Positions 1 through 64,000 of a stretch of DNA of 64,000 nucleotides are shown here, in pieces. Positions within the stretch are counted from its first letter, which is position 1. Each line of letters starts with the position of its first letter. The translations under genes and the position numbers were made by a program. The notes below the pieces were generated by a model. The model was not told the origin of the DNA, made no database searches, and saw only the letters and a program-made list of their open reading frames with translations. The stretch comes from Vibrio sp. B1FLJ16 (GTDB lineage Bacteria; Pseudomonadota; Gammaproteobacteria; Enterobacterales; Vibrionaceae), in assembly GCF_905175385.1 (NCBI RefSeq), contig NZ_HG992750.1, positions 1,240,001 through 1,304,000 of the forward strand, in the 5' to 3' direction.

Positions 1-965
1 ATGTCTGGGTAGATGCTGAAGTTTTTGAGCGTCAGGCACACTGGATGAAAGCTGACAGCGACGCGACGATGACATTAGACGCCATTCCGGGTAAATCGTG
101 GCAAGGTAACGTGGATTACGTCTATCCGATTCTTGATCCTAAAACCCGGACTCTGCGCGTTCGTCTCAAATTTCCTAACCCGAACGGCGAGCTTAAGCCG
201 AACATGTTTGCCAACATCACACTGCAACCCGTGAGTGAAACCGCCGTGCTGACCATTCCGAGAGCCTCCGTTATCCGATCAGGTGGTATGACCCGCGTTG
301 TATTGGCTGAAGGTGATGGAAAGTACCGCTCAACCCGAATTGAAGTGGGACGCGAAGCCGATGACAGAACAGAAGTCTTAGAAGGCCTCAGCCAGGGCGA
401 CCGAATCGTCACCTCCGCTCACTTCATGCTGGATTCAGAATCCAGCCAGACGGCCGATCTCTCCCGAATCTCTGCACCGCAAGAGCCAACAGCGGTCACC
501 GCCTGGGCGAAGGGTGAAATTACTGATGTGATGAAAGACCATCGTATGCTGACCATAAACCACCAGCCCGTACCAGAATGGGACTGGCCGGGAATGGTGA
601 TGAATTTTACCTTCGCTGATGGTGTTGAACTGGGCGATTTACAAAAAGGTCAAATGATCGAATTCGAAATGAAAAAAACCGAATCTGGTCAGTACGAAAT
701 TATTGATGACAAAGCAGATGGCAGCGTCGTTGCTTCAGACATGTGGTTAACCGGTGACGTCAGTATGCTGATGGCAGATTTTGGCATGATCACACTAAAC
801 CACATGCCAGTTGCCGAGTGGAATTGGGATGCAGGGGAAATGAACTTTACGGTGGGTGACGAAGTCAATCTGTCTGGTTTTACAGAGGGGCAGAAAGTTC
901 GGTTTCTGATCGAAAAGCAAGGCTCTGACTACCTTCTAAAACAACTAGAAGCGGCTGAGGACTAA
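1..965 (+). CDS. cusB: CusB-type periplasmic adaptor of a copper/silver RND efflux pump, with two C-terminal CusF-like domains (5' partial)
   Basis: The gene enters from outside the window: the frame is open from base 3, before the first internal ATG at 45. It is the membrane-fusion subunit that links the inner-membrane pump CusA to an outer-membrane channel and hands over Cu(I)/Ag(I). The visible part holds the end of the beta-barrel/membrane-proximal region (PILDPKTRTLRVR, ITLQPVSETAVLTIPRASV), then two tandem CusF-like modules at about nt 501-715 and 738-950. Module 1 has the metal ligands His (INHQP), Trp and two Met (DWPGMVMNF). Module 2 has His (LNHMP), Trp and one Met (NWDAGEMNF); the other Met position is Gly. 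cusA follows after 2 nt, so the two are one operon. E. coli CusF is a separate protein; C-terminal fusions are known for SilB-like adaptors. Copper versus silver preference cannot be read from sequence. Confidence 0.9.
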   Translation, partial: VWVDAEVFERQAHWMKADSDATMTLDAIPGKSWQGNVDYVYPILDPKTRTLRVRLKFPNPNGELKPNMFANITLQPVSETAVLTIPRASVIRSGGMTRVVLAEGDGKYRSTRIEVGREADDRTEVLEGLSQGDRIVTSAHFMLDSESSQTADLSRISAPQEPTAVTAWAKGEITDVMKDHRMLTINHQPVPEWDWPGMVMNFTFADGVELGDLQKGQMIEFEMKKTESGQYEIIDDKADGSVVASDMWLTGDVSMLMADFGMITLNHMPVAEWNWDAGEMNFTVGDEVNLSGFTEGQKVRFLIEKQGSDYLLKQLEAAED

Positions 966-967
966 CT

Positions 968-3900
968 ATGATTGGAGCAATTATTCGTTGGTCAATCAAT
1001 AACCGTTTCATGGTATTGATAGCCACATTAGTCATCGTAGTGTCCGGATTATACAGCGTTAAAAATACCCCTGTGGATGCGATTCCTGACCTGTCTGACG
1101 TACAGGTAATCATCAAAACCAGCTATCCGGGTCAGGCACCGCAAGTGGTTGAGGATCAGGTAACCTATCCCTTAACGACAGCAATGCTGGCCGTTCCCGG
1201 AGCTGAAACGGTACGCGGTTACTCATTCTTCGGAGACTCGTACGTTTATATCATTTTCAACGATGATACTGACATGTACTGGGCAAGATCGCGGGTTTTG
1301 GAATACCTGAGTCAGGTTGCGCCCAAATTACCACCAAGTGCAAAACCGACCTTAGGTCCAGATGCAACGGGTGTGGGCTGGGTTTACAGTTACGTATTGC
1401 AAGACAAAACAGGTCAACACGATCTCGCAGAACTTCGCAGCTATCAGGATTGGTTCCTAAAGTATGAGCTGCAAACTGTCGATGGTGTATCTGAGGTAGC
1501 GACGGTTGGCGGCATGGTGAAGCAATACCAGATCCAGATCGATCCGGCTAAGTTACGTGCCTACAACCTCACTTTACAGCAAGTGAACATGGCTATTCAG
1601 AACGGCAACCAAGAAACGGGCGCATCCGTGGTGGAAGTTGCCGAAGCGGAACACATGGTTCGTACTACGGGTTACTTAACCAGTATCGAAGACATTGAAT
1701 CACTGCCGCTGAAAGTCACCGACAAAGGCACACCTTTGTTGTTGGGTGACATTGCCGACATCAACCTAGGGCCACAAATGCGTCGTGGTATCTCTGAGCT
1801 CAATGGCGAAGGAGAAGCCGTCGGTGGCGTGATCGTGATGCGATTCGGTGAGAACGCAAGTGAAGTGATCAGCAACGTCAAAGATAAGCTCAACGACCTG
1901 AAACGGAGTCTCCCTGATGGTGTAGAAATCGTTCCGACGTACGACCGCTCAACATTGATTGATGCCGCGGTTGAAAACCTCTGGAAGAAACTGGCGGAGG
2001 AGTTCATTGTCGTAGCCATCGTGTGTGCGTTGTTCTTGTTCCACATTCGTTCTTCTTTAGTGATCGCGCTCAGTTTGCCTGTTGGTATCTTAGCGGCGTT
2101 TATTGTTATGCATTGGCAAGGTATTAACGCCAACATCATGTCACTGGGCGGGATTGCCATTGCCATCGGGGCAATGGTGGACGGCGCGATTGTGATGATA
2201 GAAAACGTCCATAAGCATATTGAACGTACCCCACTTACTGACAAAAACCGCTGGCAGGTGATAGGAAAAGCCGCTGAAGAAGTTGGTGCGCCCCTGTTCT
2301 TCTCACTGCTGATAATCACCCTGAGCTTTGTTCCGGTATTCGCGCTGGAAGGCCAGGAAGGCAAGATGTTCTCTCCTCTCGCCTTCACCAAAACCTACGC
2401 GATGGCATCAGCAGCAGCACTGGCTATTACTCTCGTGCCTGTTCTGATGGGTTACTTCATTCGGGGCAAAGTACTCCCTGAACACAAAAACCCGGTTAAC
2501 CGTGGCCTAGTCGCACTTTATCGCCCGCTGTTAAATATGAGCTTAAACTATCCAAAGACGATGATCGTATTGGCTATAGCTCTATTGGCATCCGCTTATT
2601 ACCCTACCAGTAAGCTTGGTAGCGAGTTCATCCCACCACTGGATGAAGGTGATTTAATGTACATGCCGACCACCTATCCCGGCATTTCGATTGGTAAAGC
2701 TCGCGAGTTGCTTCAGCAAACCAACAAACTGATTAAAACCGTACCGGAAGTAAAAAGCGTATGGGGCAAGATTGGTCGTGCAGAAACCGCAACGGACCCG
2801 GCACCGCTGACGATGATCGAAACTGTTATTCAGTTCAAACCTCGTGATGAGTGGCGTGAGGGTGTCACTACCGAGTCGTTACGTAAAGAGTTTGATAATT
2901 TAGTGCAGTTCCCGGGGCTGACCAATGCCTGGGTAATGCCAATTAAGACACGTATCGACATGCTGGCGACCGGGATCAAAACGCCTATCGGGATAAAGAT
3001 CGCAGGCCCCGATCTCAAAGAGATCGAAAAGATTGGTGCTCAACTGGAGCCTATTCTTAACAACGTCACTGGTACCTCATCGGTTTATGCTGAGCGCGTT
3101 GCTGGCGGTCGCTACGTCACCATCGATATCAGACGTCGCGCGGCAGCCCGATACGGACTGAGCATTAAAGATGTTCAGCAGGTCGTTTCCACAGCGGTAG
3201 GCGGTATGAATGTCGGGGAAACTATTGAAGGTCTGGAACGCTATCCAATAAATGTTCGTTACCCACAAGACTACCGTGACTCTGTCATGAAACTTCAGAA
3301 CTTACCGCTGGTGACTCCAAATGGTGCTCGTATCGCCCTCGCTGATGTCGCAGACATCCGCTATGAAGACGGCCCGCCGATGATCAAAACCGAAAATGCA
3401 CGTCCTAATGGCTGTGTGTTTGTCGATATTGAGGGACGCGACCTTGGCTCCTACGTGGTCGAAGCACAACAAGCTGTCGCAGAACAACTGGTTATGCCCG
3501 CAGGCTACTCGCTGGCCTGGTCTGGTCAGTACGAATATATGGAGCGGGCGAAAGAGCGATTAAGCGTTGTCGTACCAATCACCATTGCAATCATAATGTT
3601 GCTGCTCTACTTCAGTTTCCGCCGTATAGGTGAAGTACTGATCATCATGTTGACTTTACCGCTAGCAATGGTCGGCGGCCTGTGGCTTATGCATTATCTC
3701 GGCTACAACTTCTCCATCGCCGTAGGTGTTGGATTTATTGCCCTTGCAGGTGTGGCCGTGGAGATTGGAGTCATCATGCTTGTCTACCTCAACCAGGCGT
3801 GGCACCACAAAAAGATTGATGCAGAAGAAAAGCAGCAGCCGCTACATCCTAAAGACCTGACGAATGCGATACGTGAGGGTGCAGGCTTAAGGGTACGTCC

Positions 3901-4108
3901 GGTCATGATGACCGTGCTGACCGTTATCATTGGTTTGATTCCAATCATGTATGGCGAAGGAACCGGCTCCGAAGTGATGCAGCGCATCGCCGCTCCCATG
4001 ATTGGCGGCATGGCCTCAGCCCTGTTACTGACTTTGCTGGTACTGCCAGCCATCTTCAAGCTGTGGAAACAGCGCGAACTCAAACTCACTCAAAGATCAG
4101 AGAAGTAA
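968..4108 (+). CDS. cusA: CusA/CzcA-family heavy-metal efflux RND transporter
   Basis: Full-length HME-RND inner-membrane proton antiporter of 1046 aa, the usual length. It should export Cu(I)/Ag(I) through the tripartite Cus complex. The N-terminus (MIGAIIRWSINNRFMVL) is typical, and the transmembrane proton-relay stretch GAMVDGAIVMIENVHKHIE is intact. In the periplasmic part, the EGDLMYMPTTYPGIS and RIDMLATGIKTPIGIKIAGP segments keep the Met residues that carry Cu(I) in E. coli CusA, favouring Cu/Ag over Zn/Co/Cd. The C-terminal half has the repeated six-helix block and ends RIAAPMIGGMASALLLTLLVLPAIFKLW. A GAGG ribosome site sits 7 nt before the ATG, and the gene starts 2 nt after the cusB stop. 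A Met/His-rich cupredoxin follows 62 nt downstream. Confidence 0.93.
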   Translation: MIGAIIRWSINNRFMVLIATLVIVVSGLYSVKNTPVDAIPDLSDVQVIIKTSYPGQAPQVVEDQVTYPLTTAMLAVPGAETVRGYSFFGDSYVYIIFNDDTDMYWARSRVLEYLSQVAPKLPPSAKPTLGPDATGVGWVYSYVLQDKTGQHDLAELRSYQDWFLKYELQTVDGVSEVATVGGMVKQYQIQIDPAKLRAYNLTLQQVNMAIQNGNQETGASVVEVAEAEHMVRTTGYLTSIEDIESLPLKVTDKGTPLLLGDIADINLGPQMRRGISELNGEGEAVGGVIVMRFGENASEVISNVKDKLNDLKRSLPDGVEIVPTYDRSTLIDAAVENLWKKLAEEFIVVAIVCALFLFHIRSSLVIALSLPVGILAAFIVMHWQGINANIMSLGGIAIAIGAMVDGAIVMIENVHKHIERTPLTDKNRWQVIGKAAEEVGAPLFFSLLIITLSFVPVFALEGQEGKMFSPLAFTKTYAMASAAALAITLVPVLMGYFIRGKVLPEHKNPVNRGLVALYRPLLNMSLNYPKTMIVLAIALLASAYYPTSKLGSEFIPPLDEGDLMYMPTTYPGISIGKARELLQQTNKLIKTVPEVKSVWGKIGRAETATDPAPLTMIETVIQFKPRDEWREGVTTESLRKEFDNLVQFPGLTNAWVMPIKTRIDMLATGIKTPIGIKIAGPDLKEIEKIGAQLEPILNNVTGTSSVYAERVAGGRYVTIDIRRRAAARYGLSIKDVQQVVSTAVGGMNVGETIEGLERYPINVRYPQDYRDSVMKLQNLPLVTPNGARIALADVADIRYEDGPPMIKTENARPNGCVFVDIEGRDLGSYVVEAQQAVAEQLVMPAGYSLAWSGQYEYMERAKERLSVVVPITIAIIMLLLYFSFRRIGEVLIIMLTLPLAMVGGLWLMHYLGYNFSIAVGVGFIALAGVAVEIGVIMLVYLNQAWHHKKIDAEEKQQPLHPKDLTNAIREGAGLRVRPVMMTVLTVIIGLIPIMYGEGTGSEVMQRIAAPMIGGMASALLLTLLVLPAIFKLWKQRELKLTQRSEK

Positions 4109-4170
4109 ACAATACGCGCCGAGGCATCAATAGCCATGGCGCTCCCTAATTGACTGAATAGGAAATGAAC

Positions 4171-4722
4171 ATGAAAAAGACACTTATCACTCTCGCTCTA
4201 ACAATGGCTACTGGTAACGTATTCGCTCAGATGGATCACTCCACTATGAACCATGACGACATGGACCATAGCCAGATGAATCAAAACTCCACGGTAATGG
4301 ATCACTCAAACATGGATCACTCTAATATGAGTGGCATGGTGGCGACTTCGGCAGTAGGTATGCCAGCAAAAGGGGCGAAACCAGATAAAGTCGTGCACGT
4401 ACTACTGAGCGACGACATGAAAATCACCTTCAAAAAAGAGGTGAAGATCGAACCAAATGATGTTGTCCAGTTTGTGATTATGAACACGGGAAAAATTAAT
4501 CACGAATTTACGATAGGCTCGGTAGAAGAGCAGCTTGCTCACCGTGAAATGATGAAAAATATGTCAGGCAGCCATATGCATGATTCAGATAACTCTGTCA
4601 CAGTCGAGCCGGGTAAAGCGAAGCAAATGCTTTGGCATTTCCACGGTGACAACAATGTAGAGTTTGCTTGTAATATTCCGGGTCACGCGGAAGCAGGTAT
4701 GGTGAAAAAACTAAAACTGTAA
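4171..4722 (+). CDS. Periplasmic Met/His-rich cupredoxin-domain copper protein (CopI-like)
   Basis: The 183-aa protein has a signal peptide (MKKTLITLALTMATGNVFA), a Met/His/Asp-rich linker with repeated MDHS motifs at about residues 20-55, and a cupredoxin fold at about 75-183. Candidate type-1 copper ligands are visible: His in GKINHEFTIG, then Cys and His in EFACNIPGHAEAGM with the final Met. This matches CopI-type copper tolerance proteins, so a periplasmic Cu-binding or Cu(I)-oxidising role is likely. The ATG at 4171 is chosen over 4165 because AGGA lies 7 nt before it but only 1-2 nt before the earlier ATG. It is probably co-transcribed with cusBA; a strong terminator follows at 4752-4777. 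The symbol copI is plausible but not assigned. Confidence 0.8.
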   Translation: MKKTLITLALTMATGNVFAQMDHSTMNHDDMDHSQMNQNSTVMDHSNMDHSNMSGMVATSAVGMPAKGAKPDKVVHVLLSDDMKITFKKEVKIEPNDVVQFVIMNTGKINHEFTIGSVEEQLAHREMMKNMSGSHMHDSDNSVTVEPGKAKQMLWHFHGDNNVEFACNIPGHAEAGMVKKLKL

Positions 4723-4751
4723 CCCTCGCCAAAAATCGCTTTATCAATGTA

Positions 4752-4777
4752 AAAAGGAGCGGGTTTCCGCTCCTTTT
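4752..4777. terminator. Intrinsic terminator between copper operon and convergent ferric-reductase gene
   Basis: Perfect 11-bp stem AAAAGGAGCGG / CCGCTCCTTTT with a 4-nt loop, T-rich on the right and A-rich on the left, so it can stop transcripts in both directions. Confidence 0.85.
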
Positions 4778-4807
4778 CTATTTTCTGGATACCGTTTGAA
4801 GGAACTG

Positions 4808-6142
4808 TCATCGCATCACAAACAGTTCTTCATGATAACGGTGCTCAGTATCAAATCGATACGCTGCAAGTTGCTGTTTTAATGCATCCGAGAAGGCTTC
4901 CGGCCCGCAAAAATACAGTTCATAATCAGCCAAATCACCGCACTGTTTAACAATGCGTTGTGCATTCAGTCTTGGGGAAACCTGAGTATCAATCACCCTT
5001 AATTGAACATCAGCCATATGAGCAACATGCCACAGCTCATCGACTAATTGACTGTCTAACCCTCGGGCACAATAGAACAAGTAGACTGGTTGATGCGATT
5101 GTCTCTCTTTTAACGAAGCGAGTATCGCGAAGAAAGCCGCAATCCCTACCCCACCTGCAACCCAGATCTGAGGTTTAGTCACATCAAACTCTAATCGCCC
5201 ATAAGGGCCCTCTAACGTGACTTTATCACCTGGCTTTATTCTGTTGTATAAACCTGTCGTAAAATCACCAAGCTCTTTAATCAAGAAGCGTAACTCAGGT
5301 TCACCGTTCGCTGACGCAATGGTAAATGGATGTGGGTCTTCACCGCCAAAACGTACATAAGCGAACTGTCCGGCTTTGTGTCCTCTCCAGGATTCTGTCG
5401 GTGTGACCACCAACTCCATCACACGGGCCTGCGGGAAAAACCGCGTTGATTTTACCGTCGTGCTGTGACGATTTGCCCGCCCAACAAAACCCAGCAGACT
5501 ATAAATAGCTGCAGCTGAACCCAGTAACGCGAAGGCTATAGATACGTAGTAAATCGGTTCACCCCAGTATGCTCGCTTGATGAGCAGCACGGAATGAACG
5601 GCAATCATCAGATAGATGGCGGCCATCAATCGGTGAGACAATTTAAATGGTTTATATTTCACCGCTGTCCAAAGAGAGATCGCAACTAAAACCAATAACA
5701 AGTAGAAGCCCCACTCACCTAGGCTTAGCCCGACATCTCGTAAATCCGCTATCCAAACTTCCCACCCTACTAAGTTATGCCCAGCAGGTCCTGCTCCAGA
5801 ATGTTTCACGGGTTTGTCTAACACACCTGACTCTACGAGCCATTTAGGGACTTGGTAAAGTAACCAGTGAACTACGCCTAAACTCACAGCGGAAATACCT
5901 AACCACTTATGCACCCGGTACGCTTTATCCATACCGTTTACCCATTGTTCAATCAACGGCAAACGTAATGCCAGCACCATGGCCACAGACATTAAAGCAA
6001 GGGATATCACACCCGAATACTGAATGAGCGCTGAGCGCCATTGGAAGAATTGCGTCGATGACAGTAGCTGCGGTTCGCTCATAAACCACATGACAGATAC
6101 GACAGCAATAATAAACCATACAGAATTTCGTACCGTTTTCAT
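4808..6142 (-). CDS. Ferric-reductase-like transmembrane flavohaem oxidoreductase
   Basis: The 444-aa protein moves electrons from NAD(P)H via FAD to haem in the membrane. The N-terminal half has about six membrane helices with two bis-His haem pairs (HKWLGISAVSLGVVH, with His residues 14 apart, and SHRLMAAIYLMIAVH). The C-terminal half is a ferredoxin-reductase module: FAD motif HPFTIASA, phosphate motif GPYGRLEF, nucleotide site VAGGVGIAAF and terminal FCGPEAF. The start is set at the ATG at 6142, where AGGAG lies 8 nt upstream; the GTG at 6151 overlaps that ribosome site. It is convergent with the copper operon, and a metal-reduction role next to copper genes is tempting but only inferred. 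Substrate unknown: ferric or cupric reductase, or a quinone/stress reductase. Confidence 0.8.
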   Translation of the reverse strand: MKTVRNSVWFIIAVVSVMWFMSEPQLLSSTQFFQWRSALIQYSGVISLALMSVAMVLALRLPLIEQWVNGMDKAYRVHKWLGISAVSLGVVHWLLYQVPKWLVESGVLDKPVKHSGAGPAGHNLVGWEVWIADLRDVGLSLGEWGFYLLLVLVAISLWTAVKYKPFKLSHRLMAAIYLMIAVHSVLLIKRAYWGEPIYYVSIAFALLGSAAAIYSLLGFVGRANRHSTTVKSTRFFPQARVMELVVTPTESWRGHKAGQFAYVRFGGEDPHPFTIASANGEPELRFLIKELGDFTTGLYNRIKPGDKVTLEGPYGRLEFDVTKPQIWVAGGVGIAAFFAILASLKERQSHQPVYLFYCARGLDSQLVDELWHVAHMADVQLRVIDTQVSPRLNAQRIVKQCGDLADYELYFCGPEAFSDALKQQLAAYRFDTEHRYHEELFVMR

Positions 6143-6353
6143 GATCACCACTCCTACACTGACGACAATTCTATTTTAGTGCACACCACGTAAAGCAACG
6201 TCAATAATGGTAAAGCAGAGTAAACAAGTGCGTTGATAGGAATAACAGAAAATCGACACGGATTTAACAGTCCACAGGGCCCTCCGTCGGTATAGTTTCA
6301 GCTCAATTCTTCGCAGTGCGGAGCAGAATGAAAAGAACAAAAGATGAACACTC

Positions 6354-7208
6354 ATGAAAAAGCTATTTTTTTTGATTGCGCTTATGGTCTGCTCGCCTTT
6401 AAGTCTCGCAAACAAGTTACATGAAGACATTTCTCTTCTTGAGCAGGAAATTGATGGTCGTATCGGGATTTCTATCTGGAATACACACTCAGACAGACAC
6501 TGGAATTATCGCGGAGATGAGCGCTTTCCTTTAGTCGGCACCTTTAAGACGTTAGCCTGCGCCACTATGCTGTATAAAATGGAGGCAGGCACTCTAAAAA
6601 GAAACGCCACGGCGGCAGTTGAAGAACACAAAATAGTAGGCTGGTCGCCAATTATGGATCAGATGACAGGGCAAGATGTTCGGATTGAACACGCTTGTGA
6701 AGCAGCCATGCTGATGAATGACAACACTGCGGCGAATCTGGTGTTACAGCAAATCGGCGGCCCGAAGTCCGTGACGCTTTTCCTTCGCACCCTTGGAGAT
6801 AATTCAACACGGTTGGATAGCCTGGAACCGAAAGTACATGACGCGCTACCAGGGGAAAACATCGATACCACTACCCCCAACGCAATAGTAAAAACGTTAG
6901 AAACTTTGATAGATGGTGATGCACTGTCTTATGAGTCTCGTGTGCAGCTCAAAATTTGGATGCAGGACAACTCAGTATCGGATTCACTGATGCGGTCGCT
7001 GTTACCCTCAGATTGGTCGATTGCCGATCGTACAGGTTCGGGAGAAAATGGATCGCTTGGTTATAATGCCGTTATCTGGAAAGAAAACCGGGAGCCAATT
7101 TATCTCAGCATCTACATCACCGACACCGAATTGTCTCTACAAGCTACAGAACAGCTCGCCGCGCATATCTGCCAGCTTATTTTATACCGGTACAGAAAAC
7201 TCCAATAA
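6354..7208 (+). CDS. CARB-like class A beta-lactamase homologue with both catalytic serines replaced (probable pseudoenzyme)
   Basis: Full-length 284-aa class A serine beta-lactamase fold with a clean signal peptide (MKKLFFLIALMVCSPLSLA), closest by eye to Vibrio CARB carbenicillinases: RFPL.TFKTLACATML, RIEHACEAAML, NDNTAANLVL, LKIWMQDN, DRTG. The active-site SxxK motif, however, reads GTFK: residue 62 (Ambler 70) is Gly, encoded GGC at 6537-6539. The SDN loop reads NDN: residue 122 (Ambler 130) is Asn, codon 6717-6719. Omega-loop Arg164 is Ser156 and Asn170 is His162, while Lys73 (K65), Glu166 (E158) and the Arg-Thr-Gly of the KTG box (226-228) remain. Ser70 is the acylated nucleophile in this family, so hydrolysis is not expected. 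The frame, signal peptide and terminator (7211-7239) are intact, which argues against simple decay. Confidence 0.9.
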   Translation: MKKLFFLIALMVCSPLSLANKLHEDISLLEQEIDGRIGISIWNTHSDRHWNYRGDERFPLVGTFKTLACATMLYKMEAGTLKRNATAAVEEHKIVGWSPIMDQMTGQDVRIEHACEAAMLMNDNTAANLVLQQIGGPKSVTLFLRTLGDNSTRLDSLEPKVHDALPGENIDTTTPNAIVKTLETLIDGDALSYESRVQLKIWMQDNSVSDSLMRSLLPSDWSIADRTGSGENGSLGYNAVIWKENREPIYLSIYITDTELSLQATEQLAAHICQLILYRYRKLQ

Positions 7209-7210
7209 CA

Positions 7211-7239
7211 AAAAGGTAGCGCTCAAAACGCTACCTTTT
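7211..7239. terminator. Terminator after the beta-lactamase homologue
   Basis: AAAAGGTAGCG / CGCTACCTTTT 11-bp perfect stem with 7-nt loop, immediately after the stop codon; T-rich right arm. Confidence 0.85.
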
Positions 7240-7366
7240 CCGTGCCTAAAGCTGTAGTAACTTATACTCGACACCACACAAACTACTTCTGGATACAAAC
7301 GAATTAGCTGTATGACTCTCATTCTTTTCTAGCTAATTAGAAAAGTCTTCGAACCTTAAATATTTG

Positions 7367-7864
7367 TTATGCGTACCCTGCCACACGCACTAAACGGAGG
7401 TTTTCGCTAGCTGTTGGAACTTCGAAATACTGGGTTACATGGTAAAATACAGCTTCTGTATCAAACTTAGCTCTTTCTGGTTGCTCAACTCGACGCTTAG
7501 CGATATTAGATAAACATTGCTCATCTGTTAAGTCTAAAAACCAAAGCTCATGTTCACTGTTAACTTCGAGACACAGTGATGTAAACCAAGTTCTTTGTCT
7601 TACGGTATTAGCTGGGAAATCCATGACAACGTTAACACCTGCATTAAGTAAGTTTTGAACATGGCTTTTAACGAAAGGCTTAATGAGGTTTGAGTATTTA
7701 ATGTAATCGTCAAACGTTTGAATTTTCGTAGGATAATGAGCAGACAGCCAATCATCTTCTGAAATTAGGACAGCATTATTATCAGCAGCTACAATCCTAG
7801 ATTTAGTGGATTTACCTGCTCCCATCTTGCCACAGAAGAAGAACAGTTTTCCCTGATTTTTCAT
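7367..7864 (-). CDS. P-loop (AAA_33-like) small-molecule kinase-like protein
   Basis: The 165-aa protein has a Walker A motif near its N-terminus (GKMGAGKST) and a probable Walker B/catalytic region (VNVVMDFPANT), followed by an Arg-rich lid (IAKRRVEQPERAKF). This is the layout of adenylate-kinase/zeta-toxin-like or aminoglycoside-phosphotransferase-like P-loop kinases. The substrate is unknown. The ATG at 7864 is preferred because GGAGG lies 4-5 nt before it; an upstream in-frame ATG at 7891 lacks one. It is the downstream-most of three minus-strand accessory genes; an integron attC-like element separates the other two, so it may be a cassette gene too. No antitoxin partner is visible. Confidence 0.7.
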   Translation of the reverse strand: MKNQGKLFFFCGKMGAGKSTKSRIVAADNNAVLISEDDWLSAHYPTKIQTFDDYIKYSNLIKPFVKSHVQNLLNAGVNVVMDFPANTVRQRTWFTSLCLEVNSEHELWFLDLTDEQCLSNIAKRRVEQPERAKFDTEAVFYHVTQYFEVPTASENLRLVRVAGYA

Positions 7865-7985
7865 GCTTCCTCCATTTACGTATATGCCCATGAATTAACG
7901 TGTTTATGTGCGATTTTATCGACATCATCTAATGTTGCTTTTCTAACACTAAACTTCAAGATTTCCTTATCTGCCTAACTCTGCA

Positions 7986-8633
7986 TTATGAGTATGATTT
8001 AAATGGTCCGAGATCTATGCCTTCGATGTCACAAACAGCCTTAACCGTTGGATTTGCATAAAGCCGATTCAGATATGCAGCCAGATGGTTGAAAGTAAGC
8101 GGTGACTTCTCTATTGGTAATGACCATTCCGCTAACATAAACAGGAAGTAATCGCATGCAGTTAGCGTATCACCAAGCAAGTATTCATTGTGCTCAAGCT
8201 GGTCGTTGATAATGGATAGTGCATCCGCAATTCTGTCATCTTGTGCCGCTACAACATTTGGAATAGCTGCTTCATCATTGGTATGGCGATGAGGATAATA
8301 GCGAACCATCAGTTCTGCTTGCAGCGTGTTATTCAGAAACGCTAGCCATTGATAAAATAAAGGTCGTTTAGGGTTACCTATAGATGGCATTAAATCTGAT
8401 TCTGGGTGCAATTCGCAGATATGCATGCAGATAGCTGGACTTTCGAAAATTGGTTGTTCGTTGACAACTAATGTTGGAATTCGACCAGCAGGGTTGAGCT
8501 TAAGATAATCCGCCGATTTCTGAGAGTTTGACTCTTTATCAACTAACAATAATTCATAATCAGCATTCAAGTGATGAAGCAAAAAATGAGGAGCCAGGCT
8601 CGCATTGTTTGGATAGTAGTAAAGCTTGAACAA
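7986..8633 (-). CDS. Glutathione S-transferase family protein, probable TTG start
   Basis: Cytosolic GST-fold protein: thioredoxin-like N-domain starting FKLYYYPNNASLAPHFLLH with the cis-Pro segment GRIPTLV and the glutathione-binding ESPAI motif, then an all-helical C-domain with the conserved ACDYFLF stretch. It would conjugate or reduce substrates with glutathione. The start is set at TTG 8633 (215 aa) because AAGGAG lies 6 nt upstream and family members begin right at this point. An ATG at 8669 would add 12 residues unlike any GST N-terminus and sits inside the attC-like element. The gene lies immediately downstream of that 125-nt element, as cassette genes do. Confidence 0.8.
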   Translation of the reverse strand: MFKLYYYPNNASLAPHFLLHHLNADYELLLVDKESNSQKSADYLKLNPAGRIPTLVVNEQPIFESPAICMHICELHPESDLMPSIGNPKRPLFYQWLAFLNNTLQAELMVRYYPHRHTNDEAAIPNVVAAQDDRIADALSIINDQLEHNEYLLGDTLTACDYFLFMLAEWSLPIEKSPLTFNHLAAYLNRLYANPTVKAVCDIEGIDLGPFKSYS

Positions 8634-8665
8634 AATGGACTCCTTGTCTCGAAAATTGCGGATAC

Positions 8666-8790
8666 TCATAACGATCTACAAAGGTCAGCAACGCAATACC
8701 GCCGTCGCCACATACCACCTTAAACACTTAAAACAACGTATGGTGAAAATGCCACACGTTGCGAATCCCTCTTGAATTTATGTGTTATGA
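8666..8790 (-). repeat. Integron attC site of the Vibrio repeat (VCR) type
   Basis: A 125-nt element, the usual VCR length, is bounded on the minus strand by complementary core sites TCATAAC (8784-8790) and GTTATGA (8666-8672). Inside, the minus strand reads CAAGAGGGATTCGCAACG, then GTGGCATTTTCA, GTTGTTTTAAGTGTTT and GCGTTGCTGACC. These match, from memory, the VCR blocks CAAGAGGGACTG.CAACG, GTGGCGTTTC and GCGTTGTCAGCCCC. GCAACG can pair with CGTTGC in the folded strand. The left core overlaps the stop codon of the 8785-9060 gene and the right core abuts the GST gene, exactly as in cassette arrays. No integrase gene lies in the window. Confidence 0.75.
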
Positions 8791-9060
8791 GGAATTTTTT
8801 AGCGACAGTTTTTCTTTGTATTTTTTGTACTCTCTACTTGTGAAACACCAGTCCCAACCAGCATAAAATACAGCTCCAAATAACGTCATTAAATAAACTC
8901 GATACGACACAATTGGGGATAAATCCAGATAAAAATCGTTTTGGACAAATGCACCGCCTAATATAAATGGAATACAAAACCCTAAACCGTGTCCTAAAAA
9001 GTGTCTGAAAAAGCCTTTCTTTTGAGTCTTTAGCCACTCAACTTGTCTTTTCCTTTCCAT
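8785..9060 (-). CDS. Small two-helix membrane protein of unknown function (cassette gene)
   Basis: A 91-aa protein with a basic N-terminus (MERKRQVEWLKTQKKG), two hydrophobic segments (about residues 24-40 and 54-70) and a charged Lys-rich tail (REYKKYKEKLSLKNSS), so both ends are probably cytoplasmic. No family was recognised. GGAAG lies 5 nt before the ATG. Its stop codon is embedded in the attC-like element at 8666-8790, which makes it the upstream partner of a cassette junction. Small membrane proteins without known function are common integron cassette cargo. Confidence 0.6.
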   Translation of the reverse strand: MERKRQVEWLKTQKKGFFRHFLGHGLGFCIPFILGGAFVQNDFYLDLSPIVSYRVYLMTLFGAVFYAGWDWCFTSREYKKYKEKLSLKNSS

Positions 9061-9436
9061 CAGTCTTCCATAGTCCCTTAAATGACTCGCAACGATAAGG
9101 CGTTAGCCAAAAACCGTTTCTTCTCCTACGACTATGATGCAACCTTTTGTTTCTCGGTTCAATTAACAATCAATAGATTAGCGAAAAGTAAGAGATGTTG
9201 GATTGCAAAATGACGCATAGTATTAGAAAAGCTGACTGCTGACTCCTTCGGATAAATTTTGGTCAGGAAAACGTATATTCACAGATTTTGAATGAGTTTC
9301 AACTCTATATAAGTAAAGGGGCATTTTTAAGTTAGTGCATATTTTGCAACAATTGTGATCAACAAGTGATTCTGTCGTACCTAAAGCGTCAACGACCACT
9401 GTTTCTTGCAGTGGTCGTTTTGCACCGAATAATCAA
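9061..9436. other. 376-nt gap with a terminator-like hairpin
   Basis: No coding sequence seen. At 9391-9419 there is an 11-bp perfect inverted repeat AACGACCACTG / CAGTGGTCGTT followed by TTTT, placed just past the end of the GH4 gene. Around 9085-9110 the minus strand reads GGCTAACGCCTTATCG, weakly like an attC end, but no complete second site was found. Confidence 0.5.
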
Positions 9437-10762
9437 TTATGCTTCAAACATCCAGCGAAATTGAGGCATATAATCCAGGTTTTCTTTTACTGTTTCTCTC
9501 AATGCTTCATCCAGTACAGTTCCGGTATTAACGATAGGATTCAATATCAGGCCACGTTTAGCCGCAACAAGGTTACCTGTGACTGCTGCTTCAACAGTCA
9601 GTGACTCAAACTCTTTCATTAGCTGAATAAGTCGCAAAGTATCACTTGGGAATGGTGCAACATTAAGCGGTAGTGGACCATTTTTAGTGATCAAGGAGCT
9701 GACTTCGACAGCACAATCATCAGGTAACTCACTTATCGTACCGTTGTTGCGCGTATTGACATGCATGATAGTACGCTTGTCGTTATAGATGGATGCCATG
9801 AGTTCACAAGCCGCTTCTGAATAATACTGACCGCCTCGTTTTTCCAACTCTTTAGGCTTTTCTGCCAAATCTGGATTTTTATATATATCAAATAGACGTT
9901 TTTCCATCTCTTTAACGACCTCACCACGAGTCCCTTCACTATCAGCTTCGTGCTGCTCCTGCTGCATGATATCGTCACTGGTGTAGTAATAACGCAGGTA
10001 AGCGCAAGGAATCATACCCATATTTTGGAGCAGATCCTTTGGCCACTTAAATGGAGGAATATTTGCAGGAACTAAAGGATCGTTACCACTGAGAATTTCA
10101 TTCATTACGTGACCCAGTTTGTCCTGCCCTTCGTGCAGGATCTTACGCGCCCAAATGAGGTGGTTTAATCCGGCAACTTGCATGATGAAATCGTCTTCCT
10201 TCGCGTTCAGCATTTGTGCTACGCCTTTTTGCATGATGACAGGGACATTGCACAAGCCAACCGCTTTGACTTTGGTATGTTTAAGAACCGCTTCAGTCAC
10301 CATGCCCGATGGGTTGGTAAAATTCAGTAACCAGGCGTCTGGGCACAGCTCTTCCATATCTCGGCAAATCTCCAGCGTAATAGGGATTGTGCGACACGCA
10401 TTAGCAAAACCACCAAGTCCGTTGGTTTCCTGGCCAATCATGCCATATTTAAGTGATATACGTTCATCCCTAATACGACCTTCGAGACAACCTGCTCGGA
10501 ACTGAGAACAGACAAAATCAGCATTTTTCAGCGCAGGACGGCGGTCGAGCGTTACATGAACCTTAATATCCAAGCCTTCCTTTTTGATCATACGGCGAGC
10601 TAAGCCAGCAATGATATCTACCTTTTCCCGACCATCTTCAATGTCGACTAACCACAGTTCACCTATCGGCAATTCATTTTTATGTTTTAATAAGCCTTCA
10701 ATTAACTCGGGTGTGTAACTAGAGCCGCCACCGATCACAGTGATTTTTAGTTGTTTGTCCAT
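9437..10762 (-). CDS. Glycoside hydrolase family 4, probable 6-phospho-beta-glucosidase
   Basis: A 441-aa NAD+/Mn2+-dependent GH4 enzyme, usual length, which hydrolyses phosphorylated disaccharides delivered by a PTS. It starts with an NAD-binding Rossmann motif (ITVIGGGSSYTPELIEGL). GH4 hallmarks follow: GQETNGLGGFANACRTIP, LNFTNPSGMVTEA, and GLCNVPVIMQKG with the metal-binding Cys; AGLNHLIW supplies the next His. The CNVP form is typical of 6-phospho-beta-glucosidases (CelF/LicH/ChbF group) rather than alpha-galactosidases. AGGAAA precedes the ATG. No PTS transporter lies next to it. The divergent LysR-type gene at 10872 probably controls it. Exact disaccharide (cellobiose, chitobiose, arbutin) is not decidable here. 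Confidence 0.85.
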   Translation of the reverse strand: MDKQLKITVIGGGSSYTPELIEGLLKHKNELPIGELWLVDIEDGREKVDIIAGLARRMIKKEGLDIKVHVTLDRRPALKNADFVCSQFRAGCLEGRIRDERISLKYGMIGQETNGLGGFANACRTIPITLEICRDMEELCPDAWLLNFTNPSGMVTEAVLKHTKVKAVGLCNVPVIMQKGVAQMLNAKEDDFIMQVAGLNHLIWARKILHEGQDKLGHVMNEILSGNDPLVPANIPPFKWPKDLLQNMGMIPCAYLRYYYTSDDIMQQEQHEADSEGTRGEVVKEMEKRLFDIYKNPDLAEKPKELEKRGGQYYSEAACELMASIYNDKRTIMHVNTRNNGTISELPDDCAVEVSSLITKNGPLPLNVAPFPSDTLRLIQLMKEFESLTVEAAVTGNLVAAKRGLILNPIVNTGTVLDEALRETVKENLDYMPQFRWMFEA

Positions 10763-10871
10763 TTCTATTTCCTCGTCTGAATAAGCTGTGCTAATTTCAC
10801 GCTAATACATAAGGGTTAACAAACTAAATAATCGCCCACATGCATTAGCCAAAATAATACATAGGCTGAAT

Positions 10872-11783
10872 ATGGAACATAAAGAACACCTGCTTGCTCA
10901 CCTTTATACCTTTAGTGTGGTAGCAAAGTTTCTGAGCTTTACTCTGGCAGCAGAGGAGTTGTGCTTAACACAAGGGGCAGTCAGTCAGCGAATCAAAAAG
11001 CTGGAAGAAGATCTGGGATTCAAGCTATTTGTGCGACTCACTCGTAAGTTAGAAATGACAGACGAAGGGAAACGTATTCTGGCAACATTGACCTATTCGC
11101 TTGATAACTTATTTGCGGAGATTGAAGATATTCGCTTCAACGAACTTCGTGGGGAGCTATATTTGGGCGCAGCCCCAACGTTCGCTCATGCATGGTTAGT
11201 TCCCCGTTTAGCGGATTTTCAGGCTATGTACCCCCATCTTGACGTCAAGATCCGGGTCAAAGCCAGCAAGTTAGACTTTCAAAATCAGCCGGTTGACCTC
11301 GCTATATATTATGGTGACAACACGCATGCTGATTTCTATCATTATCGTCTTTTTGACGAATATCTTATTCCTGTTTGTACGCCAGAATATGCACGCGAGC
11401 TAAACTTACTTAACGATGATAGTCGGTTGCATGAAGCCTGTTTTCTTCACTGTACTGAGTCGTTAGAGTTTTTATCGCCATTAGCAGAATGGCAACACTG
11501 GTTAACACAGTCGGGACGAGATTCTAGTATCTTGCAACGTAAATATGTGTTCAACCATGCAGAGCTAACCATGGTTGCGGCAAGACAATCGATGGGTATC
11601 GCAATGGGCCGCTACCATTTGGTCAAACCCTATCTGAGCTCCGGAGAACTGATTGCTCCATTCAAACGTGTGCCTTCAGGGTTTGGCTATGACTTGATAT
11701 GCCCCAAAGGGCATGAAGTCCGCCCGAGGTTTAGTGCTTTTTCGCAATGGCTCAAAGAAAAAGTGGCCACTATGGATGATTGA
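10872..11783 (+). CDS. LysR-family transcriptional regulator divergent from the GH4 gene
   Basis: A 303-aa LTTR: winged HTH at about residues 10-68 (SFTLAAEELCLTQGAVSQRIKKLEEDLGFKLFVR) and a PBP2-like effector domain from about 95 (GELYLGAAPTFAHAWLVPRL). The HTH style with AVSQRIKKLEEDLG and the effector opening resemble the GcvA/DsdC branch. The 109-nt intergenic region shared with the GH4 gene is the likely operator. The inducer is unknown; a phospho-disaccharide or free sugar is an inference from the neighbour. The ATG at 10872 has only a weak upstream purine run. Confidence 0.85.
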   Translation: MEHKEHLLAHLYTFSVVAKFLSFTLAAEELCLTQGAVSQRIKKLEEDLGFKLFVRLTRKLEMTDEGKRILATLTYSLDNLFAEIEDIRFNELRGELYLGAAPTFAHAWLVPRLADFQAMYPHLDVKIRVKASKLDFQNQPVDLAIYYGDNTHADFYHYRLFDEYLIPVCTPEYARELNLLNDDSRLHEACFLHCTESLEFLSPLAEWQHWLTQSGRDSSILQRKYVFNHAELTMVAARQSMGIAMGRYHLVKPYLSSGELIAPFKRVPSGFGYDLICPKGHEVRPRFSAFSQWLKEKVATMDD

Positions 11784-12324
11784 TTTCCCGACTTCAGGTC
11801 GATTCGTCTGATGGTGCATTTTTCTCCTAAGGGGACATTTCAGGTATAACATCACGTAATGAATACCTTAATTTCGTTTAAGCGCATATCTCTGCAATAA
11901 AACTATGGCAAACCACGGTTCAGTGAATTAATAAATCAAATAAGCGTAACTTCGAAAGGAGAAACTATGAGCCTGCGATGATTTGGCTGACATGAATTAA
12001 GCAATATCAAAAGGGGGACGATATGAGTCCCCCATCGATTATTTTCTTAGCTTTTCAAGCTCTACAGATTACATAAGTAATAAGGCTATAAAGAACACTA
12101 TAGTTACAATTTTCCATGATTCACTCAGGCAGAATAGAGTCTTGCTACGGGTCAGAAAAGTATTCCAAATGATCGCATCATGATTGTTGGCTCATGCAAA
12201 CGTCAACTCGCTTTGGGGGTACTTCGACACTACAAAGTGCCTCGGATTACGGTTTTAGAGATGAGAGTATAGGATTTGGCAGCTTACTAAATTTGACTGC
12301 CTGAAAAGACAAATTTTTGAAACC
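11784..12324. other. 541-nt gap with a hairpin and a truncated start signal
   Basis: No gene seen. A strong ribosome site (AAAGGAGAAACT) precedes ATGAGCCTGCGATGA near 11969, a four-codon frame that looks like a gene start cut short. A 7-bp perfect hairpin GGGGGAC / GTCCCCC lies at 12013-12033, with the moderately T-rich TTATTTTCTT after it. Confidence 0.4.
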
Positions 12325-12819
12325 TTATACACTTTCTAATTGATATCGCATTATATGACTCTCTTCTGCGTCAGAATAGAAAGTGTTTAAGTACTTGCCA
12401 CCACACTTTTCTATAACCTTTTTAGAACCAATATTGTTTATATCGCAAGAGATAAAAGCGCTTTCTTTAACAACATTTCTCAAAACCCACTGTAGCATAG
12501 CCGTTGCAATACCTTTGCCTCTAGCCTGCGGTAAGGTTTCGTATCCTATATGGCCAATGACATTGTTTATGTACTCATTGAAACCGCGACGGATTCTAAT
12601 AGCACCAAGTATTTTTCCTGAATCAACACAAAAATACATCGATATGGGAGGCCAACCTTCTGGCAATCCAATTCCTTCAGCGTATCCAATTCGCTTTTTT
12701 AAATAAGCAGCACTGTCATGGTTTGCACCATCATATAATTCAAGTCCATCTTGTACGCACTTTTCAGCATAATCTCGAAACGCATCAAGATGACTGAGGT
12801 TAGCTTTTTCAATTTCCAT
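12325..12819 (-). CDS. GNAT-family N-acetyltransferase
   Basis: A 164-aa GNAT-fold protein. The acetyl-CoA pyrophosphate loop is clear (LPQARGKGIATAMLQWVL, motif A), preceded by the beta4 strand NNVIGHIGYET, and followed by NNIGSKKVIEKCGGKY (motif B). The substrate is unknown; the N-terminal part is not like SpeG or RimI. The ATG at 12819 (MEIEKANLSHLDAF) is chosen as the start because it opens the fold; an ATG at 12840 would add seven residues and neither has a strong ribosome site. It stands alone, flanked by gaps of over 400 nt on both sides, which suits an acquired single gene. Confidence 0.75.
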   Translation of the reverse strand: MEIEKANLSHLDAFRDYAEKCVQDGLELYDGANHDSAAYLKKRIGYAEGIGLPEGWPPISMYFCVDSGKILGAIRIRRGFNEYINNVIGHIGYETLPQARGKGIATAMLQWVLRNVVKESAFISCDINNIGSKKVIEKCGGKYLNTFYSDAEESHIMRYQLESV

Positions 12820-12840
12820 ATAAACCCAAGTACATAACAC

Positions 12841-13248
12841 TACATTAAGGTATTACTATCACTTATATAGACTATTCGTAAAGCAAAGTGTGTGAATAGA
12901 AACTAAATAGACACCGGGTCAGCTTACACTTCGTATCATTACTAAAATTTGAGTACAGTTGGACTCTTACCTGTAGATGCCAAGCGGTCTAATCACACCA
13001 TGGGGCTCTTCTGCTTTGGTAATACCAGAAATGAAGGTTTTGGACTGAACCGATTTAAAGACTCAATCTACAGCTTACCTTTAGGATAACTATTTAGTTT
13101 TACAAAATGTAGAACGGCACAGCTTGATGAAGTTATGAAAATTGTTAAACAAACATTAAGTAATTTGTTTATTTTTGTAATTTAAATGTTATCTTTTTAT
13201 TCGATTGCTTGTAAATTTTATACTCAAAAATCTAGAGTAAGAGGAATT
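12841..13248. other. Noncoding gap
   Basis: About 400 nt. No gene, RNA or repeat recognised; AT-rich from 13090 on, probably holding the promoter for the short frame at 13249 and the downstream regulator. Confidence 0.4.
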
Positions 13249-13344
13249 ATGGATAACGATACTCCGAAGATACCATTCACCATGGCGATTCTGCCGATCA
13301 TTCTCATGGATCACTCTCATGCTCGGATCCATGATACAGATTAG
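13249..13344 (+). pseudogene. 31-codon remnant resembling the N-terminus of a membrane antiporter
   Basis: A frame with a good ribosome site (GAGGA, 4 nt before ATG) encodes 31 residues beginning MDNDTPKIPFTMAILPIILM, then DHSHARIHDTD and stop. The first 20 residues resemble the start of NhaC-type Na+/H+ antiporters; the match is by eye and uncertain. The last part coincides with a short palindrome (ATGGATC ... GATCCAT, 13309-13334), a likely deletion joint. It lies just before the sigma-54 activator. It could instead be a genuine leader peptide. Confidence 0.35.
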
Positions 13345-13374
13345 AGAGTGCCTCTAAAAAATAATAAGCTGATT

Positions 13375-14886
13375 ATGACAGAACTACATGCAACAGCGAC
13401 ACTCAAGGACTCCGCCTTCAAAACCCTGGCGGATTCCTTTGCCACCTTTTATAGCAATACCATCGCTATTGACCAACAGCACCGCATCACATGGATAAGT
13501 AAGGGCTACCGTCAGTTTCTGGGGCTGAGCCATAACCCTGTAGGTGAGCCGATCACTCGTTATATTCACAATAGTTTTCTACCCAGAGTCTCCGACAGTG
13601 GAGAACCGGTGCTGCTGGAACTGTTATGGGTCAAACAACAGTGGACACTGGTGAGCGTGATTCCTCTGCAATCGGATCAGGGAGAGGTGATCGGAGCCTT
13701 TGGTTTTGTTGCTTTGGAGCAACGTAAAGGTTTTCACTCCCTAGCCAACCGCGTCAATCAACTGCAGCAACAACTGGACAATGTCACCCAAGAGTTAAAC
13801 CAGGCACGACAAAATAAATACCGCTTATCTCAGATTACGGGCCGCAGCGAACAACTGCAGATGGTCAAACATCAGATCCGACAAGCGGCACGATTTGATA
13901 TCTCTGTTCTACTGGCCGGCGAAACGGGCACCGGCAAGGAGCTGTTTGCCCACGCCCTGCATGAACTCTCAGCCCGGTCCCATAACGCCTTTGTCTCACT
14001 CAATGTCGCCGCAATTCCCAATAACCTGATCGAAGCAGAGTTCTTTGGTGTCGCCCCCGGAGCCTATACTGGCGCATCCAGCAAGGGGCGCAAAGGTAAA
14101 CTGGAGCTGGCTGATGGCGGCACCCTGTTTCTTGATGAGATTGGCGATATGCCACTGGAGCTGCAAAGTAAACTGCTGCGCGCCTTGCAGGAGAAAGAGT
14201 TTGAACCATTGGGCTCCAATAAGGTAAAAAAAGTCAATATACGCATCGTTGCTGCCACCAGTCGTAATCTGCCAGAAATGGTGGAAAACGGCGAGTTTCG
14301 CGCAGACCTTTACTACCGCCTTAATGCCATGCCGATCCATCTGCCCCCTCTCAGGCAGCGTCAGGCAGACATTGACCTGATTGCAGAACGCCTGCTGGAT
14401 GAGCTCTGTATCAGACTGCATCTGCCGGTTAAGTACCTAGCACCGGATGCCATTAACTTACTGTGTCAGCACTCTTGGCCGGGCAATGTACGGGAACTGC
14501 AAAACCTGCTGGAACGAGCGGTGATTATGGCAGAGGAACGCACCGAGATTGATTTCCAACTGATTCAGTCACTGTTAATTCCAACAACACAGTTTCAACA
14601 GCCTGCACAGACTCAACCAATATCACCGATAATAGATCCGGCCACGGGATTGCCTATATACACTCTCTCATCAACTAACCGGCTTTCCCCCACTCTGCCC
14701 CGGGCCAATACTCCACCACAACCACTGCATGAACAGGTTGCCCGAGCAGAGCGTGAGGCTATTGAAAACGCCCTTGCTTACACTCAAGGGCATAAGGTAC
14801 AAACTGCTAAGCTGCTGGGCATATCCCGTGCAAGTTTGTATGAAAAGATACGTAAGCTGGATATTCAGTACACAAAGGAGTCATGA
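13375..14886 (+). CDS. Sigma-54-dependent transcriptional activator (PAS - AAA+ - Fis HTH)
   Basis: Enhancer-binding protein of about 503 aa. Order: N-terminal PAS-like sensor (about residues 15-115, FYSNTIAIDQQHRITWISKG), a coiled linker (RVNQLQQQLDNVTQELNQAR), the AAA+ sigma-54 interaction domain (about 150-385), a Pro-rich linker, and a C-terminal Fis-type HTH (YTQGHKVQTAKLLGISRASLYEKIRKL). Walker A is GETGTGKE, the sigma-54 contact loop GAYTGAS (usual GAFTGA), Walker B GGTLFLDEIGD. No receiver domain, so activation is probably by a ligand at the PAS domain. The ATG at 13375 is taken; a GTG at 13348 is the alternative. It is convergent with the hydroxybutyrate-oligomer hydrolase, whose promoter has -24/-12 boxes and paired palindromes, so that gene is the likely target. 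Confidence 0.88.
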   Translation: MTELHATATLKDSAFKTLADSFATFYSNTIAIDQQHRITWISKGYRQFLGLSHNPVGEPITRYIHNSFLPRVSDSGEPVLLELLWVKQQWTLVSVIPLQSDQGEVIGAFGFVALEQRKGFHSLANRVNQLQQQLDNVTQELNQARQNKYRLSQITGRSEQLQMVKHQIRQAARFDISVLLAGETGTGKELFAHALHELSARSHNAFVSLNVAAIPNNLIEAEFFGVAPGAYTGASSKGRKGKLELADGGTLFLDEIGDMPLELQSKLLRALQEKEFEPLGSNKVKKVNIRIVAATSRNLPEMVENGEFRADLYYRLNAMPIHLPPLRQRQADIDLIAERLLDELCIRLHLPVKYLAPDAINLLCQHSWPGNVRELQNLLERAVIMAEERTEIDFQLIQSLLIPTTQFQQPAQTQPISPIIDPATGLPIYTLSSTNRLSPTLPRANTPPQPLHEQVARAEREAIENALAYTQGHKVQTAKLLGISRASLYEKIRKLDIQYTKES

Positions 14887-14945
14887 ACACCAAACACCTC
14901 ATTAGCACTCATACCCAATCAATCGTAACCTATTGACATAAAAAA

Positions 14946-14976
14946 GCCCCGACCAGCACGCGTGAACTGATCGGGG
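14946..14976 (-). terminator. Terminator of the hydroxybutyrate-oligomer hydrolase gene
   Basis: CCCCGACCAG / CTGATCGGGG, a 10-bp stem with one mismatch, followed on the minus strand by TTTTTT; it lies 35 nt past the stop codon of the minus-strand gene. Confidence 0.8.
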
Positions 14977-15010
14977 TAGCAGAGAATAGAAATGTTTTTA
15001 GGGAAGCGGC

Positions 15011-17140
15011 TTAATGAGGAATCACCAGCGTATTATCCTGCCAGCTGACAGCATCATCACCCGGCATAACCAGCACTTCAGCAAACATGTCATCAGTAAT
15101 CTGCTCTTCACCGCTTTCCTGCATCGACGTCGTGCGAACCACCTGACTCGGAGCCAGCGCCTCGCCTGTGCTCAGATGAGCAAACATCTGATTCAGCGCC
15201 TGTTCAAAGTAAGGATGAATATAGGCATAACGGTGCTGCATATTAGGTGGTGTGGCATAGAAGCCCAGATTCGGGGCTAACAAATAGGCAAACATCTCAA
15301 GGTGATGGCCGTTTTCGATTTCCCAGTACACTACATCATCACGACCATCTACCTGACGATTACGGGCGTAATAGGCGCGACCACCATGATTTGGTGCAAC
15401 CACCTGATCGGCACGACCATGCATAATTATGGCTGGTTTACCCTGTAGATCACCACTCATTATCGCTTCCTGAATACCCGCCTGAACCCGATCAAAATCT
15501 CCGTTGCCCTTGTAAGTATCCAGAATACCCAACTCAGTTAGCTTGGCCTTTCCGTAGTGGGACATCGCAAAGAAACACAGATCTGCATCCAGATTTTTAT
15601 CCGCTGTGGAGTTAAACGCCGTCGCCCCATAAGGATCATACGCATTTATATTGACCGGTTGAATCCAGCGGCTACCACCAGCGATCATATTCTGTCCCAG
15701 GAAGCGCAGCGCCTTATCTTCATCACTCAGTACCTCAAACTGTTTCGTCCCACCGTTATAGCTGGCGAAGCTGATACCACACAGCTGGTCTGAGATACTG
15801 TAACGACCGTAGGAGTTACCATAAGTATTGGTGATTTCAGAAAACATATTGCTAAACGCTGGAATACCCAGGTTCTGCTCCGGCAGGAAGCCCGCGGTCG
15901 TGTTCATCAGATCCTGTGCTTCCTGAGCCAGTACCTGCAAATCATTAGAAGAGGACGTTAACAGCCCTAATTCCTGCAGGCGGGTGCAACGTTCAGGAGA
16001 CTTAGCTGAGTTAACCAGATCTGCACTGTCGTTTTCGGTCAGGTTATTAGCACAGGGCTGATACACCGCACCAAAGGCATGCATATCGTATAAACTCCAG
16101 CCTACCGATTCGGGCCCCCAACTGCGCTCCCCCTGAGTAATGGTAAAATCATGCTGATTCATCGCCGTACTCGGCTCAACAGCAACTACGCCATCAATCA
16201 GCCCTTGGGTATCCTGCTCTGCAGCCATCAGTACAGAACGCCCGCCATTGGACCAACTGGCTGCAATCACTGTGGTATTATCAGGATTAAAAGCCAGATC
16301 AGGATAAGCCTGGTGTAAGGCATAGAAAGCAAACTCAATAGATTGCAGGGTATTCAAGCCCCAGTCTTTACCAGGGTTCTGCTGGGAGTGAGCGTGTTTG
16401 GTTGTTGCTGTACGCGGATCAGCAGCATCCGCAAAGCCTTCTGCAAACTCAGCGGTAAATGCAGAAGAGGAGCCTGCGCTGATGGCATCAACAACCTTTC
16501 CATCCAGATTAATCACCTGCTGACTGCCAATAAAGTGTACGCCATCACCGGTGCCTTTATCAGTATAGGCTACGGCACAACCCCGTTTTAACGCCGCATC
16601 ACCTGCCGTACCTGCCGCCCCATAAACACCACGGGAACCGGATGATGGCCCGGCAATAATACAAGGGCTTTCGGTAGAGAAACTACTCGGAACCTGCACC
16701 ACCAGTTTGACATTGGTTTTACCAGAGCCATCATCCACAATGGCTTGATATTCCGTACCTGACACCTGGCCGGTAAACGCCGAGACGGTATGAGAACTGA
16801 TCCCTTCTGTAACTAAAGGCCCCCAATGAATACCCCAGCCACCGGGCGTGACTGGGTCCAACATACCGTTATAGTTGGTTCCTAACTGATAGCGACGGAT
16901 CTGTTCCGGGCTAGAACCTATATCCACCGCTTCCGGTGCTACAGCACCAGTATTGCTATTCAGAGCCGCACCTGTTAGCAAATCATCACTTATGCCATCT
17001 ACCTGAATAACATCAACCGAACCAGAAAGATAACTGGGTAGTGCGCTGTAATCCGTCGTGTCTTCTGTGCTGTCGGAAGAACCTAAGCAACCCGATAGCA
17101 CCAGTGAACTGGCAGCCGTTAAAAGAAGCGTCCTTTGCAT
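15011..17140 (-). CDS. Lipoprotein D-3-hydroxybutyrate oligomer hydrolase family protein
   Basis: The 709-aa alpha/beta-hydrolase belongs to the 3HB-oligomer hydrolase family, which cleaves soluble 3-hydroxybutyrate oligomers to monomers. It has a lipoprotein signal with lipobox LSGC (TLLLTAASSLVLSGCLGSS), so it is exported and membrane-anchored. Family marks include GGWGIHWGPLVTEG, AGPSSGSRGVYGAAG, YTDKGTGDGVH, the probable nucleophile Ser in AASWSNGGRSV, an Asp candidate in HGRADQVVAPNHGGRAYY and a His candidate in IENGHHLEMF. The start is ATG 17140 with GAGG 5 nt upstream; an in-frame ATG at 17176 lacks one. The promoter is a near-consensus sigma-54 element at 17218-17233. No PHB synthase or depolymerase is nearby, so the role is probably scavenging of external oligomers. 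Confidence 0.87.
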   Translation of the reverse strand: MQRTLLLTAASSLVLSGCLGSSDSTEDTTDYSALPSYLSGSVDVIQVDGISDDLLTGAALNSNTGAVAPEAVDIGSSPEQIRRYQLGTNYNGMLDPVTPGGWGIHWGPLVTEGISSHTVSAFTGQVSGTEYQAIVDDGSGKTNVKLVVQVPSSFSTESPCIIAGPSSGSRGVYGAAGTAGDAALKRGCAVAYTDKGTGDGVHFIGSQQVINLDGKVVDAISAGSSSAFTAEFAEGFADAADPRTATTKHAHSQQNPGKDWGLNTLQSIEFAFYALHQAYPDLAFNPDNTTVIAASWSNGGRSVLMAAEQDTQGLIDGVVAVEPSTAMNQHDFTITQGERSWGPESVGWSLYDMHAFGAVYQPCANNLTENDSADLVNSAKSPERCTRLQELGLLTSSSNDLQVLAQEAQDLMNTTAGFLPEQNLGIPAFSNMFSEITNTYGNSYGRYSISDQLCGISFASYNGGTKQFEVLSDEDKALRFLGQNMIAGGSRWIQPVNINAYDPYGATAFNSTADKNLDADLCFFAMSHYGKAKLTELGILDTYKGNGDFDRVQAGIQEAIMSGDLQGKPAIIMHGRADQVVAPNHGGRAYYARNRQVDGRDDVVYWEIENGHHLEMFAYLLAPNLGFYATPPNMQHRYAYIHPYFEQALNQMFAHLSTGEALAPSQVVRTTSMQESGEEQITDDMFAEVLVMPGDDAVSWQDNTLVIPH

Positions 17141-17217
17141 ATCAACCTCGTCTTGTTGTTTTTCTAAGTTGTTCAAAATGGATAAAGATCAAACCAATAC
17201 AACGTAGCTCAACCTAA

Positions 17218-17233
17218 TCCAAGATATATGCCA
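17218..17233 (-). promoter_or_regulatory. Sigma-54 (-24/-12) promoter of the 3HB-oligomer hydrolase
   Basis: The minus strand reads TGGCATATATCTTGGA, matching TGGCAYR-N4-TTGCW at all fixed positions but one (TTGGA for TTGCA). It is 78 nt upstream of the ATG at 17140, a normal leader length, and a sigma-54 activator gene lies at the other end of the locus. Confidence 0.7.
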
Positions 17234-17285
17234 AACACTTAACCAGCTGATAAACAATGATTTATAATCACCAACGCTCACTAGC

Positions 17286-17325
17286 ATCCAGAAAACTGGA
17301 CATAAGAGTGTCTAAAAAACCGGAC
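17286..17325. promoter_or_regulatory. Paired palindromic sites, probable upstream activator sequences
   Basis: Two related 16-nt sites, ATCCAGAAAACTGGAC (17286-17301) and GTCTAAAAAACCGGAC (17310-17325), have centres 24 nt apart and lie about 55-105 nt upstream of the -24 box. The form (TCCRG-N4-CYGGA) and placement fit enhancer sites for the AAA+ activator; assignment is inference. Confidence 0.55.
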
Positions 17326-17498
17326 GCTATCCTGAATTTAAGACAGTGAGAGAAAGACCTATAAAACGATATACATGAATAACCGTTCCCAAAAAAGTGA
17401 ACTTATGAAATGCTTGCATTAAAACTCAGACACATGAGGTTTGTAAAAGCGGATTCTGTTGCCCAACAATAAATCAATAAAGACGAAGGAATATTAGC

Positions 17499-17600
17499 TT
17501 GAAAAACGGCGAACAATTTTGGAAAGGAGCAGAAATGTTTCAGCCAGATCTTGATGAAACGAAGGTGGGCATAAATGAGTCAGTGATTTTGTTAAATTAG
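17499..17600 (+). CDS. Possible 33-aa small protein or gene fragment
   Basis: An open frame from TTG 17499 (AAGGA 8 nt upstream) or ATG 17535 (AAAGGAG 5 nt upstream) to TAG at 17600. The peptide begins LKNGEQFWKGAEMFQPDLD and has coding-like composition. No family recognised. It may be a translated small protein or the tail of a lost gene. The rest of 17326-17728 shows nothing else. Confidence 0.25.
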   Translation: MKNGEQFWKGAEMFQPDLDETKVGINESVILLN

Positions 17601-17728
17601 CGAAATACGGATTAGGTTATGTATGGTGAACCTCCAAGTATGTGGCCAAAACCTTTTTGGCCACTACAATGAAGTGCTTTCAAGACAATGTAAATCACCT
17701 ATAAACTGGTCTGCATTATTGTAACAAC

Positions 17729-19174
17729 TCAGTCATCCAATCCTTGAATCGGGCTCATTGTGTGATAAACGGATTTCACACCACCAGTAATGGACAGCGC
17801 GTTCAAATTATCAATGAAGAAACGGCTGGTCATTGTATGCTTACCTCCATTGATGAAGATCTCGATCACTGACTTATCGACATAAACTTCGATGGTTTGC
17901 TTGGTGCTCAACCTCGGTGCTTTTCTCATAGAGCCAAACTCTTCCGCGTAGAGTTGAGACATCTTACTGCGGTCAAGCATGAACTCCATTTTTGTCGCAC
18001 TGAACACAATGTTATCACCCGCAGCATTGGCAAGCGTTAACTCAAACTCGTCCGTTTCTATTTCAAGCTGAACCATAAAGCTGGTTGTATCCAGTTCAAG
18101 AACGCTCTCAACCGCGACAGCTTCGCCTTGCAACGCTTTCAATTCAGGTAAAGCCGACTGTACCAGATAGCCATCTTGGATATGAAGCTCACGTGGTAGC
18201 GACAACATGCCTGCCCACTGATGCTCGTTAGATGGTGTATCAATCTCAGGCAGACCAATCCAAGCAATCATAATACGGCGGCCTGTATCATCTAAATAAG
18301 TCTGTGGTGCATAGAAATCGAAGCCGTAATCTGGCTGCGCGATGTCTTGGTGGTTTTCCAGTTCTACCGAATCTAGATTTAGGCGGTCACCAACAATATA
18401 AGCCACAGAATAGATGTTTTTGAAATCGTATGGGTTTTTGCTCGATACACCTTGTGGAGAAAACAGCATCACCGACTGATTATCTATTTCAAAGAAATCT
18501 GGGCATTCCCACATGTAGCCAAGGTTGTTGTAACGAGTTTGAATTGGGCCTTTGTGTTGCCAATTAATCAGGTCACGGCTGCGATACAACGCCATTGAGC
18601 CTGTCTCTTGAGGCGTTTGAGCCCCCACAACCATCAGGTAATCATCACCCTGCTTCCACACTTTTGGGTCGCGGAAATGTTCAGTGTAGTGATCGTTTTC
18701 GATAACAACGCCGTGCTTTTCTATTTTACCGTCGGCAGACATCTTGGCAAAACATTGAGTTGACACTCGCAACCAATGTTCATCACGCTTGTTACCAGTA
18801 AAGAACAACAATGCATTATCGTTTTCAACCAATGCACCACCAGAGTATACGCCGTGAGAGTCGTAATCTTGGTCTGGGTGCAGACCAATGCCGTGGTCTT
18901 GGAAATGAATGAAGTCCTTGGTAGAAAGGTGGTACCAGTACTTCATACCATGAACTGGACCAACTGGCGTCCATTGGTAAAATATGTGGTGTTCACCATT
19001 AAAGAAACACAGGCCATTCGGGTCATTGAGCAGACCAAACTTGGGCGCAATATGGTAGCTCGGATATCCAGCGTCTTGTTTGCGAAGCTTTACCATCGCA
19101 TCAATGCTTTCTTGAGAAATCTCTTCTATACGACGATATCTTTGCCCTACTGTCCAGTTCGAGTTCAAACTCAT
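17729..19174 (-). CDS. scrB: Sucrose-6-phosphate hydrolase (GH32)
   Basis: This 481-aa cytoplasmic beta-fructosidase splits sucrose-6-phosphate into glucose-6-phosphate and fructose. The five-bladed GH32 catalytic domain is marked by LLNDPNG (Asp51 nucleophile), FRDPKVW (transition-state Asp) and the acid/base Glu in WECPDFFE; a C-terminal beta-sandwich follows (about 350-481). The ATG at 19174 is the start: GAGGAG lies 5 nt before it and it overlaps the scrK stop as ATGA. The upstream in-frame extension to 19303 is shadow of scrK. It is the last gene of scrA-scrK-scrB and should be repressed by ScrR. Confidence 0.95.
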   Translation of the reverse strand: MSLNSNWTVGQRYRRIEEISQESIDAMVKLRKQDAGYPSYHIAPKFGLLNDPNGLCFFNGEHHIFYQWTPVGPVHGMKYWYHLSTKDFIHFQDHGIGLHPDQDYDSHGVYSGGALVENDNALLFFTGNKRDEHWLRVSTQCFAKMSADGKIEKHGVVIENDHYTEHFRDPKVWKQGDDYLMVVGAQTPQETGSMALYRSRDLINWQHKGPIQTRYNNLGYMWECPDFFEIDNQSVMLFSPQGVSSKNPYDFKNIYSVAYIVGDRLNLDSVELENHQDIAQPDYGFDFYAPQTYLDDTGRRIMIAWIGLPEIDTPSNEHQWAGMLSLPRELHIQDGYLVQSALPELKALQGEAVAVESVLELDTTSFMVQLEIETDEFELTLANAAGDNIVFSATKMEFMLDRSKMSQLYAEEFGSMRKAPRLSTKQTIEVYVDKSVIEIFINGGKHTMTSRFFIDNLNALSITGGVKSVYHTMSPIQGLDD

Positions 19175-20130
19175 ACATTCTCCTCTACGGCATTCGTAAT
19201 TGAAGAGTCTTTTTGAATAAACTGAGTTAGAGCTTCTTGCGTTGGAAGTGCAGTCATCGCGCCTTTTTGCGTTGTCGCCAATGCACCACACCCATTCGCC
19301 CACTGGATTGCAGAATCAACGACCCGTTGATTGTTCCACTCTTCATGTTGAGAAAGCTTTGCAAGCAAACCGCCAACAAAAGCATCGCCTGCGCCAGTGG
19401 TATCCACTGGAGTCACTGAGCGACCGGAAATCAACACACCTTGGTTTTCAAATACTCGCCAAACACCTTTCGCGCCCTGTGTAACCAGAACAAGCGTGTT
19501 GTTAAGATCTGCAATATGAGCCAAACCTTGTTCCATCGAAGTTGAATCGGTTAAGAAATCCAGCTCTTCTTCTGAGAATTTAACCACATCAGCCAGCTCA
19601 ACTGCTTGCATGACCACAGATTTGATTTCAGATGGGTTTTTCCACACTTCATCGCGAAGGTTTGGATCGAAGCTGATGTAACCGCCCGTGGCTTTCATGC
19701 GTCGGATGGCTTCAAAGGTACTGCTTCTGCTTGGTTCATTAGCCAAAGAGATTGAGCAGACGTGTAGCCACTCGTTTTTCTTAAATTCGGGAATGTCTTC
19801 AACAGACATAAACTGATCGGCACTTGGTTTAACCATAAACGTAAAGCTGCGCTCGCCTTGGTCATCAAGATCAACCACCACTGTTGATGTGCGTTGTTCA
19901 GGGTCCTTTACCAAATGTTCGGTATTCACACCTTCCTTTTGCAGAGTCACTTCCATAAAAGTGCCAAACGGGTCGTTACCCACTCGGCCGAAAAATGCAC
20001 TTTTACCTAAAAGGCGAGAAATCGCTACCGCGACATTGGCGGGAGCACCGCCCGGACATTTCAATAATGTCGCGTCAGTCTCCGGAATGAGGTCGACGAC
20101 TGCGTCTCCAGTTACCCAAACTTGATTCAT
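19171..20130 (-). CDS. scrK: Fructokinase (PfkB/ribokinase family)
   Basis: This 319-aa kinase phosphorylates the fructose released by ScrB to fructose-6-phosphate. PfkB signatures are both present: the N-terminal substrate region GGAPANVAVAISRLLG with GRVGNDPFG, and the C-terminal VTPVDTTGAGDAFVGG, in which the Asp of GAGD is the catalytic base. Start ATG 20130 with AAGG upstream; the longer frame to 20172 adds unrelated residues. The stop overlaps the scrB start (ATGA), giving translational coupling; scrA lies 166 nt upstream. Confidence 0.93.
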   Translation of the reverse strand: MNQVWVTGDAVVDLIPETDATLLKCPGGAPANVAVAISRLLGKSAFFGRVGNDPFGTFMEVTLQKEGVNTEHLVKDPEQRTSTVVVDLDDQGERSFTFMVKPSADQFMSVEDIPEFKKNEWLHVCSISLANEPSRSSTFEAIRRMKATGGYISFDPNLRDEVWKNPSEIKSVVMQAVELADVVKFSEEELDFLTDSTSMEQGLAHIADLNNTLVLVTQGAKGVWRVFENQGVLISGRSVTPVDTTGAGDAFVGGLLAKLSQHEEWNNQRVVDSAIQWANGCGALATTQKGAMTALPTQEALTQFIQKDSSITNAVEENV

Positions 20131-20256
20131 CTTTCTTACCTTAAAACTGAAAATCATGACAACCGAATACAATGTGACACCTCACGCTGTCATGTAAAAA
20201 TATAAAAAGGCTAGCTAAGCCAAATCACCTAGCTAGCACCCCAAAGCTCAGGAAAT

Positions 20257-20284
20257 GAAGTGAAAAAGGGGGGGGCTTCACTTC
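20257..20284. other. Inverted repeat in the scrA-scrK spacer
   Basis: GAAGTGAA (20257-20264) and TTCACTTC (20277-20284) flank a loop with a G8 run (20268-20275), right after the scrA stop. It may be an mRNA-stabilising or partial terminator hairpin that lowers scrKB expression relative to scrA. Confidence 0.5.
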
Positions 20285-20296
20285 TAGGGAGAAACG

Positions 20297-21736
20297 TTAA
20301 GCTGTTGCTTTAATGTTTTGCTTACTGTGCTCACGCAGACCTAAAACAACGGTAAGTGCAAAAGCAGTGACGAACGCGATAACCATACCTACCACGTAGT
20401 AGCCAATTTTTTCTGGCGATATTGAGATGATGCCAGGAATACCCGCGGCACCCAGTGCTTGTGCTTTCACATTGAGCATAGTGATAAATGCGCTTGAAAC
20501 TGCAGCTGCACAAACCGCTGCAATAAATGGGTAACGAAGCTTCAAGTTCACACCGAACATTGCAGGTTCAGTAATACCAAGCAGACCTGTTACACCAGAA
20601 GGAATCGCAATGCTCTTCATTTTTGTATCACGAGTCATGAAACCAACCGCCAGTGCCGCTGCGCCCTGTGACACGTTAGACATCGCCGCTATAGGGAAGA
20701 TAAACGTACCGCCAGTTGTTGCGATATCCGCAAGCAACTGAGTTTCAATTGCGATAAAGCTATGATGCATACCGGTGATAACGAACGGCGCATAAATCAA
20801 ACCAAATACCGCACCACCAATGAAGCCCGCGCTGTTGTATAACCAGTTAAGGCCGTCACCCAGCAGGAAGCCGATATCACGTGTAAATGGACCCACAACC
20901 GTGAATGTCAGTAGGCCAGTCACGAAAATAGCCAGTAGCGGCGTTAGCAAGTTATCCAGAACCGAAGGCACCACTTTACGTAGTCCAAGTTCAACTTTCG
21001 CTAGAATAAACGCAGAAACAAGAACTGGCAGTACTGAACCTTGATAGCCCACTTTCTCGATTTCGAAACCTAAAATGTTCCAAACTGGTATGCTGCCCGA
21101 TACCGATGCGCCACCGAAGCCCCAGCCGTTAAGTAGGTCTGGGTGAACCATCAACATACCTAAAGCTGCGCCAAGGTATGGGTTACCACCAAACTTTTTA
21201 CTCGCTGAAAATGCTAATAAAATAGGTAAGTACACAAAAGGGGCATTAGCAAATGTATTGATCATGTTTGCTAAGTCGGTCAACCCCGGGTTAGCGTCAA
21301 TTAAAGATTTGCCATCAATGAACAAGCCTTGAGCCGTCAATAGGTTATAGATACCCATCAACAGACCACCAGCAACAATCGCAGGAATGATTGGAACAAA
21401 AATATCAGACAGACCTTTCACCGCGCGTTGCAGGATATTCTGGTTGTCAGCACCCGCAGACGCCACATCGTTGGTCGACATTTCCTTCATTTCCGTCAGC
21501 TTAGCGAGTTCAGCATAAACTTGGTTAACGATGCCTGAACCAAAGATGATCTGATATTGACCTGCCACTTTAAACTGGCCTTTAACACCTTCTAGGTTAT
21601 CAATCGCCTGTTCATCAATTTTATCTTGGTCTGCAACAGCAAGACGCAGACGAGTCGCACAATGTGCGAGTGCGGTGATATTACTTTTACCACCTAATAG
21701 AGAAAGCAGCTCTTTTGCTATTTTTGGATAATTCAT
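20297..21736 (-). CDS. scrA: Sucrose-specific PTS EIIBC component
   Basis: The 479-aa transporter imports sucrose and phosphorylates it to sucrose-6-phosphate. The EIIB domain (about residues 1-85) carries the phosphorylated Cys26 in TALAHCATRLRLAV; the EIIC domain (about 105-475) has about ten membrane helices and the GITEPAMFGVNLK motif of the glucose-sucrose family. There is no EIIA domain and no EIIA gene nearby, so it should use the general EIIA-Glc (Crr), as known for ScrA proteins. Start ATG 21736 with GGGGT upstream; longer in-frame starts lie in the promoter. A ScrR-type operator is at 21778-21789. Confidence 0.94.
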   Translation of the reverse strand: MNYPKIAKELLSLLGGKSNITALAHCATRLRLAVADQDKIDEQAIDNLEGVKGQFKVAGQYQIIFGSGIVNQVYAELAKLTEMKEMSTNDVASAGADNQNILQRAVKGLSDIFVPIIPAIVAGGLLMGIYNLLTAQGLFIDGKSLIDANPGLTDLANMINTFANAPFVYLPILLAFSASKKFGGNPYLGAALGMLMVHPDLLNGWGFGGASVSGSIPVWNILGFEIEKVGYQGSVLPVLVSAFILAKVELGLRKVVPSVLDNLLTPLLAIFVTGLLTFTVVGPFTRDIGFLLGDGLNWLYNSAGFIGGAVFGLIYAPFVITGMHHSFIAIETQLLADIATTGGTFIFPIAAMSNVSQGAAALAVGFMTRDTKMKSIAIPSGVTGLLGITEPAMFGVNLKLRYPFIAAVCAAAVSSAFITMLNVKAQALGAAGIPGIISISPEKIGYYVVGMVIAFVTAFALTVVLGLREHSKQNIKATA

Positions 21737-21777
21737 TACATACCCCATTGGATTATCATTTGAGCCTTTGAATTTTT

Positions 21778-21789
21778 GGGAACGTTTGC
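21778..21789. promoter_or_regulatory. ScrR operator upstream of scrA
   Basis: GGGAACGTTTGC, centred on AACGTT like LacI-family operators, 42 nt before the scrA ATG. The same sequence in reverse is found before the porin gene (24499-24510). Confidence 0.7.
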
Positions 21790-21841
21790 AAAACAAATTT
21801 TGCCTAGAAATAGCAAATGATCAAAGATAACTGCTCAATAC

Positions 21842-21857
21842 TGTGAGAATGATCTTC
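21842..21857. promoter_or_regulatory. Possible CRP site between scrA and scrR
   Basis: TGTGAGAATGATCTTC has a perfect left half (TGTGA) and a weak right half. Catabolite control of sucrose genes by CRP is usual, but this site alone is modest evidence. Confidence 0.35.
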
Positions 21858-21927
21858 AAATTATCTCCCTAGGATAAGAAGACAGGGTTAAAATCTCCTA
21901 ATAGCAGGCAAATTTGATGCTCTGTTT

Positions 21928-21939
21928 GCAAACAATCCC
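21928..21939. promoter_or_regulatory. ScrR-like operator upstream of scrR
   Basis: GCAAACAATCCC differs from the scrA/porin operator GCAAACGTTCCC at two central bases and overlaps the palindrome TGTTTGCAAACA, 31 nt before the scrR ATG; probably autoregulatory. Confidence 0.5.
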
Positions 21940-21969
21940 AAAACTAAAAATACAAATGGATAATGAATA

Positions 21970-22956
21970 ATGGCTAGTCTTCATGATGTCGCTCGTCTCG
22001 CTGGAGTTTCCAAGTCGACGGTCTCAAGAGTAATCAACGATGAGTATGGCGTAAAAGACGCGACCAAAGTAAAGGTGCGTAAAGCGGTTGAAGAGTGTGG
22101 CTATCTCCCAAACCAAGTCGCTAAAGACTTAAAGTCTCAGAAAACCAACCTAGTTGGCGTGATTGTTCCTAGGGTTTCTTCCCACGCCACCTCTCAAGGT
22201 GTCGATGGTTTAACCGCAGTCTTAGAGCAAGCGGGCAAGCATGTTTTATTAGCGAGCACACACCAAACACACCACAAAGAACTTGAATACATTCAGATAT
22301 TTAACCAGAAACGCGTTGAAGGTATCATCCTGTACGCAACCCACCTCGACAACAAATTAGTCAAAGCCATTCAAAGCTCTGCAGTGCCAGTAGTATTGGT
22401 TGGTCAAGACGGTTCAATGTTTAACATCCCAAGTATTGTGCACGACGACACTCGCGTAGGGTTTGAAGCGGGCAACCGTCTCATCGCGAAAGGTTGTAAG
22501 CATATGGGATTCATCGGTGTGCAAGGCGATGATATCGCGGTTGATAAGATGAGATCGGAAGGCTTCGCTCAATCGCTTCAATTCAACGACCTCACACTGC
22601 AATTTCACGCCCGTGGCGACTTCACCATAGAGTCGGGTTACAAGTTGACTAAACAGTCTCTAAAGGAGCACACCAAGCTCGACGGCCTGTTCTGCGCAAC
22701 TGACCGTATCGCAATCGGTGCGATCAAAGCCATTCAGGAAGCAGGCCTCGTTCCAGGAAAGGATGTCTTGGTACTCGGTGTGGGTGACGATGAGCTCGCT
22801 TCAGTATGCACACCAACGCTTTCTACGTTTAACTATGCGTTTGATAAAGCGGGAGAAAATGGAGCCAAGCTGCTGCTCGACCGTATTGAGAAAAAAGGCT
22901 TTGAAATGAGTAAGATGGTGTTGACCTTCACGACTATTGACCGAGAGTCTTGCTAG
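21970..22956 (+). CDS. scrR: LacI-family sucrose operon repressor
   Basis: The 328-aa repressor has an N-terminal LacI HTH (MASLHDVARLAGVSKSTVSRVIN), the hinge helix region (YLPNQVAKDLKSQKTNLVGVIVP) and a periplasmic-binding-protein-like effector domain. It is divergent from scrA with a 233-nt shared region holding two operator-like sequences; two more lie before the porin gene. ScrR proteins respond to sucrose, fructose or fructose-1-phosphate; which applies here is not visible. A terminator follows at 22993-23032. Confidence 0.92.
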   Translation: MASLHDVARLAGVSKSTVSRVINDEYGVKDATKVKVRKAVEECGYLPNQVAKDLKSQKTNLVGVIVPRVSSHATSQGVDGLTAVLEQAGKHVLLASTHQTHHKELEYIQIFNQKRVEGIILYATHLDNKLVKAIQSSAVPVVLVGQDGSMFNIPSIVHDDTRVGFEAGNRLIAKGCKHMGFIGVQGDDIAVDKMRSEGFAQSLQFNDLTLQFHARGDFTIESGYKLTKQSLKEHTKLDGLFCATDRIAIGAIKAIQEAGLVPGKDVLVLGVGDDELASVCTPTLSTFNYAFDKAGENGAKLLLDRIEKKGFEMSKMVLTFTTIDRESC

Positions 22957-22992
22957 CGATTGATTTCAGAGATCAAGTTACCCCAAGATAAA

Positions 22993-23032
22993 AAATGCCA
23001 ACCTCCGAATTGAAACGATAAGGTTGGCATTT
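22993..23032. terminator. Bidirectional terminator between scrR and the porin gene
   Basis: AAATGCCAACCT / AGGTTGGCATTT perfect 12-bp stem, 16-nt loop, A-rich left and T-ending right. Confidence 0.8.
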
Positions 23033-23090
23033 GATGATGCGACTATCACATCATGAGTAACACTCTCTACCTAAACGATATATCAGGCAA

Positions 23091-24479
<1,389 letters not shown>

Positions 24480-24498
24480 TTAATTGTTTTGGGTTTTT

Positions 24499-24510
24499 GC
24501 AAACGTTCCC
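24499..24510. promoter_or_regulatory. ScrR operator 1 upstream of the porin gene
   Basis: GCAAACGTTCCC, exact reverse complement of the scrA operator at 21778-21789, 35 nt before the porin ATG; flanked by TTTTT on the left as in the scrA copy. Confidence 0.7.
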
Positions 24511-24639
24511 AATGCAATTCGTAAGCGCATTTAGGCTTATACTTTTGATGTACAAGCTCTATATCGGAGAAGAAATAGAAATCAGTCGTGTTGATTGCTT
24601 CACTTTTTGTATCTGGGTGGATGATAGATCGATACTTTA

Positions 24640-24651
24640 GGGAACGTTACC
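24640..24651. promoter_or_regulatory. ScrR operator 2 upstream of the porin gene
   Basis: GGGAACGTTACC, matching the operator at 10 of 12 bases. Confidence 0.5.
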
Positions 24652-24915
24652 GACAATGCATAATTCTGATAACTTTGTCACAAGTGAAATTGATTAATGA
24701 GCTAAAAATAGTGTCTCGCGCACATTGAAGGCTTTAGTGCAGTGTTTCAAGCTGAACCAGAACACCTTTGGACATTCTTGCGTTACCGATTTAGCTAAAT
24801 TGACTATGCTTGGATTAGCCTAAGTATTGAAAAGTCGCTTAAATCGACGTTCACTTGTTGCTGAGGACGTGAACACTAGCTTTGGGCTCAGACATTATAG
24901 CTAGCCACAATAACG

Positions 24916-25410
24916 TCAATTCGTTTTTGATGCTGCGTGCTGCTCAATCATGAATGCGATCACTTCTTCGTCTAAACAAGATTTGGTGACATATTGGCGT
25001 TGCTTACCTAGATGAAGAATGAACCCTAAATCGGTTTGTTCAAGTTGGTCGATTTCACTCCAAGCGATGCAGCGGTCGATTTTACCGCTTTTGTAGTTCA
25101 CACCGTTCGTATTAATTTGAAGCACTACTTTGTTGCCACGGCTTGAGCTAATGCTTTGTCGCCATAGCCACCAAGTTCGTTTGAAGTAAACACTGAACGC
25201 TTCAATAACACTCAATACAATAAAGAACCAACCGACATAACCGTTAGGTAGCAACTCAAACTCTAAAAGAACCACACCAAAAACAAGAAAGAACATCCCT
25301 TTCAAATACGATTGTGGGAACTTAGCCGGCTTGCTAGTTTGATCGTAACACTCGGCAAAGAAAGGCTTGTCGAGCATGTATTCTGTAGTGAAATCGAAAT
25401 CTTTGGACAT
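24916..25410 (-). CDS. YcxB-like two-helix membrane protein
   Basis: A 164-aa protein: a short N-terminal segment (FDFTTEYMLDKPFFAECYDQ), two closely spaced membrane helices (about residues 38-75), then a soluble beta-rich domain with the conserved SEIDQLEQTDLGFILHLGKQR stretch. This is the layout of the YcxB family (unknown function). Convergence or operon links are absent; it stands alone. Ribosome site weak. Family assignment is by pattern only. Confidence 0.55.
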   Translation of the reverse strand: MSKDFDFTTEYMLDKPFFAECYDQTSKPAKFPQSYLKGMFFLVFGVVLLEFELLPNGYVGWFFIVLSVIEAFSVYFKRTWWLWRQSISSSRGNKVVLQINTNGVNYKSGKIDRCIAWSEIDQLEQTDLGFILHLGKQRQYVTKSCLDEEVIAFMIEQHAASKTN

Positions 25411-25671
25411 GTATGGTTACTTTAAGGTTTCTGTGAATGAGTATTTCATGTTGCGTTCTTGCAACACAAGCATTGTATCGCTTCTCGGGGCTTATCTTTA
25501 GCAATTTTGATTCTGTTTTGTAAATCAATAATACCGATAGACTCAATAAGAACCATTGCTACGCAGAGGATGGGGGAAGTAAATTAGAGTTACGCACGTA
25601 CTTGTTGAGTGTAAGGTTTATTTATTTCTATTAAGCGCCTGTTTCAGCGCCTAATAAAGCAACATAATTTT

Positions 25672-25932
25672 CTATTTTAGAGGATCGTTGTCTGGCAATG
25701 CATTGTGAATCCAAAGTGCCAGTCTATGTTTGATGTTTGCGCCGTCGAGCTTGCTGTCAGGTAGTGGCGTGATCTGTTTGGCATCGACCAAGAATAAGTA
25801 AATCGCTTTTACTCTTACAGGTTGTGGTGACTGAGGGAGTTCAAAACCTTGCAGCTTTGCCATCTTCCCACCGATCTCAAGTGCCTTCTTAACCAGTTTG
25901 TCTTCATTTTGAAGCTTGGATTTTTGTGACAT
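25672..25932 (-). CDS. DUF5062 family protein
   Basis: An 86-aa soluble, basic, helical protein (NEDKLVKKALEIGGKMAKLQGF, then KAIYLFLVDAKQITPLP and IKHRLALWIHNALP), as in DUF5062 proteins of Vibrio and relatives; function unknown. Start ATG 25932 has GAGGA 8 nt upstream; an in-frame ATG at 25983 adds 17 residues and lacks one. Confidence 0.65.
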   Translation of the reverse strand: MSQKSKLQNEDKLVKKALEIGGKMAKLQGFELPQSPQPVRVKAIYLFLVDAKQITPLPDSKLDGANIKHRLALWIHNALPDNDPLK

Positions 25933-26153
25933 TGATAGAATCCTCTTCTTAGGGTCAACTAAGAATACCTTAAGTGTCTCCAATGGCGTGTTAGTAAGCT
26001 CTCATATTGATAAGTTTAGGCTACAACATTCAGTAAGTGCTTAAAAAGCACACTGAACAATAATTTAGGAGCGCAAGTTACTGATATGGTTGATCGTGAC
26101 GGAAGCAATGAGCAAATGTACAGTGATAGCGAAAGTTTAATTTAGTATATCCT

Positions 26154-26177
26154 TCAGCCCGGCAGTACCCGGGCTGA
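26154..26177. terminator. Hairpin after the aspartase gene
   Basis: TCAGCCCGG / CCGGGCTGA perfect 9-bp stem with 6-nt loop, 15 nt past the stop codon of the minus-strand aspartase gene; the tail is not strongly T-rich. Confidence 0.55.
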
Positions 26178-26191
26178 TTACTTCTTACAGG

Positions 26192-28045
26192 TTACCCCAC
26201 CATTTTTTCTGGGGCTAATACTTCATCAAGCTGTTGCTTGGTCAGTAACTTCTTCTCCAATACCAGGTCATAAACGCTACTCCCCTGTTCAAGTGCCTGT
26301 TTGGCAATGCTGGTACAAACTTCGTAGCCAAGGTATGGATTAAGCGCTGTTATAACACCTATAGAATTTCTGATATTGGCCGCGCACACATCTTCGTTTG
26401 CTGTAATCCCTTTAATGCAGCGCTCTCCGAGACTACTCATCCCATTTTTCAGGATCTCAACAGACTCAAATAAACTCTCGACCATTACCGGCTCCATAAC
26501 ATTGAGTTCAAGCTGCCCCGCTTCAGCTGCCAAGGTAATAGTAAGATCGTTTCCAATCACTTTATAAGCAATCTGGTTGACGACTTCTGGGATAACCGGG
26601 TTTACTTTACCAGGCATAATAGAAGACCCAGGCTGCATCGCTGGTAGGTTGATTTCGTTAAAACCTGCTCGGGGTCCAGATGAAAGTAATCGAAGGTCAT
26701 TACAAATCTTCGATAGCTTAACCGCGAGTTGTTTCAATGCTGAAGAATACATAACTAAAGAGCCTGTATCATGAGTGGCCTCGATTAGGTCCTCAGCCAG
26801 AACAATCTCTCTGCCCGTAATATCGCAAAGGTGAGGTATCACCTTGTCACGATAAGCGGCCTCAGCGTTAAGTCCGGTACCAATCGCAGTACCGCCTAAG
26901 TTGACGGTTAAAAATGGTTTGCTACACGTTTTTAAACGCTCGACCTCATTGCGCAGACTGGTGGCAAAAGCCTGAAAGCTCTGTCCTAAGGTCATGGGAA
27001 CCGCGTCCTGTAACTGAGTCCGCCCCATTTTCAGCACACCTGAGAATTCAGCCGCTTTATCATCGATATATTGAATCAATGAACAAACCTCTTTTAGCAA
27101 AGCATCGTTCGCATCCAGTAATGCAATTTTAATCGCTGTTGGGTATGCGTCATTTGTCGACTGAGAGCAGTTTACATGGTTATTAGGACTACAGTACTGA
27201 TACTCACCTCGTCGATGCCCCAATATTTCAAGCGCACGGTTTGCGATAACCTCGTTAGCGTTCATGTTAGTGGATGTGCCAGCTCCACCCTGTATCATGT
27301 CGACAATAAAGTGGTTATGCAGCATTCCCATATCAATTTCTTCACACGCTTGTCTTATTGCCTGCGCTACACCGTCCGGTATCAGTCCCAGCTCATAATT
27401 TGCTAACGCAGCCGCTTTTTTCACTTTGGCTAAACCACGAATAAAACTAGGGTAAAAATTGAGAGTAATGCCGCTAATATCAAAGTTCTCAAGTGCTCTT
27501 AGTGTCTGGATGCCGTAATACGCTGTATCAGGTATTTCTTTATATCCGAGCAGGTCGTGTTCGGTACGTTGACCCGCTGTACGATAAAGTTGAGCGATAT
27601 TCTCGTAACGACTGTTGGCATGCTGCATACGACGTATGATAAGCCCTGAAATGGTCGAATATATCTTGGTTGCCAGTTCACCATGAGCTTTAAATAGAGA
27701 GAGTAACTCTCCATTATCAAACTTGTACAGCAGGCTGTCACAAATCGCTCTCGCAGTGACATCTTGTTTATGCTCAGGAGCAATCAGAATAGTCTCGCCG
27801 ATAAATTCATGCTGAGAAAAAACAGTAACACTCTGCTCACTACCACTTCGGTCATCAAATATCTGAATACTCCCTGAGGCGATAACAAATAATGTGTCAG
27901 CGTCATCCTCACGATAAAACACGATCTCACCTGACTTGCACTGCTGAGGTTGTGCACACTCGGCGAATAGGCGTAAGGCAGACTCGGGAATATCCTGGAA
28001 AAGTTCAACACGACGAAGGCAATCAATAATGGTGTTTGTGTTCAT
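26192..28045 (-). CDS. Aspartate ammonia-lyase fused to an N-terminal cyclic-nucleotide-binding domain
   Basis: A 617-aa two-part protein. Residues about 10-130 are a CAP_ED cNMP-binding domain (LFQDIPESALRLFAECA, GEIVFYREDDADTLFVIASGSIQIFD, HEFIGETILI). Residues about 155-610 are a complete aspartase/fumarase lyase: RTEHDLLGYKEIPDTAYYGIQT, NHVNCSQSTNDAYPTA, GRTQLQDAVPMTLGQ and the mobile loop GSSIMPGKVNP near residue 470 with its catalytic Ser. TQLQDA and the QSTNDA form favour aspartase over fumarase. It would deaminate L-aspartate to fumarate and ammonia. Common AspA is about 480 aa and lacks the front domain. The cNMP phosphate cassette is poorly conserved, so cAMP binding is uncertain. 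AGGAA lies 10 nt before the ATG. Confidence 0.88.
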   Translation of the reverse strand: MNTNTIIDCLRRVELFQDIPESALRLFAECAQPQQCKSGEIVFYREDDADTLFVIASGSIQIFDDRSGSEQSVTVFSQHEFIGETILIAPEHKQDVTARAICDSLLYKFDNGELLSLFKAHGELATKIYSTISGLIIRRMQHANSRYENIAQLYRTAGQRTEHDLLGYKEIPDTAYYGIQTLRALENFDISGITLNFYPSFIRGLAKVKKAAALANYELGLIPDGVAQAIRQACEEIDMGMLHNHFIVDMIQGGAGTSTNMNANEVIANRALEILGHRRGEYQYCSPNNHVNCSQSTNDAYPTAIKIALLDANDALLKEVCSLIQYIDDKAAEFSGVLKMGRTQLQDAVPMTLGQSFQAFATSLRNEVERLKTCSKPFLTVNLGGTAIGTGLNAEAAYRDKVIPHLCDITGREIVLAEDLIEATHDTGSLVMYSSALKQLAVKLSKICNDLRLLSSGPRAGFNEINLPAMQPGSSIMPGKVNPVIPEVVNQIAYKVIGNDLTITLAAEAGQLELNVMEPVMVESLFESVEILKNGMSSLGERCIKGITANEDVCAANIRNSIGVITALNPYLGYEVCTSIAKQALEQGSSVYDLVLEKKLLTKQQLDEVLAPEKMVG

Positions 28046-28487
28046 TTATATTCATTCCTAACTGGAGATAAATTATCAGAGACTTAATTTGCCACCAATC
28101 AATCAGCATAAAATGTACCAAACAAACCGAGCGAGCCATATCAACTACTTGTAATATCAAATTAAACAGTTAGGTATATTGCTGTACAACAATGGTGCGA
28201 ACATTAACCGCCAATGATTCATTCTAGTGCTTGAATAACGTCAGCTAAGGATAACTTAACCCAGTAAGGTAATATTTCTATCGTGTTATATGACTAACGG
28301 AACGAACAACAAACCGTTAAGCACGCAATAAAATTGGGTATCTCCGAATGGTCTCATGTGGTGAAACCGGTGAAAAAACGCAAAAAAAAGCCGAAAGAGC
28401 TAAACTACTAGCTCTTTCGGCAACCTTACGCGCTACCTGTTCCGTACCTTAAGCTACTCAGGCAATTTGCACAGTAAGCAGATTTTA
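28046..28487. other. Gap upstream of the aspartase gene
   Basis: No gene seen. It holds the aspartase promoter region (about 28046-28300, no clear boxes) and a terminator at 28390-28421. Confidence 0.45.
28390..28421 (-). terminator. Terminator of the 50-aa protein gene
   Basis: GCCGAAAGAGCT / AGCTCTTTCGGC 12-bp perfect stem; on the minus strand it is followed by T8. Confidence 0.85.
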
Positions 28488-28640
28488 TTACGCTTTCTTA
28501 AGATCTTTAGTCGGGTATGTCAGTGCCATTCCGTCAACTTTTACGTGTACGTAGAAACCACCACCGCTCACACCTGTAACAATCATTTCGCCTAAATCAA
28601 TACCTTTAGTCGCTACTACTACGTCGTCAATTGAAAACAT
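28488..28640 (-). CDS. Small conserved-looking 50-aa protein
   Basis: ATG 28640 to TAA 28488 encodes 50 residues, starting MFSIDDVVVATKGIDLGEMI and ending LTYPTKDLKKA, with a central Gly-rich turn (VTGVSGGGFYVHVKV). AAGGAA lies 6 nt before the start and a textbook terminator follows 67 nt after the stop, so it is very likely a real gene. The pattern suggests a compact beta-barrel of SH3 type. Family not recognised; no signal peptide or membrane helix. Confidence 0.7.
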   Translation of the reverse strand: MFSIDDVVVATKGIDLGEMIVTGVSGGGFYVHVKVDGMALTYPTKDLKKA

Positions 28641-28898
28641 CTTAATTTCCTTGTTTATGTATATTCAAACACTATGTTATGCGTGGTATTTAAGATGACT
28701 TTAACCATATTTCCTAATCAGCTTTTTTATCGTCAGGATTAAACTTTACCATCAATAATTACAACAATTTACAGCCTCGTCACCCGATTGCTTAAAGCCA
28801 GAAAAACAGACAAAAAATAAATAAGAAATCTACGTCAGATAGGTTAAGATTCCGAAAATAAGCAGCGGAACATCCTCTGCTCTCTATGGAGAAACTTT

Positions 28899-29429
28899 AT
28901 GAAAAAAGGCCTTAAAATGCGTGCTCTGGAACGCTCTGATCTGCGTTTTATCCACGAGCTAAATAACAACCGCAATATCATGGCCTACTGGTTTGAAGAG
29001 CCTTACGAATCTTATGATGAACTTGAGGAGCTTTACCGAAAACACATTCACGATGATGCTGAAAGACGCTTTGTGGTTGAAGACGAGGATGGCATTGTGA
29101 TTGGCCTAGTTGAGCTCATCGAAATCAACTACATTCACCGCAGTGCTGAGTTTCAGATTATCATCGCTCCGGAGCATCAAGGGCATGGTTATGCGACGGA
29201 TATGATCAACCGTGCTTTGGATTATTCGTTCTCGATTCTCAATCTGCGCAAAATCTATTTATTGGTTGCAGTAGATAACGAAATCGCTATCCACTTATAT
29301 AAAAAATGTGGCTTTATCGAAGAAGGCCATTTGATCGAAGAGTACTTCATAAATGGTGGTTATCGAGACGTTAAACGCATGTATATCCTGAAGCATCAGT
29401 ATCAAAAATCGATGGAAGAAAAGAAATAG
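28899..29429 (+). CDS. speG: Spermidine N1-acetyltransferase
   Basis: The 176-aa GNAT enzyme acetylates spermidine and spermine to limit polyamine stress. It is very close to V. cholerae SpeG by eye: LRFIHELNNNRNIMAYWFEEPYES, VELIEINYIHRSAEFQIIIAPEHQGHGYA (acetyl-CoA loop QGHGYA), SILNLRKIYLLVAVDN. The acidic residues forming the allosteric polyamine site (YESYDELEELYRKHIHDDAERR) are kept. GGAG lies 7 nt before the ATG; terminator at 29525-29554. Confidence 0.95.
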   Translation: MKKGLKMRALERSDLRFIHELNNNRNIMAYWFEEPYESYDELEELYRKHIHDDAERRFVVEDEDGIVIGLVELIEINYIHRSAEFQIIIAPEHQGHGYATDMINRALDYSFSILNLRKIYLLVAVDNEIAIHLYKKCGFIEEGHLIEEYFINGGYRDVKRMYILKHQYQKSMEEKK

Positions 29430-29524
29430 TTATACCCAAGTAACCTCTAGGTGCTCGGTTCAGCGAGAGTGACTTGGCTACTAGACGAGGCAACGATTTG
29501 ATGGTCTGTTCGTATGCTATCAAT

Positions 29525-29554
29525 AAAAAACGCAGCTCAATCGCTGCGTTTTTT
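29525..29554. terminator. Terminator between speG and the convergent OMP gene
   Basis: AAAAAACGCAGC / GCTGCGTTTTTT perfect 12-bp stem, 6-nt loop; works in both directions. Confidence 0.9.
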
Positions 29555-29579
29555 AATATTTGACCTGAACTCATATTAA

Positions 29580-30377
29580 TTAATCAAATTGATACTGATA
29601 CGATGCAACCACACGTTTATCGGCTTCATCTAGGTAAGTATTATTATTCATCAAGAATGTCATGACGTTAAAAGAGTGATTCTTGTTTACCGCATAACCT
29701 AAACCGACTCCGCCAAAGGCACCTTTGTAGTTTTCACCGTCACTATTTTTTGAGCCGTACGACCCCGCCGCAAAACTGATTAGCGTCAGCTCTTGATTAA
29801 GTGATTTCAGGGCGAAAGCTCCCACATAACCACTGCTCCCTGATGACGTCATCATATCAAAACCATTCTCTGGGCTTGGGGTTCCGACAAAGTCCGGATT
29901 AGTACACTTACTGCCGACTTCACCATCGCAAGCCGGAGCCTCTCCGTCGTTATAGGTATAACCAGCCATCGGGAATATCTGGAAACCCAGAGGTTCAATA
30001 CCAAAATAGCTCAATGGCATAAACGTACCGACACTATAGTTGGTTTGATTTGCGCCGTTTGTGTACTCATTTTTACCGAAGTTGAAGTTTACAATCCCGA
30101 CAGGGAATAACCATGAGCCACCAATACGCCATTCACTCGCATCATCATTGATGCGTGCATTTAACTTACGAGCCTGATCAAATGCAATAGAGCCGGAGAA
30201 CGACAGATTCGGATCATCGAAATCGTAGTTATTGGCGTATGAAACACCAACTTTAGAGATAACTTTTGTCGGGTCATCGGCCAACTTATTTTTATTCTCT
30301 TTTACACGGCCATCCGCAGCGTTAGCCATGGTGCTAACCAGCAATGCTGCACACACCAAAGCGACTTTATTCTTCAT
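29580..30377 (-). CDS. Outer-membrane beta-barrel-like protein, unknown function
   Basis: A 265-aa protein with a signal peptide (MKNKVALVCAALLVSTMANA) and alternating beta strands throughout (VGVSYANNYDFDDPNLSFSGSIAF, WLFPVGIVNFNFGKN), ending in aromatic/Asp residues (VASYQYQFD). A Cys pair (PACDGEVGSKC) probably forms a disulfide in an extracellular loop. It is 16 nt downstream of a FadL homologue, so they form an operon; a shared hydrophobic-substrate uptake role is inference. AGGAG lies 6 nt before the ATG. It shares the DP..V...GV start and the FP.AG turn with the product of 31865-32653. Confidence 0.65.
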   Translation of the reverse strand: MKNKVALVCAALLVSTMANAADGRVKENKNKLADDPTKVISKVGVSYANNYDFDDPNLSFSGSIAFDQARKLNARINDDASEWRIGGSWLFPVGIVNFNFGKNEYTNGANQTNYSVGTFMPLSYFGIEPLGFQIFPMAGYTYNDGEAPACDGEVGSKCTNPDFVGTPSPENGFDMMTSSGSSGYVGAFALKSLNQELTLISFAAGSYGSKNSDGENYKGAFGGVGLGYAVNKNHSFNVMTFLMNNNTYLDEADKRVVASYQYQFD

Positions 30378-30393
30378 GTAATACTCCTATGAG

Positions 30394-31515
30394 TTATTGG
30401 TTTTTCCAGCTGTAACCAACACTTAGGAAATAGAGCGCCGGATCATCAAAACCTGCCACTTTAGTACCCGCTAATGTGGTTTCGGAGGAATCAATCAGTA
30501 CAGCTTCAAACGCTACGCTTACTGTTCTCTTTTCATCCAATTTGTAATCTACGCCAGTACCTAGTCGATATGCGTCACCAGTCGGTACGGTAATATCAGC
30601 ATCAGACTGATCTTCATACATACTACTGTCGTAAGCGAAACCAGCGTTCCACGTTACTTTGTCATTCACCTGATATTGAGTACCAAAGGCAACCTGATAG
30701 GTATCTTGAGTATCTACATTCAAGGTCGTCTGGTAAGCACTCCAGTCTTGCCAGTTTACGTTACCCATCCACGCAAGTTTGTCGTTTACTTTGCTATAGA
30801 TACTGAATACTACTTGCTGGGGAGCAACTGAATTGGAGCCTTCAAATTCAAACTCGCTTTCGCTGGAATATGACAAACCAAAACGAGTTCCTGCATCTAA
30901 TTCGTATAACACACCGAACTGCCCGTTCACTTGTACATCCGTATCCTCGCTTTCAAATGACAGGCTTTGGTTGGCTGTACTTGCGTTCGCCTCAACTTTA
31001 TAGATGCCATATTGAATACCAAGTCCCGCACCAACAGACCATTGATCATTGATACGATATGACGCACTAGGCTGAACGGTTAACGCTTGAGTCACTGCGG
31101 TAGGAATATCCAATTTCGCAACGTCATTATCCACTAACCCGTCGTAACCCAAACCAAGTCCGTAGTCTCCGAATACGCCGACACCCAATGTCCATTTATC
31201 ATCAAGTTGCTGGCTGTAAAATGCAGAACCGATAGGCACAAAGCCAATCACATTACCTGCATCACCGGACAATGTATCCAGTGTCGCATCACCGTAAAGA
31301 CTGGTCAGGCTACCAGAAAATGACTGCCCAGAGACGTTTGCCAGACCAGCCGGATTGGCAGCCATAACAGACGCATCATGTGCACGTGCGGCCATCCCCG
31401 CAGACGCCAACCCGATATCCGTTGTAGTCGTCTCATATATGTACAAACCACCTGCTTGAACCGCCGCGCATGTCATTAAAGAAGTCGCTACAACGATTTT
31501 TGGAATATTTTTCAT
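30394..31515 (-). CDS. OmpP1/FadL-family outer-membrane transporter
   Basis: The 373-aa barrel protein has a signal peptide (ending AAVQA) followed by the FadL-type N-terminal hatch: GGLYIYETTTTDIGLASAGMAARAHDASVMAANPAGLA, where the NPAGLA turn is the family mark. It would carry long-chain fatty acids or other hydrophobic compounds across the outer membrane by lateral diffusion. It is a little shorter than E. coli FadL (about 420 aa). First gene of a pair with 29580-30377. The specific substrate is unknown. Confidence 0.82.
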   Translation of the reverse strand: MKNIPKIVVATSLMTCAAVQAGGLYIYETTTTDIGLASAGMAARAHDASVMAANPAGLANVSGQSFSGSLTSLYGDATLDTLSGDAGNVIGFVPIGSAFYSQQLDDKWTLGVGVFGDYGLGLGYDGLVDNDVAKLDIPTAVTQALTVQPSASYRINDQWSVGAGLGIQYGIYKVEANASTANQSLSFESEDTDVQVNGQFGVLYELDAGTRFGLSYSSESEFEFEGSNSVAPQQVVFSIYSKVNDKLAWMGNVNWQDWSAYQTTLNVDTQDTYQVAFGTQYQVNDKVTWNAGFAYDSSMYEDQSDADITVPTGDAYRLGTGVDYKLDEKRTVSVAFEAVLIDSSETTLAGTKVAGFDDPALYFLSVGYSWKNQ

Positions 31516-31864
31516 AATAAAGCCCGCTACTTATAAAACCCACACTGCATTTCCGGCGATACCTGTGTAAAAAGCACCACCAATCACATAAAGCATAGGT
31601 TAGTTATAAAGTTAAGAGAGTAGAAAACCATACAACGCCATTGTTATCGTTGGTTTTGCGTTGACAGATTATTTAACGTTATTTTGATCAACAAAAAGAG
31701 CGCTAGCTGATCCCCTTCGCCCCAGATGTTTTTTGTTCACATTTAGAAAAGTAGATAGTCACGTTATTAAGTAGGAAAATAACTTAAATAAATACAGCGA
31801 GCGTAGTAACTGGTTATTTTAATTGAAATATACAACCTAGTTATTAGCTCGCCGTCAAAGCAAA
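31516..31864. other. Noncoding gap between OMP genes
   Basis: 349 nt, AT-rich, no gene or clear terminator; it presumably holds the promoter of the FadL-OMP pair. Confidence 0.4.
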
Positions 31865-32653
31865 TCAGAACTGGTAATTCACTTCAATTCGATGATCGCC
31901 GTCACCGAAATTAACGTGTTCATTCCAGTTCGCAAAATAACGAACATTCGTTCTAGGATTGATTTGATAAGATAAGGCAAACTCATGAGCTAAGATATTG
32001 TCCTCACCAGCATAGTATTCTGATTTGTAGTCACCTGAACCCGACAATGTATGCATGTACATAGGGTTGTAGTTAATCCAGACTTTATCTGTTACGTCTA
32101 CTTTTGCGTACATACCAACTAAGGCGAACGTACCCGGAATTTCATACCCTTTATCATCGCCACTATAATCGTTCGCTACAGTGACACCTGCCCCTGCTAA
32201 CGGGAAAACTTGTACTACGCCAAGTTTTGGTAGTGCCTTCAGAAAACTGTAGGATGCATCCAGCTTGTCATTCTCTACGTCATAGTTCAGGTCTAGCTGT
32301 CGGCCTAAACCTTTAGCCAGTTCTGCCTGAAAGTTACGAAAACGAAATGAGTCAATACTGTCATCAACACCGCCATATAAAGCCTCATCGTTATCCCGGA
32401 TACCAAATAAATCACCGCCTATCCCTTTCATTTCTATAACATTCATTGCCATAGTGCCCGGCTTACTCGATTGGTAGCTTTGACCTATTTTGATATTCAC
32501 GCCTTTATCGGTAATACCAACCCCAGCCTGCGTATATACAGCAAGCGGATCAGACATATCTTGTAATTCTTCGTCACTGGTTGCGTTTGCTTGAGCAATT
32601 GATAAGAGTTGAAGAATGGCTGCTATGGCAATCGTTGGTTTCGCTAACTTCAT
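31865..32653 (-). CDS. Predicted outer-membrane beta-barrel protein, unknown function
   Basis: A 262-aa protein with signal peptide (MKLAKPTIAIAAILQLLSIAQANA), amphipathic strands and a C-terminal Phe in a barrel-end motif (HRIEVNYQF) that suits BAM recognition. No family recognised. It shares layout with 29580-30377 (LAVYTQAGVGITDKG versus TKVISKVGVSYANNY; VFPLAGAGV versus IFPMAGYTY), suggesting distant homology. It is separated from the FadL gene by 349 nt and probably transcribed on its own. Confidence 0.6.
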   Translation of the reverse strand: MKLAKPTIAIAAILQLLSIAQANATSDEELQDMSDPLAVYTQAGVGITDKGVNIKIGQSYQSSKPGTMAMNVIEMKGIGGDLFGIRDNDEALYGGVDDSIDSFRFRNFQAELAKGLGRQLDLNYDVENDKLDASYSFLKALPKLGVVQVFPLAGAGVTVANDYSGDDKGYEIPGTFALVGMYAKVDVTDKVWINYNPMYMHTLSGSGDYKSEYYAGEDNILAHEFALSYQINPRTNVRYFANWNEHVNFGDGDHRIEVNYQF

Positions 32654-33344
32654 AAAAGGTATCCAATTTAATGACGATCAATTTTAACGGGCCTATTAGT
32701 CGCTCAAATAAAAACAAACAAAACACATATAATAAATAACTATAAAACTGACGAGACATAATAAGCGCCAAATACAATATAGACTTAATAAATCAGATTC
32801 AATAAATACGCCTTATGCATTGTATAAATCAAACTTTGGCTACAAATATTAATAAAATACGAGTGTTAAATTTTATAAAATACAAACGTTAAACTAATTA
32901 ATATTTAATTTTCAAAATCAAATATTATACAAGGAATAGAACAGACGTAATTTACTGAAAATAAACCTTTTGTTTGCGCAGGATGTTCTCAATCATGTTT
33001 TAAAGGAGAATAAGCCAATGACAAACAAAAACAATATTTCAACATTAACGTAATGTTTTACTGACTTTTTGTAGGCTTAACGTAAAAATAAAAACGTGCA
33101 TCTTAAAAATGAGATGCATAAAATTGACAATAGTACTTAGCTTTCAACCCAATGAAAAATCATACTCCGCTCTCAGTTATTGCAATGCTAAGGCCCACAC
33201 CCGACATAGAAGACTTTCATTTCACAGCTCTAAATTTGACGAAATTTGTTTAACCCTTTGATCAATTTCGAGATCTTGTCGGCACAAATTTTCTGCTACT
33301 CATACTATGCTTATTATGAATATGATCCACTTAAGGGCGTGGCT
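32654..33344. other. Long AT-rich divergent intergenic region
   Basis: About 690 nt between the OMP gene and uspA. Strongly AT-rich (32750-32950 especially). An open frame reaches into the end from 33246 but has no coding character or ribosome site. No RNA gene or repeat recognised. Confidence 0.45.
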
Positions 33345-33770
33345 ATGAAATACAAACATATCCTTGTCGCACTAGAGCTTTCTGACGAGAGCACAGTGCT
33401 GATCGATAGAGCAGTAGAGATGGCAAACTATCTCGACTCCGAAATATCTTTCATTCATGTAGATGGTACACATGGTGAAATCTATCGCGAGCTCGTTGAT
33501 ATAAAAGAAAATCCGGACCAAAGGCCACTCAATGAGCACTCAATGGAGTGTCTAAAGACATTCAGTGACTACATCGACCAGCCACTCAAGCACTTTTTTG
33601 TCGGTACTGGCGATTTGGCTGACAAGCTTGAAAAAACGATTAAAGAAGAAGAAGTCGATTTGCTGATTTGCGGCCACCACCAGGACTTGTGGAGTAAACT
33701 CATCTCCTATTCAAGGCACCTGATAAATAAATCTCCGGTAGATATTCTGGTTGTGCCAATCCACGACTAG
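33345..33770 (+). CDS. Universal stress protein, UspA family
   Basis: A 141-aa single-domain Usp: MKYKHILVALELSDESTVLIDRAVEMA at the N-terminus, and the C-terminal segment VDLLICGHHQD...SRHLINKSPVDILVVPI. The ATP-binding G-2x-G-9x-G/S pattern is only partly met (GHHQ...), as in the UspA rather than the UspFG group. ATG 33345 with AAGGG 7 nt upstream is the start; the frame to 33246 is untranslated leader. Terminator at 33813-33840. Confidence 0.85.
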   Translation: MKYKHILVALELSDESTVLIDRAVEMANYLDSEISFIHVDGTHGEIYRELVDIKENPDQRPLNEHSMECLKTFSDYIDQPLKHFFVGTGDLADKLEKTIKEEEVDLLICGHHQDLWSKLISYSRHLINKSPVDILVVPIHD

Positions 33771-33812
33771 AACTAGAACTGATAAACCCCAATAACCTAG
33801 ATACACAAACGC

Positions 33813-33840
33813 AAGCCAGTAGTTTCCCCGCTACTGGCTT
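33813..33840 (+). terminator. Terminator after uspA
   Basis: AAGCCAGTAG / CTACTGGCTT 10-bp stem followed by TTT. Confidence 0.85.
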
Positions 33841-33984
33841 TTTAGCATCTGCTCCCGACCGCTTCGTTTAATCATAGGCTAAACTCTCTTAATGACTAGT
33901 TTAGCACTGGAATACAAACTAACTGATTTATAAGCAATAAAGACTCTTGAACCTCTGCCGGATAGGCTTCTAGCAAGGACTCCC

Positions 33985-34602
33985 ATGACTAACAAAAAAG
34001 TATTGATTCTCTTTGCTCACCCTTCTCAACATCGGTCAGAAGTGAATGCACCTTTGTTCAAAGAAGCTCAGAAAATAAAAGGCGTCACCTGCGTTGACCT
34101 CTATGGTGAATATCCCCGCTTCAATATCAATATAGACCGTGAGCAGCAACGCTTACGCGAACACGATGTCGTGATATTTCAGTTTCCACTCTATTGGTAT
34201 TCCACTCCATCTATTTTAAAAGAGTGGCAGGATCTCGTACTCGAATATGGATTTGCATATGGCACGGAGGGTACTGAGTTACAAGGTAAGACCATGCTTT
34301 GCGTTCTCTCTGCCGGAGGCAAAGAGGAAGCCTATAAAGCCGAAGGCTATAACCACTTTACGATTCGTGAGCTTCTCGCCCCCATTGAGCAAATGTCGGC
34401 TTTGACGGGCATGAACTACGTCGCTCCTTTGGCAATGTTTGGCTCGCGAACCGCGGCTGAAGAAGACCGAATACCCCGGCATATAGAGCGCTACAAAAAA
34501 CTATTAACCGCGCTAGTGGAAGATAGATTAGATATCAACGCTGCATCTTCGCTTGTTAAGTTAAACAGCGCTCTCACAGATATCATTAAGGAAGCATCAT
34601 GA
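33985..34602 (+). CDS. KefF-like NAD(P)H quinone oxidoreductase, ancillary subunit of potassium efflux
   Basis: A 205-aa flavodoxin-fold (Flavodoxin_2) protein: VLILFAHPSQHRSEVNAPLF at the FMN site, DVVIFQFPLYWYSTPSILKEWQD, and FTIRELLAPIEQMSALTGMNYVAP. In E. coli, KefF/KefG bind KefC/KefB and are needed for full efflux activity while reducing quinones. Here the stop overlaps the transporter start (ATGA at 34599-34602), tight coupling that supports this role. AAGGA lies 5 nt before the ATG. Confidence 0.82.
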   Translation: MTNKKVLILFAHPSQHRSEVNAPLFKEAQKIKGVTCVDLYGEYPRFNINIDREQQRLREHDVVIFQFPLYWYSTPSILKEWQDLVLEYGFAYGTEGTELQGKTMLCVLSAGGKEEAYKAEGYNHFTIRELLAPIEQMSALTGMNYVAPLAMFGSRTAAEEDRIPRHIERYKKLLTALVEDRLDINAASSLVKLNSALTDIIKEAS

Positions 34603-36557
34603 CAGGAATATTTTTGCAGGCCTTTGTTTATCTTGTCGCGGCCGTGATTGCGGTACCTTTAGCCAAACGCTTCGGTCTTGGATCTGTGCTGGGCTATCTC
34701 ATCGCTGGTGTCGTCATTGGCCCTCTTATCGGCTTAGTTGGCGAAGAGACAACGACCATCCAACACTTTGCTGAGTTTGGTGTGGTCATGATGTTATTTC
34801 TGGTCGGATTGGAGCTGGAACCCAAAATGCTCTGGGCAATGCGTAATCGCTTGATCGGGCTGGGTGGCCTTCAGATTGTCGGGACGACTTTTGCCATCAT
34901 GGGGATAGCTTTGTACCTCGCTCAGCCATGGACCATTGCATTAGCTATTGGTTTGATTTTCGCTCTTTCATCTACCGCAATTGTCCTTCAGACCTTCGCC
35001 GAGAAAGGGTTAACTCGGACTGAAGGCGGTCAGAACGCTTTTTCTGTTCTTCTGTTTCAAGACATTGCCGTGATCCCGATGCTGGCTTTCATCCCGTTAC
35101 TGGCCTTACCGGAGTTAGTAAACCAAGCACAACAAGCCGCAGAGACAGCAGCAGAGCATCACGAAGAACTCAGCCTAGTTGCCAACTTACCAGGATGGGC
35201 CTATGGGCTTGTGATTACTGCGTCTATCGCACTGGTAGTGGTTGGAGGCCATTACCTGAGCCGTCCGTTACTACGCTATGTAGCCAGCTCTGGCCTTCGC
35301 GAAATCTTTACCGCTACCGCGCTGATGTTAGTTATCGGGATTGCGGCATTGATGAGCCTGGTAGGACTTTCACCTGCCCTTGGAACCTTCCTTGCAGGGG
35401 TCGTATTAGCCAACAGCGAGTTCCGCCACGAGTTAGAATCAAATATCGAGCCATTTAAAGGATTGCTGTTAGGTCTGTTCTTCATTACCGTCGGTGCCGG
35501 AATAAACTTCTCAGTGCTGCTTGGTGAATTTGGACTGATTCTGGCGCTTACTCTGGGCGTAATGGCAGTTAAAGCCGTGGTGCTGTTTGTTCTCGCGCTT
35601 ATCTTCCGTATCAGGCGCAGTAATCGTTGGTTATTTACTCTGAGCTTGGCTCAAGCCGGTGAGTTCGGTTTCGTACTCCTCAGTTTCTCAGTGCAAAATC
35701 ACGTTATTCCCCCTGAGTTATCACAAACTCTTTCTCTGGTTGTTGCTATCTCAATGTTCCTTACGCCGGGGCTATTTATCCTGTTTGACAAGGTTATATT
35801 GCCGCGTTTTGAGAGCCAGTCCAATGAACGTGAAAGTGACACTATTGACGAAAAAGGTACCGTAATCATCGCAGGTATCGGCCGTTTCGGTCAGATTGTA
35901 AATCGCCTGTTGGTATCCAATGGTGTAAACACTGTTGTATTGGATCACCAGGCTAACCAAGTCGACACCTTACGTCAGATAGGCACAAGAGCTTACTTTG
36001 GTGACGCTACGCGACCTGACATGCTGCATACAGCTGGCATCGAAGAGGCCGCTGCGCTTGTTGTCGCCATTGACAACCGCGAAGCCAGTGTCGAACTGGT
36101 CAAGTACGTCAAACACACTTACCCTAAAATCAAAGTTCTCGCTCGTGCCTTTGACCGCGGTCACGGCTATCTTCTTCGGCAAGCCGGTGCTGACGTAATT
36201 GAGTCAGAAACCTATCACTCAGCACTAGAGATGGGTGGACACACTATGAACGCACTGGGTATCCATCCGTTTTTTGTTGAGCGGCAAAAAGCGACCTACA
36301 AACGTGTTGAGGAGCGTAAGTCTGAGATGCTTTATAAAGCATGGGAAGACGACTCGGAAGGAGAGCGATTTGATAACAACTATCGCCTTCTGTTTATACA
36401 ACTAGAAGAAAAAATGTCGGAAGAGATGCGTAAAGATCGCCATGATAAGTTATCTCGTTCCGAACGCGGTTGGACTCCGCCACCGAAAGATTATGCAGAA
36501 ACCTTCGATGGTGAGAACGTTCACGATCTCCACTTACCAAAAGAAGATAGCAATTAA
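34599..36557 (+). CDS. KefB/KefC-type glutathione-gated K+/H+ antiporter (CPA2)
   Basis: A 652-aa protein: about 12 membrane helices (residues 1-385) of the CPA2 fold, then a TrkA-N/RCK NAD-binding domain from about 417 (GTVIIAGIGRFGQIVNRLL) and a C-terminal tail. Family segments include GLGSVLGYLIAGVVIGP, FALSSTAIVLQTFAEKG, LLFQDIAVIPMLA and GTFLAGVVLANSEFRHELESNIEPFKGLLLGLFF. The HALSSTA-like motif and the glutathione-linked loop make electrophile-gated K+ efflux likely. KefB and KefC cannot be separated by eye. It is coupled to the upstream KefF-like subunit; terminator at 36565-36591. Confidence 0.88.
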   Translation: MTGIFLQAFVYLVAAVIAVPLAKRFGLGSVLGYLIAGVVIGPLIGLVGEETTTIQHFAEFGVVMMLFLVGLELEPKMLWAMRNRLIGLGGLQIVGTTFAIMGIALYLAQPWTIALAIGLIFALSSTAIVLQTFAEKGLTRTEGGQNAFSVLLFQDIAVIPMLAFIPLLALPELVNQAQQAAETAAEHHEELSLVANLPGWAYGLVITASIALVVVGGHYLSRPLLRYVASSGLREIFTATALMLVIGIAALMSLVGLSPALGTFLAGVVLANSEFRHELESNIEPFKGLLLGLFFITVGAGINFSVLLGEFGLILALTLGVMAVKAVVLFVLALIFRIRRSNRWLFTLSLAQAGEFGFVLLSFSVQNHVIPPELSQTLSLVVAISMFLTPGLFILFDKVILPRFESQSNERESDTIDEKGTVIIAGIGRFGQIVNRLLVSNGVNTVVLDHQANQVDTLRQIGTRAYFGDATRPDMLHTAGIEEAAALVVAIDNREASVELVKYVKHTYPKIKVLARAFDRGHGYLLRQAGADVIESETYHSALEMGGHTMNALGIHPFFVERQKATYKRVEERKSEMLYKAWEDDSEGERFDNNYRLLFIQLEEKMSEEMRKDRHDKLSRSERGWTPPPKDYAETFDGENVHDLHLPKEDSN

Positions 36558-36564
36558 TGATAAA

Positions 36565-36591
36565 AAACCTCCCTGAAACAGGGAGGTTTTG
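36565..36591. terminator. Terminator after the Kef operon
   Basis: AAAACCTCCCT / AGGGAGGTTTT perfect 11-bp stem, 5-nt loop. Confidence 0.88.
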
Positions 36592-36632
36592 AATCTTAGG
36601 ATACACCGCTACACGCATAGTACGGAACAAAG

Positions 36633-36926
36633 TTACATGAGATCATTCATTAAGGTCTCATACTCTTCATTCGCTTCCTCTACTAAATGAGAAAGCTCCA
36701 TAGCATCGGTCATCGCGAGTTTGAAATACCATTTATCCGCATTTTCTTTACCACAAACGCGGGCTTCATTCCCCCGACTTTCGAAAGACAAATCGTCAAA
36801 CTCTGTCGAGTGACACTCTTGAAGTTCGACGATCTCGACATTCAATTTACCGACAGGGTTTACTTCGATATGAGCGTGTAAATCCGGGCGTCTTGATAAA
36901 CAATAGTCTCGATGAACAACAATCAT
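36633..36926 (-). CDS. Small acidic protein of unknown function
   Basis: A 97-aa soluble, acidic protein (MIVVHRDYCLSRRPDLHAH at the start, helical tail EANEEYETLMNDLM). A near-perfect ribosome site (AAGGAGG, 5 nt before the ATG) supports it. No signal peptide, helix or known family. Convergent with the Kef operon. Confidence 0.65.
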   Translation of the reverse strand: MIVVHRDYCLSRRPDLHAHIEVNPVGKLNVEIVELQECHSTEFDDLSFESRGNEARVCGKENADKWYFKLAMTDAMELSHLVEEANEEYETLMNDLM

Positions 36927-37300
36927 AGCCGCCTCCTTGGTTTGCCGATTCTCACAGTAAGTTTAGACGAGCAGTTGTAAACACAAAGTAAAACGTTAGT
37001 TATGATTGATCTACCTCATCAGTTCGTTCAACTCTTTTTCTTTAGAAACAAATCGGCATGAAACTCTCCCGCAACCCAACCCCAAATAGGTTTAGGTTGA
37101 GCCTAAATCAAAGTGTCTACTCTTTTGAAAATTACGGTGATTAATGAATAAATCTCACACTTCTCAATGCTTCCCCGAAATGCACAATATTTCTCCGAAA
37201 TGCAAAGAGTCATGGCCGTTAAAACTCTAAAGTCATTAAGAACTTGATTTCTCACTAGGTTCGTTAGGTAAGAAACCTCAAATAACAATAAGGAAACCCT
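36927..37300. other. Promoter region of the GH3 gene
   Basis: 374 nt with no gene. A short inverted repeat TTTAGGTT...AGCCTAAA near 37090-37110 could be a regulator site; not assignable. Confidence 0.35.
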
Positions 37301-39792
37301 ATGTCTGACTTTAAAACGCTGCCAAAACTCGTCACCGTAGCTGTCACATTAGCTCTCGCTGGTACCGCCACAGCTGGCAAACATCACGAACAACAAAATC
37401 ATGATCGTGGTAATCACCACAAACTACAGCTTCAAGACAGTGATATTAAGTACACTAAGAAAGCAGAATCCATGCTTAAAAAAACTTAGCCTCAGTGAAA
37501 AACTGGATATTCTGTCAGGTCCCGGAATGGACTTAACCACCTATCAGGGCCAGGACGCGATTAATTTAGATTCTGACAAAGACGTAAGCGGTGTCGCTGG
37601 CTATATCAATGGCGTTAAAAATAAAAAATTAGATATTCCGGCGGTAAAACTGGCAGACGGCCCTGCCGGTTTAAGGATTCAACCGTTACGTGATGGGGAC
37701 AACAATACGTACTACGCAACAGCCTGGCCTATTGGTTCTTTACTGGCTTCAACATGGGATACCAAGCTGGTTCAAAAAGTTGGTCAGGCCGAAGGTAATG
37801 AAGTCAAAGAGTATGGCGTCGACTTTTTGTTAGGCCCGGGGATGAACATTCAGCGTAACCCGCTTCTGGGTCGTAACTTTGAGTACTATTCTGAAGACCC
37901 GGTTTTATCAGGAAAAATCGCGGCAGCAATGGTAAACGGACTTCAATCCAATCAGATAGGTGCCACACTCAAACACTTTGCTGCGAACAACGCAGAAACA
38001 AACCGCTTTTTCAGCAATACCGTGGCTGACCCTAGAACTCTACGCGAAATTTACCTGAGAGGCTTTCAGATTGCGGTAGAAGATGCGCAGCCATGGGCAA
38101 TCATGAGCTCGTATAATCTCATCAATGGTACCTACGCGAACCAACGTAAAGACCTTATGACTGATATTTTAAGAGGCGAATGGGGCTTCAAAGGTCTGGC
38201 AATGTCCGACTGGTTTGCAGGCAACGTCTCTGGCTTACGAAGTGACTTCACTGGAATTGTAGAGGGCGGACGAGATGTCGAGTCAGCAGCCAAACAAGTC
38301 AGTGCGGGTAATGATTTAATCGAGCCGGGTGGCGTCAAAACGGACCTTCTCAATTCTTATGAAAATGGCACGCTGACAATCGAAGAGATTGATAAAAGCG
38401 TTGTTGCCATTCTTGCTCAAGTGCAGAAAACGCCTTCATACAATAACTACAACTACTCTGATGCTCCGGATCTCGATGCACACGCTGAGTTGGCAAGACA
38501 AGCAGCGGCAGAAGGTATGATCTTACTTAAGAATACAGGGTCCGCTCTTCCACTCTCACAAGGAAGTAAAGTAGCTTCATTTGGTACCACTCAGATTAAT
38601 ACCCTTAAAGGAGGCACAGGCAGTGGTGATGTGAATGCCGCCTACATTGTCCAGATTGCTTCTGCACTGGATGAAAAATTCGTACTCAATAAAGATTTAA
38701 CCAGTTATTACAGTGAATACTTCGAAGCGAACAAGCAAACAACCAGTTCGCTTCTCGGGGGCTATGAGTTCTGTTTAGAACCAACGGTAGATGAAAGCCT
38801 GCAAGCGCGCGTAGATGAGTCTGCAGAGAGTGACGATGCCGCCGTCATCACTATTGGTCGACAGGCTGGTGAAGGTGGTGACCGAAGTGCAGAACAAGGT
38901 GATTATCGTCTGACAGATGAAGAGCTGGAAATTATTGATTCGGTTTCAACGGCTTTCCATGCTAAAGGAAAAACCGTCACAGTCGTACTCAATGTGAACG
39001 GTCTTGTTGATACATCAGAATGGTCAGAGAAAGTAGATTCGATTGTTCTGGCCTACATGGGCGGACAAGAAACCGGCAACGCGATCGCCGACATTCTGGT
39101 TGGGGATGTAAACCCAAGTGGTAAACTGGCACAAACAATGCCTAAAGCATACGAAGATGTACCTTCTTCAGAAACATTCCCAGGCGAAGATACCGATGAT
39201 GACGGTCTACCAGATACCGTCAAATACAATGAAGGTATCTACGTTGGCTACCGCTACTACTCTTCGTTCGATAAGGCTCCGGCGTATCCGTTTGGTTACG
39301 GCCTTTCCTACACGAACTTCGAGTACAGCAATCCAACGATTGTCTCTAATACGCTGACCAAAAAAAGGCGGATCTGCTTCAATAACCATCAAAGCTACAA
39401 TAACCAACACCGGTAATGTTGAAGGTAAAGATGCTACTCAGATTTATGTGGCCGCACCAGAAGTGAAACTGAAAAAACCGACCATCGAGCTTAAAGCATT
39501 CAATAAAACAGCGCTGCTAAAAGCAGGTCAGTCAGAAACACTGAGTTTCGATATCCCTGCTAACATCCTTGCGAGCTTTGATACCGACAGCAATCAGTGG
39601 ATTGTCGAACCCGGCGCTTACACCGTTTATGTAGCTCCGTCTTCAGATGTGTTTGGTGATTTCACAGGTAGCGCTGCACCATCAGTACAATTTACGGTTA
39701 ACAAAGAGATTGTCGTTAGTAAAACGATCAAGAATGCGTTGTCATTAGAAGACGGCATAACGGAGGAGGAAATTATTACAATTAAAGAATAA
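37301..39792 (+). pseudogene. Glycoside hydrolase family 3 gene broken by two frameshifts
   Basis: A secreted GH3 beta-glucosidase-like gene of about 830 codons in three frames. Frame 1 (37301-37489) gives the signal peptide (MSDFKTLPKLVTVAVTLALAGTATA). Frame 2 (to 39416) gives the GH3 barrel (LADGPAGLRIQP, GPGMNIQRNPLLGRNFEYYSEDP, KHFAANNAETNR, nucleophile Asp in GLAMSDWFAGN) and the second domain. Frame 3 (to 39792) gives the fibronectin-III-like end (ITNTGNVEGKDATQIYV...). Each switch falls in an A7 run (37478-37484, 39360-39366), and removing one A restores frame both times. All catalytic motifs are intact, so this is either a recent double loss or homopolymer sequencing error. Terminator at 39809-39833. 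Confidence 0.85.
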
Positions 39793-39808
39793 TCCTCTTA
39801 AACCAAAT

Positions 39809-39833
39809 AAAAGCCCGAACTTTTCGGGCTTTT
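39809..39833 (+). terminator. Terminator after the GH3 gene
   Basis: AAAAGCCCGAA / TTCGGGCTTTT perfect 11-bp stem, 3-nt loop, T-rich tail. Confidence 0.88.
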
Positions 39834-40032
39834 TAATTTTTACCTATCCCATTAAATAAAATCCCACCTATCACGCGTTAGAATCTGATCTCGATTCATA
39901 TTTAATCAATTAGGCAAATACATTTTTGGCAATAGATCACTAATTCATTTCTTTATTAAGGCAAAAAAGATAACAGATACTATGTTGTTGGTTGAGCTTT
40001 GTTCATTTATAAAGCAAATAAAAGGACGAATA

Positions 40033-41037
40033 ATGAATGGAAACGTTTCTAATGTACTCACCTCTGCCATGTTGGAGCATTTATCGACATTGGGAAGGAA
40101 CACAGACGAGCTCATAAAGAAATGTGGTATAAACAAGCATGTCCTAAGTAAGAAGTACGGAAGAATATCATCTTCCTCACATTACGCTCTTCTTGAAGAG
40201 TTTATGCCTTACCAGAAATTATTCTTCAAAGATTCAGGGTTAGATGGCATGTACTCTATGTTTCCTGAACTGTTCAGCTTATGCATCAATGAATCTTCGG
40301 CTAAATCTGCCATAGAAAGCTTTATAGAAAATCGCGCTTTAATCGGAACTTGTGATCAATGTGAAGTACAGATAAATAACGACACAATGAAGATAACGTA
40401 TAAGGATACAGGCCCAAACAAAATGATTTCCAGTGCATTATCAAATTTTGTCTTCATTCAGGAAATCATTCATCAATATATTCCTAACGGTAAATACTCA
40501 GTTTCTTTAACTCATACAAACTATGTTCCGCATCATGCCGTCAATGAAAAGCTAAATACCAAATGTTTATTTGGCCAGAGTGAAAACTACTTAATCGTTA
40601 AATCTTCTACACTTACCGAGAGAAACAACCTATTCAATGAGAATCTCTATAAACTTCAGAAAAACAATTTAAACAAGATCAAAAAAGAATTAAGTAATAA
40701 CAAGTTTTCTCATATCGTTGAAGATATGGTGATTTTATTTGTATCAGACAATGAGTTTTTTTGTGACCAAAAAACCTTAGAAAAAGTCTGTAAAAAGTTA
40801 AGAATGAGTCGCTGGACACTAAACAAAAAGTTAGGTGAAGAGAACAAACGTTTTACCGATATTTTTAATAAAGTTAGGTTAGATAAAGCCGTTAAACTCC
40901 TTACTGAAACCAACAAAAGTATGAACGAGATCAGCGAACTGACCCGATTCTCCTCACAATCTGTATTTTCGCGTTTTTTCCGCACGCATACCAACATGTC
41001 ACCGAACCAATACCGCAAGCAAGCTCAGCAGGTTTAA
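40033..41037 (+). CDS. AraC-family transcriptional regulator
   Basis: A 334-aa regulator with an N-terminal Arabinose_bd-like domain (LSTLGRNTDELIKKCGINKHVLSKKYGRISSSSHYALLEEFM) and a C-terminal double HTH (TLEKVCKKLRMSRWTLNKKLGEE, then MNEISELTRFSSQSVFSRFFRTHTNMSPNQYRKQ). ATG 40033 with AAGGA 6 nt upstream is the start. It lies between the broken GH3 and alpha-amylase genes, so control of polysaccharide use is a fair inference. It is distinctly AT-rich and Lys/Asn-rich compared with its neighbours, suggesting separate acquisition. Confidence 0.85.
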   Translation: MNGNVSNVLTSAMLEHLSTLGRNTDELIKKCGINKHVLSKKYGRISSSSHYALLEEFMPYQKLFFKDSGLDGMYSMFPELFSLCINESSAKSAIESFIENRALIGTCDQCEVQINNDTMKITYKDTGPNKMISSALSNFVFIQEIIHQYIPNGKYSVSLTHTNYVPHHAVNEKLNTKCLFGQSENYLIVKSSTLTERNNLFNENLYKLQKNNLNKIKKELSNNKFSHIVEDMVILFVSDNEFFCDQKTLEKVCKKLRMSRWTLNKKLGEENKRFTDIFNKVRLDKAVKLLTETNKSMNEISELTRFSSQSVFSRFFRTHTNMSPNQYRKQAQQV

Positions 41038-41207
41038 ACGAACGCACTCACCTCATCGAGGATTGGGCGTTCTTGGCGTATTAAAACCCAAGTTTCGCTT
41101 AAGCGAGCTTGTTTAACGCCGGATACAACGTCAAACAAAATCAAACGAGAGAGCTGATACACAACAGATAAGCCGTGTATTCAGCTCAATGGTTCAATCT
41201 ATGCCCT

Positions 41208-42562
41208 TTAGATTGCAGGTACCAACAACATGGAAGATTTGGCTGGCACTTTTGTTTCCATACCAGAACCAATCTTGCTGCCAGAAACCATATCCAGCCA
41301 ATCACCCTCTGTTGCAAGAGAGAGCGACTGTGGGCGGGTCGATTTATTGAGCACCAAGATACCTTTATCACCACGCTGTAAGACCAGCATGTCATCGTTA
41401 CCTTCGATAACACTCATTGGTTCGCCATGTACTAGGTTATGGAACTTAATCATGGTCGCCATGCGTGGATCACACCAGGCGTTTTGCCACCTTGGTTTTC
41501 CGTCACGCCCCTTGATACCACTCGTATCTAAGTCGGTATATATCAATGGAACGCCACCATCACGGCCCAAAATGTACGCGTAGGCCAGCCATTCAGCTTC
41601 TTCATCCATAATCAGTTCAAGGAACACGTCATTATTTGGGATATCGTGAGTCACGGCAAAGGTGATCGCTCGTCCCGGTGATAACGCCTCACCAAAGCAA
41701 TAAGGGTCTATCAGTGTAATTTAAAACTGTCCCGTTTCGAAAACGCTTTAAAAATGGTAGAAAACAGCGGGAAGTCATACGCGCCTAAGCGTGTTTCTTG
41801 TAAATAGGGCTCAAGAAAAATCTGATACTCTTCTACCGTTGCCCCGCCATCCGTAATGATCTCTCCAAAGATATGGACATCTTGGGTAATATCTTCAGTC
41901 CAGACGAGTTTAAGATGCTCAAGCGTCATATGCTTGGCAGCATCAATCCGAAATCCCTTTACGCCTATTTCTTTTAACGCTTTTAGATACGAGCGTTGCT
42001 GCTCCACAACATGATCGCAGACCCGTAGCGTAGGTAACCCTGGATCGGTTGGACCGCCGGTAATACGGCCGTTTTGAACTTGCCACTTGTCTTTCCAGTT
42101 TTTAATACCAAATGCTTCAGTAAAATCTTCTTCGGTAAAAAGAGGTTCAGATAAGTCACCAAATAACTTCAGTGCCTGGTATTTCTCTGCATTCTTCTGG
42201 TATTCGTCAAGAACTTCCTGGCGTGGGTATTGTAGGTCTGAGCGCATATGCGCTTCGTTCGCCATATGGTTAAATACGACATCTGCGTAAACAAGAACGC
42301 CAAAACGGCCCAGCTCCTGCACCATATGGATAAAATCTTGAGTGTCACCGAGGGCATTGTCGATAACACGGTAATCTTGAGGTTGATAACGCTGCCACCA
42401 ACGTTCATCGTTGGCACTTTTCATTGGTGGAGAGACCAGTACAGAACCATAACCTAACTCATGGATCTCTTTTGCACGTCGGGCAATGTCAGCATACTTC
42501 CAATCAAAAGCATGCAAAATTACATTCGCACCTGCCGATTGCATTTCATGTAAGCCACTCAT
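41208..42562 (-). pseudogene. GH13 alpha-amylase gene with one frameshift
   Basis: ATG 42562 (AGGAG 6 nt upstream) opens MSGLHEMQSAGANVILHAFDWKYADIA. The (beta/alpha)8 motifs follow: YADVVFNHM, GFRIDAAKHM (nucleophile Asp), HIFGEIITDGG (acid/base Glu). This frame stops at 41711, right after FSKRDSFKL. The next frame continues without a gap as LIDPYCFGEALSPGRAITFAVTHDIPNN, holding the third catalytic Asp (THDIPNN), and ends with the C-terminal domain at 41208. One base is missing near 41717-41722. The intact protein would have about 450 aa and no signal peptide, so a cytoplasmic maltodextrin enzyme. As written it cannot be made whole. Confidence 0.85.
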
Positions 42563-43053
42563 GTTTTTCTCCTACTAACTTCCGCCCACATGTTGCTGCT
42601 AGTTTTATTTTCGAATCGTTGTGAGCGGATTCAATAGTAAAAATTATAAGTGCAATTGCTAAGACCCCCTCACCCTTTGAGGTTTTACTCAAGGATGAAA
42701 ATCAAGGCGTACTTCCTACTCCTTCCACAATGAGACTGGTTTATTGCACCAGACTTCGAGGGTTACCCCACAGTAATAAAGCTATAAAAAGTCATTAAAC
42801 AACTGTTTTATCAATTAAATATGGAAACGGTGTATAAAAAACACTCATACGCCCTTTCAAAGAAAATCGAGACGCAAAAGAGAATTACTCCGATTGAGAT
42901 AACAAAAAATTCACACAAGAATAATTTGCGATAGATCACATTTGGGGAGAAGAAAAACGATCATAAAAAACGATAATCCCTGAACGAATGATGAGATCGC
43001 GCACATTTGCCACCACTCCCTCAGTGTTTCTGAGGGAGTGGCAGGTTACCGGG
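42563..43053. other. Gap with amylase promoter region and an inverted repeat
   Basis: 491 nt with no gene. Besides the CRP-like site at 42620-42635, there is a 12-bp perfect inverted repeat CCACTCCCTCAG / CTGAGGGAGTGG at 43013-43041, next to the stop codon of the alcohol dehydrogenase gene, probably its terminator though without a good T-run. Confidence 0.5.
42620..42635 (-). promoter_or_regulatory. CRP-like site upstream of the alpha-amylase gene
   Basis: TGTGAGCGGATTCAAT fits TGTGA-N6-TCACA at eight of ten positions, 58 nt before the amylase ATG; the same stretch also looks like a lac-type operator (TTGTGAGCGGAT). Confidence 0.5.
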
Positions 43054-44211
43054 TTAGAGTGCTAACTTTAATATCTCTGCTGCATCTTCCGGGGTGATAT
43101 CTTTGTGCTCGCCCATTGTCAGCATCCCATGTTGAATAAGCTTATCTTTTACTGCCGGGATATCTTTTTCACTCAAACCGTATGCAGATAGCCTGGTTTG
43201 GGTACCCATTAGATTGAAGAACTCTTCCGTCTTTTGAATGGCCACATCAACTTTCTCTTCATCTGTGCCAGACGTGATATTGAAAACACGCTCTGCAAAT
43301 TGCAGCAGTTTGCCGCGCTTGTGCTCTTTTTTGTATTTCCACATTGCAGGAAGAACAATTGCAAGGGTCTGCGCATGGTCTAGCCCGTACAGCGCGGTTA
43401 ACTCATGGCCGATAGCATGAGTAGACCAGTCGGTAGGCACCCCACACTTTAGTGTGCCGTTGAGTGCGATGGTCGCCGTCCACATCAGGTTTGCACGCAC
43501 TTCATAGTCATTCGGTGTTTCAAGAGCGAGCGGACCATCTTCTAATATGTTCAATAATAAACTTTCTGCAAACCGGTCTGAAACTTTTGCATTAACAGGG
43601 TAAGTTAGGTACTGCTCCATAATGTGTACGAAGCTGTCTACAGCACCATTAGCAATCTGTCGTGCAGGTAAAGAATACGTAGTTTCCGGGTCTAAGACTG
43701 AGAAAGCAGGGCGAACATGTTCAGAGCCGAATGACATCTTGTCCTGTGTCTCTGCTCGGGTGATAACACCGTTTCGGTTCATTTCAGATCCGGTCGCTGG
43801 CAGCGTCAGCACACATCCTAGTGTAAGTGCTTGTTCTATACAGCCACCTCCGGTCTCGATGATGTCCCAGTAATCACCTTCATAACACGCTGCGGCGGCG
43901 ATGAACTTGCTGCCATCAATAACCGAGCCACCACCAACGGCAAGAATCACGTCGACCTGCTCTTCCTTGGCAACTTTAACGGCTTTCACCAACGTCTCGT
44001 AATGCGGGTTAGGCTCTATACCACCGAATTCAAATACAGTGTGTCCTTCTAGAGCTGTCATGACCTGCTCATATACGCCGTTGTTCTTAATACTGCCACC
44101 ACCGTAAGTAAGCAAGACTCTCTTGCTCGGTTGGATCTCTTCCTTAATGGTCGAGATTTGGCCTTTACCAAAGTTAATTTTGGTTGGATTAAAATAGGTG
44201 AAATTGTCCAT
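43054..44211 (-). CDS. YqhD-like iron-containing NADPH-dependent alcohol dehydrogenase
   Basis: A 385-aa group III alcohol dehydrogenase/aldehyde reductase. The N-domain has the NADPH loop VLLTYGGGSIKNNGVYEQV and ILAVGGGSVIDGSKF; the C-domain gives metal ligands Asp in NGAVDSFVHIMEQ and His residues in FVHIMEQ, WSTHAIGHELTALYGLDHAQTLA. PATGSEMNRNGVITR is typical of YqhD/BDH enzymes, which detoxify short aldehydes. GGGAAG precedes the ATG. The next gene (44390, divergent) is an amine oxidase that would release formaldehyde, a possible link. Confidence 0.88.
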   Translation of the reverse strand: MDNFTYFNPTKINFGKGQISTIKEEIQPSKRVLLTYGGGSIKNNGVYEQVMTALEGHTVFEFGGIEPNPHYETLVKAVKVAKEEQVDVILAVGGGSVIDGSKFIAAAACYEGDYWDIIETGGGCIEQALTLGCVLTLPATGSEMNRNGVITRAETQDKMSFGSEHVRPAFSVLDPETTYSLPARQIANGAVDSFVHIMEQYLTYPVNAKVSDRFAESLLLNILEDGPLALETPNDYEVRANLMWTATIALNGTLKCGVPTDWSTHAIGHELTALYGLDHAQTLAIVLPAMWKYKKEHKRGKLLQFAERVFNITSGTDEEKVDVAIQKTEEFFNLMGTQTRLSAYGLSEKDIPAVKDKLIQHGMLTMGEHKDITPEDAAEILKLAL

Positions 44212-44389
44212 GTTACTTCCCAGGAGTCGAAAAAATGTTCAGCGCGTACTGATAGAATGCTAATCCGCAACGATACAGACATCGTAAGTCAAGATCTACC
44301 ATCATTGATTTCGATGATAGCAACGTCTTTTCAATCAGTTGAGATATGGTACAGTCGCGGAACATGTACAGAACGTTAATGGAGTAATA

Positions 44390-45514
44390 ATGCAGTATGA
44401 TGTGATTGTTGTCGGTGCTGGATCGATGGGAATGTCCACTGGCTATTTCTTAGCTAAACAGGGGAAAAAAGTACTTCTTCTTGATGCGTTTGATCCACCA
44501 CACTCACACGCGAGCCATCATGGTGAGACACGTATTATTCGCCACGCCTACGGAGAAGGCGAAGAGTACGTACCACTGGCATTAAGAGCTCAGGAGCTAT
44601 GGGGTGAGCTGGAGAAATCATCAGGGAAGCCACTGTTTCTGAAAACTGGCGTTCTCAACATTGGTGAAGAAAAATCCCCATTTATCTCCATGCTAATTAC
44701 CAGTGCAAAGAAGCACCAGCTCCCACTAGAAATTTTAAGTGCAGAAGACGCGAACCAACGTTTTGAAGGGCTTAACCTGCCGCCAGAATATATTGGTTGT
44801 TTTGAATCGACATCCGGTGTTCTGAGAGTTGAAGATTGTATTCAGGCATATCGTGATCTTGCATTAAATGAAGGCGCGACCCTACTGACTCATCACAAAG
44901 TGTCTGACATTACACTTAACGATGATTCAGTTACGGTGACCGCCAACGGCAACGCATTCCAGGCGAAAAAGTTAGTCGTCTCTGTCGGGGCATGGTCGAA
45001 TGATTTAATGGATATGCTGGATCTGACACTTCCAATCACTCCGGTACGCAAAACATTTGCCTGGTATAGCGCACCAGAAACGCTTTACGGACAAGGTACG
45101 TTCCCTGCCTTTTCATTTGATACGCCAGACGGAATTTACTATGGATTTCCGAGCATTGACGGCGCGGGGTTAAAGATTGGCCGCCATGATCTAGGTGAAG
45201 TTCAAGATCCGAACGAGGCGATCAGCCCTTTCGAGGAGCAAACCGATGCAACCGATCTTCAGCAAATACTTGATAAACATATGCCAAGAGTGGAATCGCT
45301 GAAGTTCGGTAAGACCTGTATGTATACCCGAACACCCGATGAAAACTTTATAATTGATAATCACCCAAGTAATACTAACGTGATTATTGCCTCGGGATTT
45401 TCAGGGCATGGATTTAAGTTTGCCAGCGTGATTGGTGAAGTAGTTGCGGATATGGCTCTGGAAAAAACGCCTGAATTCAACTTGTCTCTGTTTGCGATTG
45501 ATCGCTTCAACTAA
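44390..45514 (+). CDS. N-methyl-L-tryptophan / sarcosine oxidase-like flavoenzyme
   Basis: A 374-aa monomeric amine oxidase of the MSOX/MTOX group, oxidising N-methyl amino acids to amino acid, formaldehyde and H2O2. The FAD-binding N-terminus is MQYDVIVVGAGSMGMSTGYFLA, followed by the family marks HSHASHHGETRIIRHAYGEG and the C-terminal FSGHGFKFASVIGE. The Cys in KTCMYTRTPDENFIID is the residue that binds FAD covalently. ATG 44390 has GGAG 5 nt upstream. The HASHHGETRI form fits SolA, but the substrate is not certain. Terminator at 45575-45601. Confidence 0.85.
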   Translation: MQYDVIVVGAGSMGMSTGYFLAKQGKKVLLLDAFDPPHSHASHHGETRIIRHAYGEGEEYVPLALRAQELWGELEKSSGKPLFLKTGVLNIGEEKSPFISMLITSAKKHQLPLEILSAEDANQRFEGLNLPPEYIGCFESTSGVLRVEDCIQAYRDLALNEGATLLTHHKVSDITLNDDSVTVTANGNAFQAKKLVVSVGAWSNDLMDMLDLTLPITPVRKTFAWYSAPETLYGQGTFPAFSFDTPDGIYYGFPSIDGAGLKIGRHDLGEVQDPNEAISPFEEQTDATDLQQILDKHMPRVESLKFGKTCMYTRTPDENFIIDNHPSNTNVIIASGFSGHGFKFASVIGEVVADMALEKTPEFNLSLFAIDRFN

Positions 45515-45574
45515 TAACGAACTGCCAAAACACAGTGTGAGCTCTTAATCTAAACTAATACGATTGAGTAACCT

Positions 45575-45601
45575 CCAAAGGCTGTTCATTACAGCCTTTG
45601 G
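45575..45601. terminator. Bidirectional terminator, solA-like gene / thioredoxin gene
   Basis: CCAAAGGCTGT / ACAGCCTTTGG perfect 11-bp stem, 5-nt loop, between convergent genes. Confidence 0.75.
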
Positions 45602-45609
45602 ATTCATCA

Positions 45610-45846
45610 TCAGGAAACAAGCCAGGACTGAACTTTGTCCGCTTGCGGGACACCACCGGCATGCACGACTTCGTCATCCATCACTACAGCGGGAGTCGTC
45701 ATTATACCATAGTTCATAATGGCTTCCATATCAGTCACTTTTTCAACCTGCACTTCAACCCCTTGCTCTGCCGCGATTTTCTCAATCAGGTTCGCCGTAT
45801 TAACACAGTTCGCGCAACCAGAACCCAACACTTTAAACACTTTCAT
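45610..45846 (-). CDS. Small thioredoxin-fold redox protein (CxxC)
   Basis: A 78-aa thioredoxin-like protein of the redox-active disulfide 2 type: MKVFKVLGSGCANCVNTANL with the CANC active site, and the cis-Pro in IMTTPAVVMDDEVV. No signal peptide, so cytoplasmic. It starts 9 nt after the permease stop, with AGGAGG 5 nt before the ATG, and should work with that permease; such pairs are common near arsenic or sulfur/metal genes. Confidence 0.85.
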   Translation of the reverse strand: MKVFKVLGSGCANCVNTANLIEKIAAEQGVEVQVEKVTDMEAIMNYGIMTTPAVVMDDEVVHAGGVPQADKVQSWLVS

Positions 45847-45855
45847 CTTCGCCTC

Positions 45856-46857
45856 CTAAAATTGCCACAGTGGTAAATTAAATATCCATCCCATCAACGT
45901 AAATGCAAACAGTAGTAGCCCGAATAACATGCCCAGAAGCCTCCACTGCATCACTTGTTTCAGCATGACAAACTCTGGGATACTTGCCGCGACCGTACTC
46001 ATACAAAACGCTAATGTAGTACCGATTGGCAGCCCATTTTGCAGCAGGCTTTCCATCACGGGTATTACGCCAGTGGCATTCGAATAGAGTGGTATACCAA
46101 GCAGAACAGAAGCAGGAACCGACCACCACTGCCCTGCTCCTAAGTAGGTTTGTATCCAACCATCAGGCACGAAACCGTGTAAACCCGCACCGATACCGAC
46201 CCCGATAAACACCCATTTCCAAACGCGTCCGACGATCTCCTGCATTTCCTGCTTCGCAAACACATGACGCTCAGACATTGTTATCCCGGAGCTCTCGCTA
46301 TCGGTTTGAGAAACGTTGCTGGGCTGAAAATTCTTGCCCTTATTCATTGCCTTGGCCGCCAGTGGCTGTAACCAGCGTTGGGCACCGATAACATCAAGTA
46401 ACCAACCACTCAAAATGCCAATTAGCATTCCGACCACGACGTACATGACCGTAAACTTCCATCCAAGTAGGCTGAATAGGAGCAACACGGCAATTTCGTT
46501 GATTAACGGAGAAGTAATAAGAAACGCCATCGTAATGCCTATCGGGATACCTGCGGAGGTGAACCCCAGAAATATTGGGATACTAGAACAGGAACAAAAC
46601 GGAGTGATGGCACCAAAAAAACTGCCGGCAAGATAGCCGAACAGCCGTCGTTTACCCGCTAAATAATGCCGTACTTTCTCAACATTTAACGACGCTCTAA
46701 ACAGCGCTATCACATAAATCATGACCACCAGTAACACCATGATTTTGCTTACATCTTCAATAAAGAAGTGAATCGCATCCGCCAGCTTGGTACCCGGCTG
46801 TAAAGAAAACAGTTGGTAAGTCATCCAGTCAGCGAGAGAGGTAAAAATCTCAAACAT
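45856..46857 (-). CDS. DUF318/ArsP-type permease
   Basis: The 333-aa membrane protein has about eight to ten helices and the family marks ITPFCSCSSIPIFLGF (CSCSS, metal/thiol-like) in helix 3 and GIPLYSNATGVIPVMESLL in the second half, separated by a polar loop (about 170-210). Members include the organoarsenical exporter ArsP. Coupled to the CANC thioredoxin downstream; AAGGAG 5 nt before the ATG. No ArsR-type regulator gene is adjacent, so the arsenic link is inference. Confidence 0.8.
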   Translation of the reverse strand: MFEIFTSLADWMTYQLFSLQPGTKLADAIHFFIEDVSKIMVLLVVMIYVIALFRASLNVEKVRHYLAGKRRLFGYLAGSFFGAITPFCSCSSIPIFLGFTSAGIPIGITMAFLITSPLINEIAVLLLFSLLGWKFTVMYVVVGMLIGILSGWLLDVIGAQRWLQPLAAKAMNKGKNFQPSNVSQTDSESSGITMSERHVFAKQEMQEIVGRVWKWVFIGVGIGAGLHGFVPDGWIQTYLGAGQWWSVPASVLLGIPLYSNATGVIPVMESLLQNGLPIGTTLAFCMSTVAASIPEFVMLKQVMQWRLLGMLFGLLLFAFTLMGWIFNLPLWQF

Positions 46858-47108
46858 GTTGGCTCCTTACACTTATATTGTTGACCTGCCAGCTCATCCG
46901 TTATCGCTTACCCATTAGCTAAGTAAATCGATAGCTTTTTGCACAATGCAGAATCACATTCTGAACAATAAGTTCTTTTACTCTAATTTTAGCTTATATC
47001 TGTGTTTCGCTTATATTAAGAGCGCGTATTTCACTGCCTTTTATTTAGCAGAATCCACAGGCCTGATCCTTGGCTATAGTTAAGGTATAACGCTCAAGGA
47101 GTCGTGAA

Positions 47109-47282
47109 ATGAATAATGAAATAAAAGATAAAAGTAATTGGGCTATAGGTGGCGGAACATTACTTGGTTTAGGTGTGGGAATGATCTTTATCCAGCACTC
47201 CGCGCTTGCTTTTGTCGGCTCTCTTATTGCAGGAATCGGCATCGGATTAATTATTGCCGCCATTTTAGGCCACCAAAAGTGA
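47109..47282 (+). CDS. 57-aa small membrane protein
   Basis: ATG 47109 to TGA 47282, with AAGGAG 7 nt upstream. It encodes a short polar start (MNNEIKDKSNW) and two Gly-rich hydrophobic stretches (AIGGGTLLGLGVGMIFI and FVGSLIAGIGIGLIIAAILG) with GxxxG packing motifs, ending HQK. Function unknown; it lies between the permease and alr genes. Confidence 0.6.
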   Translation: MNNEIKDKSNWAIGGGTLLGLGVGMIFIQHSALAFVGSLIAGIGIGLIIAAILGHQK

Positions 47283-47334
47283 GCGCGGTTTGCGAACCAC
47301 ATACTGCGCGGAAAATAAATGTAGGAGCTCGTCG

Positions 47335-48414
47335 CTAAGCTTCCACGTAAGTTTTTCGAACTCGCTTGGTCAATTTGATGACGAGCTCATAGGGAATGGT
47401 ACCTATGTATTTTGCAACGTTTTCAATAGGCAGGTTATCCCCCCAAAACTCAACCTTGTCTCCAACGGTGTCTAATGCGTCAGGGCCTAGATCCACCGTA
47501 ACCATATCCATAGAAACACGGCCAGAAATCGGTACAATGCGCCCGTTGATGTAAACCGGTGTGCCTTCTGGTGCATTTCTCGGATACCCGTCCCCGTACC
47601 CCATTGCAACAACGCCGATGTAAGTGTCACGATTTGATCGCCAGCTTTCACCATAACCGACAGGTTGATTCGCCTTATGTTCACGAATGGCAATCAGTCT
47701 AGAGTTCAGCGCCATTGCGGAGCGCAAGCCATGCTGCTTACCCGTTTCATTTTCATTAGGGCTGATTCCATAAAGAGAAATACCTGCTCTCATATAATCT
47801 AAGTGAGAGTCATTCCAGTATAAAATCCCAGCTGAGTTCGCCAGGGTCTTAGGCCCGGGAAAGCCGGAGGTCTGTGACAAAAACAACTCTATCTGATGCT
47901 GTGTTTTGGAAGAAGACATATTGTCAGCACAGCTAAAATGGCTCATGAATCCGACAGGCCCGGCGAGTTTATTGGTCGCTTCGATCTGTCGGACGTAATC
48001 GGTAATCTCAGCGGGATGAATTCCCAACCGGTGCATTCCTGTATCAAGTTTGAGCCAGACCGTAACTGGCTGAACGATATCCGCTTGCTTAAGATCCTCC
48101 AACTGCTCTTTACAATGAATCGCAGTGTGGAAACCTTCACGAGCTGCCGTTTCGAGGTCGTCAATACAGAAACAGCCCTCAAGGAGCAGTATCGGTTGTT
48201 TTATGCCTTCGCTTCTCAGTTCCAGCGCTTCTTCGATACGAGAAACAGCAAACATATCTGCTTGCTTAAGTGTTTGAGCGGTTTTTACTGCATTATGCCC
48301 GTAAGCGTCACCTTTAATAACAGCAACAACCGATTTGTTGGCACACTTTTCCTTAAGTAAATTGTAGTTATCGCTCAATGCTTTTAGATTGATAACGGCT
48401 TCAGCAGTGATCAT
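47335..48414 (-). CDS. alr: Alanine racemase (PLP fold III)
   Basis: A 359-aa cytoplasmic enzyme that interconverts L- and D-alanine. The PLP lysine is in VVAVIKGDAYGHN (residue 34; note KGDAYGH where most have KANAYGH). The second-domain Tyr lies in QPVGYGESWRSNRDTYIGVVAMGYGDGYPR and the GRVSMDM motif is present. No signal peptide, so it is not the periplasmic broad-spectrum racemase BsrV of Vibrio. AGGGA lies 7 nt before the ATG. It is divergent from a D-glutamate/D-amino acid operon starting 987 nt away, so it may serve D-alanine catabolism as well as wall synthesis. Confidence 0.9.
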   Translation of the reverse strand: MITAEAVINLKALSDNYNLLKEKCANKSVVAVIKGDAYGHNAVKTAQTLKQADMFAVSRIEEALELRSEGIKQPILLLEGCFCIDDLETAAREGFHTAIHCKEQLEDLKQADIVQPVTVWLKLDTGMHRLGIHPAEITDYVRQIEATNKLAGPVGFMSHFSCADNMSSSKTQHQIELFLSQTSGFPGPKTLANSAGILYWNDSHLDYMRAGISLYGISPNENETGKQHGLRSAMALNSRLIAIREHKANQPVGYGESWRSNRDTYIGVVAMGYGDGYPRNAPEGTPVYINGRIVPISGRVSMDMVTVDLGPDALDTVGDKVEFWGDNLPIENVAKYIGTIPYELVIKLTKRVRKTYVEA

Positions 48415-48909
48415 TCACTCGTCCCTAGTAATATACCAATCAAAGCAGGTATCTAATCACTCTTGCTGGTTATCATCGCTGATAGCTAGGTTTCAGATGT
48501 TATTATCAGACTCTCTCATAACAACATCTTCGTCTTTCTAAGCAATATCCCTTCGCGAAGACCTGACTATTTACATATCCCGATTGGTTTGTGTTCATCC
48601 ATGACAGCTCAACCAACGCTTTTCTAGTTGTGCGTTGTAAATAACCTAAAATTCACCTCAGCAATATACAGACCATCTCCTCTTTAATTATCAAGCCAGT
48701 GCATATAATTGGAAATTTCTAATTTTACAGTTAAATAGACTAACTAAAAATGCATCCCATAAGTTCTAAATCGCCGCATTCAAACCTGCATTATATTTCA
48801 TAAAATATAACAATCACAGAATAAAATAAAATTAAAGGATCTGAATTTTTGTAGCCTAAAACTCATACCAGCTAGACACTACCTATCTAACCTGTACATA
48901 AATTAGCAC

Positions 48910-48954
48910 TTTATGCACCAACAATGAACATTTAGATTCATTTTGGTGCATAAA
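48910..48954. promoter_or_regulatory. Long inverted repeat with NtrC-like half-sites upstream of dgcN
   Basis: TTTATGCACCAA (48910-48921) and TTGGTGCATAAA (48943-48954) are perfect complements; inside, AATGAA and TTCATT extend the stem with a single bulged C. Each arm reads TGCACCAAMAATG, close to one half of the NtrC site TGCACCA-N5-TGGTGCA, but the gap is longer than normal. It could bind a regulator on DNA or fold as RNA. Confidence 0.45.
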
Positions 48955-49313
48955 ATATAAAAATTCAGAAAGAACAGAGAGCTTTAACTACTGCCATAAG
49001 CAACAAAGCTTGAATTAAGTCACATAATAGAATCATCTATTAATCCACTTACAGCTGGTATAAACAACCAATGTAATCACACTACCCAATTTTATAGATA
49101 AGACGTGGAATTCACTGCGTCATAAAACAATCTGTTGTTAATTCACATATCAGCTTCAAATAAAGTCTGATCGAAAAGTTGAAAACAGAATATTATGAAA
49201 AAATGACACGCTGAATACATATTCACAACAATGGCTACAATTGAATAAATATTGCATGAAAGTAACTTTCATTGCTTATACTTTAAATATTCTGCCATAT
49301 TTATTGATGTTGC

Positions 49314-49329
49314 TGTCACGAATTTTGCA
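49314..49329 (+). promoter_or_regulatory. Sigma-54-like promoter of dgcN-dgcA-dat
   Basis: TGTCACGAATTTTGCA fits TGGCACG-N4-TTGCA with one mismatch (the second G of the -24 GG is T), 73 nt before the dgcN ATG. Confidence 0.5.
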
Positions 49330-49401
49330 CTGTAGTTTGTATTTAGTAGCAAAATTAATAGCTACTTCATCAACGGATTTACAACATGGAGTGAACATAA
49401 G

Positions 49402-50406
49402 ATGGAACTAAAACAACCTTACCTATTATTTTTGGGTGACGCTGCCGACGCTTTAGCAGCAAAAGTAGCTCAGGGGATCAAAACCTGGCGTCCTGAGTAC
49501 TGTGTTGGCCAGTTGCGCCTGGAAGGCTGTAATGCTGATGTAGGTCTTGAAGACCTTAATGTTGCCCAAGCGGTTGAAGCTGGAGCTAAAACGTTAGTTA
49601 TTGGCGTGGCTAACCGTGGTGGTGTGATTTCTAAAGAGTGGATTTCAGTGCTGGTAGAAGCACTCGAAGCTGGCATGGACATCGCTGCTGGATTGCACAA
49701 CAAACTCAATGACATTCCAGAGTTGGTTGAATGTGCAGAGAAAAACGGTTGCAGCCTGTTTGATGTGCGTTACCCGACACAGGTTTATCCGGTGGGTAAC
49801 GGTAAGAAGCGTTCTGGTAAGCGTCTGCTTACTGTCGGTACAGATTGTTCGGTAGGTAAAATGTACACCTCTCTGGCAATTGAAAAAGAGATGAAAGAAC
49901 GTGGCATTAACGCTGATTTCCGTGCAACGGGTCAAACCGGAATTCTTATTACCGGTGACGGTGTCAGTGCAGACTGCGTTGTCGCGGATTTCATCGCCGG
50001 AGCAATCGAGACCATCGCTCCAGACAATGATCCACAACACTGGGATGTGATCGAAGGTCAGGGCTCGTTATTCCACGCTTCTTTTGCTGGCGTAACCACG
50101 GGACTAATCCATGGCTCACAAGCTGACGCTTTAGTTTTGTGTCATGAACCAACAAGATTACATATGCGTGGTCTGCCAGAATATCCGTTACCAGGCATCA
50201 AAACGTGTATGGAAGCCAATATTGCTACCGCCAAGTTAACTAACCCTCATGTGCAATTTGTCGGCGTGTCGATCAATACTTCAGGCATGGCAGAACGCGA
50301 AGCACTGGAATACATGGATAAAGTTGAATCTGAAGTCGGCTTACCTGTTGTCGACCCATTCCGTCAGGGTGTTGCTCGTATTGTAGAAAAACTAGCGGAG
50401 CTGTAA
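49402..50406 (+). CDS. dgcN: D-glutamate N-acetyltransferase (DUF1611 family)
   Basis: A 334-aa DUF1611 protein: an N-terminal Rossmann-like part (PYLLFLGDAADALAAKVAQG) and a C-terminal P-loop domain (LLTVGTDCSVGKMYTSLAIEKEM, then FRATGQTGILITGDGV and IEGQGSLFH). In marine bacteria DgcN acetylates D-glutamate in the first step of a D-glutamate catabolic route, followed by DgcA; here a DgcA-type epimerase starts at the dgcN stop (TAATG). A possible sigma-54 promoter lies upstream. Confidence 0.85.
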   Translation: MELKQPYLLFLGDAADALAAKVAQGIKTWRPEYCVGQLRLEGCNADVGLEDLNVAQAVEAGAKTLVIGVANRGGVISKEWISVLVEALEAGMDIAAGLHNKLNDIPELVECAEKNGCSLFDVRYPTQVYPVGNGKKRSGKRLLTVGTDCSVGKMYTSLAIEKEMKERGINADFRATGQTGILITGDGVSADCVVADFIAGAIETIAPDNDPQHWDVIEGQGSLFHASFAGVTTGLIHGSQADALVLCHEPTRLHMRGLPEYPLPGIKTCMEANIATAKLTNPHVQFVGVSINTSGMAEREALEYMDKVESEVGLPVVDPFRQGVARIVEKLAEL

Positions 50407-51380
50407 TGAAGGTAACTCTGTATACAAAAAGTTGGCCTATTCTTGGTAGTTTTACTATCTCTCGCGGTAGTAAAACCCACGCTGAAACCATCATTGTAGA
50501 AATCGAACACCAAGGCATCAAAGGGCGCGGAGAATGCGTCCCTTATGCCCGATACGGCGAGTCTATTCAAAATGTCCTGGCTCAGATCGAAGGGATTATT
50601 CCAGAAATTGAAGCAGGACTAAGCCGTGATGATTTACAGCCATTGTTACCGTCAGGCGCAGCCCGCAACGCGGTTGACTGTGCCATGTGGGATTTGGAGT
50701 GCAAGCAAGACAAGCAATCTATCTGGGAGAAGGTTGATACAGTCGGTGGAGAGCTAACCACCGCATATACCCTCTCACTTGATACACCAGAAAACATGGA
50801 AAAAAAGGCGATAGAGCATTCTCACCGACCACTGCTTAAGCTGAAGTTAGGCGGTCCCGACGATCTGGAACGTGTTCAGGCGGTACGCCGCGGTGCACCG
50901 AATTCGGTAATCATTGTTGATGCAAACGAGGCCTGGACGATAGAAGCCTATCAACAGCTCATTCCTGAACTGCAAAAACTTGATGTTTCGATGATCGAGC
51001 AACCATTCCATGCAGACGAAGATTACATGCTTGATGGTCTTGAACGTCCGATTGCGATTTGTGCCGACGAGTCTTGCCATGACTGCATGAGCCTAGAAAA
51101 GGTGATTGGTCGCTACGACATGATCAATATTAAGCTGGATAAAACTGGCGGTCTGACTGAGGCACTGGCCCTTAAAGAACAGGCAGAAGCAGCGGGGTTA
51201 CGAATCATGGTCGGCTGTATGGTGGCCTCTTCATTAAGTATGGCTCCCGCATTTGTTGTCGCCCAAGGTGCAGAAGTCGTCGATTTAGACGGCCCGTTAC
51301 TGCTGAGCAAAGATATCGAGCACGGCTTTGAATTTGAAAATAATTCTATGCTGCCTTTCCGCAGTGAACTGTGGGGGTAA
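50406..51380 (+). CDS. dgcA: Enolase-superfamily epimerase, N-acetyl-D-glutamate racemase (DgcA) / dipeptide epimerase type
   Basis: A 324-aa enolase-superfamily enzyme. The C-terminal barrel has the catalytic lysines in LLKLKLGG (KxK) and NIKLDKTGGL, and the metal ligands Asp in IIVDANEAW, Glu in MIEQPFH and Asp in CADESCHD. These are the marks of the Ala-Glu dipeptide epimerase branch. Paired with DUF1611 next door it should racemise N-acetyl-D-glutamate to the L-form. The start codon overlaps the dgcN stop by one base (TAATG); dat follows 10 nt after its stop. Confidence 0.85.
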   Translation: MKVTLYTKSWPILGSFTISRGSKTHAETIIVEIEHQGIKGRGECVPYARYGESIQNVLAQIEGIIPEIEAGLSRDDLQPLLPSGAARNAVDCAMWDLECKQDKQSIWEKVDTVGGELTTAYTLSLDTPENMEKKAIEHSHRPLLKLKLGGPDDLERVQAVRRGAPNSVIIVDANEAWTIEAYQQLIPELQKLDVSMIEQPFHADEDYMLDGLERPIAICADESCHDCMSLEKVIGRYDMINIKLDKTGGLTEALALKEQAEAAGLRIMVGCMVASSLSMAPAFVVAQGAEVVDLDGPLLLSKDIEHGFEFENNSMLPFRSELWG

Positions 51381-51390
51381 GGAGAAAATA

Positions 51391-52248
51391 ATGGAACGAA
51401 TTGTATATCTCAACGGAGAGTATATTGCTGAAAGTGAAGCAAAGATCTCAGTATTTGATAGAGGGTTTCTTTTCGCAGATGCTGTCTACGAAGTGACAGC
51501 AGTGTTAGATGGAAAGTTGATTGACCATGAAGGCCACCTCGCCCGCTTAGAGCGTTCGTCTAAAGAGCTGGGTATAAAAATGCCGGTAACAGGCGAGCAG
51601 TTGATGGATATTCAACGACAGTTGATTGAAAAAAATAGCTTAGTAGAAGGCGGTATCTACCTACAGTTAACCCGTGGTAGTGAAGGTGATCGCGAGTTCT
51701 CTTATGGCGAGGATATTGAACCCACACTGGTGCTGTTTACCCAATCTCGCAGCTTAATTGATAATCCAAAGGTTCAGACCGGGATCAAAGTGATTTCGTT
51801 TGATGACATTCGCTGGCGACGTCGTGACATTAAAACGACCAGTTTGTTGCCTGCATGCTTGGCAAAACAAGCGGCATACGCTGCTGGTGCGGAAGATGTG
51901 TGGCTCATTGAAGACGGCTATGTGACAGAAGGCGGTTCAAGTAACGCTTATATTGTCACCCAGGATGATGTGTTAGTCACCCGCCCTCTCAGCAATGATA
52001 TTTTGCACGGCATTACACGTGCATCACTAATGACTCTCGCTAAAGACATGAACTTAACCATCGAAGAGCGTTTCTTCACTATAGAAGAGGCTTATCAGGC
52101 AAAAGAGGCATTTATCAGCTCTGCGACAACTTTTGTCTGGCCGGTAGTAGCGATTGACGACAAGCCAATTGGTAACGGGAAGCCTGGTGAAATATCGTTA
52201 AAACTGCGCGATATTTACATTGAAACTTCAAAAGAGTTAGCGGTGTAA
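51391..52248 (+). CDS. dat: D-amino acid aminotransferase (class IV PLP)
   Basis: A 285-aa fold-IV aminotransferase that exchanges amino groups between D-alanine/D-glutamate and their keto acids. Marks: VYLNGEYIAESEAKISVFDRGFLFADAVYEV, the PLP lysine in RRRDIKTTSLLPACLAKQ, and EGGSSNAYIV with HGITRASLM at the phosphate site. The D-type reading rests on the RGFLFADAVYEV start and the operon. ATG 51391 with AAGGAG 6 nt upstream; the frame to 51328 overlaps dgcA. Last gene of dgcN-dgcA-dat. Confidence 0.87.
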   Translation: MERIVYLNGEYIAESEAKISVFDRGFLFADAVYEVTAVLDGKLIDHEGHLARLERSSKELGIKMPVTGEQLMDIQRQLIEKNSLVEGGIYLQLTRGSEGDREFSYGEDIEPTLVLFTQSRSLIDNPKVQTGIKVISFDDIRWRRRDIKTTSLLPACLAKQAAYAAGAEDVWLIEDGYVTEGGSSNAYIVTQDDVLVTRPLSNDILHGITRASLMTLAKDMNLTIEERFFTIEEAYQAKEAFISSATTFVWPVVAIDDKPIGNGKPGEISLKLRDIYIETSKELAV

Positions 52249-52353
52249 TCGCACTATACAACCAAACCACTTTAACCATTGTGGCCAGTTATTTACTACG
52301 ATCAGTATAATCGGCCACAGTGCTTCTTCGAATTTACCCGACTAATCATAGAA

Positions 52354-53199
52354 TTAGTGCGCTAAAGCCGGATACGTAAAGACAAGCAAATGCACAAAGT
52401 TGAAAAGAAAGTGTACTAAGACCGCACACCATAAACGTCCGGTGACATGGAAAACTAATCCATACCCCAGCCCCGCAAGTGTCGCGAATACAACTAATAG
52501 CCAGCCACCAGCAATATGAGCAAATCCAAACAAGATACTCGCGACGGCCAGACCAATCTTCCAACTAAAACGTCGACTCAGTGATTGTTGTATAACGCCC
52601 CTAAACAACGCCTCTTCTGCCACACAGGTGATCATCAAGTTATTGATTGCAAATAACCACCACCAACTTGGCAGACTCAACTCTACGTTCAGTGCACCAA
52701 GAAAACTCGCAACTGGTAATAACGCAAGCAATGGTACAACAATGGAAAGAACACGTTTAAAGTCGACCTGTTTAGCCTCTCCCAATAAGTTCGGGTACGC
52801 GAAAAGAAGCGCAAAAAAAGCGAGCGGTTTATCCAGATTCAAATACATCGAAATTGGAAGACTTTGGGGACCCGATACCACCTTATCGAGCACTTTCAGA
52901 TTGTTAAACCCCGGCATGAGATGGAGAAACAGCATAGCGCACCAAATCAGCACAACGCCCCAACCGAACAAATAAAGTGGTTTTCCTTGTGGCTTGCCAG
53001 CAAGTGTAGGCAGTTGATATGCGGTAGCAAGAACAACTAGAGAGGTAATAAGCGCAACAGGCTCAATTCGGTTAACGACAAGCGCGCTCACTAACGTCAC
53101 GCCGAGCAAAAAGAGCATCACTTTATTGTGTCGGGTAAACGCCGCCGCTATCGCGAGCAAAAGTGGTAGCCATATCCATATTGTGGCTTCAAGAAGCAT
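52354..53199 (-). CDS. CPBP-family intramembrane metalloprotease (CAAX/ABI type)
   Basis: A 281-aa membrane protein with about eight helices. The family's catalytic motifs are intact: EEALFRG (EExxxR, in CVAEEALFRGVIQQSL), FGFAHIAGG (FxxxH) and the final HFLFN (HxxxN/D). Substrate unknown; homologues process peptides or modulate envelope proteins. AGGGAT before ATG 53199. Convergent with dat. Confidence 0.85.
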   Translation of the reverse strand: MLLEATIWIWLPLLLAIAAAFTRHNKVMLFLLGVTLVSALVVNRIEPVALITSLVVLATAYQLPTLAGKPQGKPLYLFGWGVVLIWCAMLFLHLMPGFNNLKVLDKVVSGPQSLPISMYLNLDKPLAFFALLFAYPNLLGEAKQVDFKRVLSIVVPLLALLPVASFLGALNVELSLPSWWWLFAINNLMITCVAEEALFRGVIQQSLSRRFSWKIGLAVASILFGFAHIAGGWLLVVFATLAGLGYGLVFHVTGRLWCAVLVHFLFNFVHLLVFTYPALAH

Positions 53200-53278
53200 T
53201 AAGAGATCCCTATACGAAGTTGCTTCAGTGAGTTGTGATTGAATTGTATAGGAAAAATAGCTAAGAATCAGAATGAAA

Positions 53279-53300
53279 AAAGCCTCAACGAAGAGGCTTT
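53279..53300 (-). terminator. Terminator of the alkene reductase gene
   Basis: AAAGCCTC / GAGGCTTT 8-bp stem, T6 tail on the minus strand. Confidence 0.8.
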
Positions 53301-53326
53301 AAAATCAGTTAGCGATGCAATTGGTG

Positions 53327-54424
53327 TTAAGCTGAGTACTCCGGGTAGTCAGTTAAGCCTTTTTCATTACCACCAAACAGGGTTGCCGGATCATGCACTG
53401 CTAGTGGGTAACCATTTTGAATACGACTCGGTAGATCAGGGTTCGAAACAAATGGACGCCCAAAGCCGATCATATCCGCTACACCTGCATCTAGTGCACT
53501 TGCTGCTTTTTCGCTGTCATAACGACCCGCGTAAATAATCACGCCTTGGTATGCATCACGTACGGCACGCTTAAACTCTGCTGGCGTGTCAGGTGCATCA
53601 TCCCAGTCTACTTCCGCAATGTGCATGTAAACCACATTCAGTTTATTAAGTAATGCTGCTGCAGCGGTGTACGTTTCAACCGGCGTTTTGTCTACGGTGC
53701 CGTTTAATGAAGTAAACGGGGCCAGACGAACACCGACGCGATCAGCACCGATAGCATCTGTCATGGCTTCAACTACTTCGCCCAGAAAACGTAAACGGTT
53801 TTCAATGCTGCCACCGTATTCGTCAGTTCGGTTATTCGCTTCTGAGTCAATAAACTGGTTTACCAGGTAACCGTTAGCGGCATGTAGCTCGATACCATCG
53901 AAACCCGCTTCAATCGCATTAAGTGCAGCCTGGCGATATTCAGCAACGACTTGCTTGATATCTTCTTTGGTCATTTCACGCGGCTCAACGACATCTACAA
54001 AACCTGGTTCGTCACTGCCATTGTCGATAAACACTTTTACGTTTTCCGCTTTAAGCGCCGAAGATGAAATTGGTTGATTGCCGCCGATGTTATCAGGGTG
54101 TGTAACGCGGCCAACGTGCCAAAGCTGAGCGAAGATTGCACCACCTTTTTCATGAACAGCATCTGTAACCAGTTTCCAACCGTCAACTTGCTCTTGGCTG
54201 TAAATGCCCGGAGTCCAGGCATAGCCTTGACCCATAGGAGAAATCTGTGTGCCTTCCGCAACAATTAAACCCGCACTCGCACGTTGTGCGTAGTACTCTG
54301 CCATCATCTCATTCGCCACGTTGCCAGGCTGACTCGCACGAGAGCGCGTCATCGGCGGCATAACAATACGGTTAGCAAGAGTTAGCTCACCAAGTTGAAT
54401 GGTTTGAAACATTAAATCTTTCAT
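53327..54424 (-). CDS. Old Yellow Enzyme, NemA-type alkene reductase
   Basis: A 365-aa FMN-dependent ene reductase, usual NemA length. Marks: LANRIVMPPMTRSRASQPGNV, IFAQLWHVGRVTHP, GFDGIELHAANGYLVNQFIDSEANNRTDEYGGSIENR (the HxxN substrate pair HAAN), DMIGFGRPFVSNPDLP. It reduces N-ethylmaleimide, enals and nitro-esters. ATG 54424 with GAGG 7 nt upstream; the frame to 54502 is leader. A divergent LysR gene starts 158 nt away. Confidence 0.9.
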   Translation of the reverse strand: MKDLMFQTIQLGELTLANRIVMPPMTRSRASQPGNVANEMMAEYYAQRASAGLIVAEGTQISPMGQGYAWTPGIYSQEQVDGWKLVTDAVHEKGGAIFAQLWHVGRVTHPDNIGGNQPISSSALKAENVKVFIDNGSDEPGFVDVVEPREMTKEDIKQVVAEYRQAALNAIEAGFDGIELHAANGYLVNQFIDSEANNRTDEYGGSIENRLRFLGEVVEAMTDAIGADRVGVRLAPFTSLNGTVDKTPVETYTAAAALLNKLNVVYMHIAEVDWDDAPDTPAEFKRAVRDAYQGVIIYAGRYDSEKAASALDAGVADMIGFGRPFVSNPDLPSRIQNGYPLAVHDPATLFGGNEKGLTDYPEYSA

Positions 54425-54528
54425 ATCAGTACCTCTAATACCAACCGCAGCAAGTAAGTGTTTGAAAATGGCCTGGGCGGCAAATTGAATGTGGGTACAC
54501 AATAGAGTGCATTACGCCTAAATAAAAA

Positions 54529-54553
54529 TTATCATATATTATTATTTTGATAA
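54529..54553. promoter_or_regulatory. Inverted repeat in the nemA-like / LysR intergenic region
   Basis: TTATCA / TGATAA with a 13-nt AT-rich centre, in the shared promoter space; a plausible LysR-type binding site. Confidence 0.4.
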
Positions 54554-54582
54554 CTTTAAATTATAATCACTGGTTGTTATTC

Positions 54583-55476
54583 ATGCTTAATCCTATTTGG
54601 CTCAAAACTTTTAAAACCCTGATCGATATTGGCCACTTCACCAAAACGGCCGAGGTGCTTCATATGACTCAGCCGGGGGTAAGTCAGCACGTTAATAAGT
54701 TAGAAGCAGCTTGTGGCTACCCCTTAATAAAGAGATTTAACAAGACGTTTGAACTCACGACGTACGGGCGAAAGGTTTACGACTACGCTGTGAAGCACTT
54801 TGAAGAAGAGTCTGACCTGCTGCAAAGTTTGGGACATGACGAACCTTTTCGTGGCCGCTGTACTATTGGCTGTTCCGGCACTTTTGCTTGGTTGATTTAT
54901 CCGGAACTACTCTCATTGCAGTCCGCGAACCCCGGCTTATCCATTGAGTTAGAAGCCACACCAAACCACCGTATTCTGGAACAAATTCAGAAAGGGTCAT
55001 TAGATATCGGGCTCGTCACCAAAAAGCCTAACGAGAAGTATTTTTCGAGCCGAGTTGTAGGCTCAGAGTTTCTTGCACTTGTCGTTCCCTCTTCCGCTGA
55101 CTTAAGTTTACCGTTAGATACATTACTAAAAGACTTAGGGGTCGTTCGTCACCCGGATTTAGACCACTATTTCCATACCTACGTAAGCCAATCTAACAAT
55201 GAATATCTTAAGCAATTGGATTTAGGAAAAATCTCAGTACAAAGTTATATAAACCAAGTCCATCAGATATTAGTTCCTGTGGCTAAAGGGATCGGATTTA
55301 CTGTCGTCCCTAAATTGTGTGTTGACCTCTTTCCATCCCGAGAGCATCTAAAAATCCTAGATGTTGATTCAAACATCAAAGAGCCAGTCTATTTGGTGAG
55401 TAAGCTCAATTTACCTCTTGCTCGGCGCTATGAGCAGATAATTCAGGTGATTGAACGTTCACTAGAGCCAGAATGA
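54583..55476 (+). CDS. LysR-family regulator divergent from the alkene reductase gene
   Basis: A 297-aa LTTR with HTH at about residues 4-62 (HFTKTAEVLHMTQPGVSQHVNKLEAACGYPLIKR) and effector domain from about 88 (GRCTIGCSGTFAWLIYPELLSL). ATG 54583 opens the HTH directly; an ATG at 54547 would add 12 hydrophobic residues. It probably controls the divergent NemA-like gene in response to an electrophile. Convergent with the nitroreductase gene; a hairpin lies at 55516-55540. Confidence 0.87.
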   Translation: MLNPIWLKTFKTLIDIGHFTKTAEVLHMTQPGVSQHVNKLEAACGYPLIKRFNKTFELTTYGRKVYDYAVKHFEEESDLLQSLGHDEPFRGRCTIGCSGTFAWLIYPELLSLQSANPGLSIELEATPNHRILEQIQKGSLDIGLVTKKPNEKYFSSRVVGSEFLALVVPSSADLSLPLDTLLKDLGVVRHPDLDHYFHTYVSQSNNEYLKQLDLGKISVQSYINQVHQILVPVAKGIGFTVVPKLCVDLFPSREHLKILDVDSNIKEPVYLVSKLNLPLARRYEQIIQVIERSLEPE

Positions 55477-55515
55477 CCCGACAAAGTTTCAGTGTCAGTT
55501 CTGTGAATAAAAATA

Positions 55516-55540
55516 GAGCCAGTGTCGATAACACTGGCTC
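55516..55540. terminator. Bidirectional terminator, LysR / nitroreductase
   Basis: GAGCCAGTGT / ACACTGGCTC 10-bp perfect stem, 5-nt loop, between convergent genes. Confidence 0.75.
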
Positions 55541-55560
55541 ATAAAGGCTAGCTTGTCAGG

Positions 55561-56217
55561 TTATAACGTGGTGATGACGTCATCTAACGCCAGACGTGCT
55601 TTTGGCAAACCATGGTTGTAGTCTTCTTCATCCATATGGTAACCAATCGCCAGAGCGACCTCACACACATGCCCATCTAGTTCCTCTTTGAACTCTTTAC
55701 CAATCAGAGCGGAATCGACACCTTCCATCGGTGTTGAATCAATGCCAAGTCGTGCAAGCGTATGTAGTAAGTTACCAAGAGCGATGTACACTTGAGCTTT
55801 CGTCCAATTACCGTTGTAACCGGCTTCGTCTGTATTTGCTTCCGCAAAAGCATAAGCGCCCATAAATCGGTCGTACATTTCTGCGGGTAGGTGCCCCGAA
55901 GTCACTTCCGCATCGACACGCTTCGCAAACTTTTCTTTAGTAAACTTAGGGTCGTGTGCCAGAAGGATCGTGTGTGACGCTTCTTTGGCATGAGGCTGGT
56001 TGAACTGGTGCATATTCGCGAACGTATTATGAAAACGCTGCTTCGCTTCATCACTCTCTAGTACGATAAATTTCCAAGGCTGAGAGTTAATTGATGATGC
56101 TGATAAACGAATCGCCTCTTTTATGATTGTCATATCTTCTTGAGAGATGCGCTTCTCTGCATCATATTTTTTTGCAGTGTAGCGACGATTCAGATCTGTG
56201 ATTACTTGATGAGACAT
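55561..56217 (-). CDS. Oxygen-insensitive NAD(P)H nitroreductase (NfsB-like)
   Basis: A 218-aa FMN nitroreductase: RRYTAKKYDAEKRIS (FMN phosphate site), RLSASSINSQPWKFIVL, and the C-terminal GIDSTPMEGVDSALI with VALAIGY. It reduces nitroaromatics and quinones. ATG 56217 is the start (AGGA 7 nt upstream); the ATG at 56223 is too close to that site. Part of a block of flavin redox enzymes. Confidence 0.88.
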   Translation of the reverse strand: MSHQVITDLNRRYTAKKYDAEKRISQEDMTIIKEAIRLSASSINSQPWKFIVLESDEAKQRFHNTFANMHQFNQPHAKEASHTILLAHDPKFTKEKFAKRVDAEVTSGHLPAEMYDRFMGAYAFAEANTDEAGYNGNWTKAQVYIALGNLLHTLARLGIDSTPMEGVDSALIGKEFKEELDGHVCEVALAIGYHMDEEDYNHGLPKARLALDDVITTL

Positions 56218-56522
56218 TTTCATATCCTATTTAAATACAATCATATAGAAGCAACTCTTTGTGTTTTATCCAGGAGCTCTTCGCCAGTGACGCCAATATT
56301 ACCGTCATACTAAAAATTTGATAATACCTACTGGCTTTAAATCACTTTATAGATTTTATTGAAAATAGATTTACACTCCTCTCCTTACAAAGAAGCAAGA
56401 TTAAGCAGCTGGCTTTCAATTTTCGCAAGAAAGTGTTTTCTATTTCCTCGGTGTAGTCGCCAAAATTGGCACTTTCTATAATTGATCGCATGACCAACGA
56501 AAAACTCACAAGAGTCCTGTTT

Positions 56523-57341
56523 ATGCAAAAAGTTATTCTTATCACTGGCTCAACGGATGGCATTGGCTTAGAGACCGCTAAGTTATTGTTAGAAAAAGGA
56601 CACCACGTCATTATTCATGGCCGCAATGACGTCAAAGTACAGAGTGTTGAAAAAGAACTATCAGAGTTAGGAACTGGAAAAGTAGAAAGTATTGTTGCGG
56701 ATCTCTCCACTCTCAGTAACGTCAACAAGATGGTTGTAGAGGTGGCAGAGCGGTTTGGCAAATTGGACGTACTCATCAACAATGCGGGAATATTCTCTAC
56801 GCCAAACACACGGACTGGTGAAGGGCTAGATGTGCGCTTCATGGTTAACACGATAGCACCTTATGTACTCACTAAATCACTGCTGCCGCTATTTGACCGT
56901 ACTGGCCGTATTGTCAACTTGTCCTCGGCTGCACAATCAACGGTCGACTTAGTCGCACTTGCAGGAGAGAAGGCTCTCTCAGATGGGGAAGCCTACGCTC
57001 AAAGTAAGCTTGCGCTAACAATGTGGTCTCGACTTGTAGGCTTGGATCAGAAAAATGTCGGCGCCATGATCGTTTCAGTAAACCCTAAGTCATTTCTTGG
57101 CAGTAAAATGGTTCAGGAGGCGTATGGCGTTAAGGGTGGAAGCCTTCGTCTTGGCGCGGATATTTTAGTGAGAGCAGCCCTGTCAGAGGAGTTTTCTCAA
57201 GCACATGGCGCATACTACGATAACGATATTGAGGCGTTTTCGATGCCGCATCAAGATGCCCTTAACGATAAAAAATCAGAGCAAGTGATTAATAAAATTG
57301 AAGAGATCATCTCTGAACTTTCACCAAGACTATCTAACTAA
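56523..57341 (+). CDS. Short-chain dehydrogenase/reductase (SDR)
   Basis: A 272-aa classical SDR: NAD(P) motif ILITGSTDGIGLETAKLL, VLINNAGIF (NNAG), catalytic Ser in RIVNLSSAAQST and YAQSK (YxxxK). The Arg in HGRNDVKV after strand 2 suggests NADPH. Substrate unknown. ATG 56523 opens the domain directly; in-frame ATGs at 56466 and 56490 are possible. Ribosome site weak. Confidence 0.85.
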   Translation: MQKVILITGSTDGIGLETAKLLLEKGHHVIIHGRNDVKVQSVEKELSELGTGKVESIVADLSTLSNVNKMVVEVAERFGKLDVLINNAGIFSTPNTRTGEGLDVRFMVNTIAPYVLTKSLLPLFDRTGRIVNLSSAAQSTVDLVALAGEKALSDGEAYAQSKLALTMWSRLVGLDQKNVGAMIVSVNPKSFLGSKMVQEAYGVKGGSLRLGADILVRAALSEEFSQAHGAYYDNDIEAFSMPHQDALNDKKSEQVINKIEEIISELSPRLSN

Positions 57342-57359
57342 CCTCTGATTTAGATTTTG

Positions 57360-57386
57360 AAACGCCTCCCACCGATGGAGGCGTTT
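57360..57386. terminator. Bidirectional terminator, SDR / LysR
   Basis: AAACGCCTCC / GGAGGCGTTT 10-bp perfect stem followed by T's, between convergent genes. Confidence 0.85.
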
Positions 57387-58303
57387 TATTGTTTGTTATC
57401 CGAGATCGATTTTGTCTCCCAATAAATAGGATGACCAAAATGTTCGGCGAAGTAATCGATAAATGCCCTGACCTTCAGAGCAATTAAACGTGAACTTGGA
57501 TACACCGCCCAGATACTTGCATCCATCGCCAACGGATAATCCGGCAAGATTTCAACCAGCTCACCCCGTTGAAGCTGCTGATAAACACTCCATATTGAGT
57601 TAATAGAGATGCCAAGCCCGTCAATCGTCGCATCACGCATCGCGTCACCATTATCCGTTCTGAAGCGACCACTAGTACGAATACTCAAAACGCTATCGGA
57701 TGTTTTGAATACCCAGTTATCCATCCCCATTAAAATGATGCATTCATGGTTCGCTAAATCTTGCGGATGTTTAGGTGTACCAAATTTTTCCAGGTACTCT
57801 GGTGAGGCAACAACAATTCTCCGGTCAGGTGCTAACTTTCTCGCGACAAGAGTAGAATCTTTAAGTTCAGCAACACGAATCGCAACGTCAAATCCCCCTT
57901 CTACCATGTCTATAATCGAATCAGAAAACCGAAAATCTACGGTAAGGTCTGGGTAATGCTGCATAAACCCTTTCAAAGCAGGGATTAAGTGCATGCGCCC
58001 AAATGACGCTGGCGCAGTCACGCGTAATGTTCCGGTTGGGTTGCCATGGCCAACACCTACCGCGCTTCGCGCTGCTTCTACAGACGCTAATACTTCCTCC
58101 GCGTAGGGTAAAAACGCCTGGCCTTCTTCAGTAAGAGAGACTTTACGTGTGGTTCGATGAACCAAACGAACACCTAAACCTTCTTCAAGCTTATTAATGT
58201 GAGCGCTTGCTACTGCTGGAGACATTCCCAATTCATGCCCCGCCATGCTGATACTCTGGCTGGATGCCAGACGGACGAACAGCTTCAGGTGTTCAATATT
58301 CAT
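57386..58303 (-). CDS. LysR-family regulator (CrgA-like)
   Basis: A 305-aa LTTR: HTH MNIEHLKLFVRLASSQSISMAGHELGMSPAVASAHINKLE, wing RLVHRTTRKVSLTEEG, effector domain from GTLRVTAPASFGRMHLIPAL. The ATPASFGR...LI pattern belongs to the large CrgA/DmlR branch that often controls nearby oxidoreductases. Convergent with the SDR gene and 92 nt downstream of another LysR gene in the same direction. Confidence 0.87.
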   Translation of the reverse strand: MNIEHLKLFVRLASSQSISMAGHELGMSPAVASAHINKLEEGLGVRLVHRTTRKVSLTEEGQAFLPYAEEVLASVEAARSAVGVGHGNPTGTLRVTAPASFGRMHLIPALKGFMQHYPDLTVDFRFSDSIIDMVEGGFDVAIRVAELKDSTLVARKLAPDRRIVVASPEYLEKFGTPKHPQDLANHECIILMGMDNWVFKTSDSVLSIRTSGRFRTDNGDAMRDATIDGLGISINSIWSVYQQLQRGELVEILPDYPLAMDASIWAVYPSSRLIALKVRAFIDYFAEHFGHPIYWETKSISDNKQ

Positions 58304-58395
58304 CGTAATTTACCTGCTGATTCAGTGTGAGTCTCATCAGCTCACACCAACATTGTATGACATTGTTATTGTCTGCTTGGTTATTGGATAGTTGG

Positions 58396-59256
58396 TTATT
58401 GGAATACTTGCATCCAATGATGATCGACTTTTGTATGGTGGCATAACCAAATAGTTTGCTCGCAGCTATAAGGACAGCCAGACACATTGATTACCTCCAG
58501 CTCGTGCTCTTTGGCGACATAATCGGGCAGATAAGCGAGCAAAGGCTGATGCTTTACTAATGCCGTGAGCGTGGAAATGGTATCGACTCTCGCGGCAATG
58601 CGGCGATTAAAAGCTTCGTCATGCCAGCCATCTAAGCTTCTGTGCGCGGCCATGCTCCCGTAAATAGGTCTGGATGGAATGACAAAAGCATACTCCAGTA
58701 ATTCGTCTATGGGGATTACGTCGTGCTTGTTCTCAAACAACGGATGGTGCTTACTCGCCACGGTTACAAAGCTTGCTCGACTCAGCGGACTTGCATTGAT
58801 ATCCCGCTCTTCTGGAAGCTGGTTACTCAGGCTCGACACCAGCGCAATATCAACTTCGTACTTGTGAAGCAAAGAGAGGTCTTGAGAAGTTTTGGTTTCA
58901 ATCGTTGCATCGTGCTGCTTGTCTAATAAACGTTGAATCAGGCTGGGAACAAAGTAGCCCAATATGGCTTCCGAACCACTCACACGAAGATGAGGGCGAC
59001 GTGGTTTGCCTAACTCCCGTTCGATCTTGTCGTTGATTGTGACCAGTTCAATCGCTCTCTGAAACAGCATCTCTCCTGCGGGAGTGAGCGACCAGTTACC
59101 ACCTTGTCGGGCAAACAGTTGCTGCTGGTAGTGAGCCTCAATTCGTTTAATGACTTTGGACACAGTCCCGGGTTGCAAATCTAATCGATTCGCCGCCTCT
59201 CTTAAACTGGGTGCTTTTGCCACTTCGATAAAAATCGCTAAGTCGTTTAGCCGCAT
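58396..59256 (-). CDS. LysR-family regulator divergent from an Old Yellow Enzyme gene
   Basis: A 286-aa LTTR: HTH APSLREAANRLDLQPGTVSKVIKRIEAHYQQQLFAR and effector domain from HLRVSGSEAILGYFVPSLI. It ends with a Cys-rich stretch (INVSGCPYSCEQTIWLC) that could sense redox state; this is inference. The 114-nt shared promoter with the OYE at 59371 contains the palindrome GTTTCC/GGAAAC. Confidence 0.86.
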   Translation of the reverse strand: MRLNDLAIFIEVAKAPSLREAANRLDLQPGTVSKVIKRIEAHYQQQLFARQGGNWSLTPAGEMLFQRAIELVTINDKIERELGKPRRPHLRVSGSEAILGYFVPSLIQRLLDKQHDATIETKTSQDLSLLHKYEVDIALVSSLSNQLPEERDINASPLSRASFVTVASKHHPLFENKHDVIPIDELLEYAFVIPSRPIYGSMAAHRSLDGWHDEAFNRRIAARVDTISTLTALVKHQPLLAYLPDYVAKEHELEVINVSGCPYSCEQTIWLCHHTKVDHHWMQVFQ

Positions 59257-59272
59257 TATCAGACAATCCTAC

Positions 59273-59289
59273 GTTTCCATTTTGGAAAC
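59273..59289. promoter_or_regulatory. Palindromic operator between LysR and OYE genes
   Basis: GTTTCC-N5-GGAAAC perfect 17-nt palindrome, 17 nt before the LysR start and 82 nt before the OYE start; the size suits a LysR recognition site. Confidence 0.6.
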
Positions 59290-59370
59290 ACATAGTGAAT
59301 TAATGTTTCTTAATTTTATCATCGGTTAACCTTAAAATAGAACCACTTTAAAAATTACCCAGAATCCAGA

Positions 59371-60378
59371 ATGACTCGCTTTACTCCACTACACGTTAAC
59401 TCTCACACGCTAAAAAATAGAATCGTTGTTCCGCCAATGGCATCGCAAACTGCTGACACGAACGGACTCGCGACAGAAAACACCATTAACCACTATCAAA
59501 ATCTGTCGCGTTCTGGCGCAGGTCTGGTCATGGTTGAATACAGTTTCGTTCATCCGACAGGAAGAAGCGAAACAAACCAGCTTGGTGCGCACAGTGACAA
59601 CTGCATTCCCGGTATGACAGCAATTGCCAATGTCATTCATAACGCAGGATCAAAAGCTGGTTTTCAGCTCACTCACTGCGGTGGCAAAGCCCAGTTAGAT
59701 GTGTGTCCGGATTTAATGGCTCCGTCAGGTATTACTGTTCCTGCCTATGACAGAACGCTACCTGAACCAAAAGCGATGTCGCTTCAAGATATGGAATTGT
59801 GGGCAGAATCTTTTGTTAAAGCCGCTGTGCGAGTGGACAAAGCGGGATTCGATTTCGTAGAACTGCACTGCGCCCACGGCTACGGATTGAATCAGGTTCT
59901 TTCCCCGATAACTAACCAGCGTGGTGATCATTACGGCGGTTCGTTAGTCAACAGAACGAGGCTTATCGTTGAAATTGTCACAGAGATTAAAAGTAAAACT
60001 GCTCTTGGCATCATGGTTCGTATTCCGGGACAAGATCTTTACCCTGAAGGCCTGACCCAACAAGATATGCTCAAAGTATGCCAACTTCTTATTGAAGCTG
60101 GTGTTGACATTATTGACGTTTCATCTGGTATTGGTGGCTGGAACCGCCCGAAAGATCGCCGAGGTGAAGGTTATCTGGTTTCTGAGTCCGAATATCTAAA
60201 GAAAGCCGATCTTAGCGTGCCAATCATTGGCGTTGGCGGTATCGAGTCCATTGAGTACATCGAGCAATCCCTTGAACAACAACGTTTTGATCTTGCGGCA
60301 ATTGGTCGTGCAATACTAAAAGATCCATCAAATTTTGCTGAGAACATCATGTGCAGTGAGGCTCCTGCCTACTCTTAA
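59371..60378 (+). CDS. NADH:flavin oxidoreductase / Old Yellow Enzyme family
   Basis: A 335-aa FMN TIM-barrel enzyme of the YqjM-like short OYE class: LKNRIVVPPMASQTAD, FQLTHCGGKAQ, GFDFVELHCAHGYGLNQVLSPITNQRGDHYGGSLVNR (active-site His pair HCAH), and the C-terminal phosphate site VGGIES...IGRAILKDPS. It is expected to reduce activated C=C bonds or act on a natural enone. Divergently controlled by the LysR gene at 58396-59256. A decayed formaldehyde dehydrogenase gene begins 47 nt after it. Confidence 0.87.
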   Translation: MTRFTPLHVNSHTLKNRIVVPPMASQTADTNGLATENTINHYQNLSRSGAGLVMVEYSFVHPTGRSETNQLGAHSDNCIPGMTAIANVIHNAGSKAGFQLTHCGGKAQLDVCPDLMAPSGITVPAYDRTLPEPKAMSLQDMELWAESFVKAAVRVDKAGFDFVELHCAHGYGLNQVLSPITNQRGDHYGGSLVNRTRLIVEIVTEIKSKTALGIMVRIPGQDLYPEGLTQQDMLKVCQLLIEAGVDIIDVSSGIGGWNRPKDRRGEGYLVSESEYLKKADLSVPIIGVGGIESIEYIEQSLEQQRFDLAAIGRAILKDPSNFAENIMCSEAPAYS

Positions 60379-60424
60379 AGTCAGCGACCTTAACGTTGCT
60401 TCTTACTTCAGCTAGTATCCCAAG

Positions 60425-60807
60425 TTCAGCTGAATGTAAGAAGCATCTTCATAATCAAGCTACAGCTCTGCAATTCGGGTGGCTCGTGTTGGCGGCTCAA
60501 TTGGCATCCCGGGTCTTTGTGTTACCGATGATCCGGGTGCAAAAGAGGAGGCAGCTAAGGAAGGAACCTCAGCATGCGCTTTGGCTTAGGCTGATCGAAA
60601 TCTCACTCGTTCCATATCGGCCAATACCCTGCAATGAAATATCATCGAGGTCTGATGCAATCCATTCTTTTCGACAAAGTGAAAATCGCCGATGCTGTCA
60701 ACGTCCAGATGATTTCACTCGATTAAGCACCGCAAGGTTATACTGAGTTTGATGGTGGTACCGCGAAGAAATTTGTGATTGATCCACGTGGAGAGTTCAG
60801 TTCTTAA
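60425..60807 (+). pseudogene. Decayed C-terminal part of a glutathione-independent formaldehyde dehydrogenase (zinc ADH)
   Basis: Read across frames, the DNA gives ECKKHLHNQATA, then AIRVARVGGSIGIPGLCVTDD / PGAKEEAAKEG, then (shifted) LSMRFGLG, a TGA, SKSHSFHIGQYPAMKYHRGL, MQSILFDKVKIADAVNVQ, MISLD, a TAA, APQGYTEFDGGTAKKFVID and PRGEFSS-stop at 60807. This follows the C-terminal third of Pseudomonas-type FdhA closely. There are at least two in-frame stops and one to two frameshifts, and the first two thirds of the gene (zinc and NAD sites) are absent. It is clearly nonfunctional. The open frame at 60396-60746 on this strand is a by-product of it. Confidence 0.8.
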
Positions 60808-61156
60808 TATAAGTACGAATCGACATTCAAATAAAACCATCAATTTTAGGGGAACGATTATTAATTTAACCGAGATTCAACGATAATAACTGCAACCGTT
60901 GAGGTGAGATTGATCCTCCTAGCGCGGACTGAACTTCATCCCGACTTTTTATATTTATCTATTTATCTATTTATCTATTTATCTATTTATCTTTAAGTCA
61001 TTTCAATATCAACTAAAAAAAAATCAATCATAAACATTAAGAAATTATAAATACAACTCTATTTCCAGATTTTAAAACAAATAATTAATTGTCACGTTAA
61101 ATTAAATATTGATAATATCTTCCTATTGAACGTAAAGTCATCATTCAGGGAAGCTC
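60808..61156. other. AT-rich gap with an octanucleotide tandem repeat
   Basis: 349 nt upstream of a LysR gene, with no gene. Holds five copies of TATTTATC (60952-60991) and a very AT-rich stretch (61010-61130) likely to carry the promoter. Confidence 0.6.
60952..60991. repeat. Tandem repeat TATTTATC x5
   Basis: Five perfect 8-nt units in a row, ending TTTAAG. It lies 166 nt before the LysR start. Confidence 0.95.
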
Positions 61157-62083
61157 ATGGATCTTGCAAGTAGATTGGAACTGTTACTCGAAGTTTCAAA
61201 ACAAGGCTCATTCGCGCACGCTGCGGACGCGCGCGGTATAGATCGTTCGGTATTATCCAAACAGATAAGAAAACTGGAAGAATCACTTGGTGTCAGACTG
61301 CTTAACCGCTCAACGCGTTCACTGTCTCTCACTCCCGCAGGCGAAGAAATAGTAAAACAGGCGCAGCAAGTAAGAGATGCCTTAGATAAAACCCGTCAAC
61401 TGGCAGATACGTTTAGCGATACACCGAAAGGGAATCTTAGAATTTCATGTACTTCACTTTTTGGACGTAATTACCTTAAACAATGTATCGTTACTTTTCT
61501 CAAAAAATACCCACAAGTCAGCGTCGAAATCGTACTTGACGATAGAAAAGTTGATCTCATCGGAGAGCGTTTTGATGTCGTTTTCAGAGTTGGGGATCCT
61601 GTAGACTCTAACCTAGTAGCTAAAAAGCTTGCAAACCATCAGCTCCTTTTACTCGCTTCAAAAGAGTTCGTTGCTGAGTATGGATACCCTGAAACGCCTG
61701 AAGATCTAGCGACATTACCAGCGGTAATTTATTCCAATGGTTCATACCAGATGAACAAAGTTCAGCTGTCGTCGATTAAAGATGGAGAGGAACATACTGT
61801 TACCATCACGGCTAAAGGACGCTATCATGTCAACGAAGTAGAGTTGCTAATGGACGGCGCTCAGTCAGGTTTAGGTTATGCCATTGTAGGTCAATTAATG
61901 CTTACCAAACATATGGATGAAATGCAGTTAATAAGGCTACTGCCTGATTACAAGATCTCTTATTCGGGTGGCCTTTATGCATTGTACCCGCATCGAAACC
62001 AGCCACCTCTGGTTAAGCTATTCATTGAAACAGTACAAAATACGATTGGTAACCCACCTATCTGGGAAAGCTATATGACGTAA
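61157..62083 (+). CDS. LysR-family regulator
   Basis: A 308-aa LTTR: HTH SRLELLLEVSKQGSFAHAADARGIDRSVLSKQIRKLEESLG, wing RLLNRSTRSLSLTPAGEE, effector domain from GNLRISCTSLFGRNYLKQCI. AGGGA lies 5 nt before the ATG. No obvious partner: the gene before it is a pseudogene and the gene after it runs the other way, so it may have lost its local target. Confidence 0.87.
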   Translation: MDLASRLELLLEVSKQGSFAHAADARGIDRSVLSKQIRKLEESLGVRLLNRSTRSLSLTPAGEEIVKQAQQVRDALDKTRQLADTFSDTPKGNLRISCTSLFGRNYLKQCIVTFLKKYPQVSVEIVLDDRKVDLIGERFDVVFRVGDPVDSNLVAKKLANHQLLLLASKEFVAEYGYPETPEDLATLPAVIYSNGSYQMNKVQLSSIKDGEEHTVTITAKGRYHVNEVELLMDGAQSGLGYAIVGQLMLTKHMDEMQLIRLLPDYKISYSGGLYALYPHRNQPPLVKLFIETVQNTIGNPPIWESYMT

Positions 62084-62233
62084 ATTAAAGGACAACACTT
62101 ATATACAAATAATACTAAATTTACGTCTATATCATGGAAATTTCTAATTTGTAATATTGGGGACAAGGAGCACGTCCCCAATTTATTCTTGGTAGTCATT
62201 AAGGCATGTATTTTCTTTTAAAAAACACATACT

Positions 62234-62575
62234 TTAGTCATGCAGTCTCATTGCGTTAAAGTGGTAGTCGACATTTAAAACTGCTTGATATTGAACATTA
62301 TCACGAGCATAAGCCACTTCGTTAATTACCACATTACTACCATCAATACTGATATTTTTAACATTAGTATACATTGATAATCCAAGTTTATTTCTTAGGT
62401 CTGATTCTGATAAGCCTTTTAGCGAATCTGACAAATCAAACCCTGCATTTAATGCTTGATCTTTGCTTTGATAGGTACCTACTTCCATATTTAATTCTTC
62501 ATTAACTGTAATATTTGAAGCGAATACTGAAGAAGCCATAAGAATACCAGTTGTTAGTAGAAGTAACTTTTTCAT
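62234..62575 (-). CDS. Secreted small protein, DUF3316-like
   Basis: A 113-aa protein with a signal peptide (MKKLLLLTTGILMASSVFA) and a small alpha/beta domain (VGTYQSKDQALNAGFDLSDSLKG ... VAYARDNVQYQAVLNVDYHFNA). The layout and length fit DUF3316 proteins, periplasmic in Vibrio and often under envelope or two-component control; assignment by eye. AAGGG lies 7 nt before the ATG. Confidence 0.6.
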   Translation of the reverse strand: MKKLLLLTTGILMASSVFASNITVNEELNMEVGTYQSKDQALNAGFDLSDSLKGLSESDLRNKLGLSMYTNVKNISIDGSNVVINEVAYARDNVQYQAVLNVDYHFNAMRLHD

Positions 62576-62749
62576 TTTAAAACCCTTTTATTGTGTTAAG
62601 TAGTATAGATAAATATCTATCGCGTTTTGTTGGGTTTATTATTAATCTCTGATGCAGGAAGATAAAGATAGGTTTCAGAATTTCACTATGGGCAAAATGG
62701 CACGAATAGACTCAACAGACTTGTAACCGTAGCAAGTGATATACAAAAA

Positions 62750-62780
62750 AGCGCTCAACCAATCAGTTAGGTTGAGCGCT
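62750..62780 (-). terminator. Terminator of the DUF1254 gene
   Basis: AGCGCTCAACC / GGTTGAGCGCT perfect 11-bp stem, T6 tail on the minus strand, 15 nt past the stop codon. Confidence 0.9.
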
Positions 62781-62794
62781 CACCAAAAAAGGAG

Positions 62795-64000
62795 TTACTT
62801 CACTTTTACGATTTCAGGCATTTGGTACTTTCCGCTCTGAATCTCTTCACCCGGTCCGTACAAACGCAGAATCGTGTAAAACGGTTTGTTCGGGATTGGC
62901 AGGAAGTTAGCGTCGCCTTCTTTGCCCTTAGTATCCGCACTCATAGTTATGGTGTAGTAACCGTCAGCATCAGGCGTTAATGTGCGGTCACCACGGCTGT
63001 GGCGATTCATTTCGTTATGAGCCATCAGACGGTCATCACTGCCATAAATAGTTACTGACCAGAACTCAGAGACGTTTGGCGCTTTAAAACGCATCACGTA
63101 ATCGCCTTTGCTACCATCTAATTTTACGCCTTGTGCATCGAAGTCAGTTTTACGGTAAGCCGCTTCTACTGGTGGAAGCCCCCACTGACCAAGGTAAGTA
63201 CCCTCAGCAAACAGATCTCGCGCACCATCACTTAACGTATCACGGGTACCAAGTAGTACACGTGCATCTGTCATTTCAGGCGCGAGCTCCTGCAAGTGCT
63301 CCATCGCCGCTTTTTCACCCATTTTTGCCAGTTCTAGCTGCTTATCAGTGAAGTCATATTTGCAAGCTTCAATACCGATTGACTTATATTGTTCAACCCA
63401 CATTTTGTCTGCTTCAGCCATACTGCCATCACAAAGAGCAAAGTTTACACGCTCAAGCCATGATGTATGTTCAATATCCGGGTAGCTGCGCTCAACAGGT
63501 TTAGGTCCGTTTTCACCTAAATATTCAGATAACGTGCGAAGCGTCCATTGATCCATGTAGTTCAGTGCGACTTTTTCGTCTTGTTTACCAACGGCCATAA
63601 TACGACCCATCAATTTGACCAGGTTACTATCTACGCGGATAACTTCATCCACAGATTCTGGTACCTCCCCCTGCCAAGACTGAGAAGCAAACATGAACTG
63701 GCCACCTTCGGTACCGCGAGTACGCGAACCGAACATAGCGTTAGTATAGTGCCCCAGGTCCATGGTATGTAGGATCCAGTAACGACCTTCATCCATATCA
63801 GGAACGCTTACAATTACCGGCTCTGCCGCAACATCCAGCCAACCCATTACGTGCAGGGTATCGTTGTTAATCGTTACGTGATCTGTATACGTATCATCCG
63901 CGATATGGCGAATGTTCTGGAAACGGTTTAACGGGTAGTCTTTTTCTACAACCGTGCGATGAAAGAATTTATACGCCTCATCAATTGAGTAAGCATAAAT
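62795..64000 (-). CDS. DUF1254/DUF1214 domain protein (5' partial)
   Basis: The frame stays open from the window edge (reading IYAYSIDEAYKFFHRTVVEK) through the ATG at 63847, so the true start is outside. The DUF1254 part is marked by NNDTLHVMGWLDVAAEPVIVSVPDMDEGRYW; the DUF1214 part by YVMRFKAPNVSEFWSVTIYGSDDRLMAHNEMNRHSRGDRT and FLPIPNKPFYTILRLYGPGEEI near the C-terminus. Such proteins are usually secreted or envelope-associated, and their function is not established. About 400 residues are visible; whole proteins are about 450-500. Confidence 0.85.
   Translation of the reverse strand: MYAYSIDEAYKFFHRTVVEKDYPLNRFQNIRHIADDTYTDHVTINNDTLHVMGWLDVAAEPVIVSVPDMDEGRYWILHTMDLGHYTNAMFGSRTRGTEGGQFMFASQSWQGEVPESVDEVIRVDSNLVKLMGRIMAVGKQDEKVALNYMDQWTLRTLSEYLGENGPKPVERSYPDIEHTSWLERVNFALCDGSMAEADKMWVEQYKSIGIEACKYDFTDKQLELAKMGEKAAMEHLQELAPEMTDARVLLGTRDTLSDGARDLFAEGTYLGQWGLPPVEAAYRKTDFDAQGVKLDGSKGDYVMRFKAPNVSEFWSVTIYGSDDRLMAHNEMNRHSRGDRTLTPDADGYYTITMSADTKGKEGDANFLPIPNKPFYTILRLYGPGEEIQSGKYQMPEIVKVK

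What the first reader, a model, noticed from the sequence alone, without database searches (positions are those of the whole stretch)
6354..7208. Intact CARB-like beta-lactamase lacking both catalytic serines
The SxxK nucleophile is Gly (GTFK, codon GGC at 6537-6539) and the SDN serine is Asn (NDN, codon at 6717-6719). Arg164 and Asn170 (Ambler) are also changed, to Ser and His. Fold motifs, Lys73, Glu166, signal peptide, full length and terminator are kept. In class A enzymes Ser70 forms the acyl-enzyme, so this should be unable to hydrolyse beta-lactams. Retention of an open, exported protein suggests a new role (beta-lactam or muropeptide binding, decoy, sensor). It would also be miscalled as a resistance gene by homology annotation.
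Basis: partly seen in the sequence, partly recalled or inferred. Interest (0 to 1): 0.82.

Follow-up and report, generated by a model that had tools for sequence, protein, structure and literature searches.

The report
Dead beta-lactamase kept by some vibrios
Several Vibrio species carry an intact penicillinase look-alike that has lost the parts needed to destroy penicillins, yet selection still preserves the protein, so it probably does another, non-enzymatic job and would be wrongly counted as a resistance gene.

Summary
It is no lone mutant or error: six Vibrio species share all four residues in one clade (100/100); one is almost certainly V. natriegens, which laboratories select with carbenicillin. 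Omega is 0.08 across the clade. Of 59 residues invariant in 29 intact relatives, 7 changed in the clade, all in the catalytic pocket. In intact enzymes the pocket is nearly frozen (omega 0.004-0.008); in the clade it is 0.10-0.12, while the rest stays near the intact level (0.06 against 0.04-0.05). The gene keeps the ancestral blaCARB locus and a promoter element resembling the published VxrB (VbrR/WigR) motif; vxrAB is in the genome. Best reading: a pseudoenzyme whose scaffold, not its pocket, is under selection, probably still in the cell-wall-stress regulon. A second, diverged G70/G130/F166 family occurs in two other vibrios. Inactivity and molecular role are inferred, not shown.

The parts
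6354..7208 (+). CARB-type class A beta-lactamase pseudoenzyme, 284 aa, intact frame
   Evidence: fold model pLDDT 91.5, pTM 0.89
6354..6410 (+). N-terminal signal-peptide-like segment (residues 1-19), conserved in relatives
   Evidence: alignment; assigned by eye, no signal-peptide predictor was run
6534..6539 (+). Val69-Gly70; intact relatives have Met69-Ser70
6717..6719 (+). Asn130 in the SDN motif position
6819..6839 (+). Omega-loop segment: Ser164, Glu166 kept, His170
7056..7058 (+). Leu244 (Arg in the 29 intact relatives compared)
6245..6270 (+). Regulatory element: three ACA boxes 11 bp apart, resembling the published VxrB motif; conserved at intact and dead orthologues
6291..6296 (+). 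Putative -10 element TATAGT, invariant in the 18 upstream regions aligned
   Evidence: not listed by the sigma-70 scan, which demands a -35 hexamer
7211..7239 (+). Hairpin after the stop codon, possible terminator
   Evidence: not listed by the scan
4808..6151 (-). Divergent ferric-reductase-like flavocytochrome gene; usual neighbour of the locus
45..4722 (+). Upstream neighbours: cusB-like (45-965), cusA-like (968-4108) and cupredoxin-like (4165-4722) genes; they mark the ancestral blaCARB locus. Names by eye, not from a family search
   Evidence: synteny

Best explanation
The gene is a pseudoenzyme derived from the chromosomal CARB carbenicillinase of Vibrio. In an ancestor of a small group of species the acylation nucleophile, the SDN proton-shuttle serine and the substrate-carboxylate arginine were lost, while the signal-like N-terminus, the C77-C123 cysteine pair, the fold, the genomic locus and the VxrB-type promoter element were kept. 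It should not hydrolyse beta-lactams. What selection now maintains is the folded periplasmic scaffold, most likely a protein-protein contact (for instance with the cell-wall synthesis or repair machinery, or with another member of the VxrAB response) made when VxrAB signals cell-wall damage. Shown here: clade, shared losses, purifying selection, pocket-specific release, retained locus and promoter element, presence of vxrAB. Inferred: lack of activity, VxrB control in these species, periplasmic location, and the protein-partner role.
For: Six species share V69/G70/N130/L244, one clade 100/100, also with eight catalytic columns masked. Purifying selection: omega 0.082 for six and 0.085 for five sequences against 0.046 for 12 intact enzymes; YN00 omega 0.068-0.109 at dS 0.31-0.73 for the 10 pairs among five of them. 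Of 59 columns invariant in 29 intact enzymes 7 changed: 7 of 15 pocket columns against 0 of 44 others, p 1.9e-5. Pocket omega 0.0082 in 12 intact enzymes, 0.101 in the clade; holding the clade's pocket at 0.004 costs LRT 85.8, at 1.0 costs 136. Secondary losses differ between members (K73N in one, E166A in one, R164S in three). Fold intact: target-normalised TM-score 0.97, rmsd 0.8 to 6izc. C77 and C123 in 95 of 95 Vibrionaceae sequences read. Same locus as intact orthologues. The promoter element lies upstream of the gene in 9 of 11 genomes searched, the two without it being those of the other G70 family; it has one match in the window's genome; vxrA- and vxrB-like genes are there. One protein match to the window protein in its genome. 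V. natriegens (G153) is selected with 10-100 ug/ml carbenicillin, and growth with carbenicillin served as a test of plasmid loss.
Against: No assay. One allele per species, so polymorphism is untested. The scaffold is slightly relaxed (rest omega 0.063 against 0.044; fixing the clade's rest at 0.046 gives p 0.029; fixing the intact rest at 0.063 gives p 6e-5). Within the clade pocket and rest do not differ clearly (two-omega LRT p 0.07; permutation p 0.10 for six and 0.047 for five sequences), so the pocket is ordinary rather than free, and a ligand role is not excluded. W105, P107, D131, N132, P167, V216, R234, G236, G238 and others are kept in all six. The VxrB motif match is by eye to a V. 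cholerae motif; binding is untested; and the backward-read control pattern had 7 matches over the same 11 genomes at one mismatch, one of them in the window's genome, so the pattern alone is weak and only its position at the gene counts. Carbenicillin sensitivity of V. natriegens could also reflect weak expression.
Confidence: 0.72

Rival explanations
1. A non-covalent ligand binder: the pocket still binds beta-lactams or muropeptides without cutting them, as a sponge, carrier or co-sensor.
For: Several pocket residues stay fixed in all six (W105, N132, R234, G236, G238). Pocket omega is far below 1. Solved structures of an engineered CTX-M-14 S70G variant carry a hydrolysed cefotaxime (titles of 6cyu and 6cyq), so loss of Ser70 need not abolish binding.
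Against: Arg244 and Ser130, ligand-contact residues of class A enzymes (established knowledge), are gone in all six, and 12 of 29 pocket positions vary between members (72, 73, 104, 164, 166, 170, 171, 214, 215, 235, 237, 240). The pocket lost the roughly five- to elevenfold lower omega that it has in intact enzymes.
Confidence: 0.2
2. A pseudogene in slow decay, not yet broken.
For: Catalytic residues lost; rest omega a little higher than in intact enzymes.
Against: Omega 0.08 with six of six frames open at dS 0.31-0.73 among five of them; rest omega fixed at 1 costs LRT 576; losses confined to the pocket among invariant columns; promoter element kept.
Confidence: 0.04
3. An enzyme with changed chemistry: another residue (for example conserved Thr71, or Lys73 with Glu166) acts on a different substrate.
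For: Thr71 is kept in all six, and Lys73 and Glu166 in five of six each.
Against: One member lacks Lys73 and another lacks Glu166 although both belong to the same well-supported clade under selection; the pocket is not specially conserved.
Confidence: 0.05
4. Sequencing or assembly error, or a single laboratory mutant.
For: None found.
Against: Same residues in six species with different synonymous codons in the five read.
Confidence: 0.005

Closest known systems
Chromosomal CARB-type beta-lactamase of Vibrio parahaemolyticus (PDB 6izc, 6izd)
   Same: Closest solved relatives, 67% identity, rmsd 0.8 over 259 columns for 6izc. Intact orthologues such as L006 and L031 sit at the same locus as the window gene.
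   Different: 6izc keeps the STFK, SDN and Arg244 residues (alignment); here G70, N130, L244.
PSE-4 carbenicillinase (PDB 1g68)
   Same: Same family, Arg234 (title of 1g6a), rmsd 1.2.
   Different: About 40% identity; catalytically competent and found on acquired elements (both recalled).
Engineered S70G class A variants (CTX-M-14 S70G, PDB 6cyu, 6cyq)
   Same: Glycine at the acylation serine with the fold intact (titles).
   Different: Laboratory variants; here natural, conserved, and with S130 and R244 lost as well.
Second Vibrio family found here, L131/L136 (G043, G135)
   Same: CARB-like, G70, open frames, 74% identical to each other with NG86 dN 0.165, dS 1.63.
   Different: G130 and F166, another locus, 39-40% identity to the window protein, no match to the promoter pattern in either genome. 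Independent origin is not proved (AU p 0.133 for one clade of all G70 sequences).

Membership tests
CARB-type class A beta-lactamase (as an enzyme) | SxxK with acylation Ser70 | tested here: not met
   Gly70 in 6 of 6 clade members
CARB-type class A beta-lactamase (as an enzyme) | SDN motif with Ser130 | tested here: not met
   Asn130 in 6 of 6
CARB-type class A beta-lactamase (as an enzyme) | Glu166 deacylation base | tested here: met
   Kept in the window and in 5 of 6 members; Ala in L003
CARB-type class A beta-lactamase (as an enzyme) | R234-S/T-G triad | tested here: met
   RTG in the window, RSG in the other five
CARB-type class A beta-lactamase (as an enzyme) | NCBIfam CARB model above its curated cut-off | tested here: not met
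   468.1 bits of 600 (NF000188) and 404.7 of 430 (NF000481); the general class A model NF033103 is passed, 264.4 of 200
CARB-type class A beta-lactamase (as an enzyme) | Hydrolysis of carbenicillin | not testable with these tools
   Needs purified protein; indirect literature evidence only
CARB-type class A beta-lactamase (by descent and fold) | Homology, fold and locus | tested here: met
   Pfam PF13354 118.2 bits, fold, tree, synteny
Pseudoenzyme | Loss of required catalytic residues in a homologue kept under purifying selection | tested here: met
Pseudoenzyme | Demonstrated lack of activity and a non-catalytic function | not testable with these tools
   bench work
VxrAB (VbrKR, WigKR) regulon | Promoter boxes resembling TTGACAAAA-N2-TTGAC | tested here: inconclusive
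   Three ACA boxes with the same 11-bp spacing at 6245-6270, kept in 18 of 18 aligned upstream regions with one mismatch in L004; resemblance to the published motif judged by eye; backward control pattern also matches by chance elsewhere
VxrAB (VbrKR, WigKR) regulon | vxrA and vxrB in the genome | tested here: met
   VxrA model NF041841 642.6 bits on a 344-aa stretch cut by the locus end (cut-off 750 for the full protein); adjacent response regulator 454.7 bits to 7e1b, which I recall as VbrR; the listing says only DNA-binding response regulator
VxrAB (VbrKR, WigKR) regulon | VxrB binds and induces this promoter | not testable with these tools
   needs footprinting or RNA-seq

The most novel reading that the evidence does not exclude
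Chromosomal CARB beta-lactamases of Vibrio have always had a second, non-catalytic periplasmic job in the VxrAB cell-wall-damage response, carried by the outside of the fold. In the V. natriegens-V. mytili group the enzyme activity was dropped and only this job was kept, which is why the pocket is released while the scaffold and promoter are not; a second lineage (L131/L136) repeated the loss.
Probability: 0.3. Interest if true: 0.86.

Novelty: new variant of a known kind. Interest (0 to 1): 0.72.

Why it matters
Class A beta-lactamases are the textbook resistance enzymes, and a conserved clade that lost the catalytic apparatus but not the gene suggests that the fold does something else in the cell. 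One member almost certainly lies in V. natriegens, a laboratory organism described as non-pathogenic (abstract of PMC12925634), so the question can be asked directly by gene removal. It also warns that homology-based surveys will count such genes as resistance; genotype-phenotype discordance of blaCARB in Vibrio is already reported for V. parahaemolyticus alleles whose predicted active site is conserved (PMC11921324, passages). The paper searches (20 of 4,064 papers listed; 14 of 14; 11 of 11; 12 of 13) showed, in titles and starts of abstracts, no report of a naturally inactive, conserved class A clade; only the open-access library held here was searched.

Tried and rejected
Sequencing error: rejected by the relatives. 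Decaying pseudogene: rejected by omega. A second class A or class C enzyme compensating in the window's genome: none seen. The four other PF13354 hits there are 384-492 aa open frames, which look like D,D-carboxypeptidases and a PBP4-like protein by length only, and the one other PF00144 hit is a weak match to one of them. Classes B and D were not searched. Number of origins of Gly70: not settled. The gene tree joins V. mytili to the clade at 87/62; with catalytic columns masked and more long-branch rows it moves next to L018 and L131/L136, holding it with the clade is not rejected (p 0.387), nor is one clade of all nine Gly70 rows (p 0.133). gyrB puts V. mytili inside the host group, 90/79, as sister of the window species, 97/95 (its gyrB is partial, 1,863 of 2,439 bases). 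So one to three origins.

Fisher test: the list of 29 pocket positions was recalled and written after the first changes had been seen; moving position 69 out of the pocket leaves 6 of 14 against 1 of 45, p 4e-4. YN00 failed for four of the five pairs with the window sequence and NG86 dS was saturated for the two tried. The sigma-70 scan gave one promoter-like site at chance level and did not list the TATAGT element; its one terminator-like hit was inside the gene on the other strand. Literature searches for a V. natriegens carbenicillinase gave nothing direct (20 of 793 papers listed, 13 of 13).

Full report
What is there. Window 6354-7208 (+) is an intact 284-aa ORF. It matches PF13354 at 118.2 bits and, in NCBIfam, the CARB-specific models best, but below their cut-offs (468.1 of 600; 404.7 of 430), while the general class A model is passed at 264.4 of 200. 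The best solved relatives are the chromosomal beta-lactamases of V. parahaemolyticus, 6izc and 6izd. Lys73, Glu166 and the RTG triad are present. The AlphaFold2 model (42-row alignment) has mean pLDDT 91.5 and pTM 0.89 and superposes on 6izc with rmsd 0.8 and target-normalised TM-score 0.97.

Relatives. In the genus, 53 of 196 genomes have a match at E 0.001 and 49 of 227 at 1e-60; in the family 92 of 329 genomes, 95 places, at 1e-30. All 95 sequences were read: 86 keep the core S70, K73, S130, E166, R/K234, R244; 9 do not. The nine are five members of the window's clade, V. mytili (G70 and T69, core otherwise kept), Vibrio sp. CAU 1672 (K73T, R234H), and L131 and L136 (G70, G130, F166). A scan of named genomes (one scan, found with two peptide patterns, best 80 of 84 relatives kept) has Ser70 in 73, Gly70 in 3 and no readable position in 4 of the 80. 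The three are Vibrio sp. J1-1 (a sixth clade member), the MAG whose protein equals that of G080, and V. mytili. The survey covers Vibrionaceae well and other groups thinly.

The clade. L001 (window), L002, L003, L004, L005 and L034 share V69, G70, N130 and L244 and form one branch with 100/100 support, also with eight catalytic columns masked. The Gly70 codon is GGC, GGA, GGG, GGA, GGA in L001 to L005 and the Asn130 codon AAT or AAC, so these residues persist through synonymous change. Secondary changes differ: K73N in L005, E166A in L003, R164S in L001, L002 and L004, N170H in L001.

Selection. IQ-TREE GY+F3X4 gives omega 0.082 for the six, 0.085 for the five closer ones, and 0.046 for 12 intact enzymes of the nearest branches. 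YN00 on the ten pairs among the five gives omega 0.068-0.109 at dS 0.31-0.73; four of five pairs with the window sequence failed. Of 59 mature-protein columns invariant in 29 intact enzymes, 7 changed in at least one clade member: 69, 70, 73, 130, 166, 170 and 244, all in the pocket (7 of 15 pocket columns against 0 of 44). Of the 12 intact enzymes tested one by one against the others, 11 show no such change and one shows a single change outside the pocket. Taking 29 pocket positions and 236 others, the pocket-to-rest ratio of pairwise differences is 0.14 in the 12 intact enzymes, 1.45 in the six and 1.99 in the five. Fitted apart, pocket and rest omega are 0.004 and 0.046 in the intact set, 0.118 and 0.061 in the six. 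With shared branch lengths in my own codon-model script, the intact set has rest 0.044 and pocket 0.0082 (LRT 25.3, p 5e-7), the clade rest 0.063 and pocket 0.101 (LRT 3.2, p 0.07). Fixing the clade's pocket at 0.004 costs LRT 85.8; fixing the intact pocket at 0.101 costs 79.3. Fixing the clade's pocket at 1 costs 136 and its rest at 1 costs 576. So the pocket lost its special status and became ordinary, while the protein as a whole stayed constrained. The rest is slightly but detectably more relaxed than in intact enzymes.

Locus and host. Of 14 loci compared with the window, 13 have the cusA-like gene in the same block beside the gene, and 12 have the ferric-reductase-like neighbour; L115 (G176) shows only the latter, L117 and L043 lack it. 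The 14 include the five other clade members. gyrB groups the five searched host species with V. mytili, 90/79. G153 is almost certainly V. natriegens: it alone of 11 genomes has an exact match to a published V. natriegens dns guide spacer (one other, G086, matches with two mismatches), inside an endonuclease-like ORF, and its second contig of 1,927,162 bases agrees with the 1.92 Mbp given for V. natriegens (PMC12925634, passages). V. natriegens is routinely selected with carbenicillin: 10 ug/ml (PMC10863642, passages), 100 ug/ml (PMC7933001, passages), and growth with and without 100 ug/ml was used to check plasmid loss (PMC10682008, passages). That fits a dead CARB but does not prove it.

Regulation. 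Aligning the upstream regions of 18 orthologues (six dead, twelve others, among them V. mytili and CAU 1672) shows an island of conservation: ACA(n)AAAA(nnn)AC(n7)TAACAG and, further on, TCG(n)TATAGT are invariant in all 18. In the window these are 6245-6270 and 6291-6296. The three ACA boxes are 11 bp apart. V. cholerae work reports a VxrB motif TTGACAAAA-N2-TTGAC, three conserved elements in the vadR promoter, activation by penicillin G, and calls the exact signal of VxrAB unknown (PMC7695739, passages); VxrAB is there equated with VbrKR and WigKR. In V. parahaemolyticus VbrK was reported to sense beta-lactams and activate a lactamase gene (PMC7666205, passages). With one mismatch allowed, the pattern has 11 matches in 11 genomes, 9 of them upstream of this gene (8 exact, G040 with one mismatch); G043 and G135 have none; the backward-read control has 7 matches, one in the window's genome. 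A slightly stricter pattern has its only match in the window at 6245 and none in 100 shuffles. The window's genome has a vxrA-vxrB-DUF2861 gene order.

How it most likely works. By established class A mechanism, without Ser70 there is no acyl-enzyme, and without Ser130 and Arg244 proton transfer and carboxylate recognition are impaired as well; the protein should not hydrolyse beta-lactams. Conservation of the N-terminus, cysteine pair, fold, locus and stress-type promoter, with release of the pocket alone, points to a non-catalytic job of the scaffold in the cell-wall-damage response; I favour a protein partner. A ligand-binding role is the main rival. Which partner, and whether intact CARB enzymes share the job, is not known.

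A second case. L131 (G043) and L136 (G135) are CARB-like, open, 74% identical to each other (NG86 dN 0.165, dS 1.63), have G70, G130 and F166 and lie at a shared different locus. G043 also has an intact class A gene (L130). Whether this is a separate origin is not settled.

Novelty. Pseudoenzymes are a known kind; a conserved, naturally dead clade of class A beta-lactamases did not appear in the listings. I file it as a new variant of a known kind.

Noticed in passing
L131 in L195 (G043:C27) and L136 in L196 (G135:C2): A second, strongly diverged family of CARB-like proteins with G70, G130 and F166 at another conserved locus, in two vibrios; one host also has an intact class A gene.
   Followed up: partly
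L018/L044 (Vibrio sp. CAU 1672): CARB orthologue at the standard locus with Ser70 kept but K73T, W105G, N170S, R234H and seven further changes at otherwise invariant sites, on a long branch; another likely loss of function.
   Followed up: partly
L016/L038 (Vibrio mytili): CARB orthologue with T69 and G70 but S130 and R244 kept; possibly the intermediate step. Its neighbouring cusA- and cusB-like reading frames each appear as two ORFs.
   Followed up: partly
L035 (Vibrionaceae MAG P03SST1Cbin.14): The ferric-reductase-like neighbour appears as two ORFs (8453-9274, 9288-9788).
   Followed up: no
window 7367-7891 (-): AAA_33 kinase-like protein with a weak Zeta-toxin match just below its cut-off (22.0 of 22.3 bits).
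   Followed up: no
window 47335-52248: An alanine-racemase-like gene (-), then DUF1611-like, dipeptide-epimerase-like and D-amino-acid-aminotransferase-like genes (+): looks like D-amino acid or muropeptide metabolism; names by eye only.
   Followed up: no
window 37401-39416 (+): A family 3 glycosidase-like ORF whose C-terminus turns into unrelated-looking sequence, as after a frameshift; by eye only.
   Followed up: no
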